From the NCBI RefSeq assembly GCF_016599145.1, contig NZ_JAENKO010000002.1, positions 124,001 through 188,000 on the forward strand: 64,000 nt of DNA, in the 5' to 3' direction. Positions 1 through 64,000 of this stretch are shown here, piece by piece. The notes below the pieces were generated by a model. It saw nothing but the letters and a program-made list of their open reading frames with translations, ran no database searches and was not told where the DNA came from. Positions within the stretch are counted from its first letter, which is position 1; the number at the start of each line of letters is the position of its first letter. The position numbers and the translations under genes are program-made. Origin of the DNA: Tomitella cavernea. GTDB lineage: Bacteria > Actinomycetota > Actinomycetes > Mycobacteriales > Mycobacteriaceae.

Positions 1-3000
1 CACCTGCGCGAGCAGATCGCTGAACGAGGCGTCGGGGTGCACGGCGGCCCGCAGCACCAGCGTGTTGACGAACATTCCTACGAGCTCGTCGAGCTGTGCG
101 TCATTGCGGCCGGCCACCGGGGTGCCGATGGCGACGTCCGGCTGGGCGCTGAGCCGTTCGAGCAGGACTGCAAGACCCGCGTGCATGACCATGAACATGG
201 TCGTGCCGGTACGCCGCGCGACCTCCGCGAGCGCACCGTGCAGATCAGCGTCGAGCGCAAACGGCACGCCCGCCCCGCGGAACGATTGCACGGGCGGTCG
301 CGGGCGGTCGGCCGGGAGCTCGATCGATTCCGGAAGCCCTCCTAGAGCAGCGTGCCAGTAGTCCAGCTGCCGCCTCACCAGAGATTCCGCGTCCGCTTCG
401 TCGCCGAGCAGGTCCCGCTGCCACAGCGCGAAGTCCGCATACTGGACCGGCAGCGGTTCCCACGCCGGCACCTGCCCTGCGGACCGTGCCGCATACGCGG
501 TCATCAGGTCCGAGAACAGCGGTGCGAGCGACGCCCCGTCCGCCGAGATGTGGTGCACCACCATCATCAGCACGTGATCGGTCGCGCCCAGCTCGAAGCA
601 CGCCACTCGCACCGGTACGGACCGAGTGACATCGAATCCCTCACCGGCCATGGCCGCCATGCGGGCCATCATGTCCTGTTCGCCGGCAGAAGCGACGACG
701 GGCAGCTCCGCCGACGCTTCGGAGGCGTCGACGATCACCTGGCGGGGCTCGCCGTCCGAGTCCGGGTACACCGTCCGCAGCGTTTCGTGCCGCGCGACTA
801 CGTCGCGGTACGCCTGACCCAGGGCCTCGAGATCGACAGCTCCGCGCAGGCGTACCGCGAGCGGCATGTTGTAGGCCGCCGAGGCGGTGTCGAACTGGTT
901 GATGAACCACATGCGCTGCTGCGCCAGCGACAGCGGGATGCGCTCCGGGCGCTGCCGGGCCGTGAGCGGCACCCGGTGCGCGTTCGTCCGTCCGTCGAGA
1001 CGATGCGTTATCGCCGAGACGGTGGCCCCGTCGAAGAACTCCCTGACGCTGAGGTCCGCATCGAATACGGCATTTATCCGCGCCACCGCCCGCGTCGCGG
1101 AAAGCGAGTCCCCTCCCAGCTCGAAGAACGGCTCCGCGGCACTGACCTGATCAATTCCGAGCAGTTCCGCGAAAATCGCCGCGACGGACCGCTCCGCCTC
1201 CGTCTCGGGCGCCACATAGTCGCGCGTGAACATCGCGGGATCCGGGTCCGGCAGCGCCTTGCGATCGAGCTTGCCGTTCGCGTTCAACGGCATCGCCTCG
1301 AGCTGCATGATCGTGTCCGGCACCATGTATTCCGGCAGCGTGGCGGCGCACGCGGACATCAGCGATTCGACGTCCACGGGCGCATCGGCGACGACGTATC
1401 CGACGAGGCGCTGCCCCGACACGCCCTGATGAACCGTCACCGCAGCCTGGCTCAGCTCGTCGCGGGACAACAGCGCTGATTCGATCTCTCCGAGCTCGAT
1501 CCGCAGGCCGCGGATCTTGACCTGGAAATCGGTACGCCCGAGAAACTCCAATTCGCCGTGGTTGTTCCACCGCACGAGGTCGCCCGTGCGGTACATGCGT
1601 TCGCCCGGAGCACCGAAGGGGTCCGCGACGAATCGCTCGGCGGACAGATCCGCCCGGCCCTGATACCCCCGGGCAAGCTGGATCCCTGAAAGATACAGCT
1701 CCCCTGCGACTCCCTGCGGTACCGCCCGCAGCCGGGAATCGAGCACGTAGCCCTGCGAGTTGAGCAAGGGCACGCCGATCGGCACGGACGCACCGAACGG
1801 ATAGTCCAAAAGCGAATACGTCGCCGTGACGGTGAATTCCGTCGGACCATAGGTGTTGACCAGTTCGGCGTCACTCGTCTCACGGAACCGGTCGATCAGT
1901 TCGGGGGAGAGCGCCTCTCCGCCGGCCACGACGAAACGGACAGAATCCAGGACGTCGCCGAACTCTCCCGAAATGAACACGTCAAGCATCGAGGGGACGA
2001 ACTCCACGACGCTGACCCGCTGCGTCTTGATCAAATCTGACAGATAATCCGGCTCACGGTGCCCGCCGTGCCGTGCGATGACCACTCGCGCGCCGACGAG
2101 GAGCGGCGCCAGGCACTCCCACATGGCCACGTCGAAGGTGTACGGGGCCTTCTGCACGATGCGGTCCTCTTCGGTCAACCGATATTGGTCAACCGTCCAT
2201 TGCATCTGGTTGTCCAGGCCCGCGTAGGTGCACACGACCCCCTTGGGTCTGCCGGTGGAGCCGGAAGTGAAGATCACGTACGCGGCATTGTCGCCGCGCA
2301 GGACACTCAATCGATCGGCATCGGTGATCGGCCCGTCGCCCACCCCCGCCGCATCGAAGTCGTCGACCTTCACCACCTGCGCATCGTCCGGCAACGCGAT
2401 CCGGTCTGCACGACGGGTCAGTACAACGACGGGACGAGCGGCCTCGATGACATAGGCGGTCCGCTCCGCGGGGTGCTCCGGGTCCAGCGGCACATACGTA
2501 CCACCGGCCTTGAGCACCGCATGAATCGCGACCATCGCCTCGAGGCTGCGCTGCATCCCGATCGCAACGGGGCGGTCCGGCCCCACACCCATCGAAATGA
2601 GGTGGCGCGCCATGACGTTCGACCTGCTGTCGAACTCGCGGTAGGTCAGTTCCGTTCCCTCGAAATGCAGGGCGACCGCCTCCGGCGCCCGCCCGACCTG
2701 AGCGACAAAACGGTCCATCGCACGCGGAACCTCCGCGACGCCCGCGCCGGCGGTGGCGTCGGCAACGAGGCCTGCGAGCAGACTAGCGAAGTTGGCCGCG
2801 AAATCCGCACTGTCCTCGCCATCGAGGACCCCCGGCAGAAGCGTGGTCAGCGCGACGGTCACTGCCGCCTCGGCACCGACCCCCATGCCCGCGAGCGACG
2901 TCGCCAGTTCCGCTGATTTGTCGTGCAACTGCTTGTAGGTGACATCGATGCCGTTGTGCGAGACTGCGACATCGCCCGGACGCAACGCCGCGGCCGTGTC

Positions 3001-6000
3001 CAGCAACTCCGGCAACGGCTTCGCCTTCAAGTCGTCCGACACCGCTTGCGACGACAGGGAGCCGGGCGGTGCAGCCGATACGGCACCCGGCTTCTCCTGC
3101 GCCGTGAGGATGTCGATCTCCTCGACTGCGGTGGCCGGTTCGGCGGTGCCGGCGCGGAGCACGGAAACGAGCCGCTCCGCGAAGCGTTTCGCCGTGCTGC
3201 GATCGAAGATGTCGGTCGCGAACTCGAGGTAACCGTCCCAGCCGCGTGCCGAACCGTCCGCATCGAATCGCTCGACCAGAGTCACACCGAGATCCGACTG
3301 CACCTCGCCGAAGTTCGCATCGAGGGCTTCGACCGCCAGCCCGGCCATTCGCACGGACGGCTGCTGGAGGTTCTGGAAGCTCAGCATCACCTGCGCGAAC
3401 GGAGTGTACGAATCCGACCGCGCCGCGCCGAGCGCGTTCAATACACGTTCGAAGGGAATATCGGCGTTGTCGAACGCGTCCAGGTCCAGTCTTTTGACCG
3501 CGTCGACGAGATCTGCGAACGACGTCGTCGGATCAACGTCCGCCCGCAGAACGAGGGTGTTGACGAACATGCCGACCAGATCGTCGAGAGAGGCGCTGCC
3601 CCGCCCGGCAACCGGCGTGCTGATCGGAATCCGCGCCGCACCGCTCAACCGCGACAGCAGGGCACCCAGCGCAGCGTGGACGATCATGAACGGTGTGGCG
3701 CCGTGCTCGCGCGCGAGCTCGCGGATGCGGCCGACCACTTCCGCATCGACCCGGAACTCGACGATTTCGCCGACTCCCGACCGCGATGCCGGGCGCGGCC
3801 GGTCGACAGGAAGCTCGAGGACTTCCGGCAATCCCGTGAGCCGGTCCCGCCAGAATTGCAACTGCGCGGACGCGACGGAGCGCGGATCGTCTTCCGAACC
3901 GAGAAGCCCGCGCTGCCACAGCGCGAAGTCCGCGTACTGGATCTCCAGCGGATCCCAATGCGGAGCCTCCCCGCCCGTTCGCGCGTCGTACGCGATCATG
4001 AGATCGCGGGACAACGGGGCCATCGAGGAACCGTCGGCGCAGATGTGGTGCGCGACGACGACCAGCACGTGCTCGTCGCCCGCAGTCTTGTACAGCCGGG
4101 CGCGCACTGGTAGCTGCCTTGTCACATCGAATCCCGCCGAGGCCAGTTCGACAGCGCGCGACCGTGCTTCAGCGTCGTCGCGGACATCCTCGAGCGGCAA
4201 TGCCGAATCCGCGGCCTCCGCGACATCCAGAACCTTCTGGCTCGGTCCGTCGACGGAATCCGGGTATACGGTGCGCAATGACTCGTGCCGGCCGATCACG
4301 TCGCGCAGAGCGGCGCGCAGCGCTTCGACGTTCAAAGATCCGGACAGTTTCAGCGCCAGCGGGATGTTGTACGCCGCGGAATCCGGGTCGAGACGATTGA
4401 GGAACCAGATCCGCTGCTGCGCCAACGACAGCGGGATGCGCTCCGGCCGCTGCTGCGGCACCAGCGGGGGCCGCTCGGCCGACCGACCACGCAGCTCTTC
4501 CAGTCTGCGGGCCAGCTCGGCCGCGGTCGGTGCCTCGAAGAGCACCCGGACCGGGGCGTCGGCGCCGATAGCCTCGTTGATCCGCGCCATCGCCTTCGTC
4601 GCCACCAGCGAGTTCCCGCCCAGGTCGAAGAAGGACTCGTCCACACCGATCGCGTCCGCACCCAGCACCTCGGCCAGGCGCTCCGCGACGAGCCGCTCCA
4701 GTTCCGTGCGCGGCATCCGCTTGTCCTCGGCGCTCGCGAAGAACTCCGGCCGCGGCAGCGCGCGGCGGTCCAGCTTGCCCACGGGCGTGAGCGGCACTTC
4801 GTCGAGCACGGTGATCAGCGATGGAACCATGTAGCCGGGCAGGAACCCGCGCACGTGCTCGCGCAGTGCCGCGGTGTCGATCGAGCGCCCCGCCACCGGC
4901 AGGACGTAACCGACGATCACCTCGTCCCCGGAGGGGCCGGCCACCGTCGCCGCGCTCGCGAATTCCACGTCCGCATGCCCGGCCAGCGCGGCCTCGATCT
5001 CGCCGAGCTCGATGCGGAAGCCGTGCACCTTGACCTGGAAGTCGCTGCGGCCCACGTACTCGACGGCGTGGTCCGCGGTCCAGCGCACCACGTCACCGGT
5101 GCGGTACATCCGCTCGCCCGGCTCACCGTAAGGATCGGCGACGAAGCGCGCCGCCGTCAGCCCGCGGCGGTCGTGATATCCGCGGGCCAAGCCCGGGCCG
5201 GACAGGTACAGCTCGCCGGCGACACCTGCCGGCACCGGCTGCAGCCGATCGTCCAGCACCAACTCGCGCACGCCGCGCACCGGCCCGCCGATGGTCACGC
5301 GGTCCCCTGGCCGCACCGGGTCCGAGATATTCGTCATGATCGTGGCCTCGGTAGGCCCGTACCCGTTGTGCAGGTGGCGGCCCGGCCCCCACCGGTCGGC
5401 CAGCTCGGCCCCCCAGTGCTCGCCGCCCACGACCACCACCGCGAACTCGTCGAGCCCGGACGGGTCCACCGATGCGAGCGCCGCAGGCGTGATGAACGCA
5501 TGCGTCACGCGCCGGTCGCGGAGGAATTCGCCCAGGTCCGTCCCGCCGTACACGTCGGTCGGGGCGATGACCATCGTCGCCCCCGCCCCGGTCGCCAACA
5601 GCAATTCGAGCACCGAGGCATCGAAGCTCGGCGACGCGAAGTGCAGTGTGCGCGAATCCGTCGTGACCTCGTAACGCTCGCGCTGCTCGAGCGCGAAGTT
5701 CGCCAACCCGCCGTGCGTGACGACGACGCCCTTCGGCCGCCCCGTGGTGCCGGAGGTATAGATCACGTATGCCGCATTCTCCGGCGCTACCACCCCCCTG
5801 CGCTCCGCATCGGTCACTGCGGCGGCCAACTGCCGCGCGCACCGCTCGGCGCACGCTTCCGAATCCAGTTCGATCCAATCGACGCCCTGCGGGAAGTGGT
5901 CCGCATCTGCGGACACCGTCAGACCCACCCGCACGCCGGAATCGGCGACCATGTGCGCGATGCGCTCCGCCGGATACGTGGGGTCGATCGGCACGTACGC

Positions 6001-9000
6001 GCCGCCCGCCTTCGCGACGGCCCAGATGCCCAGGATCGACTCGACCGAGCGCGTGATGCCCAGCGCCACGAAGGTCTCGGCGCCCACGCCGCGATCGATC
6101 AGTACCCGCGCGAGTCGGTTGGACCGCTCATCGAGTTCCCGGTAGGTGACCCGGCTGTCGCCGGATTCCACCGCGATACCGTCCGGGTTCGCTTCGACTG
6201 CGCGCGCCAGCAGGGCAGCGAGGGTCCGCGCTTCCACGCCGGAGACCCCGCGCACGGGCACCAGGGTGGTGCGCTCGGCAGCGCTGAGCACGTCGATCCG
6301 CCCGATGCGCGCGGAATCGTCCGCCACGACCGCCTCGAGCACCCGCAGGTAGCGCTGGATCAGCGATTCGACTGTGCCGGCATCGAAGATGTCGGTCGCG
6401 TACCCGGTATGGATGCCGATACCGCCGGGGGTGCCGTCCGCATTCCAGCGCTCGGAGAGGTCGAAGGTGAGGTCGAACTTCGCGACCTCCACGTCCACGG
6501 CGCCCGGCGTGACCTCCAGCCCCTCGAACTCCAGGGTGGGCACTGCATCCGCCTGGTGGGTCATCATCACCTGGAACAGCGGGGTGTGCGCCGTGGAACG
6601 CGGCGGGTCGAGGGCCTCGACGAGCCGCTCGAACGGCACGTCCGCATTGCCGAACGCGCCCAGGTCGGCCTCGCGCACGCGGCCCAGGAACCGGGCGAAG
6701 TCCAGCTCCGGATCCACATGCGTGCGCAGCACCAGGGTGTTGACGAACATGCCGACGATGTCCTCGAGCGCCGGCTCGCCGCGCCCGGCCACGGCCGCCC
6801 CGACGGCGACGTCCTGCGTGCCGCTCACGCGGGAGAGCATGACCGCGAGCGCGCCGTGCAGCGCCATGAACAGCGAAGCGCCGTTGCGGTGGGCCAGATC
6901 CGCCAGCGCGCGATGCATCTGGGGGTCGATAACCGCCATCACCGCACCACCGCGCATATCACGCGTCGTCGGCCGCGGCCTGTCCGTCGGCAGCGCGATC
7001 GACTCCGGAATCCCGCCCAGGGTCTGCGACCAATAGGCGATCTGCCGTGCACCCCGGGCGTCCGGGTCGTCGTGCGCGCCCAGAAGCTCGCGCTGCCAGA
7101 TCGCGTAGTCGACGTATTGCACCGCCAGCGGCAGCCGGTTCGGGGCCTCGCCGCGCACGCGGGCCGCGTAGGCGGCCATCATGTCGCCGGCCAGCGGCGC
7201 CGACGATGCACCGTCGGAGGCGATGTGATGCAGAACCAGGGCGAGCACGTGCTCGGTGGGGGACGTCCGGAACAGCCGGACACGCAGCGGCGCATCCGCG
7301 GTGAGGTCGAATCCGCGCGCGGCGATGGCGAGCAGCTCGTCCGAGAGCCCCGCTTCGTCGACGTCCACCGGGGTGAGGTCGATCTTCACCTGCGCGGCGG
7401 GGAGGATCACCTGCTCGGCCTCGCCGTCCGCGCCGGGAAACACCGTGCGCAGGGTCTCCTGGCGCTCGACCACGTCCCGCAATGCCGCTGCCAACGCGTC
7501 GGTGTCCAGCGATCCGGAGAACCGCACGGTCAGCGGGATGTTGTAGGCGGGCGACTGCGGATCGAACCGGTTGAGCAGCCACATGCGCTGCTGCGCCATC
7601 GACAACGGCAGGTGCTCGGGGCGTTCGGCGGCGACGAGCGCCGGACGGGCGGCGCCCTCCCCTTCGGCGTGTTCCGCGAAGTCCGCGAGCAGCGCGACCG
7701 TGGGCGCGTCGAAGAGGTCCCGCATACCGATTTCGACGCCGAACGCCTCGCCCACGCGTGCGGTCACACGGGTGGCGCTCAGCGAGTTCCCGCCCAGGTC
7801 GAAGAAGGACTCCTCGACGCTGACGCGGTCCAGTCCGAGTACGTCGGCCACGATGCCGGCGACCACTTCCTCGGCCACGCCGCGCGGGGCGACGTACCGG
7901 CTCTCGCCGGCATCCATCACCGGCGCCGGCAGGGCCTTGCGGTCGATCTTGCCGCTGGGGTTCAGCGGCATGGCGTCGAGCACCACGACGGCCTCCGGCA
8001 CCATGTACCCCGGCAACTGCCCGCCGAGCTGCGAGATCAGGTCCGATTCCGCCACCGACGCACCGTCGCGGGCCGTCACGTAGCCGACCAGATGCTGGCC
8101 GCGATCGTCCTCATGCACCACGACGACCGATTGCATGACCCCTGCTGCGGCGGTCAGCGCCGTCTCGATCTCCCCGAGCTCGATGCGCAAGCCGCGGATC
8201 TTGACCTGGAAGTCGCTGCGGCCGATGAACATCAGCTCGCCGTCGGGGCGGCGCCGCACCAAGTCGCCCGTGCGGTACATACGCGTTCCCGGCTCGCCGA
8301 ACGGGTTCGCGACGAATCGGGACGCCGTCATCGCGAACATCCCGCGGTAGCCGCGACCCAGGACGATGCCGCTGATGTACAGCTCGCCCGTCACCCCCGC
8401 CGGCACCGGTCGCAGCCGACTATCGAGCACGTGGTACCCCGCACCGGCGAAGGCATCCCCGATCGGGATATCGCCGTCCTCCGCATCCAGGGAGGAGAGG
8501 TCCACCTCGAAGCAGGAGGTCGTGTCCGACGTCTCCGTGGGGCCGTACGTGTTCAGCATCCGCGTGCGCGTGCCGATCAACGGCCTGCGGGCCGCCTCGC
8601 GGATGGGCTCACCGCCCAGGACGATCCACTCGAGGTTGGCGATCGCTGATGCGGTGTCGAGATCCACCAGCACCTCGAAGGCGCTCGGGGCCATGTTCGC
8701 GACCGCGATGTCCCCGGTGGCCAGTTGCCGCAGAATCGACTGCGGATCGAACCCGTCGGCGGCGAGGTGGAGAACGCCGCCGAAGCCGAGCGAGAGCCAG
8801 ATGTTCTTCTGCGTCTGATCGAACAGCGGCGAATTGGCGACGAGCACGCCGGTGCCGGCACGGAAGTCCAATGCGCTGCGGTACCACTGGAAGTCGTTGG
8901 CCACACCGCGCATCGGCACCATCGTCGGCTTCGGTTTGCCCGTCGATCCGGAGGTGGTGATCACGTACGCGAGCCGGTCCCCCGCCGCGGCGTCCGCCCA

Positions 9001-12000
9001 GGCGTCCGGGAGGTCCGTGTCATCGCGGTCTGCCAGACGTACGGCCGTGGCGGGATCATCCAGAGCGATCGTCGTGAACGGCAGATCGGACCCCGGCCGC
9101 CAACCGGACGTGGTCACCACCGCCGACGCATCGAGCACGCCGACGAGATCGATGATGCGCTCGAGCGGCCACGCCGGATCCAGCGGACAGTACGCCGCAC
9201 CCGCCTTCCACGCCGCGAGCATGCCGACCACCCATTCCGCCGAACGTGGCACGATCAGCGGAACCACGTCGTCGGGACCGACGCCGCACGACTGCAACTC
9301 CCGGGCGAGAGCGTTGGCGCGGGAGTTAAGTTCCGCGCGGGTGAGCCGCTGTTCGCCGGAGACGACCACAAGCGCATCCGGATCCTGCGCGGCCAGTTCC
9401 TGCCAGCGCCCCGCAGCGCTGGTCAACGGCCAGCCGTCCGGATCCGGTTCGTCGCCGGGCGCCGTGTGCACCGCTGGCTCGTCAGGCACGATCTCGATAT
9501 CGCCGACCAGGGCGTGCGCGTCCGCGATGACCTGGTCGAGAACGGCTCCGAAGCCTTCGGGCGCGGTCATTATCGTCGGCACCAGCCCGGACAGGACGAC
9601 GGAGACGATCGCCTGGTCATCCATCCCGCGCTCGGCCATCGTCCCGGCGAGCAGCTTCATACGCTCGTCGAACTCGCGGTAGGTCACCCGCATGCCGTCT
9701 TGCTCCACGGCGATCGCCTCGGGATCGACGCGCACAGCCGCCGCCAACAGTTGCGGCAATTCACGGACCGTCATCACACGCTGTGATTCGGCAGGAGCCA
9801 ACTGGGCTTTCTCCTTGTCGGTGAGTATGTCTATATCGCCAATCGCCACGGCCGCGTCCGACGCGAACGCTTCGAGGACGAGGACATACCGCTGCACGAT
9901 CAATTCCACGGTCGACCGGTCGAACAGATCGGTCGCGTACGTGCAGCGCGCGTCGATGCCGCCGCCCGCGCCGTCTTCACCGACCTGTTCGGAAAGCGTG
10001 AACGTCAGATCGTATTTGGCGGACTCCGCCATGTCCGCAAGCACGTTCACCCTGAGCCCGGGCAACTCCAGAGTCGCCTGCGCGTTGTTCTGGAAGGCGA
10101 GCATGACCTGAAACAGCGGCGCGTACGCATTGGAGCGCACGACCCCCTGGGACTGCACGACAGTCTCGAACGGCACGTCGGCGTTGTCGAATGCCGCAAG
10201 ATCCGCTGCCCGTGCAGAAGCGATCAACTCCGAAATCGGAGCCGCCGGATCCACTTCGGTGCGGAGGACCAGCGTATTGATGAGCATGCCCACCAAATCG
10301 TCCAGTGATCGGTCCCCCCGGCCGAACATCGGAGTACCGACCGCGATGTCGTCGCTGGTGGAAAGCCGCGCAAGCAGTGCGGCGAGCGCGGCGTGCGCGA
10401 ACATGAACAACGTCGCATTATGCGAGGCGGCGACGTCGTTCAGCCCCCGGGTGAGTTCCGCATCGATCGTGAAATCGATGTGGTCGCCGTTCATCGACTG
10501 CCGCGCCGGGCGCGCACGGTCTGTCGGCAATTCGAGACGTTCGGGCAGCCCCGCGAGTTCGCGCCCCCAGAACGCCAATTGGCGCGCGGCAAGGGAATCG
10601 TCGTCCGCCGGATCGCCGACGACCTCATGCTGCCACAATGCGAAGTCGGCGTACTGAACCTCCAGCGGCTCCCACTGGGGCGCGCGGCCGGAGCAGCGCG
10701 CCGTATACGCCACCATGACGTCCCGCGCGAGCGGCATCAAGGAAGCTCCGTCCGCCGCGATGTGGTGCACCACGAGGATCAAGTAGTGGTCGTCTGGCCT
10801 CATCTCGAACAGACGAATGCGCACCGGCACTTCTTCGGCGACGTCGAAGCCCAGTGCAGCGAAGTCGTTCAGCGTCTTGTGCAGATCAGCGTCGGTGACC
10901 GGCTGCCGAACCAGGTCCGTGGCGACGTCGTCCGCCGGAATGATCCGCTGGTACGGCCCTTCGTCCGAATCCGGGTAGAAGGTACGCAGCGACTCGTGCC
11001 GCCCGAGGACGTCCCGCACCGCGGCCGACATCGCCTCCGCGTCGAGTTCCCCGGTCAGGCGCACCGCCATCGGGACGTTGTAGGCGCTCGACGAGCGATC
11101 GTAGCGGTTCATCAGCCACATGCTGCGCTGTGCCAGCGACAGCGGAATCCGCTCAGGCCGCGTCCGCGCAGCCAGGGCGGGGCGCGCGCCGCCGGCCGTT
11201 CGAGCCGAGTCGAGCCGCGCAGCCAGGTCCGCCGCACAGGGCGCCTCGAACAGATCGCGAACTCCCAGCCGCGCTTGTTCGTCCGCATTGATCCGCGCGA
11301 TCACCTTGGTGGCGATCAATGAATCGCCGCCGAGCTCGAAGAATGAATCCGTGACGCTGACGGACTCCACACCGAGCACTTCGGCGAAGACTCCGGCGAC
11401 CAGGGCCTCTGCCGGATCACGGGGTGCGACGAACTCGCCGATCGCCCCGCTGATATCGGCTTTCGGCAGTGCAGCGCGGTCCAGTTTTCCGACGGCCGTC
11501 AGCGGAATCTCGCCGAGGATGACGACCGCGGACGGCACCATGTAGGACGCCAACGATTCGCCGACGAATCGGGTCAACTCGGCCGTGTCCAGCTCGGCCC
11601 CGTCGCTCGGAAGCACGTAGGACACGAGCGCTTTCGCGCCCGACGGCAATTCCTGGCCGTGGGTCGTCGCGAACTCCACGTCCGGATGCCGGGTCAAAGC
11701 CGCGTCTATCTCACCGAGCTCGATCCGGAAGCCGCGGACTTTGACTTGGAAGTCGCTGCGACCGACGTATTCGATCGTCAGAACGCCGGCATCATCCTCG
11801 ATCCACCGCACGACATCGCCCGTGCGGTACATGCGCGTGCCGTCGCCGCCGAAGGGATTGGCGACGAACCGTGCAGCGGTCAATGCACCACGCCCATGGT
11901 ATCCGCGCGCCACATTCGGCCCGCAGATATAGAGCTCGCCGCGGACCCCGACCGGGACCGGGCGCAACCGATCGTCCAGGACCAGCGCCTCCACCCCGCG

Positions 12001-15000
12001 GACCGGTCCGCCGATGGTCACACCGTCGTCCGGGTGCAGACGATCGCTGATGTTGGTCATGATCGTCGTCTCGGTCGGGCCGTAGCCGTTGAACAACCGC
12101 CGCCCCGGAGCCCAGCGCTGCACCAAGTCCGACGGAACCGCTTCGCCTCCCGCCACGACGTACTGGAAATCGTCGAGACCCGACGGATCCACCGACGCAA
12201 GCGCCGACGGAGTGATGAAACCGTGGGATACGGCTTCCTCCCGCAGGAAGCGCGCGAGCTCGGGGCCGCCATAGAGGTCGTTCGGAGCGATGACCAGGGT
12301 TGAACCCGAACCGAAAGCGAGCAGGAGCTCCAGTACGGACGCGTCGAAGCTCGGCGACGCGAAATGCATCGGCCTCGAGCTGGTCGACAGCTCATACCGT
12401 TCGCATTGTTCGGCCGCGAAGTTCGCCAGCCCGCCGTGCGTGACCACCACACCCTTGGGCAGCCCGGTGGTGCCCGACGTGTAGATCATGTAGGCGGCGC
12501 CGTCCACCGACACCGGCGCGAGTCGCTCGGCGTCCGTGAGCGGCGCGTCCGAGTACCCTGCGGTGAGCGCCGCGACGGATTCGGCGTCGATGTCCGTCCA
12601 TGCAAGCGCGTCTGGCAGGGCGGTGCGCTCCGAGGGAACGGTCAGCCCCAGCACCGCGCCGCTGTCGCCGACCATGTGCGCGATCCGGTCGGCAGGGTAC
12701 GTCGGGTCGACGGGGACATACGCGCCGCCCGCCTTGGTGATCGCCCAGATGCCCAGGATCGATTCGATCGAGCGGCTGATCGCCAGCGCCGTGAACGATT
12801 CCGGGCCCACGCCGCGGGCGACGAGCACGCGCGCGAGGCGGTTCGACAGCCGATCGAGCTCGCGGTAGCTCATCCGCCGGTCGCCGGATTCCACGGCGAC
12901 GCCGTCCGGGTTCGCCGCGGCCGCCCCTTCGAGGATCTGCGCCAGCGTGCGCGGCTCGAGCGCCGGACCGCCGCGCACCGAGGTCAAGCGCGCCAGCTCC
13001 TCCGGATCGAGGATCTCGATACCGTCCGCGGGCGCGGACGGGTCGAACGCCATGCCGTCGAGCACGCGCAGCAACCGCTCGACGAGCTGGCCCACCATCA
13101 CCCGGTCGAACGACGCCGGCAGGTATTTGATCCGGAACCGCAGCTCCGGGTCCTTCAGCGCCATCAGCGCCAGCGGATAGTGCGTGGAATCGACCACGGA
13201 CACGTCGTCGACGAACATCCCGGCGATGTCCGTCTGCGCGGTGAGCCCGCTGCGGTCGACGGGATACGACTCGAAGACCGTCAACGTGTCGAACAGTTCG
13301 CCCACCCCGGCCAGGCGCTGGATCTCCGCCAGGCCCACGTGGTGGTGATCGAGCAGCGCGGCCTGCGCGTCCTGGATCCTGCGCAGCAAGCCCTCGACCG
13401 CCTCGTCCGCCGCGAGCCGGACCCGCACAGGCACGGTGTTGATGAACAGGCCGATCATCGACTCCACGCCCGTAAGCTGCGGGGGGCGTCCGGATACCGT
13501 GGCGCCGAAGACCACATCGCGGCTGCCGGTCAGCCGCGACAGCACGATCCCCCACGCCGCCTGCACCACGGTGTTCAGCGTCACGCCCGCGTCCGCGGCG
13601 AGGCGTTCGAGCCCGTCGCGCAGGCCCGGGTCCACGTCGACGTCCAGATCCACCGGCTCGGCGGGCGCATCCGGGTTCGGGCTCCGCGGCGCGAGGAACG
13701 TCGGTTCACCGATGCCGGAGAGCTCCCGCGCCCAGGCCTCGCGTGATGCCTCGGCATCACGCCGCGACAGCCAGCTCAGGTAATCGCGGTACGGCCGCAT
13801 CCGCGGCAGCACCGAGGCGTCCCCGTCGCCCGCGTACAACATCAGCAACTCGCGCACCAACAGCGGGGTGGACCAGCCGTCCAGCAGGATGTGGTGGCTG
13901 GTGATCGCCAGCCGGAACGTATCGGGAGCGAGCCGCACCAGGCTGAACCGCATCAACGGCGGTGCCGCCATGTCGAACTTCCGCGTGCGGTCGTCCGTCT
14001 GCATCCGATCGAGCTCCGTGTCACGCTCCTGCGGCGGCAGATCGGTCAGGTCCACGACGCGCCACGGCGCATCGAGCCCGTTGAGCACGATCTGCGCCGG
14101 CGCACCGGACTCGTCCTGCACGAAGGCGGCCCGCAGGTTCCCGTGCCTGTCGATCAGACGCTGCGCGGCGGCGTGCATGCGCTCGGCGTCAACGCTGCCG
14201 TGCAGGTCCAGCACGATCTGCGCCGTGTAGACGTCGAGGCTCCGCTCCGCGAACAGCGCGTGGAAGAACAACCCCTCCTGCAGCGGCGAGAGAGACCAGA
14301 CGTCGGACATCCCGGCATGGTCGCGGGCCCAGGCATCGAGCTGGCTTTGGTCGGCGCACACCAGCGGCACGTCCGACGGCGTCAGCCCGGCGCCGCCGTC
14401 CGCGACATGCGCGACGAGCGCCCGCAGCGCGGACGTCCACAAGTCGGCCAGGTGCTGCACGCGGTGCTCGTCGAGTACGCGCGAAGCGAAGGAGAAGGCG
14501 GCCGCCAGCCGCTCGCCGTCCGCGCCCGGAGCCGAGATCGCATTGATCTCCAGCGGAGAGTTCAGCGCCATCGCGCGGCCCATGGTGGCCTTCAGATCCC
14601 CGGCATTGCCCGCGGGCATCCAGCCGAACTCGCGCAACGCCTCGGGAATGTCGCCCGCCGAGACCCGCCCGAGATAGTTGAACGTGAACTCCGGGGCAGG
14701 CAGCTCCCGCAACACGGCCGCGGATTCCGGGTCCAGGTGGCGCAGCAGGCCGAACCCGATCCCCCGGCCGGGTATCGCCCGCAGCTGCTCCTTGACGGCC
14801 TTGAGCGCCTCTCCGGCCGCCGCACCGCCCGCCAACGCGTCATCGACATCGATCCCGCCGATGTCGAGGCGCACCGGGAACTCGGAGGTGAACCAGCCGA
14901 CCGTGCGTGAGACATCGGCGCCCGGAAGGAGATCCTCCTCCCTGCCGTGCCCCTCAAGGCTCACCAGCGTGGAGCCATGCGCCGCGCCGTATTCTGCGCG

Positions 15001-18000
15001 CCACCGTGCGACCGCGAGAGCCAAGCCGGTGAGCAGCACGTCGTTGACGTCCGCCCCGTACGCCGTCGGCACCGTCATGAGCAGATCGCGGGTTTCGGCG
15101 GCGGACAACTCCACGGACGCGCGGCGCACCGTCGCCCCGGTGTCGAGGGCGGAATCGAACGGGGCGGTCCCGATCATCGGATCCGGCTCGTCGAGCATCG
15201 AGCGCCACTCGTCCAACTCGCCGCGTCGCGATGCCGCCTTCTCCTGAAGGCCGTAAGCCCACCGGCGCGCGGAGGTGACCGCGGGGGCCAGATCCGGCGC
15301 CGCACCCGCCGCGCATGCCGCCCATGCGGCGGCGAAATCCGGGAGCAAGATCCGCCACGACACCCCGTCGACGGCGAGGTGATGGACGACGATCAGCAGC
15401 CGCTCGGCAGCGGCGCCATCGGCATCGTCAGCCGGTGCGTCGTTGTCACCATCGCCGCCGGACCGGGCCGCATCGCCGCCCTCGGGAGTGAACCACACCA
15501 GCTCGATCATGCGGCCGGCATGCGGATCGAGACGGTCCGCCGCGGCCTCAAGCGCCGCATGCTCGACCTCGGCGAAACGCTCGGGATCCCCCATCACGTC
15601 GGATCCGACCCGGCAACGCTCGACCATCGGGGTCGCATCGACCACTCCGGCGGGCTGGAACACCAGCCGGTCCCGATCCAAACGGGCCCGCAGCGCATCG
15701 TGGTGGTCCACCACATGCTGCAGCGTGGCCACCAGGCGTCCGATTTCCGCCCCCGCCGGCGCCGTCACCGCCATTGCCTGCGCATAGCGCCCGTAATCGC
15801 CGCGCTCCCGCATCGCATGCGCGATGGGGGTCAACGGCGCCGGACCCACGCCGCCGCCCGAGTACTCCTCGAGCACCTCGGCCCGCGCCCGGTCCGCAGG
15901 CTCCGCCACTTCGGCCAGCCCCGCAACTGTCCTACGCTCGAAGACGTCCCGGGCCTTGAAGACCAGCCCCCGCTCCTTCGCGCGGGTGATCAGCTGGATG
16001 GCCACGATGCTGTCCCCGCCGAGCGCGAAGAACGAATCGTCGACCCCCACTTCGTCGACCCCGAGGACCTCCGCGAACGCCCCGGCCAACGCCTGCTCGA
16101 CCTCCGTCGTCGGGGCCCGGAACTCGGCGTCGCCCCCGGCGAACTCGGGGACCGGGAGGGATCTGCGGTCCAGCTTCCCGCTGGGACTGAGCGGCAGCTC
16201 CGCGAGCGGGACCACGATGTCCGGCACCATGTAGCCGGGCAGTGCAGCGCCGATTCCGGCCAGCACGTCCGCCGAGTCGATCTCGGCGTCGCCGGCGGGC
16301 ACAGCGTAGGCGACGAGCCGACGCCCGAGCGGAGTGTCGACCACGGCGGCGGCAGCGGCGCGCACGCCATCCTGCTCGAGCATCACCGACTCGATCTCAC
16401 CGAGCTCGATGCGCTGCCCCCGCAGTTTCACCTGATGGTCCGCGCGCCCCACATACTCGAGCTGCCTGTCCGTCCGCCAGAGAACCAGGTCCCCCGTGCG
16501 GTACATCCGGCCGCCCGGTGCACCGAAGGGGTCCGCGACGAACCGATCCGCAGTCAGATCGCTGCGCCCCGCATACCCGCGAGCCAATTGCGCGCCCGAC
16601 AGGTACAGCTCGCCCACGGTCTCCACCGGGACGGGCCGCAGCCGGGAGTCGAGCACGTACGTGCGCGTATTCGCCACCGGGCCGCCGATCGGCACCGCGC
16701 GGGCGCCGTCCGTCTGCACCGGCGCCGCAGTGGCGTGCACCGCGGCCTCCGTCGGACCGTAGAGATTGTGCAACTCCGCACTGCTGAACCGGGCGAACTG
16801 ATCGGCGGTCGGGCCGGACAGCACCTCGCCTGCCGCGAGAACCAACCGCAACGACGAGCTGTCCTCGGGGCGCGTGGCGTCGATGAATGCGGACAGCATC
16901 GACGGCACGAAGGACGTGGCCGTCACCCCGTGCTCCGCGATCGCCTCCGCGAGCCGCACCGGATCCCGGTGCGCCTCCGGCTCGGCGATGACCATCTGCG
17001 CACCGGCGGCCAACGGCGCGAACAGTTCCCACAGGGAGACGTCAAACGTGAACGGCGTCTTCTGCAGGACGACATCCTGCGGGCTCAGCGCGTACCGGGA
17101 CGCGAGCCACTGAACCTGGTTGGCGATCGCCTTCCTGCCGACCTCGACGCCCTTCGGCCGGCCGGTCGAGCCGGACGTGTAGATCACGTAGGCGGCATTG
17201 TCGACCCGGACTGGCTGCTTGCGGTCGGCGTCGGTGACCGCCGATCCGTCGTAGGCGTCCAGGGAGAGCTTGTCGATCGCCAAGCCGCCGACACCGCTCG
17301 GCAGGTCCGGTGCATCGGCGCGTGTCGTCAGCACGCACTCGGGATGCGCCGACTCGAGCACATAGCGTTTCCGCTCGACCGGGTGCTCCGGGTCGAGCGG
17401 CACGAAGGCACCGCCGGCCTTGAGCACCGCGTACATCCCGGCGACCATCTCGACGGACCGGCGCGTCGCCAACGCGACCCGCGATTCCGGTCCCACGCCG
17501 AGGCCGATCAGGTAGCGGGCGAGCCGATTGGTCAGTGCGGCGAACTCCGCGTAGCTCCACTTCCGCCCGCCGAAGGCGATCGCCGTCGCGTCCGGGGTGG
17601 CGGCGGCCTGGGCATCGAACAACTCGATCAGCGTCGCGTGCTCGTACGACTCCGCCGTGTCGTTCCACTCATACAGCACGGTGTCGCGCTCCGCGCGGCC
17701 CACCGGCTCGAGATCCCCCAGCGCCGTCGATTCGTCGACGCCCATAAACTCGCCCAGGAAATGCAGGAAACGCTCGTGGTGCCGGCCGAGTTTCTCCTGC
17801 GCGTACAGCGCCGGGTTCGCCTCGAAGTCCACGTGGATCTGCGAGCCGGCCACCGACTGGTAGATGTTGATCGCCAGGTCCTCGACCGGGCCGGTCGAGA
17901 GCACGTTCAAGTGCCCCGTCGCGCCGCCGAACCGCACCTCGCTGTGGAACAGCATGATGTTCACGGCGGGGCCGAAGAAGCCGCGGTGCGTCGAATCGAA

Positions 18001-19041
18001 GCCCGCATCGCGGCGAATGTCCTCGTGGCGGTACCGCTGGTGGCGCAACGCCCCCATGAGCTCGGTCTGCACGCCCGCGACGAGGCCGCCGACGGTCTCC
18101 TCCGGCACCACGCGCACGCGCAGCGGCACCACGTTCGACACCATTCCGCCGGAGTTGCGCATGACCGCCGTGGTGCGGCTCGACACCGGCAGGCTGAGCA
18201 CAACGTCGTCGCGGCCGGTGACGCGCGCCAGGTACACCGCCGCGCCGGCGATGAGCATCGGCGCGACCGACGAGCGCCCCACGTTGTTCTCGAGCGCCTC
18301 CTCCGCCGCCGGCGGCAGGGGGGTGCTTGCGACCATGCTGGGCACCTGCGCCTCCGCCTGCCTGCCCGCCAGGCTCAGCGGCTCCGGCAGGTCATGCGTG
18401 CGCTGGGCCCAGTATTCGCGGTCCGCCTCGAACCGCGAGGAGCCGCGGTACTCGAGCTCGGCGGCGTGGATGCGATCGAGCTCGCGCGCCTTGGACTTCG
18501 GCGGCTCGCTGCCCTCGACCAGCGCGCTGTACACCTCTGCGAGGCGGTTCATCATCGTCATCCCGCCGAAGCCGTCCAGCGCGATGTGGTGCACGCGGGT
18601 GTAGAGGAAATAGCGCTGCGCTTCGAGACGGAGCACCACCGCGACCGTCAACCGGTCCGCATAGATGTCCAGCGGCGCGGAATACTCGCGCCGCATCCAC
18701 GCCAGCGCCGCCGCCTCCGGATCCGCCGCCGAGCGCAGGTCCACGTAGGACACCGAGTCCTCGATGGCGCGGTCGACGATCTGGTACGGGCGCCCGCCCG
18801 CCTCGATCAAGCGCAGGAACGCCGAGCCCAGCTCCCGGCCGACGCGGACATTCGCCTCATTGTATATGTCGAAGTCGAGCTCGCCCCGCACATCGATGTA
18901 CTGCGCGATGTTGACCGGTACGTCCGGCGCGACCTCCTGCGCCGCCCAGATGCCCGACTGCGCGGGCGACAACGGGAACGCGCCCTCCGGAACCTCTCCG
19001 GCCGGACCCCCGTAGATCCCCTCGACCCCAGGCACCAACAT
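1..19041 (-). CDS. Nonribosomal peptide synthetase NRPS1 (3' end outside window)
   Basis: The reading frame is open from an ATG at 19041 (good AGGGAG ribosome site just upstream) to position 1 with no stop, giving at least 6347 residues; the C-terminus lies outside the window. Domain order by motif, with approximate residues: C1 (HHIALDGF, 150), A1 (SGSTGRPKG, 620), PCP1 (LGGDS, 1010), E1 ([10 protein letters not shown], 1219), C2 of the D-C-L kind ([19 protein letters not shown], 1717), A2 (2190), PCP2 (2574), C3 (HHIAADGAS, 2760), an A-domain stub, A3 (3361), PCP3 (3751), C4 (HHIASDGAS, 3940), A4 (4430), PCP4 (4810), C5 (HHICADGSS, 4998), a second A stub, A5 (5594), PCP5 (5976), C6 (HHISADGAS, 6161, cut off). 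It is a cytosolic assembly line that adds at least five residues. The E domain predicts a D-residue from module 1, which agrees with the D-C-L type C2. The peptide is not identified. Confidence 0.95.
1000..4450 (-). other. NRPS1 module 5: C, A stub, A, PCP
   Basis: Condensation domain with [16 protein letters not shown] and HHICADGSS, then an A-domain N-terminal stub (about 3045 to 2720), then a complete A domain ([11 protein letters not shown] near 2255). The hand-read code is D-V-W-E-V-G-T-V-T-K. An acidic residue at the fourth code position is also found in ornithine/lysine codes such as DVGEIGSIDK, so a basic residue is a tentative guess only. The carrier serine lies in [10 protein letters not shown] near 1115. 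The partial C6 domain that follows runs off the window. Confidence 0.7.
2720..3045 (-). other. Truncated A-domain N-terminus inserted in NRPS1 module 5
   Basis: Between C5 and A5 the frame encodes [18 protein letters not shown], then VTYKQLHDK, then [13 protein letters not shown] and a helical stretch ending in [11 protein letters not shown], before the genuine A domain starts at [17 protein letters not shown]. No A3 P-loop or later core motif occurs in the stub. It is homologous by eye to the module 3 stub (shared LPxLL, VTY and (L/S)xL(V/L)P positions), so the same unusual architecture occurs twice in one protein. Confidence 0.7.
4460..7620 (-). other. NRPS1 module 4: C, A, PCP
   Basis: Ordinary elongation module: L-C-L condensation domain ([26 protein letters not shown] near 7215), A domain with [12 protein letters not shown] near 5750, carrier serine in [10 protein letters not shown] near 4612. 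The hand-read A code D-A-L-F-V-G-G-I-M-K is the same as in module 2, so the two modules probably load the same amino acid. Confidence 0.75.
7650..11180 (-). other. NRPS1 module 3: C, A stub, divergent A, PCP
   Basis: An L-C-L type condensation domain (HHIAADGAS near 10750) is followed not by one but by two A-domain N-termini. A stub of about 110 residues (9783 to about 9450) is followed by a complete but divergent A domain starting near 9440. That domain has [15 protein letters not shown] instead of the usual SGSTGxPKGV, and FDQTQKNIW at the A4 position. Hand alignment gives D-Q-K-N-V-G-T-D-T-K, which matches no standard code known to me. Substrate unassigned. Confidence 0.7.
9450..9785 (-). 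other. Truncated A-domain N-terminus inserted in NRPS1 module 3
   Basis: Between C3 and the real A3 domain, about 110 in-frame residues repeat the beginning of an adenylation domain: [18 protein letters not shown], then VTYREFDER (the A1-type block). They then diverge into [14 protein letters not shown] and a helical-looking tail with no A2-A10 motifs. The complete A domain restarts afterwards at [15 protein letters not shown]. The stub cannot adenylate by itself. It resembles the stub in module 5 in both order of motifs and length. Confidence 0.7.
11190..14330 (-). other. NRPS1 module 2: D-C-L type C, A, PCP
   Basis: The condensation domain starts [16 protein letters not shown] and has HHILLDGWS; both are signatures of C domains that follow an epimerization domain. 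The A domain has FDASVLELL and [10 protein letters not shown]. My hand alignment gives the code D-A-L-F-V-G-G-I-M-K, identical to that of module 4. The pattern looks like a small or aliphatic pocket but I do not assign a residue. The carrier serine lies in [10 protein letters not shown] near 11320. Confidence 0.75.
14350..19041 (-). other. NRPS1 module 1: C-A-PCP-E
   Basis: The first condensation domain is EntF-like: it opens with [10 protein letters not shown], has HHIALDGF, and carries the block [13 protein letters not shown] near 17960-18000. This class often accepts an acyl or aryl group from an external carrier protein. The A domain gives, by hand alignment to GrsA positions, the code D-V-W-S-L-A-L-V-H-K, which I cannot assign with confidence. 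It shares features with Ser and Thr codes. PCP1 is followed by an epimerization domain ([29 protein letters not shown]) at about 15860-14480, so the residue should be handed on in the D form. Confidence 0.8.
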
Positions 19042-19305
19042 CCGCTCCCTTCGCACCGCTCGGACAGCTGCCCCGAGACAGGCTGCACGCGCACGCTTCA
19101 CATTGCGGCCGTCGCCGATACGCCGACCACCCGAACCCGACCCGGCCGATTCCGCTACCGGTTGCTACATCGCCGCACCGGTGCACCTCCGTTACCCGGA
19201 ATGGTGCCATTCAACCACTGGCATTACCACCAGCAGACCACCCGACGATACCCACTGGCGCTCCCCGACAGAAAATCCATCGTTTAGCCGACACCAGGCA
19301 CGACT

Positions 19306-19335
19306 GCGGCGCCGACCCCGCAGGATCGGCGCCGC
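19306..19335 (-). terminator. Hairpin terminator after tuf
   Basis: A perfect 10-bp inverted repeat (GCGGCGCCGA, 10-nt loop, TCGGCGCCGC) lies 21 nt past the tuf stop codon. No U-tract follows on the minus strand, which is usual for actinobacterial terminators. It separates the str operon from NRPS1. The remaining bases to 19041 (about 264) hold no gene and presumably the NRPS1 promoter, which I could not pin down; only the AGGGAG ribosome site before the ATG at 19041 is clear. Confidence 0.75.
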
Positions 19336-19356
19336 TCCTCGGCTGTGGTCAGTCGA

Positions 19357-20547
19357 TCACTTGATGATCTTCGTGACGCGGCCGGCACCCACGGTGCGGC
19401 CACCCTCGCGGATCGCGAAGCGCAGGCCCTCGTCCATGGCGACCGGCTGGATCAGCTTGACGGACATGTCGGTGTTGTCACCGGGCATGACCATCTCGGT
19501 GCCCTCCGGCAGCTCCACGACGCCGGTGACGTCGGTGGTGCGGAAGTAGAACTGCGGGCGGTAGTTGTTGAAGAACGGCGTGTGACGGCCGCCCTCGTCC
19601 TTGGACAGGATGTAGGCCTGGCCCTCGAACTCGGTGTGCGGGGTGTAGGCGCCCGGCTTGATGACGACCTGGCCGCGCTCGACGTCCTCACGCTTGATGC
19701 CGCGCACCAGCAGGCCGACGTTGTCGCCCGCCTGGCCCTGGTCGAGCAGCTTGCGGAACATCTCGATGCCCGTGATGGTCGTCTTGGTGGCCGTCGGCTT
19801 GATGCCGATGAGCTCGACGTCCTCGTTCACGTTGATCACGCCACGCTCGATACGGCCGGTGACGACCGTGCCGCGACCCGTGATCGTGAAGACGTCCTCG
19901 ACGGGCATCAGGAACGGGTGGTCGGTGTCGCGCACCGGGTCCGGGATCGACTCGTCGACGGCCTTCATGAGGTCGAGGACGGACTGGGTCCACTTCTCGT
20001 CGCCCTCGAGAGCCTTGAGCGCGGAGATCGGGATGATCGGCGCGTCCTCGTCGAAGTCCTGGCTGGCCAGCAGCTCGCGGACCTCCATCTCGACGAGCTC
20101 GAGGATCTCCTCGTCGTCGACCATGTCGGCCTTGTTCAGGGCGACCAGGATGTAGGGCACGCCGACCTGGCGGGCGAGCAGCACGTGCTCACGCGTCTGC
20201 GGCATCGGGCCGTCGGTGGCGGCCACGACCAGGATCGCACCGTCCATCTGGGCGGCGCCTGTGATCATGTTCTTGATGTAGTCGGCGTGACCCGGGGCGT
20301 CGACGTGCGCGTAGTGGCGCTTGTCGGTCTGGTACTCGACGTGGGAGATGTTGATCGTGATGCCACGAGCCTTCTCCTCGGGCGCCTTGTCGATCGTGTC
20401 GAACGCCGACGGCTCGTTGAGGTCGGGGAACGCATCCGCGAGCACCTTGGTGATGGCAGCGGTGGTGGTGGTCTTGCCGTGGTCAACGTGACCGATGGTC
20501 CCGATGTTGACGTGCGGCTTCGTCCGCTCGAACTTCGCCTTCGCCAC
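19357..20547 (-). CDS. tuf: Elongation factor Tu
   Basis: GTP-dependent carrier of aminoacyl-tRNA to the ribosomal A site. The product is 396 aa, the normal bacterial length. It has the G1 loop GHVDHGKT (residues 19-26), DAPGHADY (G3) and NKAD (G4), and ends in VTKIIK. The GTG start at 20547 is chosen because it gives [16 protein letters not shown], the family N-terminus, and has AGGAGG a few bases upstream; the frame runs on upstream without meaning. It is the last gene of the str operon, separated from fusA by 206 nt, so it may have its own promoter. Sites where elfamycin-resistance changes are known in E. coli (around Q124, G316 and A375) look wild type here. Confidence 0.98.
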
Positions 20548-20658
20548 TGGTTGTCCTCCTGGACTTATCGTTGCGTGCTGCCTGGCAGCAGTGCAGTTGA
20601 TGTTCTGGTCAGTACTTCTGGTCGTGCACAGGGCCCGACCGGCGGGAACCACCGCGAA

Positions 20659-20681
20659 CACTGTGTGCCGATCACTGTGTG
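20659..20681. repeat. Two 9-bp direct repeats upstream of tuf
   Basis: CACTGTGTG occurs at 20659-20667 and again at 20673-20681, spaced 14 bp start to start, inside the fusA-tuf spacer. A -35-like TTGACA (minus strand, 20696-20701) lies just upstream relative to tuf, but I found no convincing -10 at the right distance. The repeats could be a regulatory site for tuf or chance; little more can be said. Confidence 0.4.
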
Positions 20682-20753
20682 GATCGAACACGGCGTGTCA
20701 ACAGTGCAGTGTCCCACCGTCGCCCTGGTGTCCGGCGCGCGATGAGACGAAGA

Positions 20754-22856
<2,103 letters not shown>

Positions 22857-22995
22857 AGGATTCTTCCCCGCTCGTGACTCGGTGATTCGGTGGACCCTGC
22901 TGGGGCCCGGGATTCTCTTGCGCCGGCGTGTGACCGACCGGCACCGTGACCCTCCCGGTGGGGGCCGGCCGCAGCCCGCCCCCGCCGGAGTCGGA

Positions 22996-23466
22996 TCACC
23001 AGCGGTAGTGCGCGAACGCCTTGTTGGCCTCGGCCATCTTGTGCGTGTCCTCGCGCCGCTTGACCGCCGCGCCCAGGCCGTTGCTGGCATCGAGGATCTC
23101 GTTCGCCAGACGCTCGACCATGGTCTTCTCGCGCCGCTGACGCGCGAAGGTCACCAGCCAGCGCATCGCCAGCGTGGTCGAACGGCCCGGACGCACCTCG
23201 ACCGGCACCTGGTAGGTGGCGCCACCGACACGGCGGCTGCGCACCTCGAGGGCCGGCTTGACGTTGTCGAGCGCGCGCTTGAGGGTGACGACCGGATCGG
23301 TGCCGGTCTTCTCACGCGTCTGCTCGAGGGCCTGGTAGACGATGCGCTCCGCGGTGGACTTCTTGCCGTCCTTGAGGATCTTGTTCACCAGCTGCGACAC
23401 GAGAGGCGATCCGTAGACCGGGTCGTTGACCAGCTGACGCTTCGGGGCGGGACCCTTACGAGGCAT
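22996..23466 (-). CDS. rpsG: 30S ribosomal protein S7
   Basis: Primary 16S rRNA-binding protein of the 30S head, 156 aa as expected. Recognised by [10 protein letters not shown] at the N-terminus, the central [14 protein letters not shown] and the C-terminal KAFAHYRW. Its ATG overlaps the rpsL stop by one base (TAATG), so the two are translationally coupled. In other bacteria S7 can act as a translational repressor of its own operon; no such site is identifiable here. Confidence 0.98.
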
Positions 23467-23840
23467 TAGCTCTTCTCCTTCTTGGCGCCGTAGCGGCTGC
23501 GTGCCTGCTTGCGGCCCTTGACACCCTGGGTGTCGAGGGAACCGCGGATGATCTTGTAGCGCACACCCGGCAGGTCCTTCACGCGACCGCCGCGGACCAG
23601 GACCATCGAGTGCTCCTGGAGGTTGTGGCCCTCGCCCGGGATGTAAGCGGTGACCTCGACGGCGGTGGTCAGGCGCACACGTGCGACCTTGCGAAGAGCG
23701 GAGTTCGGCTTCTTCGGCGTGGTCGTGTAGACGCGGGTGCAGACGCCACGGCGCTGGGGGCTCCCCTTGAGCGCAGTGGTCTTACCCCCCACCGTTTTGT
23801 CGTGGCGGCCCTTGCGGACCAGCTGCTGAATGGTTGGCAT
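23466..23840 (-). CDS. rpsL: 30S ribosomal protein S12
   Basis: Decoding-centre protein of the 30S subunit, 124 aa, with [12 protein letters not shown] at the start, [16 protein letters not shown] and [12 protein letters not shown]. Both lysines at which streptomycin-resistance mutations usually arise (in PKKPNS and GRVKDLP) are present, so the protein looks drug-sensitive. First gene of the str operon. The upstream neighbour drrB ends 350 nt away on the same strand. Confidence 0.98.
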
Positions 23841-24190
23841 AACCGTCTTTCTCTGTGGCTCGGCCGGCGCGGCTGACTCAGTCGGCCGGTCGAGACGAAC
23901 ATTGCTGATGTGAAATTAGGGTTTTCGCAGTTGGGACAAGGTAGCTACTGCCCCTCACCCGAACCCCACGGTCGGGCGTGTCGCATCCCCTCACAGCGCA
24001 GCCAGCTGCTCGCCCGCGCGCGCAGCGCGGGAACGCACACTTGGCCATACCGTCGGGTAGGCACACAGATCGACCCGGCAAGCCGGGCACGGCCGTCTAC
24101 GATACCCGGCCACAGCACAGGCGGTCAAAGCGGGCACGGCGCGCCGGACATCGTATCGGGGCAGAGGTCGACCGCAGGACGGGATCCGCG
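23841..24190 (-). promoter_or_regulatory. 350-nt non-coding gap with probable str-operon promoter
   Basis: No gene is visible between drrB and rpsL. A short hairpin (CCCGGC-AA-GCCGGG, 24074-24087) about 100 nt past the drrB stop could end the NRPS2-mbtH-drrAB transcript. Nearer rpsL is the only AT-rich patch. On the minus strand it has a -35-like TTGTCC (23934-23939) and a -10-like TAATTT (23913-23918) with a short 15-nt spacer. This is a weak candidate; the position is what one expects for the rpsL promoter. Confidence 0.35.
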
Positions 24191-25198
24191 TCAGGCGCGA
24201 GCCACCCGGCGGTAGGACAGCAACGACAGCGTAGCGAACACGACGATGATCACGACCGCGCAGAGCAGCGCGTACATCGATGCGTTGTCGGCCGACCACC
24301 CCGAGGCCACCGGAAAGTCCGGGGGCGCCGGGTTGCCGAAGAGCTGACGGCCTGAAGTGGCGACGGCGGTGATCGGGTTCCACTCGGCGATCGCGCGCAG
24401 TGGGCCGGGCAGGCTCTGCGCGGAGATGAACGCCGACGAGATGAAGGTGAGCGGGAACATCCACAGGAAGCCCACGCTTTGCGCCACCTCGACACTCCGC
24501 GCCAGGAGTCCGGTCAGCACGCCCACCCAGGACATCGCGAACGCGAACAGAGCGAGGATCCCGAAGGCCGCCAGGGCCGCGCCGACGCCGCCGGTGATCC
24601 GCCAGCCGATCAGATATCCGCACCCCACCATGACGATCACGCTGATCGCGTTGACGGCGAAGTCCGAGACCGTCCGTCCGAGCACCACTGCCAGGCGCGA
24701 CATCGGCAGCGACCGGAATCTGTCGATGAGTCCGTGCTGCAGGTCGCCGGACAGCCCCACCGTGGTGAACGCAGCGTTGAACACCACCGTCTGGGTGAAG
24801 ATTCCGGCCATCAGGAACTCCCGGTACTCGCCGCCGCCGAGCGAGGCGCCGAAGACGTACGCGAACAACACGACGAACATCAGCGGCTGCACCGTGGCGC
24901 TGACCAAGAGCGTGGGGACGCGCCGGATCGTCAGGATGTTCCGGAAGGCGATGACCGCGCTGTCGGTGAACATCCGTCGTATCCGGTGGCCCTCGGCCGC
25001 GCGCAGGTGGGCAGCCACATCCGTCGCATCTCCATCGTCATCCGGCACCGGGCCGGCGGTGGATCCGTCCATGCCCGCGGTCGTGCTGCCGCCCGCAGTC
25101 GAACCCTCGTCCGGCCCGGTATCGGCCGGGGGGCGTTCCCCCGGGGCGCGTTCGTCACGGTCCGCCGTGTGCGTCGCGAGCGATTCCAGCTTCGTCAC
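24191..25198 (-). CDS. ABC-2 type transporter permease, DrrB-like
   Basis: Membrane half of an ABC exporter, 335 aa. The first 75 or so residues are a hydrophilic, Gly/Ser/Thr/Pro/Asp-rich cytosolic extension. Then come about six membrane segments typical of the ABC-2 (daunorubicin-resistance, DrrB) family, starting near TLLVSATVQPLMFVVLFAYV, and ending in a basic YRRVARA tail. The GTG start at 25198 overlaps the ATPase stop (GTGA). Being translationally coupled to the ATPase, MbtH-like gene and NRPS2, it most likely exports the nonribosomal peptide. The long extension makes the start slightly uncertain; a later start near MFTDSAVIAF would still keep all membrane segments. Confidence 0.88.
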   Translation of the reverse strand: MTKLESLATHTADRDERAPGERPPADTGPDEGSTAGGSTTAGMDGSTAGPVPDDDGDATDVAAHLRAAEGHRIRRMFTDSAVIAFRNILTIRRVPTLLVSATVQPLMFVVLFAYVFGASLGGGEYREFLMAGIFTQTVVFNAAFTTVGLSGDLQHGLIDRFRSLPMSRLAVVLGRTVSDFAVNAISVIVMVGCGYLIGWRITGGVGAALAAFGILALFAFAMSWVGVLTGLLARSVEVAQSVGFLWMFPLTFISSAFISAQSLPGPLRAIAEWNPITAVATSGRQLFGNPAPPDFPVASGWSADNASMYALLCAVVIIVVFATLSLLSYRRVARA

Positions 25199-26193
25199 CT
25201 CGCGACCCCCGTCGTCGCATCGCCGTCCGTACCGACGCCGCGCCCGGTGACGGCCAGGAAGAATTCGTCCAGGCTCGTCTCTGTGAGCGAAGCGTCCTCC
25301 ACTCGGACCCCGTCGACGGCGAGCCGGGACACCGCCGCGGCGAGCGACCGGCTGCCGTTCTGGGCGCGCGCGGACACGGTACGGCCGCCCACCTGCGGAT
25401 CGCCGTCGCAGACCGCGCCCAGGGCACGGACGGCGTCCGGGACGTCGTCCGGCTCGCGCACCCGGATCGACACCACGTCGCCGCCGACTCGCGCCTTGAG
25501 CTCATCCGCGGTGCCGCGGGCGATCACCGCGCCCCGGTCGATCACCGTGATCGCATCTGCCAGCCGATCGGCCTCCTCCAGGTACTGAGTGGTCAGCAGC
25601 ACCGTCGTCCCGTCGGAGACAAGGCCCTCGACGACCTCCCACATCTCCCGGCGGCCGCGGGGGTCCAGGCCCGTCGTGGGCTCGTCGAGGACTATGACGG
25701 CCGGGAAGGCGACGAGCGCGCCCGCCAGGTCAAGTCGACGCCGCATACCGCCCGAGTAGCCAGAAGAGCGCCGGTCTGCGGCGTCTTCGAGGTGGAACCG
25801 GCCGAGCAGTTCCCGGGCCCGTGCCGTGGCGACGCGCCGCGGCAGTCCGTACAGGCGCCCGATCATCCGCAGGTTCTCGAAGCCCGTCAGGTTGCCGTCG
25901 ACGGCCGCGTACTGCCCGGAAAGCCCGATCCTGCGGCGAACGCGGTCCGGCGACGAGACGACATCCACGCCGTCCAGCAGCACCGTGCCCTCGTCAGGGC
26001 GCAAAAGGGTGCTCAGGATGCGTACGACCGTGGTTTTTCCGGCACCGTTGGGCCCGAGGACGGCGGCGATCGTGCCTCTGGCGATCTCGAGGTCGACACC
26101 GTCCAGCGCGCGGACGACGCCTGCCCGGCGCCGGCCGGGGCCGGGGCCGAACCGCTTCTCCAGTCCCCGGATCTCGACCGCCGGCCCCGTCAT
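25195..26193 (-). CDS. ABC transporter ATP-binding protein, DrrA-like
   Basis: ATPase of a DrrAB-type drug or lipid exporter, 332 aa. Walker A GPNGAGKTT (residues 47-55), signature YSGGMRRRLD, Walker B VIVLDEPTTGLD, and a DrrA-like C-terminal extension of about 90 residues ending in DEFFLAVTGR. Its ATG overlaps the mbtH stop (ATGA at 26190-26193) and its stop overlaps the permease start, so the two transporter halves and MbtH are made together. Acts on the inner face of the membrane with the DrrB-like permease. Self-protection or export of the NRPS product is inferred from position only. Confidence 0.92.
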   Translation of the reverse strand: MTGPAVEIRGLEKRFGPGPGRRRAGVVRALDGVDLEIARGTIAAVLGPNGAGKTTVVRILSTLLRPDEGTVLLDGVDVVSSPDRVRRRIGLSGQYAAVDGNLTGFENLRMIGRLYGLPRRVATARARELLGRFHLEDAADRRSSGYSGGMRRRLDLAGALVAFPAVIVLDEPTTGLDPRGRREMWEVVEGLVSDGTTVLLTTQYLEEADRLADAITVIDRGAVIARGTADELKARVGGDVVSIRVREPDDVPDAVRALGAVCDGDPQVGGRTVSARAQNGSRSLAAAVSRLAVDGVRVEDASLTETSLDEFFLAVTGRGVGTDGDATTGVAR

Positions 26194-26459
26194 CGCGTCC
26201 GCTCCTCCGCCGGCGAACCGGACGATCCGCATATCGCATGCACGAGGCTGGCGGGACGCATGTCGGTCCAGTTCCGCTCGACGAAGTCCACCGCGTCCTG
26301 CCGGGACGACTCGCCGAGGCGGATGGTCCACCCGTCGGGGACCGGGGCGAACACCGGCCACAAGGAATGCTGGCCCTCGTCGTTGACCAGCACGAAGAAA
26401 GCGGATTCCTCGTCGTCGAAGGGATTCGCCGCGGGGCCGTGTCGGGTGGGTGTGCTCAT
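26190..26459 (-). CDS. MbtH-like NRPS accessory protein
   Basis: Small protein that binds and activates or stabilises adenylation domains, 89 aa. Family marks are all present: NPFDDEE near the N-terminus, [12 protein letters not shown], the PDGW turn, and [11 protein letters not shown]. The ATG at 26459 overlaps the NRPS2 stop (ATGA) and has GGAGGA five bases upstream; the longer frame to 26492 lies inside NRPS2 and is not used. The tight coupling says it serves NRPS2, and as the only MbtH visible it may also serve NRPS1. Confidence 0.96.
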
Positions 26460-29400
26460 GATGGTCCTCCTGTCGTGGGTGCTGCGATGCATTCGTGCCG
26501 TACGGCGTCGCGCGTCGCACGGTCGTTCCGGGTGAGGCTGTCGCCTCGGGTGAGGAAGGCCTCGAGCGCCGGACCGACGACGGCGAGCGCCTCCGGGGAC
26601 GTCATCTGCGCATGGACGCAGTCGACCGTGATCTCCCTCATTTCCCCGCCGACGTGCCGCGGCCAGTCCGTGAACGCCCGCGGGCCGCCGGGTCCACCGC
26701 GGGCGGCGGTGACGAACAGGACGTCCCCCTCGAACAGATCGGGCCGGAAAGCGGCCGCGAGTGCGACGCCCTTCGCGTAGGCGTCGTACATCCGCCGAAG
26801 CTCATCGATACCCAGGTCGGCGAGGGCGCTGCCGGATTCGGGCAGCAGCGCTGCCGCGTCCTCGATGGTCATGTCCGGGTCTGCGATCGTCCCGTCGGCG
26901 CCCGCCGCGCCGGGCACGGTGTGCGCACCGGTCAGCTCGGCGACGAGCTCCGCGACGCTCGGCATCGCGCGGTACTCCGGCCCGCGCTGGCCCGGAAGGA
27001 AGCTGTCGAGCATGGTCAGCGTGGCCACGTCCTCGCCGTCGGCGGCCAGCAGCGTCGCCATCTCATGCGCGATCAGCCCGCCGAGCGACCACCCCAGCAG
27101 GTGGTATGGACCGTGCGGGGCCACGCGCCGCATCTCCGCGACGTAGCGCTCCGCGAGCCGGGGAATCGAACCGGGCAGTTCCTCGGCGCCGCGGAGGTTC
27201 GGCGCCTGCAATCCGTACACCGGGCGGTCGCGGCCCAGATGTTCGAGCAGTCCGTTGTACCCCCACGACAGCCCCATGGCCGGATGCACGCAGAACAGCG
27301 GCGCCCGCGTTCCGCCCGTCCGGATCGGCAGCAGCACCGCCAGAGCATCGGCGTCCGCGGCGTTCCGATCCGCACCGTGGGCGTCGCCCGCTGCGTCCGG
27401 CCCGCCTTCCGGAACATCCCGACCCTGCGCCGCCGAACACCGCCGCGCGAGGTCCGCAGGAGTCGGGTCGGTGAACAACCACTGCGGCGAGATCCGTCGC
27501 AGCTCCGGCAGACCGGAAACCCGGAGCTCGGCCACGGCGCGTGTCGCCAGCAGCGACGTCCCGCCGAGCTCGAAGAACCCGTCCTCCGCGCCGACGGTCC
27601 CGTAGCCGAGCACGTCCGCGAAGACCGCGCAGATCGCCGTCTCCAACCGTGTCCCGGGACCGCGCCCGCGGCCGGCGTCCTGCAGTTGAGCCGCGGGCAA
27701 CGCCGCCCGGTCCAGCTTTCCGACGGGGGTGAGCGGAATCCGCTCGAGTGCCTGCACGGACGCGGGCACCATGTGGCGGGGCAGCACCGCCGCCGCGTAG
27801 TCGCGCAGCAGACGGCAGTCGAGCCGCATGCCGTCCACGCGGCCGGGCCCGCTGGTCTCGCCCGGCCCGGCGCCCGACGCGGGCTGCACGTAGGACACGA
27901 GCACCGTGTCTCCACCGGGTCCGGATACGGGAACGGTGACGGCGGCTCCGACATCCGGATGCCGGGCGAGCACCGCGTCCACCTCCGTGGGCTCGATACG
28001 GAAGCCCCGGATCTTGACCTGGTGATCGATGCGGCCGCGGTACTCGATCGTCCGGTCCGCCCGCAGCCGCGCCAGGTCGCCGGTGCGGTACATCCGCGAG
28101 CCGGGCCGGCCGAACGGGTTCGCCACGAAGCTTCCGGCCGTCAACGCCTGCCGGCGGTGATATCCGCGGGCCAGTCCGGGTCCAGCAAAATACAGCTCTC
28201 CGACCACGCCTGTGGGAACCGGGTGCAGGCGTCGGTCCAGCACCATCGCCTCGACACCGCGGACGGGTCCGCCGATGGTGATCGGCCCGTCCCCGACCGG
28301 TCGGCTCATCGTGGTGACGATGGTCGTCTCGGTGGGTCCGTAGACGTTCGACAGCACCCGGCCCGCGGCCCAACGCTCGGCCAGGTCCGGCCGCAGCGCC
28401 TCGCCGCCGACGAGCACGGTGCCGAGTCCGGGCACCCGATCCGGGTCGACGGTGTCCAGCGCCGCGGGGGTGATGAAAGCGTGCGAGACCCGCTGCCGCG
28501 CCAGGAGCCCGGTCAGTTCGTCGCCGCCGTAGACATCGGCCGGCGCGATCACCATGGCCGCACCCGACGGGAACGCCAGGAGTGCCTCAAGGATCGCGGC
28601 GTCGAAGCTCGTCGACGCGAAGTGCAGGGTGCGGCTGTCCTGTCCGATGCCGTACCGCTCGCCCACCTCATCTGCGAAGTTCGCCAGGCCGGCGTGCGTG
28701 ACGGTGACGCCCTTCGGTGTGCCGGTGGAACCGGAGGTGTACACGAGGTAGGCCGGGTGCCGCGCGTGCAGCGGCTCCATGCGGTCCACGTCGCGGACCG
28801 GATCCGGCGACGCCGCCGCGCACTCTCTCAGGAAGGCCGGGTCGTCGAGTCGCATCCACCGCACCGATCCGGCGCGGCCGCCCGGTACCCGGGCGTCGGA
28901 CACCCCGAGCCGGGCACCCGAATCCGCAAGCATCCGCTCGATCCGCGCCGGCGGATAGTCGCCGTCGATCGCCATGAACGTCGCACCCGTCTTGGCCACC
29001 GCCCACAGGCACAGCACGGATTCGATCGAGCGCCGCACCGCGACCGCCACCGGAATCTCGGGCCTCGCGCCGCGGGCGATGAGAACGCGGGCCAGCCTGC
29101 TCGACCGGGCGTCGAGTTCGGTGTAGGAGACCGTGTTCGCGTCCTGCACCAATGCCGGCGCCTCGCCCCTGCGCGCGACAGCCGCCGTCAGCAGGTCCGG
29201 CAGCAGCCGCGCCGCGGCATCCCGCTCGGAGGCCGGATCGCAGGCGCTGCGCAACGGCACGGTCGCGGCGCGTTCGGGCCCGGTCACCAGCACGATGTCG
29301 CCCACGGCCACGTCGCCGTCGGCGTCCAGCGCCTGCTCGACGATCGACGCGAACATCCGGGCGTACGCGTGTGCCCGGTTGCAGTCGAAGAGGTCGGTCG

Positions 29401-32400
29401 CATACTCGAGCGCCGCGTCGACCGTGCCGTCGGACCGTTCGCGCACCGTCACCTGCAGATCGAACTTCGTCGTCGCCGTCGCCACTTCGTCCACCGCGAC
29501 GTCGAGCCCCGGCAGTCCCGCGGCCTGAAGGCCCGCACCTGTCGCCTGTGCACCGACCACCGACAGCGCCACCTGGAACAGGGGATGCCGCGCGGGGTGG
29601 CGTGCCGGATTCACGGCGGCGACGACCTGCTCGAATGGGATGTCGGCATGGCCGAACGCGTCCAGATCCCGGTCCCGCACGCGCAGAAGCGCTTCGACGA
29701 ACGTCTCGCCGCGGTCGATCACGGTGCGCAGCGCGACCGTGCCCGCGAACATGCCGACCAGGTCCGCCAGACCCGGCCTGTCCCGTCCGGCCACCGGCGT
29801 GCCGATCGTGACATCGGGCTCGTCGGCGACCCGTGAGATCAGCACGGCGAGAGCCGTGTGCAGCACCATGAATGTGCTCGCGCGCCGGCCCCGCGCAAAT
29901 CTGCGCAGTGCCGCCATCGTGTCGCCGCACAACGGGATCGGCACCTCCCCGCCGTGTCCTGACGGCGCGGGGGGCCGCGGACGATCGGCCGGAACGCCCG
30001 ATTCCTCCGGCGCGCCTGCCAGCTCCGCTACCCAATAGTCGAGCTGCCTGCGGGCTTCGGCGGACGGGTCCGCCGCACCGCCGAGCAACGCACGCAGGTC
30101 CGCGGCATGGTCGGCGTACCGCAACGGTAGTGCGGGAAGACGGGGCCGCCGACCGGCCGCACGTGCACTGTAGAACTCGGCGAAGTCGCGCATCATCGGT
30201 GCGAGGGACGCGCCGTCCGCAGCGACGTGATGCAGCACCAGGAGCAGAACCGCCCGGCCCGGCCCGTTCCCGTTCGTGTGCCCGTTCCCGTTCGTGTGCT
30301 CAGCCCCGCCGGAGTGCAGCAGTACGGCGCGGAACGGTGCTTCGCCGGTGAGGTCGAAGGGACGGACCGCATGCCGCCGGATTGTTTCATCCATTTCCCC
30401 GGCCCCCACGCAGTGCGACGCGAGCACCCGTGTCTCGTCGGGCGCGTCCAGGATCAGCTGGTGCGGTCCGTCGTCCGAATCGGGCAGCACGGTTCGCAAC
30501 GGTTCATGCCGCTCGATCAGATCGTGGACGGCGCCACGGAGCGCGGAGACGTCGAGCGCGCCGCGCAGACGCACCGCGAGCGGGATGTTGTACGAGGCCG
30601 AGTGTTCCGCGATGCGCTCGAGCACCCACAGGCTGTGCTGCGCCGGGGCGAGAGGGACGATCCCGGTACGGTCCCGTCCGGCAGCGCCGAGAAGTTCCGG
30701 CCCGGCAGGACCGGGCTGCTCCGTCCGCGCGGTCGTCCCGGCACGGCCGCGGCGCTCCGCCTGGCCGGCCCACTCCGCCAACTGCGCGACGGTCGGGTTG
30801 TCGAAGAGCGCCCGCACCGGGATGTCCACCGCGCACGCCTCCGCGAGATCGCGGGCCGCCCGGGTGGCGAGCAGCGAGTCGAGTCCGAGATCGAACAGGT
30901 CTTCCAGCACCCCGATGCGGCGGGCATCCAGCACCGCGCCCACGACGTCCCGGACCTGCTGTTCCCGTTCGGTGCGCGGAGCCACGTACTCGTCGACGGC
31001 CGCGTCGAAGTCGGGTTCGGGCAGGCCGGCGACGTCGAGTTTGCCGTTGACCGTCAGGGGCAACGCGCCCACGCGGGTGATCGCGGCCGGCATCATCTGG
31101 CGCGGTAGCGCCGCGCGCGCCCGGTCCCGCACCTCGCGCAGATCGGTGCCGGGCTCCGTTACGACGTAGGACAACAGCCTCTCGTCCCGCACCATGCTCA
31201 CCGCGTAGCGCACCCCGCTGTGCGCGGTGAGCGCTCCGTTGACCTCGGCGGTCTCGATCCGGTGGCCGCGCACCTTGATCTGGCCGTCGACGCGGCCCAG
31301 GTAGCGCAGCGCACCGTCGCCACGGCCGCGGCGCACCAGATCCCCGGTCCGGTAGAGCCGTTCACCGGGCGCGCCCCACGGATGCGCGACGAAGCGCGAT
31401 GCGGTGAGCCCCGCTCGGCCGTGATAGCCGCGCGCCAGACCCGCGCCTGCCAGATACAGCTCACCGGTCACGCCGTCCGGAACCGCGTGCAGCCGGGAAT
31501 CGAGCACGTACGCGGCCGCACCGTCGACCGGATGCCCGATGGTGACGTCCGCGTCGGGGGCCAGCGGGCCGCTCATGGTGGCGACGATCGTCGCCTCGGT
31601 TGGCCCGTAGGCGTCGAGTACGGTCCGGCCGCCGGCCGCCCACCGCTCGACGAGCGCAGGCGGGCACACGTCCCCGCCGACCGCGACCACCCGCAGCGCG
31701 TCGATGCCGGCCGGGTCGACCGACATCAGCGCGGCGGGGGTGATGAACGCGTGCGTGATCTGCTCCGCGGCGAGCAGCGACGCCAATTCCACTCCGCCGT
31801 AGACGTCGGGGGGCGCCACCACCAGCGTGGCGGCCGCGCCCGTGGCGAGCAGGATCTCAAGCATCGAGGCGTCGAAGCTCGGCGAAGCGAAGTGCAGGAT
31901 GCGCGAGTGCGCACTTGTCCCGTACCGCTCGTTCTGGGCGCGGACGAGCCCGGCGAGGCCGGCGTGCGTCACCATGACGCCCTTGGGCCGGCCGGTGGTA
32001 CCCGAGGTGTAGATCATGTAGGACACCTGGCCCGGCTGCACAGGCTCGGGTAGGTCGGCATCCTCGATCGGGCGGGCGGGATCCACCTCGCCGGGCTGTG
32101 CCGCCTCCGCGTCGTCGATCGCGAGCCACCGCATTCCGGTCGTACCGGGCGCGGCCGCCGCCGACCCGCACAGGCCGATCCGGGCGCCGGAATCCTCGAT
32201 CATGTGCGCGATCCGCTCAGGCGGGTACGCGGTGTCGACCGGCACGAACGCCGCGCCGGTGCGCGCCGCCGCCCAGACCGCGAGCACCGATTCGACGGAG
32301 CGCGGAATCGCGATCGCCACCGGTGATCCAGGCCCTGCCCCGTGCGCGAGCAGCGTCCTGGTCACCCGGTTCGCGCGTGCGTCGAGCTCCCGGTAGGTCA

Positions 32401-35400
32401 GCGATCGTGCCGCGTCCCGGATCGCGGCCCGGTCCGGTTCACGCCGCACCGCATCGTCCAGGATCTCGGCGAGCGTGCGGTGTTCCGAATCCGGCGGCGA
32501 GGCGGTCGCCGCCGCACGCTCCGCCGCGGAAAGGATCGGCACGTCGCCGACGGCGGTGCCGGGCGCATCCGCCACCGCTGCCGCGACGCGGGCCAGCCGC
32601 GCGCCGAACGCCCCCGCCGTCGACTCATCGAACAGCGCCCGGTCGAAAGCGATCGTCCCGACCAGGTCGCCGCCGCCACCCGGCCGTAGCCGGACCTCGA
32701 GATCGAACTTGCCGGCGGCGTTGCCGACGCTCGACGTCGTCGCCGCGAGCCCCGGCAATCGCACAGCCGGCGCTTCCCCGTCCTCGAGCGTCAAGGCAAC
32801 CTGGAACAGCGGGTGCCGGCCGGCGAGCCGAGGCGGGTCGCAGGATGCGACGACGCGTTCGAACGGCACATCGGCGTGTGCAAGCGCCTCGAGGGTGGCG
32901 GAGCGGGAGGCGCGGAGCAGCCCGGTGAAGCCGGCCCCCGGATCGACGACCGTCCGCAGCGCCACCGTGTTGGCGAACATGCCGACGAGCCGTTCGCCCC
33001 CCTCCGTCCCGCGTCCGGAGACCGGGGTGCCGATGGCCACGTCGTCGGAGCCGCTCATGCGGGCGAGAAGCAGCGCCAGCAGACCGTGGACGGCCATGAA
33101 CTCTGTGGCCCCGGCCTGCTGCGCGAGCTCCGCGAGCCGCACGCGGACGGCGGCCGGGATCGCGAATCGGGACTCGCCGACCTCGATGCCGCGCGCGTCG
33201 TGGCGCGCCGATCCGGCGGGGCGCGGCCGGTCCAGCGGGGGCAAGGACTCGGCGGGCAGGCCGGCGAGCTTCTCCTGCCAGTACCGCAGCTGCGCGGCGC
33301 CGCGGCTGCGGGGGTCCGCCGCGTCACCGAGCCGCGCCTGCTCCCTGAGCGTGTAGTCGCGGTACTGCACTGGCAAAGGCCGCCACCGCGGCGGCCGGCC
33401 CTCGCCACGGGACGCATAGGCTTCCGTGAGGTCACGCGCCAACGGCTCCATCGATCCGCCGTCCGCGGCGATGTGGTGCAGCACCAGCAAGAGCACGCAG
33501 CCCCCGTCGTCCCCGTCGAGCAGGCGGGCCCGGAAGGGAATCTCGCGCTCGAGGTCGAACGGTCGTCCCGCCGCCTCGGAGACGCGTGCGGACCTGTTCT
33601 CGGCAGTGACGGATTCGACCGGGAGCACGTCCCCGACCTCCTCGACCGGCCGCACGAGTTGCGCGGGCCCGAGCCCGGAGTCGACGATCACCGTGCGCAA
33701 CACCTCGTGCCGCTCGAGCAGGTCCGCGACCGCAGCCTGCAGCGCGGCGATATCCGGCCCCCCGACGCCGACGGGGAGATCAGTCCCCGACGCAGCACGC
33801 AGGTCCACGGCGACGGCGATGTTGTATTTGTCCGACGCCGGTTCCTTGCGGTACTCGAGCCAGATCTGCTGCTGGGCGGAGGACAACGGCACGCGCTCGT
33901 GCAGCCCGGCGACCCGGTCCGCGCCGGGTTCGCCCAGGCCGCCGTCGGGAACGGCGCCGCGGCCCTCGACAACGGCGGCGAGTGCTGTGATCGTCGGGTG
34001 GTCGAAGACCTCCCGCACGGACAGCGCGGTTCCCGTCGCCGCGGAGAGCCGCTCGGCCACCTGCACGGCCAGCAGCGAGTTCCCGCCGAGCGCGAAAAAG
34101 CTGCGGTCCACCTCGAGCGCCCCGGAGCCGTCCTCCAGCTCTTCTTCTGTCGCTGGGGCCCCTGCCTCCTCGGTTCCGTGCGTCGTGCCGTCGAGGACGC
34201 GCGCGAAGGCCTCCGCGACGAGCCGCTCCGCCGCCGACTCCGCCGTCCTGCCCCCCGCGGCCGTGATCTCCGGCTGCGGCAGCGCCGTCGTGTCGAGCTT
34301 GCCGGACGCCGTCCGCGGAAATTCGGGGAGCGCGACGACCGATGCCGGCACCATGTGGCCGGGCAACCTGCCGCTCAGCGCGTCGAGGATCTCCGCCTCG
34401 GCGGGTCCTGCCGCCCGTGCCGCGTCGGTCAGAACGTAGGAGACCAGCCGCGCCGAGGCACCGCGCCCGAGCACCCGCGTGCGTGCTTCACGGATCCCGG
34501 GGAGAGTCACGAGCTCGGCGTCGACCTCGCCCGGTTCGATGCGGAATCCGCGTACCTTCACCTGGGAGTCGGCGCGGCCGGCGAAAGACAGTCGCCCGTC
34601 CCGGTCGGCGCGGACGAGGTCCCCGGTGCGGTACATCCTCGTCCCACGGGCGCCGAACGGGTTCGCCACGAACCGCTCTGCGGTGAGCGCGCGGCGGCGG
34701 TGGTAGCCGCGGGCCAGCGCCGGACCGGCTAGGTAGAGTTCACCGGTCACTCCGGGCGGGACCGGGCGCATCCGGCCGTCGAGGACGAGCAGTTCCGCCC
34801 CCTGCACTGCCGACCCGATGGTGTTCCCTCGTCCGGGCGCCAGCGGCCCGCTGACCGTGACCGCCACCGTGGCCTCGGTCGGACCGTACGCGTTCACCAT
34901 CTTCCGGTCCGGGGACCAGTCCGCCACGACGCCGGGCGGGCACACGTCGCCGCCCACGACGAGCGTCTTCAGCGACGGGAGCCGGCGCTGTGGCAGCGAC
35001 GTCAATGCCGCCGGAGTGATGAAGGCGTGCGTAACCTGCTCGCGCTCCAGCAGGTCGGCGAGTTCGCGACCGCCGACCATTCCGGCGGGGGCGATCACCA
35101 GCGTCGCCGACGAGCCGACCGCCATCAGGATCTCCAGCACCGATGCGTCGAAGCTGGGCGAGGCGAAGTGGAGGACGCGGGCGTCGCCGTCCACGGCGAA
35201 CCGTCGCCGCTCGGTGTCGGCGAGATCGACCAGTCCGCGGTGCGTGACCACGACGCCCTTGGGCAGGCCGGTCGAGCCCGACGTGTAGATCAGGTATGCG
35301 GGCTGTCCGGGGGCGGCCGGGCGGACGAGCTCGTCGTCCCGGACAGGCGCGGCGGACACGCGGGCGCACTCGTCGCGCGCGGCGACCGAATCGACGACGA

Positions 35401-38400
35401 CCCAATCGATGTCCTGCGGGAGACGATCGGTCCCGTCCTCACCCGGCAGTCCGTCGTCCCCCGGCAGGCCGGCCTCGCCTCGCACATCGTTCACGTTGGC
35501 GAGGTCGTCCTCGGTGCACAGTCCGCACCGCACGCCGGAATCGACGAGCATGTATTCGATGCGCTGACGCGGATAGCCCGGGTCGACCGGCAGAAAGGCG
35601 GCGCCGCATTTGGCGACCGCCCAGATCCCGACCAGCGCGTCCACAGACCGCCGGATCGCCACCGCGACGAAGGACTCCGGGCCGATTCCGCGCGCGATCA
35701 GCGTCCGCGCCAGTGCGTTCGACCGCTCGTCCAGCGTCCGGTACGTCCACCCGCGCCCGTCCGCGGCGACGGCCTGACCACCGGGGTTCGCCGTCGCCGC
35801 CCGCGTGAGCATAGCGCCCAATGTCGGCGGGACGGAGACTTCCGAGGCCTCCGGGTACTGCGGCGGCTCCGGGGCGCGCATCGGGACGGTTTGACTGCGC
35901 TCATCCCTCGAGAGGATCTCGATCCGGTCCAGCGGAAGTTCGGGCGCACGCACCGCAGCGTCGAGGATCCGGACGAACCGCTCGGCCATCGCAGCGACGG
36001 TCTCCTCGTCGAACAGGCCGTCGTCGTAGGCGAAGGAGCCGCGGATGCCGCCGGCGCCGTCCTCGCCGGTCGGATCGTCCGCCCCCTGTGCTGCGGCAGC
36101 ACCCGGGTCGTCGATGACGACCTCGAGGTCGAACTTGACCGTACCCGTCCGGATCGGCTTCGCCGTCGCCGCAAGTCCTCCCGTCACCAGCCGAGTCGCC
36201 GGCCTGTCCTGCAGCGAGAGCACGGCCTGGAACAGGGTCGGCTCGCGATCCCGCTCGTCCTCCGGGCGGGCGGCGCGCACCTGGTCGACGATCTCCTCGT
36301 ACGGCAGGTCCGCGTGCGACTGCGCCTCGAGGGACGCCTCCCGGGCCGTGTGCAGCAGCGCATCGAAGCCGCGCGCCGGATCGATCGGCGTACGCAGGAC
36401 GAGCGTATTGACGAACATGCCGACGAGCCCGGCCAGGTCACGGTCGGTGCGGCCGGCCACCGGCGTGCCGATGCCGACGTCGACGGCGCCGCTGAGCCGG
36501 TGGACGAGGGCGGCCAGCGCCGCGTGCAGGACCATGAACTGTGTCGTCCCGTGGCGACGTGCGAGTTCCTGCAGCCCGTCGGCCGCCTCCGCGCCGATCC
36601 GGAAATCGACGAGGCCGCCCGTCCCCGTGCGTCGGCCGTCGGACGACGGCGCGGACGGCAGCACATCCTGATCAGCGAGCCCGTCGAGCGCCTCGGCCCA
36701 GTGCGCACGCTGTCGGCACTCACGGCTGTGCGGGTCGTGCGGGTCACCGAGCCTCTCCAGTCGGCGCATCGTGTGATCCGCGAACTGCAGCGGCAGCTCC
36801 TCCCACCCGGGCACCGCACCACGGCTGCGGGCGTCGTACGCCACGGCCAGATCGTGTGCGAGCGGGGTGAGCGACCACCCGTCCGCGGCGATGTGGTGGA
36901 TCGACACGGCGAGCACGTACCGCACGGCTGCCCGGTCCTGCGGATCGCCGACGAGGAACAGAGCGGCGCGCAGCGGACGGTCACGCGCGAGGTCGAACCC
37001 CTCTGCGGCGAAAGCGCACAGGCGCGCGGCGACCGCGTCCTCGGCCACCCTCTCCTCCGGAAGCCGCGCCGCCTGTGCCGGCAGCACCAGCTGGCGCGGC
37101 CCGGCCTCCCCCGACGGATAGACGGTGCGGAGGACCTCGTGCCGCGCCGTCACGTCGGCGAGCGCCGCGCCCAATGCCGCGCGGTCGGGTTCGCCGGCGA
37201 GATCCAGCGCGAACGGGATGTTGTAGTTGCCCGTCCCGGGATCGAGCGAGTTGAGGAACCACAACCGCCGCTGATCCGGCGAGAGCGGGACCACAGCGGG
37301 GCGCGACGGCAGTGCCCCGCCGTCGGCGTGCGGGTGTTCGACGGAGAAGACGACGTCGCCGGGAAGCGCTGCGGCGAATGCTGCGACCGTCGGCGCGTCG
37401 AACACGTCGGCGATCGTCAGCTCGAGGCCGGTCCACGCACGCAGCAGGGCCACGAGCTGCGTCGCCAGCAGCGAGTTGCCGCCGGTGTCGAAGAAGTCGG
37501 CGTCCGCGCCCACCTTCGGCACCTCGAGGATCTCGGCGAAGGCGGCGGCCACGGCCCGTTCCGCCGGTGTCTGCGGCTCCCTGTCGTCGGCGCGCGCACC
37601 GAAAGCCGGTCGCGGCAGCGCCGCACGGTCGAGTTTTCCGTTCGCAGTCACCGGCATCGCGTCGAGGACCACGATCGCCGCGGGGACCATGTACTCGGGA
37701 AGCCGCGCGCGGACCCGCCGGCGAAGGCCGCGCCCGTCCGGCCCGGGCCCGGACGATCCGGCCCTGGTCGCGGCCGGGTCTCCGACGACATGCGCGACGA
37801 TCGCCGCGTGCGCGCCCTCACCGAGCACTGTCGCGACCGCCTGGCCGACGCCGGGCTCGCCGGTCAGCACGGCTTCGATCTCGCCGAGCTCCACGCGCTG
37901 CCCGCGGACCTTGACCTGCGAATCGGTGCGCCCGAGGAAGTCCAGGCGGCCGTCGGACCGCCACCGGGCCAAGTCGCCCGTGCGGTAGAGCCTCCCACCG
38001 CCGCCGAACGGGTCCGCGACGAACGCGCCGGCCGTCAGCGCCGGGCGGCCGGCGTAGCCGCGCGCGAGCTGCGTGCCCGCCAGGTACAGTTCGCCGACGG
38101 CACCGACGGCCGCCGGCCGCAGGGCGGCGTCGAGTACGTAGGTGCGCGTGTTCCATACCGGCGCACCGATCGGGATCGCCTCGCCGGACAGGTCTCCCGG
38201 CAGGCATTCGGTGGCGGTGACGTCGACCGCCGCCTCCGTCGGGCCGTACAGGTTGTGCAGCGCAGCCTCCGACACCGCGCCGAAGTCCCGGACCGTTTTG
38301 GACGGCAGCGCCTCGCCGCTGCAGAAGACCATCCGCAGCGAGGTGCATGCGGCCGCGTGCGGCTCGGCGACGAACGCCGCCAGCATCGACGGCACGAAGT

Positions 38401-40651
38401 GTGCGACAGTCACGCCCGCACGACTGATCAGCCGCGCCAGATAATCCGGGTCCCGGTGCCCGCCGTCGAGCGGCAGGAGCATCGTGGCGCCCGCCTGCAA
38501 CGGCCAGAACAGCTCCCACACAGAGACGTCGAAGGTCATCGGTGTCTTCTGCACGACGGTGTCCTCGGAGCCGAGTACGTACCGGTGCTGCATCCACCGC
38601 AGCCGGTTCGTGATCGCCCGGTGGGTGACGGTGACGCCCTTGGGCCGCCCCGTCGAGCCGGAGGTGAAGATGATGTACGCCGCATCGTCGGGGTGGGGGT
38701 CGCGCAGTTCCGCGCCGCTGCCGTCCGTGCCCGTCCCGAGCAGTGCGCCCGCGCCGTCGATCCGCAGTATCGGCGCGGGTCCGGCCGGGCCGCCGGGTTC
38801 GGGGTTCGCGGGCGGCATCCGCGCCGCCTCCGCCACGTCGTCCGCGAGGTCTGCTGCAGTCAGAACGCAGGCCGGACGTGCCGCGCGCAGGACGTGGGCA
38901 GTGCGTTCGGCCGGATGGGCCGGATCGAGCGGCAGGTACGCCGCACCCGCCTTGACCACCGCGTACACGGCGACGATCGCGGCCACCGATCGCGGCGCGG
39001 CGATCGCCACGGTCGATCCGGGCCCGACGCCCCTCGCGCTCAGCATCCGCGCCAGCCGCTCGGCGCGATCGTCGAACTCCCGATAGGTCAGCGAGTCCGC
39101 ACCCGCCTCGTCGGAGGCGAGGGCGACCCGGTCCGGATACCGCGCCACGGCCGCCCGGAACATTGCGGGAAGCGTCGTCGCCTCGAGTTCGACGTCCGTG
39201 TCGTTCCAGGTCCGGAGAACCAGCCGCCGCTCCGCCTCCCCGGCGATCGGCAGACTGGTGAGCGGTGTCGACGCATCGGCCGTGGCGACGGCGTGCAGCA
39301 ACGAGAAGTACCTGCCGTGGTGATCCTGCAGGTCCCGCGCGTCGTACAGGTTCGGGTTGGCTTCGAAGTCGACGACGGTCCGACTGCCGCCCTGCGTCGG
39401 ATACACGTTGACCGACAGGTCTTCCACCGGCCCGGTCGACAGAATGTGCATAGTCCCCTTGACCGGACCGAAGTCGATGCCGTCGTGGAACATCATGATG
39501 TTGATCAGCGGACCGAGGAATCCCCGTCGCCCGGTGGACGCCCCGGCGTCCCGCATCATGTCCTCGTACCGGTAGCACTGGTGCTGCACGGCGGTCCGGA
39601 GTTCGGCGTTCATCCCATCGACGAGATCGCCGACGGTCGTCTCTGCGCGGAAACACGCCCGCAGCGGGACGATGTTCGACAGCACGCCGCCCGGTCGGCG
39701 CAACTCCCGCGTCGGCCGCGCCGCGACGGGCAGGCTGAGTACCACCTCCGGTTCCCCTGTGATGGAGGCGAGGTAGTACGCCATCGTCGCGGCGATCACC
39801 GATTCCGGACGGATCCCGCGGCCGGCGCACATCCGCACGATCGCCGCGAAGGTTTCGTGCGGCAATGCCGCCCCGGCTCGCAGGCTGGAGGGATCGGCGG
39901 GCGCCGTCCTACCCGCTGCGAGCGTGTGCACCGACGGCAACGGGTCCAGCTTGCCCGCCCAGTGTTCACGGTCGGCGGCCCACTGGTCCGACCGCCGGTA
40001 ATCAGCAGTCTGCTGTTGCACCACCGCCGCACCGGCCGTCTCGAGCGGAGCCGCGTCCTCCCCCGCGATGAGCGCGCCGTACCGCTCCGCCACCCGTTCA
40101 GCCACCTTCATCGCCGAGAATCCGTCGAAGACGATGTGGTGACCGCGGCAGAACCAGATGTAGTGTTCGTCGCCCACACGCAGCAGCGCGTTGCAGACCA
40201 GCCGGTCGCGGACGGCGTCGACGCATTCGGCCGCCCGGGCCCGCATCCACGCCATCGCGGCCGCACGAGGTGCGGCCTCGCCCCGGAAGTCGTACTGCTC
40301 GACGTCCAGCCGAACGTCCCGGTCCACCACCTGGAACGGTTCGCCGTCACGCAGAACGATGCGGGTCTGCGCCGCGTCCACCTCGTCACCGGTCATCCGC
40401 ACCGCGTCGGCCACCGCCTGCGGGTCCACCGCGCCCGGCAGGTCGAGATACTGGGCGATCGTGACCGGCACGTCCGGCGCCAGCAGCTGCGCCTCCCAGA
40501 GGCCACGCTGGGCGTCGGTCAGCGGGTACAGCCGTCCCATCTCAGCGTGCGCACCCGCCCGGCACGCCCCGGCAGCACCGGAGCCCGCTGAATCGGGGCC
40601 GGCGGCACCGGGCTCCTGTGCCTCGCGATCGTGCACGACGTGGCGTTGCAT
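26456..40651 (-). CDS. Nonribosomal peptide synthetase NRPS2 (4 modules + TE)
   Basis: A 4731-aa assembly line with four C-A-PCP modules and a C-terminal thioesterase. Approximate residues: C1 HHIVFDGFS 171, A1 663, PCP1 1060; C2 HHIAADGWS 1255, A2 1793, PCP2 2190; C3 HHIAADGGS 2395, A3 2886, PCP3 3258; C4 HHVAADGAS 3475, A4 3975, PCP4 4365; TE GWSLGG 4523. No epimerization domain. I start it at the ATG at 40651 ([12 protein letters not shown]) because GGAGGGAG sits nine bases upstream; an in-frame ATG at 40684 lacks such a site. The A1 code is the classical serine code. The TE makes this the chain-ending protein. The stop overlaps mbtH. Regulation is not evident: I saw no iron-box in the 203-nt upstream spacer. 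Confidence 0.97.
26530..27340 (-). other. NRPS2 thioesterase domain
   Basis: Type I alpha/beta-hydrolase thioesterase with [13 protein letters not shown], nucleophile serine in GWSLGG (about 27085), an aspartate in MLDSFLP and a late histidine in DCVHAQM. It releases the finished chain by hydrolysis or cyclisation; the sequence does not tell which. Confidence 0.85.
27440..30670 (-). other. NRPS2 module 4: C, A, PCP
   Basis: Condensation domain with [15 protein letters not shown] and HHVAADGAS; a short tandem peptide repeat lies just before the HH motif. A domain with [12 protein letters not shown] and [11 protein letters not shown]; hand-read code D-A-L-F-L-G-V-I-V-K, substrate not assigned. 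PCP motif [10 protein letters not shown] near 27560 precedes the thioesterase. Confidence 0.7.
30264..30299. repeat. 18-bp perfect tandem repeat inside NRPS2
   Basis: Two exact tandem copies of an 18-bp unit (30264-30281 and 30282-30299) encode HTNGNG twice, just N-terminal to the HHVAADG motif of C4. The phase is kept, so the protein gains a short flexible loop. It may vary in copy number by slippage. Confidence 0.85.
30740..33910 (-). other. NRPS2 module 3: C, A, PCP
   Basis: L-C-L condensation domain ([24 protein letters not shown]). A domain with [12 protein letters not shown] and [11 protein letters not shown]; hand-read code D-A-L-F-A-G-A-I-V-K, substrate not assigned. The carrier motif is [10 protein letters not shown] near 30880, with D before the serine. 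Confidence 0.7.
33950..37310 (-). other. NRPS2 module 2: C, A, PCP
   Basis: L-C-L condensation domain ([22 protein letters not shown]). A domain with [12 protein letters not shown] and [11 protein letters not shown]; hand-read code D-A-L-F-V-G-A-V-A-K, substrate not assigned. PCP serine in [10 protein letters not shown] near 34085. Between A and PCP lies an acidic Glu/Gly-rich linker (about 34110-34190). Confidence 0.7.
37330..40510 (-). other. NRPS2 module 1: EntF-like C, serine A, PCP
   Basis: The condensation domain has [20 protein letters not shown] and [13 protein letters not shown], the same EntF-like class as the first C of NRPS1. The A domain (FDVSVWELF ... VAHFVPSM ... [10 protein letters not shown] ... 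[13 protein letters not shown]) gives the code D-V-W-H-F-S-L-V-D-K, which is the known serine code of EntF-type enzymes. PCP serine in [10 protein letters not shown] near 37475. An acyl- or aryl-Ser start is possible, but so is acceptance of a peptide from NRPS1. Confidence 0.85.
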
Positions 40652-40836
40652 ACGTGGCTCCCTCCGCGCTGGTCGTCCGGGCACGACGGCGGAGGGCGCA
40701 CTGCGTTCAGCAGCTGCGCACGCGGCGCGCGGCGGCCCCTCGCCGACGAATCGGCTCTCGCGTAGGACTTCGGCGCCGAGCGTCGAGCGGATGGGTCGCG
40801 GCGGAGAACGGGCGGCAACCGCGCCACGTCATACGG

Positions 40837-40852
40837 CCGGTGGAAACCCCGG
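40837..40852 (-). terminator. Possible terminator after tetR
   Basis: A small hairpin with one bulge (CCGGTGG, loop AAA, CCCCGG) starts three bases past the tetR stop. It could end the eight-gene catabolic transcript ahead of NRPS2. It is short and has no U-tract, so the call is weak. Confidence 0.35.
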
Positions 40853-40854
40853 AT

Positions 40855-41490
40855 TCAGGGACGGGAGCGACCGGCGCCGGCGGAATCCAGGGCCGTGTGC
40901 AGCGTATCCGCCCACTGGCGCACGATGCGCTCGCGGCGGGCGGAATCGTCGGTGAGCACGTCCGCCAACCCGAGGCCGCGCGCCATGTCCAGGGTGGCCT
41001 GCACGAGCGTGTGCACCACCGGGTCAGCGTCGTCCGCACCGAGCATCTCGATGGTGGTGCGGTGCGCGTGCCGGCCGAACTTCGCCTCCAGCGGCACGAT
41101 GCGGGCCCGCAGCTGCTCGTCCGCCGCCGCCGCCGTCCACACCTGCAGAGCCGCCTTGAACAGGTTCCCGGTGAAGTGGTCGACCACCCCCTGGACGACG
41201 TGCAGGGTGCGGCTCGGGCCCGCACCGATCTCGGCCGCGCCGCCCCGGAGCTCGGTCATGCGGCCGTCGAACATGTACTCCAGCGCGCCCGTGATGAGGT
41301 CCTCGCGCGTCGGATAGTGGTGCTGTGCGGCCCCCCTCGACACCCCGGCGTGCTCGGCCACCTCCGCCACCGTCGACCCCGCCCAGCCGTGCACGGCGAG
41401 CAGTTCGATCGTCGACTCGAGCAGCCGCTGCCGGGTGGCCCGGCTCCGGTCCTGCTGCGGTTCGCGCACCTCGGAACGACGGCCGGTCAT
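40855..41490 (-). CDS. TetR-family transcriptional regulator
   Basis: DNA-binding repressor, 211 aa. The N-terminal helix-turn-helix is plain (TVAEVAEHAGVSRGAAQHHY, about residues 40-60) and the all-helical C-terminal part is a ligand-binding domain of unknown specificity. The ATG at 41490 has GGGGAGGAG at good spacing. It is the last gene of the catabolic operon, 56 nt after the enoyl-CoA hydratase, and is the likely reader of the 24-bp palindrome at the operon head (51131-51154), sensing perhaps an acyl-CoA intermediate. That link is inferred from position. It could instead control NRPS2, whose start lies 203 nt downstream on the same strand. Confidence 0.92.
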   Translation of the reverse strand: MTGRRSEVREPQQDRSRATRQRLLESTIELLAVHGWAGSTVAEVAEHAGVSRGAAQHHYPTREDLITGALEYMFDGRMTELRGGAAEIGAGPSRTLHVVQGVVDHFTGNLFKAALQVWTAAAADEQLRARIVPLEAKFGRHAHRTTIEMLGADDADPVVHTLVQATLDMARGLGLADVLTDDSARRERIVRQWADTLHTALDSAGAGRSRP

Positions 41491-41546
41491 CCGTACTCTC
41501 CTCCCCGCTTTCGTCCACGCGCACGCGCCCGGACCGGGCCGCGCCG

Positions 41547-42359
41547 TCACTCCGCCCAGGCCGGCGCCCTCTTCTGCAGGAACGCCGTCATGCCCTCGAT
41601 CGCCTCCGGCGTCCCGAACAGCTGCGCGGACCGCTCGCACAGGCGCTCCGCATCGGCGTCGAAGCCGGCCAGCACCGCCCGGGTGAGCAACGCCTTGGAT
41701 TCTGCCAGTCCCTGCGGGGATGCCTTGCGGAGCTCGGCCACCAGCACGTCGATCACCGCGGCCGCGTCGTCGGCGGCCACCGTCACCAGACCCATCGCCT
41801 CGGCGCGCGCCCCGTCGAACTTCTCGCCGGTGAGAAAGTACCGCCCGGCCGCGCGCGAGGTCATCCGGGGCAGCACGGTGAGCGAGATGATCGACGCGGC
41901 GAGCCCCAGGCGCGCCTCTGTGAGCGCGAAGGTGCACCGCGGCCCGGCCACCGCGACGTCGCACGCGCCGACCAGCCCCATGCCGCCCGCCCGCACGTGC
42001 CCGTCGATCAGTCCGATCACGGGCTTGGGGCATTCGAGGATCGCACGCAGCAGGCCCGCCATCGCCTCGGCGGGCGACTCCCCGCCGCCGGCGGCGGTGT
42101 CGGCGTCGGTCGCGGTGTCGTCGCCCCTCCCGCCGGTGGCCGCGCTCAGGTCGGCGCCCGCGCAGAAGGTCCCGCCGGTGTGCGTGAGCACGACCGCCCG
42201 GACCTGCGGGTCGTCCTGTGCCCGCGCCAGCCCCGCCCGGAAGTCGGCGATGAGGCGCGGGGAGAGCGCGTTGCGGTTGTGCGGCGAGTCCAGGATCAGC
42301 GTGGCGCGCACGCCGTCGGTGCCGTAACGGACGAGGGGCCCGTCCTGCTTGTCGGTCAT
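41547..42359 (-). CDS. Enoyl-CoA hydratase/isomerase family protein
   Basis: Crotonase-fold enzyme, 270 aa, that would hydrate the enoyl-CoA made by the neighbouring dehydrogenases or carboxylase. The oxyanion-hole stretches FCAGADL and RAGGMGLVGACD are present, followed by the usual LTGEKFDGARAEAMGLV. A low-complexity Gly/Asp/Ala insertion (GGRGDDTATDADTAAGGG) follows the first oxyanion loop. The ATG at 42359 has AGGAG upstream. It lies 51 nt after the dehydrogenase at 42411-43571 and before tetR. In related operons the equivalent hydrates a 3-methylglutaconyl-type or isohexenyl-glutaconyl-type CoA; the actual substrate is not shown by the sequence. Confidence 0.88.
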   Translation of the reverse strand: MTDKQDGPLVRYGTDGVRATLILDSPHNRNALSPRLIADFRAGLARAQDDPQVRAVVLTHTGGTFCAGADLSAATGGRGDDTATDADTAAGGGESPAEAMAGLLRAILECPKPVIGLIDGHVRAGGMGLVGACDVAVAGPRCTFALTEARLGLAASIISLTVLPRMTSRAAGRYFLTGEKFDGARAEAMGLVTVAADDAAAVIDVLVAELRKASPQGLAESKALLTRAVLAGFDADAERLCERSAQLFGTPEAIEGMTAFLQKRAPAWAE

Positions 42360-42410
42360 CGCTGTGCTCCTAGAATGTCGGTGTGCGAGTGTGGCGCGGC
42401 GCCCGCGTGG

Positions 42411-43571
42411 TCAGTACGACCGCGGCAGGCCCAGGCTGTGCTGCGAGACGAAGTTGAGGATCATCTCGCGGCTCACGGGGGCCACCCGCGCGATGCGCGC
42501 GGCGCCGAGCATCGCGGCCAGACCGTGTTCGGCCGCGAGCCCCCCGCCGCCGTGCGTCTGGATCGCCTGGTCGAGCGCCTTGATGCTCGCCTCCGCCGCG
42601 GCATACTTGGCCATGTTGGCCGCTTCCGCGGCGCCGCCGTCGTCGCCCGAGTCGTAGAGCACCGCGGCCTTCTGCATCATCAGTTTTGCCAGCTCCAGCT
42701 CGATCTTCACCTGCGCGAGCGGGTGCGCGATGCCCTGGTGCGCGCCGATGGGCGCATCCCACACCGCGCGTTCGCGCGCATAGGCCGTGGCCGCGTCGAG
42801 CGCGTAGCGGCCCATGCCCACGGCCATCGCGGCCCCCAGGATGCGCTCGGGGTTGAGCCCGGCGAACAGTTGCATCAGCGCCGCGTCCTCCGCGCCGACG
42901 AGGGCGTCGGCCGGCAGCCGCACGTCATCGAGGAACAAAGTGAACTGGTTGTCGGGCTCGACGATGTCCATCGCCATCGGCCGGGCGGTGAACCCCTCGG
43001 CGCCGGTGGGCACGATGAACAGCGCCGGCTTGAGCCTGCCGGTCCGGTGGTCCTCGGTGCGGGCGACGATGAGCACCGCGTCCGCCTGGTCGACGCCGGA
43101 GATGAAGACCTTGCTGCCGCCGAGCACCCATCCGCCGTCGTCGCGCCGTGCCGTGGTGGTGATGCGGTGGGAGTTCGAACCCGCGTCGGGCTCGGTGATC
43201 CCGAACGCCATCTTCCGGCTGCCGTCCGCCAGGCCCGGCAGCCAGGCGTCCTTCTGCGCGTCGGTGCCGTACTTGCCGATGATGGTGCCGCAGATCGCGG
43301 GCGAGACCACCACCAGCAGCAGTCCGGCGCCCTTGGCCGCGAGCTCCTCCTGCACCAGCGACAGCTCGTAGATGCCCGCTCCGCCGCCGCCATATTCCTC
43401 GGGCAGGTTGACCCCCAGGAAACCCGCCTTGCCCGCCTCGTCCCACAGCTCGGTGAGCGGTTCGCCGCGACGGGCGCGCGGCAGCACGTAGTCGACGTAT
43501 CCGTACCGCGCCGCAAGGCCCGCCACCGCCGCGCGGAGCTGCTTCTGCTCGTCGGTCTCGATGAAACTCAT
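42411..43571 (-). CDS. Acyl-CoA dehydrogenase (second of operon)
   Basis: FAD-dependent alpha,beta-dehydrogenase of acyl-CoA thioesters, 386 aa. Typical blocks are GITEPDAGSNSH (flavin site), GSKVFISGVD and QTHGGGGLAAEHG. The position that carries the catalytic Glu in short-chain enzymes (YEGT) reads VAPVS. A Glu is found in NPERILG instead, the place used by isovaleryl-CoA and long-chain enzymes. The ATG at 43571 overlaps the stop of the carboxylase alpha gene (ATGA) and has AGGAG upstream. It probably acts in the same branched-chain or isoprenoid pathway as its neighbours. Confidence 0.92.
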   Translation of the reverse strand: MSFIETDEQKQLRAAVAGLAARYGYVDYVLPRARRGEPLTELWDEAGKAGFLGVNLPEEYGGGGAGIYELSLVQEELAAKGAGLLLVVVSPAICGTIIGKYGTDAQKDAWLPGLADGSRKMAFGITEPDAGSNSHRITTTARRDDGGWVLGGSKVFISGVDQADAVLIVARTEDHRTGRLKPALFIVPTGAEGFTARPMAMDIVEPDNQFTLFLDDVRLPADALVGAEDAALMQLFAGLNPERILGAAMAVGMGRYALDAATAYARERAVWDAPIGAHQGIAHPLAQVKIELELAKLMMQKAAVLYDSGDDGGAAEAANMAKYAAAEASIKALDQAIQTHGGGGLAAEHGLAAMLGAARIARVAPVSREMILNFVSQHSLGLPRSY

Positions 43572-45703
43572 GCTTGTTCTCCTGACTGTCGTGGCGCGTC
43601 GGATCCTTCGCCATCGGGCCCCTCGGCCGCGTCCGGGGCGGACACGACCGCGAGGACCGCGCCGACCTCCACCTGCCTGCCGGCCTCCACCGCGACCTCG
43701 GTGAGCACGCCGTCCGCCGGCGCCGCGATGGCGTGCTCCATCTTCATCGCCTCGAGCCACAGGACGGGCTGGCCCGCGGTGACCGTGTCCCCCACCGCCG
43801 CGCCCAACCGGATGACGGTGCCGGGCATCGGCGCAAGCAGCGAGCCCGCCGCCTGCATCTCGGACGGGTCGACGAACCGCGGGACCGCGTCGAAGGCGCA
43901 GGGCCCCGACGACGAGTCGACGTGCACCCGGTCGCCCGCGGGGCCGCCGTCGTACCGGGCCACCGCGTACTCACGGCGGAGCCCGTCGACGGTGAGCACC
44001 ACCCGGTCCGGCGCCGCCGAGACGAGGCCGACGCCGTCGACGAAGCCGGTGGCGAGGCCGTCGCGGGTCAGCCGGTAGTCCACCTCATGGGTGCCGCGGG
44101 CGCCACGGAAGTCCTTGCGCTGGGGCTGCGAGGGCACGTTGCGCCACCCACCGGGGAGGCCCGCCACCACTGTCGCAGACGCCCGGTTCGCCGCGGCCTG
44201 CGCCAGCGCGGCGGCGAGCGCCGAGACGCGCTCGGCCCCGGCGTCGGCGAGCGGCGCGGACAGGGCGTCGAGCCCGTGGCGGTCGAAGAACGCGGTGTCG
44301 GTCTCGCCGGCGAGGAACGCCGGATGCCGCAGCACGTTGACCAGCAGGTCGCGGTTCGTCACCAAGCCGTGGATCCGGGCCCGGGCCAGCGCCGACGCGA
44401 GGATGCGCGCCGCCTCGCCGCGGTCCGGTGCCCACGCGATGACCTTGGCGAGCATCGGGTCGTAGTGCACGCCCACCGCAGAGCCGTCCTCGATCCCCGA
44501 GTCCAGCCGGACGCCCCGGTCCGCGGGCGGGGCCGCGAACTCCGCCGTCACCCCGGGCACCGAGAACCGGTGGACGGTGCCGGACTGCGGTTGCCACTGG
44601 AGCGACGGGTCCTCCGCGTACAGGCGCACCTCGATCGCGTGCCCCCGGGCCGCCGTGTCCGTCCCACGTCCTTCGCCCTCCCCGAACCTGGCACCCTCCG
44701 CCGCATGGAACTGCATCTCCACCAGGTCGATCCCGGTTGTCAGCTCCGTGACGGGATGCTCCACCTGCAGGCGCGTGTTCATCTCGAGGAAGTAGAAACG
44801 GCCCTGCTCGTCGGCCAGGAACTCCACCGTGCCCGCGCCCTCGTAGCCGATCACCGAGGCGGCCAGCCGGGCGGCGTCGAAGAGTCGCCGACGCATGTCC
44901 CCGCCCGCCCCGTCGATACGCTCGACCAGCGGCGACGGCGCCTCCTCGACCACCTTCTGGTGGCGGCGCTGGATCGAGCACTCCCGCTCGCCGAGCGCGA
45001 GCACGGTCCCGTGGGAATCCGCCATCACCTGCACCTCGATGTGCCGGCCGGTCTCCAGATAGCGCTCGCAGAACACGGTCGGATCGCCGAACGCGGAGGC
45101 GGCCTCGGCCCGTGCGGCCTCAATCTGCGGACGCAGGTCGGCCAGGTCGCGCACCACGCGCATGCCGCGTCCGCCGCCGCCCGCCGACGCCTTGATGAGC
45201 ACCGGCAGCTGGTCGGCGGTGACCTGGTCCGGATCGAGCTGGTCGAGCACGGGGACGCCGGCCGCGGCCATCCGCTTCTTCGATTCCACCTTGGAGCCCA
45301 TCAGCGCGATGGCCTCGGCGGGCGGGCCGATCCACGTCAGCCCGGCGTCGACGACGGCGCGGGCGAAATCGGCGTTCTCCGAGAGGAACCCGTACCCGGG
45401 GTGGACGGCATCGGCGCCGGCCGCGTGCGCGGCCGCCACGAGCAGGTCGCCCCGCAGGTACGTCTCCCCGGGAGCCGCGCCCGGCAGCCGGACCGCGGCG
45501 TCGGCCTCGCGCACGTGCGGCGCGTCCGCGTCCGCGTCGGAGTAGACGGCGGCGGTGCCGCGCCCGGTGCGGCGCGCGGTGGCGAACACGCGCCGGGCGA
45601 TCTCGCCGCGGTTGGCCACCAGGACGGTGGTCACCGGGGCAGAGCTGCTCACCGGGGCTGGGCTGGTCACCGGCGTGGACGTCGGCATGACGGTATCGGT
45701 CAC
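43568..45703 (-). CDS. Acyl-CoA carboxylase alpha subunit (biotin carboxylase + BCCP)
   Basis: ATP-dependent biotin carboxylase joined to its biotin carrier domain, about 711 aa, a normal length for acetyl/propionyl/methylcrotonyl-type alpha chains. VLVANRGEIARRVF starts the carboxylase domain, the ATP-grasp loop is KASAGGGGRGMR, EMNTRLQVEHPVTE is near the active site, and the biotin lysine is in EAMKMEH about 60 residues from the end. I take the GTG at 45703 as start, eight bases after the beta gene's stop; a nearby ATG at 45688 is the alternative and neither has a strong ribosome site. With the beta subunit it forms the carboxylase of the operon. Confidence 0.93.
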   Translation of the reverse strand: MTDTVMPTSTPVTSPAPVSSSAPVTTVLVANRGEIARRVFATARRTGRGTAAVYSDADADAPHVREADAAVRLPGAAPGETYLRGDLLVAAAHAAGADAVHPGYGFLSENADFARAVVDAGLTWIGPPAEAIALMGSKVESKKRMAAAGVPVLDQLDPDQVTADQLPVLIKASAGGGGRGMRVVRDLADLRPQIEAARAEAASAFGDPTVFCERYLETGRHIEVQVMADSHGTVLALGERECSIQRRHQKVVEEAPSPLVERIDGAGGDMRRRLFDAARLAASVIGYEGAGTVEFLADEQGRFYFLEMNTRLQVEHPVTELTTGIDLVEMQFHAAEGARFGEGEGRGTDTAARGHAIEVRLYAEDPSLQWQPQSGTVHRFSVPGVTAEFAAPPADRGVRLDSGIEDGSAVGVHYDPMLAKVIAWAPDRGEAARILASALARARIHGLVTNRDLLVNVLRHPAFLAGETDTAFFDRHGLDALSAPLADAGAERVSALAAALAQAAANRASATVVAGLPGGWRNVPSQPQRKDFRGARGTHEVDYRLTRDGLATGFVDGVGLVSAAPDRVVLTVDGLRREYAVARYDGGPAGDRVHVDSSSGPCAFDAVPRFVDPSEMQAAGSLLAPMPGTVIRLGAAVGDTVTAGQPVLWLEAMKMEHAIAAPADGVLTEVAVEAGRQVEVGAVLAVVSAPDAAEGPDGEGSDAPRQSGEQA

Positions 45704-45710
45704 GGCAGGC

Positions 45711-47321
45711 TCACATTCTGAAGACACCGAAGTCGCCGGTGCCCTCGATCGGTGCGGACGCGATGGCGGACAGGCACATGCCCAGGACCGTCCGGGTATC
45801 GCGCGGGTCGATGATGCCGTCGTCGAACACACGGCCGGACAGGAACATCGGCAGCGACTCGGCCTCGATCTGTGCTTCGACCATGGCGCGCATCCCGGCG
45901 TCGGCCTCCTCGTCGAACGGCCGGCCCTTCGCCTCCGCGCTCGCGCGGCTGACTATGGAGATGACCCCGGCCAGTTGTGCGGGCCCCATCACCGCGGATT
46001 TGGCGCTCGGCCAGGCGAACAGGAAGCGCGGGTCGTACGCCCTGCCGCACATCCCGTAGTGGCCGGCACCGTAGGACGCGCCGATGAGCAGGGATATGTG
46101 CGGCACCGTCGAGTTGGAGACCGCGTTGATCATCATCGCGCCGTGCTTGATGATCCCGCCCTGCTCGTACTCCGCGCCCACCATGTAGCCGGTGGTGTTG
46201 TGCAGGAACAGCAGGGGGGTGTCCGCGCGGTTGGCGAGCTGGATGAACTGCGCCGCCTTCTGCGCCTCCTCGGAGAACAACACGCCGCGCGCGTTGGCGA
46301 GGATGCCGATGGGATAGCCGTGCAGCCGCGCCCATCCGGTGACCAGCGACGAGCCGTAGAGCGCCTTGAACTCGTCGAACTCGGACCCGTCGACGATGCG
46401 CGCGATCACCTCGCGCGGGTCGAACGGCACCTTGAGGTCCTCCGGCACGATGCCCAGGAGTTCCTCGGTGCCGTGGAGCGGCTCGCGCGCACGGCCTTCG
46501 GGGCCGAGGTCCGGCGCGGGCCCCTGCTTGCGCCAGTTCAGTCGCTTGACGATGGACCGGCCGATGCGGAGGGCGTCGTACTCGTCCTGCGCGAAGTAGT
46601 CGGCCAGCCCGGACGTGCGGGCGTGCATCTCCGCGCCGCCGAGCGACTCGTCGTCTGCGACCTCCCCGGTGGCCATCTTCACCAGCGGCGGCCCGCCGAG
46701 GAACACCTTGGAACGGTCCTTGACCATGACCACGTGGTCGGACATTCCCGGAATGTATGCGCCGCCGGCGGTGGAGTTCCCGAACACCAATGCCACCGTG
46801 GGGATTCCCGCAGCCGAGGCGCGGGTGAGGTCGCGGAACATCCGCCCGCCGGGGATGAAGACCTCCTTCTGCGTGGGCAGATCGGCGCCCGCCGACTCCA
46901 CGAGCGAAATGACCGGCAGCCGGTTCTGCCGGACGATCTCGTTGACGCGGAACGACTTCTTGATCGTCCACGGGTTCGACGCCCCGCCGCGGCTGGTGGG
47001 GTCGTTGGCGACGATCATGCATTCGACGCCCTCGACCACGCCGATCCCCGCGACCACGTTGGCGCCGACGGGGAAGTCGGTCCCCCAGGCGGCGAGCGTG
47101 CACAACTCGAGGAACGGGGAGTCCTCGTCGATGAGCAGCTCGATGCGTTCGCGGGCGAGCAACTTGCCGCGCTTCCGATGCCGCTCGACGTACTTCTCCC
47201 CGCCGCCGGCGAGCGCCTTGTCCACCTCGGTGCCGATCTCGTCGAGCTTGCGCCCCATGGCGTCGGCCGCGGCGCGGTACTCCTCCGACCCGGTGTCGAG
47301 AAGCGTCTTCAGTGTGCTCAT
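45711..47321 (-). CDS. Acyl-CoA carboxylase beta subunit (carboxyltransferase)
   Basis: Transfers the carboxyl group from biotin to an acyl-CoA, 536 aa. Crotonase-fold oxyanion blocks are FGNSTAGGAYIPGMSDH in the N-half and LIGASYGAGHYGMCGRAYDP in the C-half. The sequence type is that of methylcrotonyl-/geranyl-CoA carboxylase beta chains rather than propionyl-CoA carboxylase, judged by overall look only. Its ATG overlaps the upstream dehydrogenase stop (ATGA) and the alpha subunit follows seven bases after its stop. Subunit pairing is therefore clear; the substrate is not. Confidence 0.93.
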   Translation of the reverse strand: MSTLKTLLDTGSEEYRAAADAMGRKLDEIGTEVDKALAGGGEKYVERHRKRGKLLARERIELLIDEDSPFLELCTLAAWGTDFPVGANVVAGIGVVEGVECMIVANDPTSRGGASNPWTIKKSFRVNEIVRQNRLPVISLVESAGADLPTQKEVFIPGGRMFRDLTRASAAGIPTVALVFGNSTAGGAYIPGMSDHVVMVKDRSKVFLGGPPLVKMATGEVADDESLGGAEMHARTSGLADYFAQDEYDALRIGRSIVKRLNWRKQGPAPDLGPEGRAREPLHGTEELLGIVPEDLKVPFDPREVIARIVDGSEFDEFKALYGSSLVTGWARLHGYPIGILANARGVLFSEEAQKAAQFIQLANRADTPLLFLHNTTGYMVGAEYEQGGIIKHGAMMINAVSNSTVPHISLLIGASYGAGHYGMCGRAYDPRFLFAWPSAKSAVMGPAQLAGVISIVSRASAEAKGRPFDEEADAGMRAMVEAQIEAESLPMFLSGRVFDDGIIDPRDTRTVLGMCLSAIASAPIEGTGDFGVFRM

Positions 47322-48538
47322 CGCTGGAACCCCAATCGCTTTGCCGCCAGTCCGTTCAGGATCTCTGTGGTGCCGCCGCCGATGCCGAGGATGCGCATGT
47401 CCCGGTACTGGCGTTCCACCTCGCTCTCGCGCATGTACCCCATTCCGCCGAAGAGTTGGACCGCCTTGTGCGCCACCCATTCGCCGGTCTCCACCGCGGT
47501 GTTCTTCGCGAAGCAGACCTCCGCCACCAAGTCGGTGTCGCCCGCCGCGTAACGGTCCACGACGTGCCGCGTGTACACCCGGGCGATGTCGATGCGGCGG
47601 GCCATCTCCGTCAGCGTGTCCTGCACCGACTGGCGCGCGATGAGCGGTCTGCCGAACGTCTCCCGGTCGCGGCACCACGCCAGGGTCAGGTCGAGGCAGC
47701 GCTGGGCCGCCGAGTAGGCCTGCGCGGCCAGCGCGACCCGCTCGGTGACGAAGGCCTGCGCGATCTGCAGGAAGCCGCTGTTCTCGGGGCCCACGAGGTT
47801 GCCCACGGGTACCCGGCATCCGGCGAAGGACAGCTCGGCCGTGTCGGAGGCCAGCCAGCCCATCTTGTCGAGTCTGCGGGCCACCTCGAACCCGGGCGTG
47901 CCCTTGTCCACCACCAGCAGCGACACGCCTGCGGCGCCGCCGCCACCCGGTGCGCCGGGGTCTCCCGTGCGCACCGCGGTGACGACGAAGTCGGCGCGCA
48001 CGCCGGAGGTGATGAAGGTCTTGGCACCGTCCACCACGTAGTGGTCGCCGTCGCGGACCGCGCGGGTGCGCAGGTGGCCGACGTCCGAGCCGCCGCCGGG
48101 TTCGGTGACCGCGAGCGCACCGATCGCCGTGCCCTCCAGCGTGGGTCGCACCCACCGGTCGATCTGCCCGGCGTCGCCGGCCGCGATGAGGTGCGGCACC
48201 GCGATCCCACAGGTGAACAGCGAGGCGAACAGCCCGCCGGAGCAGCCGTCGTAGTGCATCTGCTCGCAGATGATCACCGCGTCCCGCGGCGACCCGCCCC
48301 CGCCCCCGGCGGATTCCGGGAACGAGGCGCCGAGCAGCCCCAGCTCCCCCGCCGTGCGGTGCAGGCTCCGGGGGAGTTCACCGGCGCGTTCCCACTCGTC
48401 CTGTTGCGGCCGCACGTCGCGGGCCATGAAGGCGCTCACGGTCGCGCGCAGCGCGGACGCGTCGGGGCCGTTCCACAGGTCCTGCGCCGGACCCACGCTC
48501 GCCGTGTCCCCCGTACTCGTCATGTTCCCTGTGCTCAC
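47318..48538 (-). CDS. Acyl-CoA dehydrogenase (first of operon)
   Basis: FAD acyl-CoA dehydrogenase, 406 aa from the GTG at 48538. That start overlaps the AtuA-family stop (GTGA) and has GAGGAG eight bases upstream; an ATG five codons later is the alternative. Blocks VTEPGGGSDVGH, GAKTFITSGV and LFGGMGYMRESEVERQYRD are typical. A Glu in FVTERVAL takes the isovaleryl/long-chain enzyme position, while the YEGT position reads GGGT. Like its partner at 42411-43571 it therefore looks built for branched or longer acyl chains. It is upstream of the carboxylase, so it may make the enoyl-CoA that is carboxylated. Confidence 0.92.
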   Translation of the reverse strand: MSTGNMTSTGDTASVGPAQDLWNGPDASALRATVSAFMARDVRPQQDEWERAGELPRSLHRTAGELGLLGASFPESAGGGGGSPRDAVIICEQMHYDGCSGGLFASLFTCGIAVPHLIAAGDAGQIDRWVRPTLEGTAIGALAVTEPGGGSDVGHLRTRAVRDGDHYVVDGAKTFITSGVRADFVVTAVRTGDPGAPGGGGAAGVSLLVVDKGTPGFEVARRLDKMGWLASDTAELSFAGCRVPVGNLVGPENSGFLQIAQAFVTERVALAAQAYSAAQRCLDLTLAWCRDRETFGRPLIARQSVQDTLTEMARRIDIARVYTRHVVDRYAAGDTDLVAEVCFAKNTAVETGEWVAHKAVQLFGGMGYMRESEVERQYRDMRILGIGGGTTEILNGLAAKRLGFQR

Positions 48539-50295
48539 AGCGCGGACTCCTCGACGTCGATTCCGGTGGCCGCGACGGACGCGGGCATGTCGATGCGGCG
48601 CGAACGCAGCCACTCGGCCAGGCCCTTGGCCTGCGGGTCGAATCGCGCATTGTAGGCGACGCCCTGTCCGAGGATCCCCTCGATCACGAAGTTGACCGCG
48701 CGCAGATTCGGCAGCACCGTGCGCGTGATCGGCAGGCCCGCGGTCTCCGGCAGCATCCTGCGCAGTTCGTCGATCGTCAGCGCGCGCGCGAGCCAGCGCC
48801 ACTGCGCGTCGGTGCGGACCCAGACGCCGATGTTGGCGTTGCCGCCCTTGTCGCCGCTGCGGGCCGCGGCCACGGCGCCCAGCGGAAGATTGCGCGTCGG
48901 ACCGGGATCTCCGTCGTCCCCGCTCTCGGCCTCCGGCGGACCGGGATCCCGGACCGGTTCCAGCCCGCGGGTCTCGTCGGCCGGCGGAATGTCCACCCGC
49001 GTCCCGTCCGGCAGCACCGCCACGTGCGGCACCTTGTGGCGGTCGACGTACCCGGCCGTGAACACGCCGTAGGGTGCGGCCTTCCCGGGCATCGACGTGA
49101 GCGTGGCACCCGGGTACCCGGCCAGCGCGAGCTCGACGGCGACATTGGAGAACGCCCGGCCCACCGTGTCCGGGTCCCGGTCCCGCACCGCGCAGGTGAG
49201 CAGCGCGCTCGCCTGCTGCTGAGTGGGGGCGTCGGGCCGGTCCACCCGTGCAAGGTCCCAGGTGAGCTCCGCGGGGCGGACGGGCAGCCACGATTCGAGC
49301 TGCCGCCGGGACAGCTCCGCCTTCGCCTCGATGTCGAGCCCGGTCAGCACGAAGGTCATCTCGTTGCGGAACCCGCCCAGCGAGTTCAGCGAGACCTTGA
49401 GGTCCGGCGGCGGGGGCTCGCCGTGCACCCCGGTGATCGACACGCGGTCGGGGCCGTCCTGCGCGAGGGCGACCGTGTCCAGGCGCGCGGTGGCGTCCGG
49501 ATTGGCGTAGCGCGCGGTCTGGATCTCGTACATCAGCTGCGCGGTGACCGTGTCGACGGTGACCGCACCGGCCGTGTCCGGATGCTTGGTGATCACCGAC
49601 GAGCCGTCGCGCCGGATCTCCGCCAGCGGGAAGCCGGGCCGAGACATGTCGGCGATCTCGCGGAAGAACGCGAAGTTGCCGCCGGTGGCCTGCGTGCCGC
49701 ACTCGATGACGTGCCCTGCGACCACGGCCCCGGCGATCGCGTCGTAGTCCGTGCGCCCCCAGCCGAAGTGGGCGGCCGCCGGGCCGACGATCACCGACGC
49801 GTCGGTGACCCGCCCGGTCACCACCACGTCCGCACCCGAGCCCAGCGCCTCCACGATCCCCCACGACCCCAGGTATGCATTGGCGGTGAGCGGTTCGCCC
49901 AGTCCCAGCTCCGCGGCGCGCGGCGCCAGGTCGTCGCCCTCGACATGCGCGACCGTCGCGGTCAGCCCAAGCTCCTGCGTCAACTCCCGCAGCCGCGCGG
50001 CGAGTCCCGCGGGGTTGAGTCCGCCCGCATTCGCGACGATCCGCACCCCCTTGTCCAGCGCCAGGCCCAGACAGTCCTCGAGCTGACGCACGAAAGTCTT
50101 GGCGTAGCCGAGCTCGGGATGCTTCATCCGGTCGCGGCCGAGGATGAGCATGGTGAGCTCGGCGAGGTAGTCGCCGGTGAGCACGTCCACATCGCCGCCA
50201 TCGAGCATCTCGCGCATGGCCGAGATGCGGTCGCCGTAGAAGCCGGAGCAGTTGCCGACGCGGATCAGGTCCGGGTCGGGTGCCAGAGAAATCAT
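48535..50295 (-). CDS. AtuA-family (DUF1446) protein
   Basis: 586 aa. The N-terminal two thirds are the DUF1446/AtuA domain: [49 protein letters not shown]. The last hundred or so residues form the AtuA-like ferredoxin-fold domain with [15 protein letters not shown]. AtuA is needed for acyclic terpene (citronellol) use in Pseudomonas, but its reaction is not established. The ATG at 50295 has GGAGGAG upstream and overlaps the previous stop (ATGA). Its place beside a biotin-dependent acyl-CoA carboxylase matches the terpene gene set, which is why an isoprenoid-like substrate is suspected. Confidence 0.9.
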
Positions 50296-51104
50296 CGGGT
50301 CTCCTCCCGTCGCGGCCGTTCCGAATGCGGCGGGCGCCCGCCTCCCGGTGCGCCCGCGAACGCCTGCGCGATCGTCATCCATCGCCGCGCGTCGTCGCCT
50401 TCGGCCTTGATGTCGAGGTCGTCGGGATGCCGCCGCTGGGTGACGAGCAGGCAGAAGTCCAGCGCCGGGCCGGTGATCCGCTGCGCCGCGTCGTCGGGAC
50501 CCCACACCCAGTCGTCGCCGTCGGGGGCCGTGAGTTCCACTCGGAACGCCTCGGCCGGCGGCGGCAGTTCGTGCACCGCATACGCGAAGTCGCGCGTGCG
50601 GACGCCGATGTGGGCGACGTGCCGCAGCCGGCTCGTCGGTGCCTTTGCCACACCCAGCGCGTCCGCGACGTCCTCGCCGTGCGCCCAGGTCTCCATGATC
50701 CGCGCGGTGGCCATGGACACCGGGCTCATCGGCGGGCCGAACCACTGCACCTTCTCGCCTGCCGGCCTGTCGCGCAGCGCCTGCGTGAGCGCGGCCCGCC
50801 CCTCTCGCCAGCGCGTGAGCAGCGCTGCGGGCGCGATGCTCGCCCACCGGTCCGCCCCCGCGTCGACGAACCCGGTCGGGTCGGCCCAGGCCTCCGCGAC
50901 CAGTTCCTGAAACCGGGGCTCGTCGGTCGCGGCGGTCAGCGATGCGGCATCCGTCCAGGCGAGATGTCCGATCTGGTGCGCGATGGTCCACCCGGCGGCC
51001 GGAGTCGGCGTGGACCAGTCATCAGAGTCCAGGCCGGCGACGAGAGCATCGAGTGCGTCGCCTTCCGCGTCGAGGTCCGCCAGGACCGGTTCGAGTTCAG
51101 CCAC
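50292..51104 (-). CDS. TIGR03084-type putative metal-binding protein (DinB/MDMPI-like)
   Basis: About 270 aa, first gene of the catabolic operon. The N-terminal half resembles the DinB/mycothiol-dependent maleylpyruvate isomerase fold: [15 protein letters not shown] carries two histidines, and [13 protein letters not shown] a third, which together would bind a metal. I recognise it as the TIGR03084 family that accompanies AtuA genes; its reaction is not known to me. I chose the GTG at 51104 ([16 protein letters not shown]) because a -10-like GATGCT lies at 51111-51116, which would start the transcript on this codon (leaderless). A GTG two codons earlier is possible. The frame upstream crosses the palindrome and is not coding. 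Confidence 0.82.
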
Positions 51105-51110
51105 GTGCAC

Positions 51111-51139
51111 AGCATCACACAGGATCAGCGAACAATCAA
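51111..51139 (-). promoter_or_regulatory. Candidate leaderless promoter of the AtuA/carboxylase operon
   Basis: On the minus strand TTGATT (51134-51139) and GATGCT (51111-51116) are separated by exactly 17 nt. Transcription would then begin about six bases on, at the GTG at 51104, with no leader; this is common in Mycobacteriales. The -35 hexamer lies inside the palindrome 51131-51154, so a bound repressor would block it. Sequence-based call only. Confidence 0.5.
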
Positions 51140-51154
51140 GCATGCTTGATTGTT
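51131..51154. promoter_or_regulatory. Perfect 24-bp palindromic operator
   Basis: The two half-sites are AACAATCAAGCA and its exact reverse complement, with no spacer. It lies 27-50 bp upstream of the first gene of the eight-gene operon and covers the -35 element. Size, symmetry and A/T-flanked CAAGCATGCTTG core are typical of TetR-family operators. The only regulator in the operon is the TetR at 40855-41490. I saw no second copy in the other intergenic regions of the window. Confidence 0.8.
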
Positions 51155-51280
51155 TTGGAGCGAGGATCCACAGCTCCGATGCGAAGCCCGCGCCTCGCAC
51201 GTGCACGGTGTTCGGCAGGTTCAGCGCCTCGCTCGCCGGGCAGGGATAAGGTCCGTCGTGGCCGACGGAAGCGAGTAACG

Positions 51281-51317
51281 GGGAGCTCAGGGGGCCGGCG
51301 GCGCCCCGTCGGCTCCC
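51281..51317 (-). terminator. Possible terminator after the 503-aa protein gene
   Basis: An imperfect hairpin: an outer stem GGGAGC/GCTCCC and an inner stem GGGGC/GCCCC around CGGCGGC. It lies just past the stop of the gene at 51327-52838 on the minus strand. GC-rich with no U-tract, so moderate to low certainty. Confidence 0.4.
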
Positions 51318-51326
51318 TGCCCCGTT

Positions 51327-52838
51327 CTACAGCCGCGCCATCCCCAGCAGCGCCGCGAACCCGAGCACCGTCTTCGGCTCATACCCGGAACGCCACAGCC
51401 CCCCGTGCGCCGCCTGATCCGCGAAAAGGCGCTCGGGATGCGTACGCGTGCCGGCATCGTGGTGGAGATCGTGTGCCAGCAGCGCCGCCATGAGCACGCG
51501 GGTGGTGTCGGCCGCGAAGATCTCGACCCCGAAGTGCCGCGCCCCCTTGTAGGCGGATGCCAGCACCTTGTTCTTGGTCACCGAGCGGGTCCACGACGCC
51601 GGCGCCACGTTGAACGACACCGTGTGCCCGGCACGCTCGGCGGTGACGCCGCGCCATCGCTGCAGCCGCTTGGCCATCGCGTAGCTCGGCCCCTGCTGCG
51701 GCACGAGGATGTCGGCCACGCCGGTGCCGTCGGTGTGCACGGACCTGTACGACGGCTCGAACAGCGCGCCGCGGCCCGCGAGGCGCAGCGGCGCCTGCAG
51801 ATACCGCTTGGCGTCGCGGCGGTCCCAGGCCCCGTGCCCGGCTGCGACCACCTCGGGCGGCACGACGAACGCGTCCGTCGGCGTCTGCAGATAGGCGAGC
51901 GCGGTCGACGGGTGCCCGGCCAGGAGCCGCTCGATGATGAGGTCGGTGGCCATGCTGATGCGCACGTGCGCGCCCCGGTCCGCGTAGGCGTACATGCCGA
52001 ACACCATCCGCGATCCCGCGGCGTCGCCCGCGCCCGCGTGCCCGCCCAGCCAGGCGGTCGCCGCGGCGGGCTCGCCGACGATGTCCAGACCCGGGGCCCC
52101 GTCAGCGGACACCGGGAAGCGGACACGCCCCGCCCCCCGCTCCGCCGTCCGTATGATCCGGTCCCACACCCGCTCCGCCGGCAGGTCGACGGCGAGGATG
52201 TCCGCGCCCCACCGTGCGAAGGGTTCGAGCGGGCTCAGCTCGCCGCCCGCGCCCATCATCGCGATGGTGCGCCCGGGCAGCGCGAGCCACTCCGGGTTCT
52301 CCACCACCCGCGTGATCGCCGCCGCGAACGAGGGCTCGACGGCCCCCGCCGCCACCCACCGGTCGAGCTGTGCCACGAGCGCGTGACCCTCGAGGAGGCC
52401 GTCCCGATACGGCACGCGCAGCACCGGGTCGGGCGTCGCCGTGCCGATGACCTGCCCGGTCGCCGGGGCCGGGACCGACCATTCCGCGTCGCCGACCTCA
52501 TCGAGCGGCACGGCGCCTTCGACGGACTCCCAGACGAGCCGGCGGCGCGCCTGCGCGATCCCGGCTTCCGCGATGGCCCACGCCGTGTCCGCGTCCCGCG
52601 CAGAAAGGGAGGTCAGCTCCGCCATCAGCGGAGCGTAGTCCGTGCGCCAGTCGCGGCGGCGCTCCACGCGCGCAGCGAGGTCGTCCGACGCTGCGCCCGC
52701 CGCGGCGGCGAGCACGCTGCGCATCGGGTCCGTCGTCGGCCGCGAGTCCCCCGCACGGGCGAATTCCACCCCCGCCGGAGGCGCCGTGGCCGGTGCGTCC
52801 GTGCCGTGCGCTCCCGCGGTTGCGGCCGTCTCGCTCAT
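51327..52838 (-). CDS. Unrecognised 503-aa protein with Rossmann-like segment
   Basis: I do not recognise this protein. From the ATG at 52838 (GGAAGGA upstream) it is 503 aa, soluble, with no signal peptide or membrane segment. An Ala/Pro/Thr-rich first 30 residues precede a helical part (RRDWRTDYAPLMAEL). Near residues 190-225 the stretch RTIAMMGAGGELSPLEPF followed by GADILAVDLP has the shape of a dinucleotide-binding fold: a glycine turn, a helix, then a strand ending in an acidic residue. Basic, conserved-looking stretches follow (TKNKVLASAYKGARHFG). It stands alone between the catabolic operon and a divergent DUF1992-mycoredoxin gene, 219 nt away; that spacer holds both promoters and no visible gene. 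Confidence 0.85.
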   Translation of the reverse strand: MSETAATAGAHGTDAPATAPPAGVEFARAGDSRPTTDPMRSVLAAAAGAASDDLAARVERRRDWRTDYAPLMAELTSLSARDADTAWAIAEAGIAQARRRLVWESVEGAVPLDEVGDAEWSVPAPATGQVIGTATPDPVLRVPYRDGLLEGHALVAQLDRWVAAGAVEPSFAAAITRVVENPEWLALPGRTIAMMGAGGELSPLEPFARWGADILAVDLPAERVWDRIIRTAERGAGRVRFPVSADGAPGLDIVGEPAAATAWLGGHAGAGDAAGSRMVFGMYAYADRGAHVRISMATDLIIERLLAGHPSTALAYLQTPTDAFVVPPEVVAAGHGAWDRRDAKRYLQAPLRLAGRGALFEPSYRSVHTDGTGVADILVPQQGPSYAMAKRLQRWRGVTAERAGHTVSFNVAPASWTRSVTKNKVLASAYKGARHFGVEIFAADTTRVLMAALLAHDLHHDAGTRTHPERLFADQAAHGGLWRSGYEPKTVLGFAALLGMARL

Positions 52839-53057
52839 CAGGGTCCTTCCGGTTCGACGGGTCGCGGATCCGGCGGCCCTCCCCCGATCTATACCGGCCG
52901 AGAACCGTACGGGCGAGTACACGGTCCGCCGGCAAGACTGCGCACGGCGCTTGCCGCGCCGGGCGCTCACGCCGACAATGTGCACCAGGCGGGGCGAGAG
53001 GCACCAGGCGGGGCGAGAGCCGGAGAACCCCGGGATATCGGCCGGAGGGACGGATCC

Positions 53058-53831
53058 ATGACCGAGCGCAAGCCGGCGGGCGTGACCATCGAATCCTGGG
53101 TGGAACGGCAGATCCGCGTCGCGGCCGAGCGCGGCGACCTCGACGGACTGCCCGGAGCGGGCAAGCCCATCCCCCCGTCGCCCGTGGAGGACGATACGGG
53201 CTGGGTGCGCCGCAAGCTCGAAGAGGAGGGCCTGTCCACCGATGCGCTGCTGCCGATGTCGCTGCAGCTCCGGCGGGAGATCGACCGTCTGCCCCGCACG
53301 CTCGCGGACATCGACCCGCGTGCACCCGGCGCGGAAGCCGAGGTGCGCACCCACGTCGCCGACCTCAACCGCCGCATCGCGGAATGGGTGCGCGCCCCGT
53401 CGCCGCCGGTACTGCCGATCGCGCCGGTCCCCGTCGACGCCGCCGTCGCCCGGTGGCGTGCGGAGGGCCCGGCCGCCGGTGCGCCCGTCCCCGGCGCCGC
53501 ACCGATCACCCGCCCCGTACGCGAGGAAGCGAGCCCTGCCACAGTGACCGACGACCCCCGAACCGACGGCTCCCGCCCTCCCGACCGCGAAGTCATCGTC
53601 TATTGGCGCCCCGGCTGCGTGTTCTGCCAACGCCTGCGCGCGATCCTGTGGGCCCGGCGGCTGCGCCCCACGATGATCAACATCTGGGACGACGCTCGGG
53701 CCGCCGCCTTCGTCCGATCCGTCGCGGACGGCGACGAGACCGTCCCCACGGTGGTGATCGACGGGGTCGCGCACGTCAATCCGGCCCCCAAGACGGTGGT
53801 GGCCGCACTGCGGCGGGGACGGCCCGCCTGA
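53058..53831 (+). CDS. DUF1992 (DnaJ-C28-like) domain fused to mycoredoxin
   Basis: The only plus-strand gene I accept. 257 aa from the ATG at 53058 (GGAGGG upstream). Residues about 8-125 are a DUF1992/DnaJ-homologue-C28 conserved domain (ESWVERQIRVAAERGDLDGL, PGAGKPIP, then RRKLEEEGLS). A Pro/Ala-rich linker follows. Residues about 180-255 are a glutaredoxin-like mycoredoxin: REVIVYWRPGCVFCQRLR with a CxxC pair, then ETVPTVVIDG and the C-terminal VNPAPKTVVAAL. Mycoredoxins reduce mycothiol-mixed disulfides in actinobacteria. These domains are normally separate proteins. An in-frame GTG at 53544 (VTDDPRTDG) could also start a free mycoredoxin. The stop lies four bases from that of the convergent oxidoreductase gene. 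Confidence 0.88.
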   Translation: MTERKPAGVTIESWVERQIRVAAERGDLDGLPGAGKPIPPSPVEDDTGWVRRKLEEEGLSTDALLPMSLQLRREIDRLPRTLADIDPRAPGAEAEVRTHVADLNRRIAEWVRAPSPPVLPIAPVPVDAAVARWRAEGPAAGAPVPGAAPITRPVREEASPATVTDDPRTDGSRPPDREVIVYWRPGCVFCQRLRAILWARRLRPTMINIWDDARAAAFVRSVADGDETVPTVVIDGVAHVNPAPKTVVAALRRGRPA

Positions 53832-53835
53832 CCGA

Positions 53836-54828
53836 TCACCCGTTGATGTCGATGACGACGCGCCCGCGTGTCCTGCCCGCCAGAATGTCCTCGGCGAGCT
53901 GCGGGATGTCCGCGAACCCGCGCGTGGTGGTGAGGCGCGCCAGCAGGTCCTGCGGGAGGTCCGCGCCCAGCCGGGCCCACGCCTCGGTGCGCACGTCGGC
54001 GGGGCACTGCACCGAGTCCACTCCCAGCAGCGACACCCCGCGCAGGATGAACGGCAGCACCGTGGCGGGCAGGTCGTTGCCGCCGGCGAGCCCGCACGCG
54101 GCGACGGAACCGCGGTATGCGGTCTGCGACAGCACGGACACCAGCGTCGTGCTGCCCACCGCGTCCACCGCGTGCGCCCACCGTTCCTTCTGCAGCGGAC
54201 GCCCCGCCCCGGACAGTTCCGCGCGGTCCACGAACGACGCCGCGCCCAGGTCGGTGAGATACCCGTGCGACTCCGGGCGGCCGGTCGCGGCGACCACCTC
54301 GTAGCCGAGCTTCGCGAGCACAGCAACGGCCACACTGCCCACTCCGCCCGACGCGCCGGTGACCAGCACCGGCCCTTGGCCGGGTGTCGCCCCCGACCCT
54401 TCGAGCGCGAGTACGCACAGCATGGCGGTCAGCCCCGCCGTCCCGATCGCCATCGACTGCTCCGCGGTGAGCGCTTCCGGCCGGGCGACCAGCCACTCCC
54501 CGCGCACCCGCTGGCGCGTGGTGTAGCCGCCGGGATGCGTCTCGGAGAGCCCCCATCCGGTGAGCACCACGTCATCGCCCGGCTTCCAGCGCGGCGACTT
54601 CGAGGCGGACACCGTACCCGCCAGGTCGATCCCGCACACCATCGGCAACCTGCGTGCGATGGGCCCCTTGCCCGTCACTGCGAGCCCGTCCTTGAAGTTG
54701 AGCGACGAGTGCGTGACGTCCACCGTCACGTCGCCGTCCGGCAGGTCCGCATCGGTCAGCCGCCGCAACCGCGCGGGCTCGCCCTTCTCTTCGACGACGT
54801 ACGCAGGATAGGTGCCGTCTGCGCTCAT
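53836..54828 (-). CDS. YhdH/YhfP-type quinone oxidoreductase (MDR)
   Basis: Zinc-free medium-chain dehydrogenase/reductase, 330 aa. HSSLNFKDGLAVTGKG near residue 40 and GIDLAGTV are hallmarks of the YhdH (acrylyl-CoA/quinone reductase) branch. The NADPH fold is at VLVTGASGGVGSVAVAVLAKLGYEVVAATG-like residues near 150-180, and the end is AGRTRGRVVIDING. The ATG at 54828 has GGGAG upstream. It stands alone, convergent with the DUF1992 gene; its natural substrate cannot be told. The 144-nt spacer upstream presumably carries its promoter. Confidence 0.92.
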   Translation of the reverse strand: MSADGTYPAYVVEEKGEPARLRRLTDADLPDGDVTVDVTHSSLNFKDGLAVTGKGPIARRLPMVCGIDLAGTVSASKSPRWKPGDDVVLTGWGLSETHPGGYTTRQRVRGEWLVARPEALTAEQSMAIGTAGLTAMLCVLALEGSGATPGQGPVLVTGASGGVGSVAVAVLAKLGYEVVAATGRPESHGYLTDLGAASFVDRAELSGAGRPLQKERWAHAVDAVGSTTLVSVLSQTAYRGSVAACGLAGGNDLPATVLPFILRGVSLLGVDSVQCPADVRTEAWARLGADLPQDLLARLTTTRGFADIPQLAEDILAGRTRGRVVIDING

Positions 54829-54972
54829 GTGGCTGCTCCCGTCTGTGCGGCTGCTGTGACCGTGCTCGCCCCCAGACTGCCACGCGCACGCCCGCCGCCG
54901 CGCGGCCGCGGCGTCAACATGCCGTTCCATCGGGCCGTCGTACTCCGCCGGGCCGTTCCACCCCTGGAGCGT

Positions 54973-56283
54973 CTATTCCGCCGAACCGAACGACGGTGCG
55001 GGCGGGTTCCCGTCGAACAACGCCCGCACGAACGGTGTGCTGTCCGGCAGCGACGCCGCCATGGTGCCGCTGTGGTCGGTGGGGTACGTCCGGAAGGTGA
55101 GCGGCTGTCCGTTGCGCCGCAGCGTCTCGGCGTAGATCAGCGTCGACGGCATGATGATGTCGGTGTCCTTGAGCCCCTGCCCGATGAAGAACGGCTGGCC
55201 GAAGCCGTCCTCCGGCATCTTCATGTAGTCGAACAGCACGCGGTGGAAATCCGGCAGCGACGACAGCGGCGCGGTGAACAGCGAGCCCAGGACGGTCCCG
55301 ACCGCGGTCTCTTCGAAGTCGCCGAGGCATTGCACCTTCGCCTGGCCGAGCAGCGCGCGGCCCTGCTCGGTGAGCACGGAGGGAATGCCCAGCTCGGGGT
55401 GCGCGGTGTCGAGGCCCGCGAGGATGTAGAGGCCGTAGGCGGTCATGCCCTTCGGCAGTGCGATCGGCGGCATGCCGGGACCCGCGATCGCGACGATGTT
55501 CTCGATGTACGCTGGCACCCCGGTGCCGACCGCGCCCCGATAGTCGAGGTCCGGCCCGCCGTACTCGTCGGCGTAGCGCGCCGTCGTGATGGCCGCGCCG
55601 CCGCCCTGCGACTGGCCGATCACCACCCACTCGCGGGACAGGTCCGCCCCGGCGACGTTGCGCCCCGCCTTGACCATGTCGACGACGTTGTGCGCCTCGA
55701 CCTTGCCGTCCAGGTAGGGCATTCCGCCGGGCGTGCCGAGGCCCGCGTAATCGGTGGCGACCACCGCATAGCCCTGGCCCATCCAGTGCGCCAGGTAGTC
55801 GAGGTCGCGCTGCGACCACCCGGTATCGGACGGCGCGCAGGAGTCGCCGAGGCCTGTGGTGCCGTGCGCCCACGAGACCACCGGCCATCCGCCCTCCGGC
55901 GCCTGCCCCTCCGGTACATACACCGTGCCGGTGCTCGCCGCGGGCCCGTCGCCGGACGTCGATGTGCGGTACTCGAGCTTCCAGGCCCGCGCGGCGCCCG
56001 GGATCCACAGCGCACCGCCTGCGGCGGACGGGTCGATCTCGACGGGGGAGGACAGGAGCGTACCCGGCGCGAGCTGCGCGAGCGCCCCGGCCTGCGCCGC
56101 CGCCGGCGCAGGCGCCGGCGCGGCCGACACCGTGGGCGCCAGCGTGAGCGCACCGACCGCGACGAAGGCCGCACTCGCCGCCGCGAAGCTCCGACCGCGG
56201 CCGGCCGTCGCGCGGGTATGCGATGCCCGTCCACGGAATCGTGCCGTCAGGTCTCGTGCAACCACTGCTCGCCTCGCCTTCAT
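54973..56283 (-). CDS. Secreted lipase family protein
   Basis: 436 aa alpha/beta hydrolase of the secretory lipase (LIP) family. The first 55 residues form an export signal: basic N-region with Arg pairs, hydrophobic FAAASAAFVAVGALTLA, and a VSAAPA cleavage site. An Ala/Pro-rich spacer follows. The nucleophile is the Ser in GQSQGG near residue 220. Likely acid and His lie in GLKDTDIIMP and TYPTDHSGTM. A cap region separates them. It would act outside the cell on acyl esters. The ATG at 56283 has only a weak ribosome site (GAAGCGG). The membrane-protein gene ends 34 nt upstream on the same strand, so the two may be co-transcribed. Confidence 0.9.
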   Translation of the reverse strand: MKARRAVVARDLTARFRGRASHTRATAGRGRSFAAASAAFVAVGALTLAPTVSAAPAPAPAAAQAGALAQLAPGTLLSSPVEIDPSAAGGALWIPGAARAWKLEYRTSTSGDGPAASTGTVYVPEGQAPEGGWPVVSWAHGTTGLGDSCAPSDTGWSQRDLDYLAHWMGQGYAVVATDYAGLGTPGGMPYLDGKVEAHNVVDMVKAGRNVAGADLSREWVVIGQSQGGGAAITTARYADEYGGPDLDYRGAVGTGVPAYIENIVAIAGPGMPPIALPKGMTAYGLYILAGLDTAHPELGIPSVLTEQGRALLGQAKVQCLGDFEETAVGTVLGSLFTAPLSSLPDFHRVLFDYMKMPEDGFGQPFFIGQGLKDTDIIMPSTLIYAETLRRNGQPLTFRTYPTDHSGTMAASLPDSTPFVRALFDGNPPAPSFGSAE

Positions 56284-56317
56284 GCCGCTTCGGATCGTCG
56301 CAAACTATACACCCGTC

Positions 56318-57940
56318 CTATGACGTGCCCCACAGCATTCGCCGCGCCGCGCGGATCGCGATCAGCGCGTAGGCGATGGCGCAGGCGACCACCATGAGCA
56401 CCATCGCCACACCGACCCCCGGCGACGCCCCGTCCGCGCCGGCCCCCGCCAGGGCGCCCCCGGGCAGCCCGCGCAATTGCGCCGACACCGTCTCCGACAG
56501 CGCTGCCGGGGCGGACGTGACGAACAGCAGCGCGGCCGCCGGCACCGCATGCCGTGCGCGGCATCGGGTGCCGGCACAACCGCCAGCCCAGGGGACCGGC
56601 GATTCCGCGGAACCGGGCCCCGCCGGCAGCTGCACGACGCACGACGACAGCAGATACGCGCCCCCGACCGCCGCCACCAGAAGCCGGAACACGACAAGCG
56701 TCTGCAGATCGCCGAACGTCACGACGCCGAGAACCCCCGGCACGGCCAACACTGCGAAGCCGAGCCCCGCCGAGGGCCACCGCACCCCCGCCACCGCGGC
56801 CGCGCCCCCGAGGACGACGAACGCGACGACCACCGGCATCCCCAGGATCATCGTGCCGGCCGCCTCCGCCGCGAGCGGCGCCGCCACCACCGTCGTCGCC
56901 AGCGCCGCCGGCAAGATTCCGCCGTCACCGCCCAGCAGCAGGCCGCACAGCGCGAACAGCACCACGGTCAGCGCGAGCGCCGGCGCCATCGCGCCCCACC
57001 CGTCCGCCGACCGGGCGAGCCGGTACAGGCCGAATCCGCCCGCCACGAGCAACACCATCGCTCCGGACCGGGCCCCTGCGGCGCGGTCGACGCCCGAGAT
57101 CTTCGTCGACCGAGGCGCGGTGGCGCCGGCCCGTCGCGTCGGCCGCAGAGCCTCCGCAAGCGCCGCGGCAATGATCAGGGCCCCGGCGACGGCGAGCGGC
57201 AGCCACCACGAGCCGGATTCCGGTGCCGCGCCATTGGACAGGAACGCGGACGACCCGCCGCTGAACGTATCCATCGCCCAGGTCACCGCGGCAGGCCGCG
57301 CGAGCACGCATGCCACCGCAGCGCCCCCGACGAGCATGGGCAGCGCCCACCGCCGGCCGCTCGAGGCCTGTCCCGCCGCGCCGAGCAGGACTCCCGCGCC
57401 CACCGCGAGACCCACCGCCGTCGCCGCGCGTGCGCCGGGCGTGACGACGCCGCGGTCGGCCGCGAGCAGCACGGCGAGCAGGACGACGCCGGCGAGCGCC
57501 ACCGACCAGGATGCGACGCGCCGGGGCACCGACCTGGCGGGCTCGCCGCCCGAGCCGCCGCCTGCGGATCGTCGCTCTCCGAGTTCGAGCAGCGCGCAGA
57601 CGCCCACCGCGACCAGAACTCCTATTCCGGGCGCCAGATGCTGCAGCCATTCCCAGGGCACGCGGACGATCCCGCCGTCGGCCCCGGGAACGCCGGAATC
57701 GACGAAGGCGAAGTTCACCCGCCTCGGTGCGTGCGGAAACTCGGCCCCCGCCAACACGAACCCGCCGAGCAGCGCGCTCGCCAGTGCCGCGCCCGCGGTC
57801 GTGCCGGTACGCAACGGGCCGTCGCCCGCGGCTCCGCCGCCGCCCGCAGCACCGCGTCCGTTCTGTCGCCGGGAATCCTGTTGCCCCCCAGAATCTTGCG
57901 GTTCGGCTCCGCCGTCGCCCACCGAATCATCCCCGTTCAC
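56318..57940 (-). CDS. Multi-pass membrane protein, function unknown
   Basis: About 540 aa with some ten or more hydrophobic segments across its length (for example LASALLGGFVLAGAEF, VALAGVVLLAVLLAADRGVV, MVLMVVACAIAYALIAI). Preceded by a hydrophilic Gly/Asp/Gln/Arg-rich N-terminus and ending in a short basic tail RRMLWGTS. A Gly/Ala-rich membrane composition is clear, but I recognise no family or motif. The start is uncertain. I take GTG at 57940 (VNGDDSVGDG); the frame stays open to a TTG at 58015. A 15-bp inverted repeat (CCGCTAC-G-GTAGCGG, 57943-57957) lies directly before that GTG. Confidence 0.78.
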   Translation of the reverse strand: MNGDDSVGDGGAEPQDSGGQQDSRRQNGRGAAGGGGAAGDGPLRTGTTAGAALASALLGGFVLAGAEFPHAPRRVNFAFVDSGVPGADGGIVRVPWEWLQHLAPGIGVLVAVGVCALLELGERRSAGGGSGGEPARSVPRRVASWSVALAGVVLLAVLLAADRGVVTPGARAATAVGLAVGAGVLLGAAGQASSGRRWALPMLVGGAAVACVLARPAAVTWAMDTFSGGSSAFLSNGAAPESGSWWLPLAVAGALIIAAALAEALRPTRRAGATAPRSTKISGVDRAAGARSGAMVLLVAGGFGLYRLARSADGWGAMAPALALTVVLFALCGLLLGGDGGILPAALATTVVAAPLAAEAAGTMILGMPVVVAFVVLGGAAAVAGVRWPSAGLGFAVLAVPGVLGVVTFGDLQTLVVFRLLVAAVGGAYLLSSCVVQLPAGPGSAESPVPWAGGCAGTRCRARHAVPAAALLFVTSAPAALSETVSAQLRGLPGGALAGAGADGASPGVGVAMVLMVVACAIAYALIAIRAARRMLWGTS

Positions 57941-57942
57941 AG

Positions 57943-57957
57943 CCGCTACGGTAGCGG
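57943..57957. repeat. 15-bp inverted repeat before the membrane-protein gene
   Basis: Perfect 7-bp arms (CCGCTAC / GTAGCGG) around a single base, two bases upstream of the chosen GTG start at 57940. Could be an operator or an mRNA hairpin; if the gene starts further upstream it is inside the coding sequence and means nothing. Confidence 0.4.
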
Positions 57958-58027
57958 ACCCGGGCGCCGCGGCGGCGCACTTCCGCAGGCACCGCCCGAT
58001 GCCCGCAGGGGTCAAAGGAGCGGCCGG

Positions 58028-58900
58028 TCAGCGGGCGCGGGCGGTCACCAGCCACGCCGCCGCGCCCAGGTGGACGCCGCCATCGCCGGCGTGCTCGGCC
58101 AACTGCTCGCGGATGCGCGCAGTCACCTCGTCGACCTCCGCGGTCGGCTGCCGCGCGAGCAGCCGCCTGGCCATCGGCCCTGCGAGGTAGTGCGCGAGAA
58201 CTTGGTCGACGTCGTCGCCGACGCGCAGTTGCTGCTCGATCGGCGCGCACTCGACATCACCGAATCCGGCGTCGGCGAGCAGCGCGCGGACATCGTCGGG
58301 CTCGGCCATGCTGAACGGCGGCTGGGGGGTGTCCCGGGGCAGCGCGTCGGGGAACGCGGTGACGATGGCGCGCATCGGCAACGAGATGTGCGGGTTGCGA
58401 CGGGCGGACTGCCAGCACACGAAGGCCAGGATACCGTCTGGTCGCAGGGCGTGTGCGAACGCGCGGAACGCGGTGGGCGGGTCGTCGAAGAACATCACGC
58501 CGAAGCGGCTGATCACGGCGTCGAACGTGGCCGGCGCGAAGGGGTGCGCCTGTGCGTCGCCCTGCACGAAATCCACGCCCTCGATCCCCTGTGCCACCGC
58601 CAGTTCCCGCCCGCGGGCGAGCATCGCCGAGGACAGATCGAGCCCCACCACGGGGGCCGCCCCGCGCTCGGCGGCCGCCCGCGTGGTGGCCCCGCAGCCG
58701 CATCCCACGTCCAGCACCGCGGTGCCAGCCTCGACCCCGGCCGCATCGAGCAGGGGCGCGACGAACGGCCGCAGTACCGCGTCCTGGTGCTCCTGCTCAC
58801 GCACCCAGAACGCGCCGTGCTCACCGTCCCAGTCCAGAGCTCCCGCCGGTCCCGCTGCCCCTGCAGCGCCGGTTCCTGCATCGTCGTCCATGTCGCGCAT
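58028..58900 (-). CDS. Class I SAM-dependent methyltransferase
   Basis: 290 aa from the ATG at 58900 (GGGAGG upstream). SAM-binding motif I is VLDVGCGCGATTRAAAERG, then VVGLDLSSAML, GDAQAHPF and FDAVISRFGVMFFDD, the order found in UbiE/Methyltransf_11 proteins. The acceptor substrate cannot be deduced. It follows the FadE34-like gene cluster in the same direction (92-nt gap) and precedes the membrane-protein gene by 87 nt. A role in either is unproven. The frame extends upstream to 58987 but that part is unlike the family. Confidence 0.9.
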   Translation of the reverse strand: MRDMDDDAGTGAAGAAGPAGALDWDGEHGAFWVREQEHQDAVLRPFVAPLLDAAGVEAGTAVLDVGCGCGATTRAAAERGAAPVVGLDLSSAMLARGRELAVAQGIEGVDFVQGDAQAHPFAPATFDAVISRFGVMFFDDPPTAFRAFAHALRPDGILAFVCWQSARRNPHISLPMRAIVTAFPDALPRDTPQPPFSMAEPDDVRALLADAGFGDVECAPIEQQLRVGDDVDQVLAHYLAGPMARRLLARQPTAEVDEVTARIREQLAEHAGDGGVHLGAAAWLVTARAR

Positions 58901-58992
58901 CCCGCCTCCCGTCTCGGCCCGATGCACCCATGATCGCCGAAAGCCGCGCAGTCCGTTGGCCTGCCGCGCGATCCCTTCGCGTGGCAAGGCCG

Positions 58993-61266
58993 TCAGTCCC
59001 GCGGCAGGCCCAGCATCCGTTCGGCGATCACATTGAGCTGCACCTCGGTGGTGCCGCCGTAAATGGTGGTGGCCCGCCCGGCGATGAGCTGCTCGATCGC
59101 CTTGTCGCTGGGCATGCCCGGCACCGCCACCGCTCCGGCCGGGCCGAGCTGCGCCACCACGTATTCGGCGATCGACTGGCCCAGCCCCATCGCCAGCAGC
59201 TTGCCCACGCTCGACGTGGTGCTCACGTCCGCGCCGGAGAGCTGGCCCAGTACCGTGCGCACGCCGAGCAGGTCCACCGCCTGACTCTCCGCCACCAGCT
59301 CGCCGAGCTGGTGGCGGCCCACCGGGGTGAGCGCCCGGCCGCGCGCGAAGGCCAGCAGGTCAGCGTCGGTGGCGTAGGCCTCCATCTTCTGGCTCAACGC
59401 CACACGCTCGCCTGCGAGGGTCGTGCGTGCGACGTGCCAGCCGTCGTCCACCGCCCCCACCACGTCCGAGTCCGGAATGAACACGCGGTCCAAGAACACC
59501 TCGTTGAACAGCGCGGAACCGGTCATCTCGCGCAGCGGCCGCACCGTCACCCCGGGAGCGGACATGTCGAGCACGAAGTAGGTGATGCCCTCGTGCTTGG
59601 GCGCCTCCGGGTTCGTCCGTGCGATGAGCATGGCCCACTGTGCGAGCTGGGCGACGGTGGTCCAGATCTTCTGGCCGGTGATCTCCCAGCCGCCGTCGAC
59701 GCGCACGGCCCGGGTGGTCAGGGACGCCAGGTCGGAACCGGCACCCGGTTCACTGAACAGCTGGCACCACACCACCTCCCCGCGCAGCGTGGGAACGACG
59801 AGTTCGCGCTTCTGCCGCTCGGTGCCGTGCGCGACGATCGCCTGGACGGCCCAGCCGCCCATGAGCAGCTGCGGCATGGCGATGCCCGCCGTGCCGATAT
59901 CCTCGGAGATGACGATCTGCTCAAGGGGCCCCGCCCCACGCCCGTACGGCCGCGGCAGGTGCGGCTGCACCCAGCCGCCGTCGCCGAGCGCGACCAGCTG
60001 CTCATCCTCGTCCGCTATCGCCGCGATGTCCCGCAGCGCGTCCGCGATGGGCCCGCGCAGCGCGTCGGCCTCCTCCGGAAGTTCGAGCGCGCACTCGCGG
60101 CGGGCGCCGGCGAGCGCGGCGGCCGCCACCCGGCCCGCGCGCTCCTCCCTGGTGCCCAGGACGGCGCGGATCGCCAGCGCCCGCCGATAGTACAGGTGCG
60201 CGTCGTGCTCCCAGGTGAAGCCGATGCCCCCGTGGACTTGGATGCACTGCTGCGCCACCTCCACCGCCGCGTCGGGCACCACAGTGGCGGCGATATCGGC
60301 GGCCAGCGCAGCATCGCCGTCGTCCGCGTCCAGCGCGCGGGCGGCGTCCCACAGCGTCGCCCGCGCCTTCTCCAGTGCGATGCCCATCCGTGCACAGGCG
60401 TGCTTGACCGCCTGAAACCCGCCGATGGGGCGCCCGAACTGCTCGCGTGTCTTCGCATACTCCGCTGCCGTGGACACGCACCAGGACAGCACGCCCAGCG
60501 CCTCGGCCCCGAGCAGGACCGTCGCGATGGCGCGCACACGATCGGATTCCAGCGCCGCCAGCACCCGGGACTCCGGCACCCGCAGCCCGGTCGCCTCGAT
60601 CCGCGCCGACCGGCGCAGCAGGTCCACCCCGTCCTGCTCGGTCCGTCGCAGCTGCGGGCCGTCGACCGCGACCCACACAGCTTCCGTGGCCCCGCCGGCC
60701 CCCTCGCCACCGTCCCCCTCGACCACCGTCACGGGCACGACCACCACGTCCGCCGCCGCGGCGCCCAGCACCGCGTCGAGGACACCGTCCAGCACCAGCC
60801 CGTCCGCGTCGCGGCGGCCCGTGATCCCCGCGGCCCCCGCGACGGCGGGCCCCAGTGCCACCGCACCGGTCCGCCCGCCGGAGATCAGGCCCGGCAGCAG
60901 GTCGATCCCCGCCTTGTCGTCCGCCGCGGCGAGTACCGCCGACGCGAGCACCGTCGGGACGTACGGCCCCGGCGCGACGGTGCGCCCGAGCGCCTCGAGC
61001 GCCACTGCGGCGGTGAGCAGCCCGCCCCCGGAACCTCCCTGTTCCTCGGGCACGTGCAGTCCCAACAGGTCCTGCGCGGACAGGTCCGGCCAGTACCACG
61101 GGAACTTCTCCTCGGCGGGCGCCGCGAGCGCCGCCCGCACCCCGTCGGCGGTGATGACGCGCTCGGTGAAGGCGCGCACCGATTCCGCGAGGGCTGTGTG
61201 CTCCTCGGTGAGACCGAGCCCCAGCTCGTATGCGGCGCGGCGGCGTTCGGCGGCCATGGCGCTCAC
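58993..61266 (-). CDS. Fused acyl-CoA dehydrogenase, FadE34-like
   Basis: 757 aa with two acyl-CoA dehydrogenase halves in one chain. The first half has YAKTREQFGRPIGGFQAVKH and HGGIGFTWEHDAHLYYRRA. The second (from about residue 410) has LFSEPGAGSDLASLTT, QKIWTTVAQLAQWAML and TIYGGTTEVQLNVIAERM. This length and layout match M. tuberculosis FadE34, the enzyme that dehydrogenates 24-carbon steroid side-chain CoA esters. The start is a GTG at 61266 overlapping the SDR stop (GTGA). It forms an operon with SDR, MaoC, SRPBCC and thiolase genes, a full beta-oxidation cycle. A steroid (cholesterol or bile-acid) side-chain role is inferred from the family. Confidence 0.88.
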   Translation of the reverse strand: MSAMAAERRRAAYELGLGLTEEHTALAESVRAFTERVITADGVRAALAAPAEEKFPWYWPDLSAQDLLGLHVPEEQGGSGGGLLTAAVALEALGRTVAPGPYVPTVLASAVLAAADDKAGIDLLPGLISGGRTGAVALGPAVAGAAGITGRRDADGLVLDGVLDAVLGAAAADVVVVPVTVVEGDGGEGAGGATEAVWVAVDGPQLRRTEQDGVDLLRRSARIEATGLRVPESRVLAALESDRVRAIATVLLGAEALGVLSWCVSTAAEYAKTREQFGRPIGGFQAVKHACARMGIALEKARATLWDAARALDADDGDAALAADIAATVVPDAAVEVAQQCIQVHGGIGFTWEHDAHLYYRRALAIRAVLGTREERAGRVAAAALAGARRECALELPEEADALRGPIADALRDIAAIADEDEQLVALGDGGWVQPHLPRPYGRGAGPLEQIVISEDIGTAGIAMPQLLMGGWAVQAIVAHGTERQKRELVVPTLRGEVVWCQLFSEPGAGSDLASLTTRAVRVDGGWEITGQKIWTTVAQLAQWAMLIARTNPEAPKHEGITYFVLDMSAPGVTVRPLREMTGSALFNEVFLDRVFIPDSDVVGAVDDGWHVARTTLAGERVALSQKMEAYATDADLLAFARGRALTPVGRHQLGELVAESQAVDLLGVRTVLGQLSGADVSTTSSVGKLLAMGLGQSIAEYVVAQLGPAGAVAVPGMPSDKAIEQLIAGRATTIYGGTTEVQLNVIAERMLGLPRD

Positions 61267-62132
61267 CCGAGCCTTGCCGCGAGGTCATCGAGCTCCCAGG
61301 GGCCGTCCGCCTCGATGGTCGAGACGTCGTGCCATCCCGCGAGCTCCGAGATCGCGCCGCCCTGCACCGCGAACACCTTGCCGGTGAGCGAGCATTTCTG
61401 CGACGCCAGGTGCGCGACGACGGGGGAGATGTTCGCGGGGCTGAACGCGTCGAACTCCCCGGCGGGCACCTCCTGGGCGAACAACGCGCCCATGCCCGGC
61501 GTCGCCAGCGTCAGCCGCGTGCGTGCGATGGGCGCGATGGCGTTGACGCGCACCCCGTAGCGGTCCAGCTCGTCCGCCGCCACCAGTGTGAGTGCGGCGA
61601 TGCCGGCCTTGGCAGCGCCGTAGTTGGCCTGGCCCGCGTTCGGCATGAACGTCCCCGAGGCGGAGGCGGTGTTGACGACCGCCGCGTCCACCGGCTCGCC
61701 CGCCTTGGTCTGCGCCTTCCAGTACGCGGCCGCGTGGTGCAGCATGCCCGCGTGCCCCTTGAGATGCACCGCCAGCACCGCGTCCCACTGGTTTTCGTCC
61801 ATGCCCGCGATGAACGCGTCGCGCAGGATGCCCGCGTTGTTGACGAGGATGTCGAGCCGGCCGAACTCGTCGACCGCCTGGTCGACGGTGGCCGACGCGT
61901 CGGCCCACGAGGCGACGCTGCCGATGTTCGCCACGGCCTCCCCGCCCGCCGCGCGGATTTCGTCGACCACCTGCTGGGCCGGCCCCGCGTCGGCCCCCGA
62001 GCCGTCGTTGGCGCCGCCGACGTCGTTGACGACGACCCGCGCCCCCTCACGGGCGAAGAGCAGCGCGTGTTCGCGGCCGATGCCGCGCCCCGCGCCGGTG
62101 ATGACCGCTACGCGTCCGTCCAGGATTCCCAT
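61263..62132 (-). CDS. Short-chain dehydrogenase/reductase
   Basis: 289 aa NAD(P)-dependent oxidoreductase. Cofactor motif TGAGRGIG near residue 13, DILVNNAGILRD, and the catalytic set Ser in NTASASG with YGAAK. The extended stretch VVVNDVGGANDGSGADAG resembles the multifunctional-enzyme-2 type 3-hydroxyacyl-CoA dehydrogenases that work with MaoC hydratases. The ATG at 62132 has AGGGAG upstream. Between a MaoC hydratase and a FadE34-like dehydrogenase, it most likely oxidises the 3-hydroxyacyl-CoA intermediate. Confidence 0.92.
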   Translation of the reverse strand: MGILDGRVAVITGAGRGIGREHALLFAREGARVVVNDVGGANDGSGADAGPAQQVVDEIRAAGGEAVANIGSVASWADASATVDQAVDEFGRLDILVNNAGILRDAFIAGMDENQWDAVLAVHLKGHAGMLHHAAAYWKAQTKAGEPVDAAVVNTASASGTFMPNAGQANYGAAKAGIAALTLVAADELDRYGVRVNAIAPIARTRLTLATPGMGALFAQEVPAGEFDAFSPANISPVVAHLASQKCSLTGKVFAVQGGAISELAGWHDVSTIEADGPWELDDLAARLG

Positions 62133-62194
62133 ATGCAGCTCTCCCTTGCGATGTCGTGGTGGATGGCGGCGCCCGCCATGATCGGGCACGCCGG

Positions 62195-63115
62195 TCAGGC
62201 GTCGGCGATGACGGCGAGCCCGTCGGTGATGACCGTCGCCTCGGGCGCGTCCGCACCGCCCGGGACGACGGTCTCGTACGAATAGGCGGTCTCGCCGGCA
62301 CCTGCGAGGCCCGGTGCAGCACGCCAGAACCGGGTGTCGATGGTCTGCCCGGGAAGCACCGGGCGCGCGAACCGCACGGCCAGCCGCCGCAGCCGCGCGG
62401 TGTCGGCGCCGGCGAGTTCGGTGAGCGCGGCCCACGAGGTGAACGCCATCGTGCACAGGCCGTGATTGATGATTCCCGGAAGGCCCGCCATCTGCGCGAT
62501 CTCGTCGTCGAGGTGGATCGGCATCGGGTCGCCGGAGGCCGGTGAGTACCGGAAGGTCTGGTCCTCGTCGATGCGCTGGCGCACCTCCGCCGCCGGCGCG
62601 GCGGCGCGCAGCGCCGGGTCGAGCGGGTGCGGCGGGGCCTGTTCCCCCTCCCCCGGGCCCGCGTCGACACCGCGAAAGAACGCGGTGAGCCACTGCTCGC
62701 CCACGAGTTCCCCGGACTCGGTGCGTGTCTCGGCGTGCACGGCCACGCTGGACCCGCTTCCCCTGCCCGCGTAGCCGACGGGGCGGGCCCGCGCGACGAG
62801 CGTGTCACCGGGGACGATGGGCCGGTGGAACCGGAAGTCCTGCTCTCCGTGGACCAACTTCATCAGCAGTTCCGGCGGCGCCACCGACAGCGCGGCCGGC
62901 GCCATCGACAGGAACACCGGTACCACTGCGAACACCGGCGGGGCGACGCGTCCCGCCCGGTGCGCGTCGATGGGATCGTTGGTTGCGGCGGCGTACTCGG
63001 TGATGCGCTCGGCCGTCACCTCGAAGCGTTCCGGGTCCGTCCACACCCCCAGCCCTGCGCCGTCGAACGCGACAGGCTCGGCGGGGCGCGCTGCCCGCGT
63101 GTCCGATGAGGTCAC
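62195..63115 (-). CDS. MaoC-type (double hot-dog) enoyl-CoA hydratase
   Basis: 306 aa. The N-terminal half is a degenerate hot-dog fold (TNDPIDAH, VPVFLSMAP). The C-terminal half carries the hydratase-2 motif YSPASGDPMPIHLDDEIAQ followed by GLPGIINHGLCTMAF. Such two-fold proteins hydrate trans-2-enoyl-CoA to the (R)-3-hydroxyacyl-CoA, often with bulky substrates. The GTG at 63115 has GAGGCGGGG upstream. Its product would pass to the SDR encoded 62 nt downstream. Confidence 0.92.
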   Translation of the reverse strand: MTSSDTRAARPAEPVAFDGAGLGVWTDPERFEVTAERITEYAAATNDPIDAHRAGRVAPPVFAVVPVFLSMAPAALSVAPPELLMKLVHGEQDFRFHRPIVPGDTLVARARPVGYAGRGSGSSVAVHAETRTESGELVGEQWLTAFFRGVDAGPGEGEQAPPHPLDPALRAAAPAAEVRQRIDEDQTFRYSPASGDPMPIHLDDEIAQMAGLPGIINHGLCTMAFTSWAALTELAGADTARLRRLAVRFARPVLPGQTIDTRFWRAAPGLAGAGETAYSYETVVPGGADAPEATVITDGLAVIADA

Positions 63116-63124
63116 TGCCCCGCC

Positions 63125-63556
63125 TCAGCCGAAGATCTCGGCGAAACGTGCCAGCGACGCCTCGAGGTCGCCCTTGGCGTTCTTCGCCACCGACTTGCCG
63201 ATGGGCCCGACGATCATGGTGCCGGTGAACGACGCGTCGATCACGGCGCGGGAACCCTCGCCGTCCGGCTGGACCTGCAGCGTGAACTGCACCTTCACCC
63301 CTGCCATGCCGGTGCCCTCGATGGTGACGGACTGCGGGACGGTCACCTCGGTGACGGTCCACTCGATCTTGTTGGCCATGCCCATGACCGAGACGACCTC
63401 GGTGAACTGCGCGCCCACCGCCACCTCGGCGGGCAACTCGCTCTTCCACGACTGATGGATGGTCAGCCACTCCTCCCACCGGGAGAGATCCGAGAGCGCG
63501 TCCCAGGTCTTCTCCGGCGCGGTGGGCAGGGGCGCGGAGACGGATACCGATGCCAT
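63125..63556 (-). CDS. SRPBCC (START/polyketide-cyclase-like) family protein
   Basis: 143 aa small hydrophobic-pocket protein: MASVSVSAPLPTAPEKTWDA, LSDLSRWEEWLTIHQ and a C-terminal long helix (LEASLARFAEIFG) give the SRPBCC pattern. The ATG at 63556 has GAAGGAG upstream. It lies between the thiolase and the MaoC gene, nine bases before the latter, so it is co-transcribed with the beta-oxidation set and may bind a lipid or steroid intermediate. No enzymatic function can be claimed. Confidence 0.88.
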   Translation of the reverse strand: MASVSVSAPLPTAPEKTWDALSDLSRWEEWLTIHQSWKSELPAEVAVGAQFTEVVSVMGMANKIEWTVTEVTVPQSVTIEGTGMAGVKVQFTLQVQPDGEGSRAVIDASFTGTMIVGPIGKSVAKNAKGDLEASLARFAEIFG

Positions 63557-63642
63557 TGGTGAAGCTCCTTCGCTGTGCGTGCTGTTTCCGGTGTGCTGAT
63601 CTTCGGTGTGCTGCTGATTCCGGCGCGGTGCGCCGCGCGCCT

Positions 63643-64000
63643 TCAGCGCTCGGCGGGCCGGTATGCAATGACGACGACCGCGCCGCCGAGACCGATGTTG
63701 TGCTGCAACGCCACCCCGGACGGAGCGGCGGCCGAGGCGACCTGACGCGCGTCCGCGGCCCCGCGCAGTTGCCAGGTCAGTTCGCTGCACTGGGCCAGGC
63801 CGGTGGCGCCCAGCGGGTGCCCCTTGGAGATGAGCCCGCCGGACGGGTTGACCACCCAGCGGCCGCCGTATGTGGTGTCGTCCGCGTCGACCAGCGCTCC
63901 GCCCTCACCCGGGTCGCAGAGCCCCAGCGCCTCGTAGGTGAGCAGTTCGTTGGTGGAGAAGCAGTCGTGCAACTCGATCACGTCGACGTCGCCGGGGCCG
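63643..64000 (-). CDS. Lipid-transfer-type thiolase, C-terminal part (5' end outside window)
   Basis: About 119 residues of the C-terminus are in the window, open to the right edge: [20 protein letters not shown], then [16 protein letters not shown] and [14 protein letters not shown]. These are hallmarks of the SCP-x/lipid-transfer group of thiolases (acetyl-CoA acetyltransferase-like), including the aldolase/thiolase partners of actinobacterial steroid catabolism. It would cleave the 3-ketoacyl-CoA made by the SDR, or act as a thiolase-fold lyase partner. The N-terminal half, with the nucleophilic cysteine region, cannot be checked here. Confidence 0.85.

Follow-up and report, generated by a model that had tools for sequence, protein, structure and literature searches.

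The atu operon encodes AtuA, a two-subunit carboxylase of the geranyl-CoA type, an acyl-CoA dehydrogenase and an enoyl-CoA hydratase, the acyclic terpene (Atu) cluster includes SDR genes and an acyl-CoA synthetase, and the AtuR operator consists of two 13-bp inverted repeats. As far as the excerpts of the respective papers go, AtuR of Pseudomonas aeruginosa is a TetR-like repressor of a divergent neighbour across a 280-bp gap (PMC3511530), and BkaR is an autoregulatory TetR repressor of an acyl-CoA carboxylase operon with a palindromic operator (PMC3920632); control of a catabolic operon by its own TetR repressor, as in these two cases, is a well-known kind of regulation. The locus described here resembles the AtuR/atu system in its TetR-family repressor and similar gene set, but differs from it in arrangement, since AtuR is divergent to its target, whereas in the present locus tetR closes the operon and one site overlaps the –35 element of a predicted leaderless promoter. 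The comparison with AtuR is one of gene content and arrangement. Profile searches revealed no SDR or acyl-CoA synthetase genes among the eight operon genes.

With the BkaR system of mycobacteria (the branched-chain keto-acid operon with accD1) the locus shares a carboxylase operon, a palindrome and a proposed autoregulation. The BkaR site, however, is given in the excerpt of PMC3920632 as GTTA(N)T(N4)A(N)TAAC, present in two copies at a divergent operon, unlike the single site here. AccD1 of that operon moreover carries the MCC signature (a Phe plus a 3-residue insertion), whereas gene 4 of the present operon is of the GCC type. A further likeness exists with the KstR2 regulon, in which a mycobacterial TetR repressor governs a catabolic gene set and the half-site is of an AAGCA type similar to the palindrome here, but KstR2 matches the TetR of our locus only in the DNA-binding part (PDB search, residues 18–78, E 4e-4). 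Probable counterparts of genes 4 and 5 are found in AccD2-AccA2 of Mycobacterium, whose cluster in M. tuberculosis presumably has the gene order AtuA-ACAD-CT-BC-ACAD-ECH. An operon of this order in genus g29, a member of the family of our locus that we take to be probably Mycobacterium, encodes a carboxyltransferase that is 77–80% identical to gene 4, but the g29 operons differ from ours in that this TetR went undetected and the site is absent. The role of AccD2-AccA2 is called an open question in the excerpt of PMC4347857.

In the 64-kb stretch of DNA analysed (the window), eight closely spaced minus-strand genes lie downstream of the palindrome, with a TIGR03084 gene first and a TetR gene last. 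Gene 1 (50292–51104) encodes a TIGR03084 family metal-binding protein (MDMPI_N/DinB-like; TIGR03084 at 367 bits against a cut-off of 248; PF11716), gene 2 (48535–50253, its true start slightly upstream of 50253) an AtuA family protein (PF07287 at 507 bits, together with PF23544), and gene 3 (47318–48505, its true start slightly upstream of 48505) acyl-CoA dehydrogenase 1. They are followed by gene 4 (45711–47321) for the carboxyltransferase (beta) subunit of an acyl-CoA carboxylase, recognised by domain match and, for its GCC-type pocket signature, by PDB alignments, and by gene 5 (43568–45706) for the alpha subunit, a biotin carboxylase that also carries BT and biotinyl domains (domain match). 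Acyl-CoA dehydrogenase 2 (gene 6, 42411–43568, profile matches), an enoyl-CoA hydratase (gene 7, 41547–42359, PRK07827 equivalog, NF005879 at 390 bits against a cut-off of 283) and a TetR-family regulator (gene 8, 40855–41490, PF00440), the proposed repressor of both the operon and itself, complete the series. This gene spacing would be consistent with a single 10-kb transcript and hence with autoregulation of tetR. Among relatives, tetR begins a median of 28 nt after the preceding gene, and because the gap is ≤150 nt in only 94 of 129 operons, tetR might have its own promoter in some of them. Simple promoter and terminator scans at both ends of the operon returned no match.

The sequence AACAATCAAGCATGCTTGATTGTT at 51131–51154 forms a perfect 24-bp palindrome, the proposed TetR operator, with a conserved 18-bp core at 51134–51151. 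Its 12-bp arms make it the longest gapless even palindrome of the window, where the runner-up has arms of 9 bp, and in 60 simulations of the window under a first-order Markov model the arms never exceeded 11 bp. The preliminary description had placed such a perfect palindrome over the –35 element, and the TTGATT hexamer does lie within it; it had also proposed a genome search for more copies. Within the window, no second match to the 24-mer occurs at ≤3 mismatches, and the core proved unique at this threshold in the whole 4.02-Mb genome, on which ground the notion of a larger regulon in this genome was set aside. A relaxed core pattern with 1 mismatch was uninformative in this genome (21 forward matches versus 26 for the reversed control). 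The half-site letters follow a 4-base period (AAAC-AATC-AAGC), and the core pattern matches again when shifted by 4. By analogy with QacR, two TetR dimers could possibly sit side by side on the palindrome.

On the minus strand, the letters run from TTGATT (51139–51134) through a 17-nt spacer (51133–51117) to GATGCT (51116–51111), GTGCAC and the start codon GTG (51104–51102). The TTGATT-17-GATGCT promoter of the preliminary description is therefore present in letters and spacing, but its hexamers are weak by consensus (a sigma-70 consensus scan yielded no promoter above threshold), and the –10 reads better as an extended element, TGT-GATGCT (51111–51119), that takes the form TGN[G/C]ANNNT in relatives. 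The best-scoring TGN begins 14 nt past the core in 126 of 129 operons; since the score rewards conserved letters, more weight attaches to the constant offset than to the letters. All 129 operons share G at –14 and T at –7, while T at –15 and A at –11 reach 97% and 98%, and positions –13 and –12 drift; because –12 is mostly G or C instead of T, the strength of the promoter is uncertain. We consider the conserved TGN[G/C]ANNNT to be the likely signature of an extended –10 and not of a CRP site. The –35 element (51134–51139) occupies the promoter-proximal operator half, and the two half-sites are unequally constrained: at core position 12, where TTG begins, 128 of 129 operons have a T, while the mate of this position, position 5, is free. 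Such an asymmetry fits the prediction of a –35 element placed inside the operator.

The GTG expected six bases past the –10 was found at 51104, a position equal to the conserved start position in relatives. Among 114 TIGR03084-first operons, the start codon lies 29–31 nt past the core in 79, and 75 of these 79 have no Shine-Dalgarno-like (SD-like) sequence; in the remaining 35 the start lies later, and 31 of them carry an SD-like sequence as judged by a loose pattern. This contrast suggests that the promoter has remained constant while the start codon moved, usually with the gain of a ribosome-site-like sequence. With its GTG 29 nt past the core, the window is predicted to belong to the leaderless type, and the start-codon spacing in relatives points to 51102–51104 as the predicted transcription start as well, so the mRNA would be leaderless and begin at or beside 51104. 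A second GTG at 51110, six bases upstream of 51104, is missing in the same-genus locus L063.

Conservation of the site was assessed in 140 regions, most of them taken around TetR matches and representing a subset of the 167 family genomes with this TetR. Among 141 loci, 138 had a TetR match and 133 a first gene, and setting apart the tetR-first loci L095–L098 left 129 operons. In 110 of 133 regions, the stretch before the first gene contained a match to the window core with ≤4 mismatches; in 624 equally long control windows drawn from these loci, no match had fewer than 5. Realignment with a weight matrix placed the module AAC-AA[GT]CA-N5-TGCTTG[AC]TT-TTT, 14 nt, TGN[G/C]ANNNT in 129 of 129 upstream regions. 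Because such a matrix will find a best position in any sequence, the weight of this count resides in the 8 core positions shared by all 129 regions and in the fixed spacing. Perfect symmetry is dispensable, with only 7 of the 129 aligned 18-mer cores being perfect palindromes.

A further 80 loci came from named genomes, some of which also occur in the 129-operon set, and comprised 48 with tetR downstream, 2 with tetR first, 6 with operon genes but no tetR in the stretch examined, and 24 with TIGR03084 alone. Where tetR was downstream, the site was present in 47 of 48 loci, including those of Streptomyces, Kribbella, Saccharopolyspora, Rhodococcus and Gordonia, and the one miss (L306) starts at a contig end. 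The 6 loci without tetR carried the site with ≤4 mismatches in 5 cases and with 5 mismatches in 1. Among the 24 lone TIGR03084 loci, the site was found with 3–5 mismatches in 5 Nocardia loci and 1 Streptomyces locus. It was absent from the other 18, that is, from 15 mycobacterial loci in which the remaining operon is not nearby (8–10 mismatches), two Actinomadura loci and one MAG.

Presence of the site also followed presence of this particular TetR. The core at ≤2 mismatches was detected in 49 of 201 family genomes, all of them among the 167 with the TetR (E 1e-40) and none among the 34 without it (Fisher p 4e-5, a value that ignores the relatedness of the genomes). In 4 of the 49 (G078, G107, G190 and G200) the match lies on another contig or at least ~90 kb from tetR, the operon's own site having more mismatches than this distant match, and the off-operon matches had no evident role in the three of these genomes that were inspected. 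Two of them, at 1501–1518 of both L029 and L031 in genus g6 (G200 and G190, respectively), are perfect palindromes AAGCAAGCATGCTTGCTT, each on a contig separate from that of tetR, with no target gene evident from the nearby reading frames.

The carboxyltransferase was sought in 20 of the 34 TetR-less family genomes, and the 10 in which a close copy turned up were examined further. In 9 of these 10 genomes, which keep the operon without a detectable TetR, no site at ≤4 mismatches was present in the 16–20 kb taken; the exception, G097 (L228), has a 4-mismatch site, and the TetR was not found at E 1e-40 either in its genome or near its operon. Loci with an intact operon, an undetected TetR and a vanished operator (L225–L227 and L229–L234) belong to genera g29 and g8. 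Nine of the mycobacterial genomes with lone TIGR03084 loci were searched: a TetR match at E 1e-30, with 40% identity, came from one of them, and another, the TetR-less Mycobacterium genome G238, contains a single pattern match elsewhere.

Natural rearrangements of the operon were informative as well. In split operons the site occurs on both halves (L079/L094 and L078/L237), and in G077, where genes 1 and 2 lie ~3.9 kb apart, it stands before each of them, with 5 and 2 mismatches, respectively. The ACAD1 gene is missing from the operon of G031 (L082) and has been relocated together with a site of its own (L235), and in G014 it likewise lies elsewhere with a site (L099), the contig of the operon being incomplete. 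The five Nocardia loci have a lone gene 1 behind a site with 3–5 mismatches and the usual 14-nt spacing to the –10, and each of the same five genomes has a further site ~9 kb from its tetR match. In four of these lone loci (L276, L277, L263 and L322) the core reads AAGCACGC[GA]TGCTTGCAT, shifted by four bases and overlapping a second match; its orientation and its distance of 14 nt from the –10 are the usual ones. In L311 no shift is needed. In 6 of 6 loci that have tetR as their first gene, a related inverted repeat with CTTGACTGTTTGT is found just upstream of tetR, and in L096 and L283 TTGACT is separated by 17 nt from a –10-like hexamer, with a start codon 6 nt further on.

On the protein side, the DNA-binding domain TetR_N (PF00440) is present in gene 8, and the recognition segment GVSRGA-x-QHH is invariant across 128 aligned orthologues. 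An AlphaFold2 model of gene 8 is all-helical (pLDDT 88.6) and matches TetR structures in Foldseek; the 50 matches listed are generic TetR structures of 12–24% identity and give no hint of a ligand. Because of the co-occurrence of site and regulator, the loss of the site in TetR-less genomes, the split, relocated and tetR-first loci and the invariant recognition segment, the palindrome at 51131–51154 is very probably the operator of the operon's own TetR. The compact TetR repressor switch originally proposed for this locus thus gains support from comparative evidence, namely conservation and natural rearrangements.

Overall, we regard it as highly likely that the palindrome is the operator of the terminal TetR over the –35 element, and that it serves a ligand-released, autoregulated leaderless operon of eight genes. 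In the absence of substrate, one TetR dimer (or two) over the –35 would block RNA polymerase and keep the operon silent. Binding of an acyl-CoA or a related pathway intermediate would then cause TetR to leave the operator, and the freed promoter would give a leaderless mRNA from the 51104 region that covers all eight genes, including tetR. With tetR at the end of the transcript, the repressor would limit its own synthesis, and repression would return as the intermediate is consumed. The sequences themselves show the sites with their conservation, their association with tetR and what became of them in rearranged operons; from these we infer that TetR binds and represses, what releases it, where the transcript starts and how long it is.

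Some features of the locus might be read differently. TGTGA-N6-TCNCA is the CRP/GlxR-type consensus, and most relatives have TGTGA around the –10, many with TCTCA or TCGCA six bases on; since TGTGA-N6-TC[TG]CA is also seen where the start codon is elsewhere, this element could represent a CRP/GlxR-type site instead of a –10. We deem this unlikely, as divergent relatives alter positions –13 and –12 (TGGCA, TGCCA, TGCGA, TGTCA) while keeping T–15, G–14, A–11 and T–7, and as 126 of 129 operons keep a 17-nt spacer to the –35. A different start of the gene has also been considered, in which the mRNA is leadered, arises from upstream transcription and is translated from an in-frame ATG at the centre of the palindrome (51143). 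The frame from this ATG is open in the window, and 84 of 114 operons have an in-frame start with an open frame inside the palindrome or no more than 20 nt away from it. The absence of such a start from the other 30, the further promoter that would be required upstream (the ATG precedes the predicted –35 and –10) and the fact that displaced starts go downstream, with an SD-like sequence in 31 of 35, nevertheless make this start very improbable in comparison with the GTG at 51104.

Ownership of the palindrome and the sign of its effect can be questioned as well. The genome encodes further TetR-like proteins (19 matches at E 0.001), one of which or another regulator could own the palindrome, tetR being merely linked to the operon. 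We attach little probability to this, because the site tracks this TetR (49/167 with versus 0/34 without), is absent from 9 of 10 TetR-less operons and precedes tetR in 6 of 6 tetR-first loci, and because the recognition segment is invariant. Very improbable in our view is also that the TetR acts as an activator or dual regulator from the palindrome: TetR-family activators do exist, AtrA being named as activating in the excerpt of PMC3511530, but the site contains the –35 and has a fixed spacing to the –10 in 126 of 129 operons, which would leave no room for RNA polymerase, and it is not located upstream of the promoter. Repression by the operon's own TetR accordingly remains the preferred reading of the palindrome.

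The possible substrate was approached through the carboxyltransferase. By whole-length score, gene 4 is closest to MCC beta (3u9r) and scores lower against GCC beta (5ikl). According to the excerpt of PMC4673880, a 3-residue insertion precedes a Phe in MCC beta, and in GCC beta this Phe is replaced by Gly. In PDB alignments the pocket reads EVFIPGGRMF in gene 4, EVFPDREHFGRIF in MCC beta and AccD1, and EIFVEGARGF in GCC beta; the insertion is absent and the Gly present in 196 of 196 carboxyltransferase alignments (three sets, with some genomes repeated), the assignment of GCC-type residues being made by alignment. An MCC/leucine role, favoured by the whole-length score, was therefore set aside on the GCC-like pocket signature. 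This signature, together with AtuA and the gene set, favours gamma-carboxylation of a substrate larger than 3-methylcrotonyl-CoA, for instance an acyclic isoprenoid acyl-CoA, and the pathway encoded by the operon likely acts on an isoprenoid or branched acyl-CoA. Two g21 genomes have a perfect 18-bp core before an acyl-CoA synthetase gene off the contig of the operon (L100, 9563–9580; L236, 8861–8878), and an acyl-CoA synthetase would be a natural entry enzyme for such a pathway.

A search of open-access papers, with subscription papers lying outside it, returned no match to six strings of the site, and none of the matches listed was a paper on this regulon as judged by title or start of the abstract. 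The papers listed led to neighbouring systems such as AtuR and BkaR, and the excerpt of PMC3199775 contributed nothing decisive. The excerpt of PMC4482099 describes a motif search at divergently oriented mycobacterial TetR genes, and the operator may have gone unseen there because of this focus on divergent genes and because 8 of 9 named Mycobacterium-group genomes searched have no TetR match at E 1e-30. On a broader reading, for which we see the arguments as evenly balanced, one TetR regulon extends across Actinomycetia (Tomitella, Rhodococcus, Nocardia, Gordonia, Saccharopolyspora, Kribbella and Streptomyces, with a variant in Nocardioides relatives), has been lost in Mycobacterium, controls the pathway of the AccD2-AccA2 carboxylase, acting on an isoprenoid or methyl-branched acyl-CoA, responds to an intermediate of that pathway as ligand, and switches between leaderless and leadered mRNA. 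The locus offers a precise candidate operator-regulator pair for a widespread, uncharacterised carboxylase operon, and because the TetR should bind a pathway intermediate, its ligand would point to the substrate. It might also provide a set of natural variants of one promoter, with leaderless species on one side and leadered ones on the other.

Two neighbours of the operon deserve mention. Upstream of the operator, the minus-strand gene at 51327–52793 encodes a 488-aa stretch without a Pfam match, a homologue of which also precedes the operon in L062, L063 and L066. At the other end, a large minus-strand NRPS gene (26456–40651) begins ~200 nt past tetR with an ATG at 40651 that is preceded by GGAGG, and NRPS sequence is likewise found behind tetR in the same-genus loci L062 and L063.
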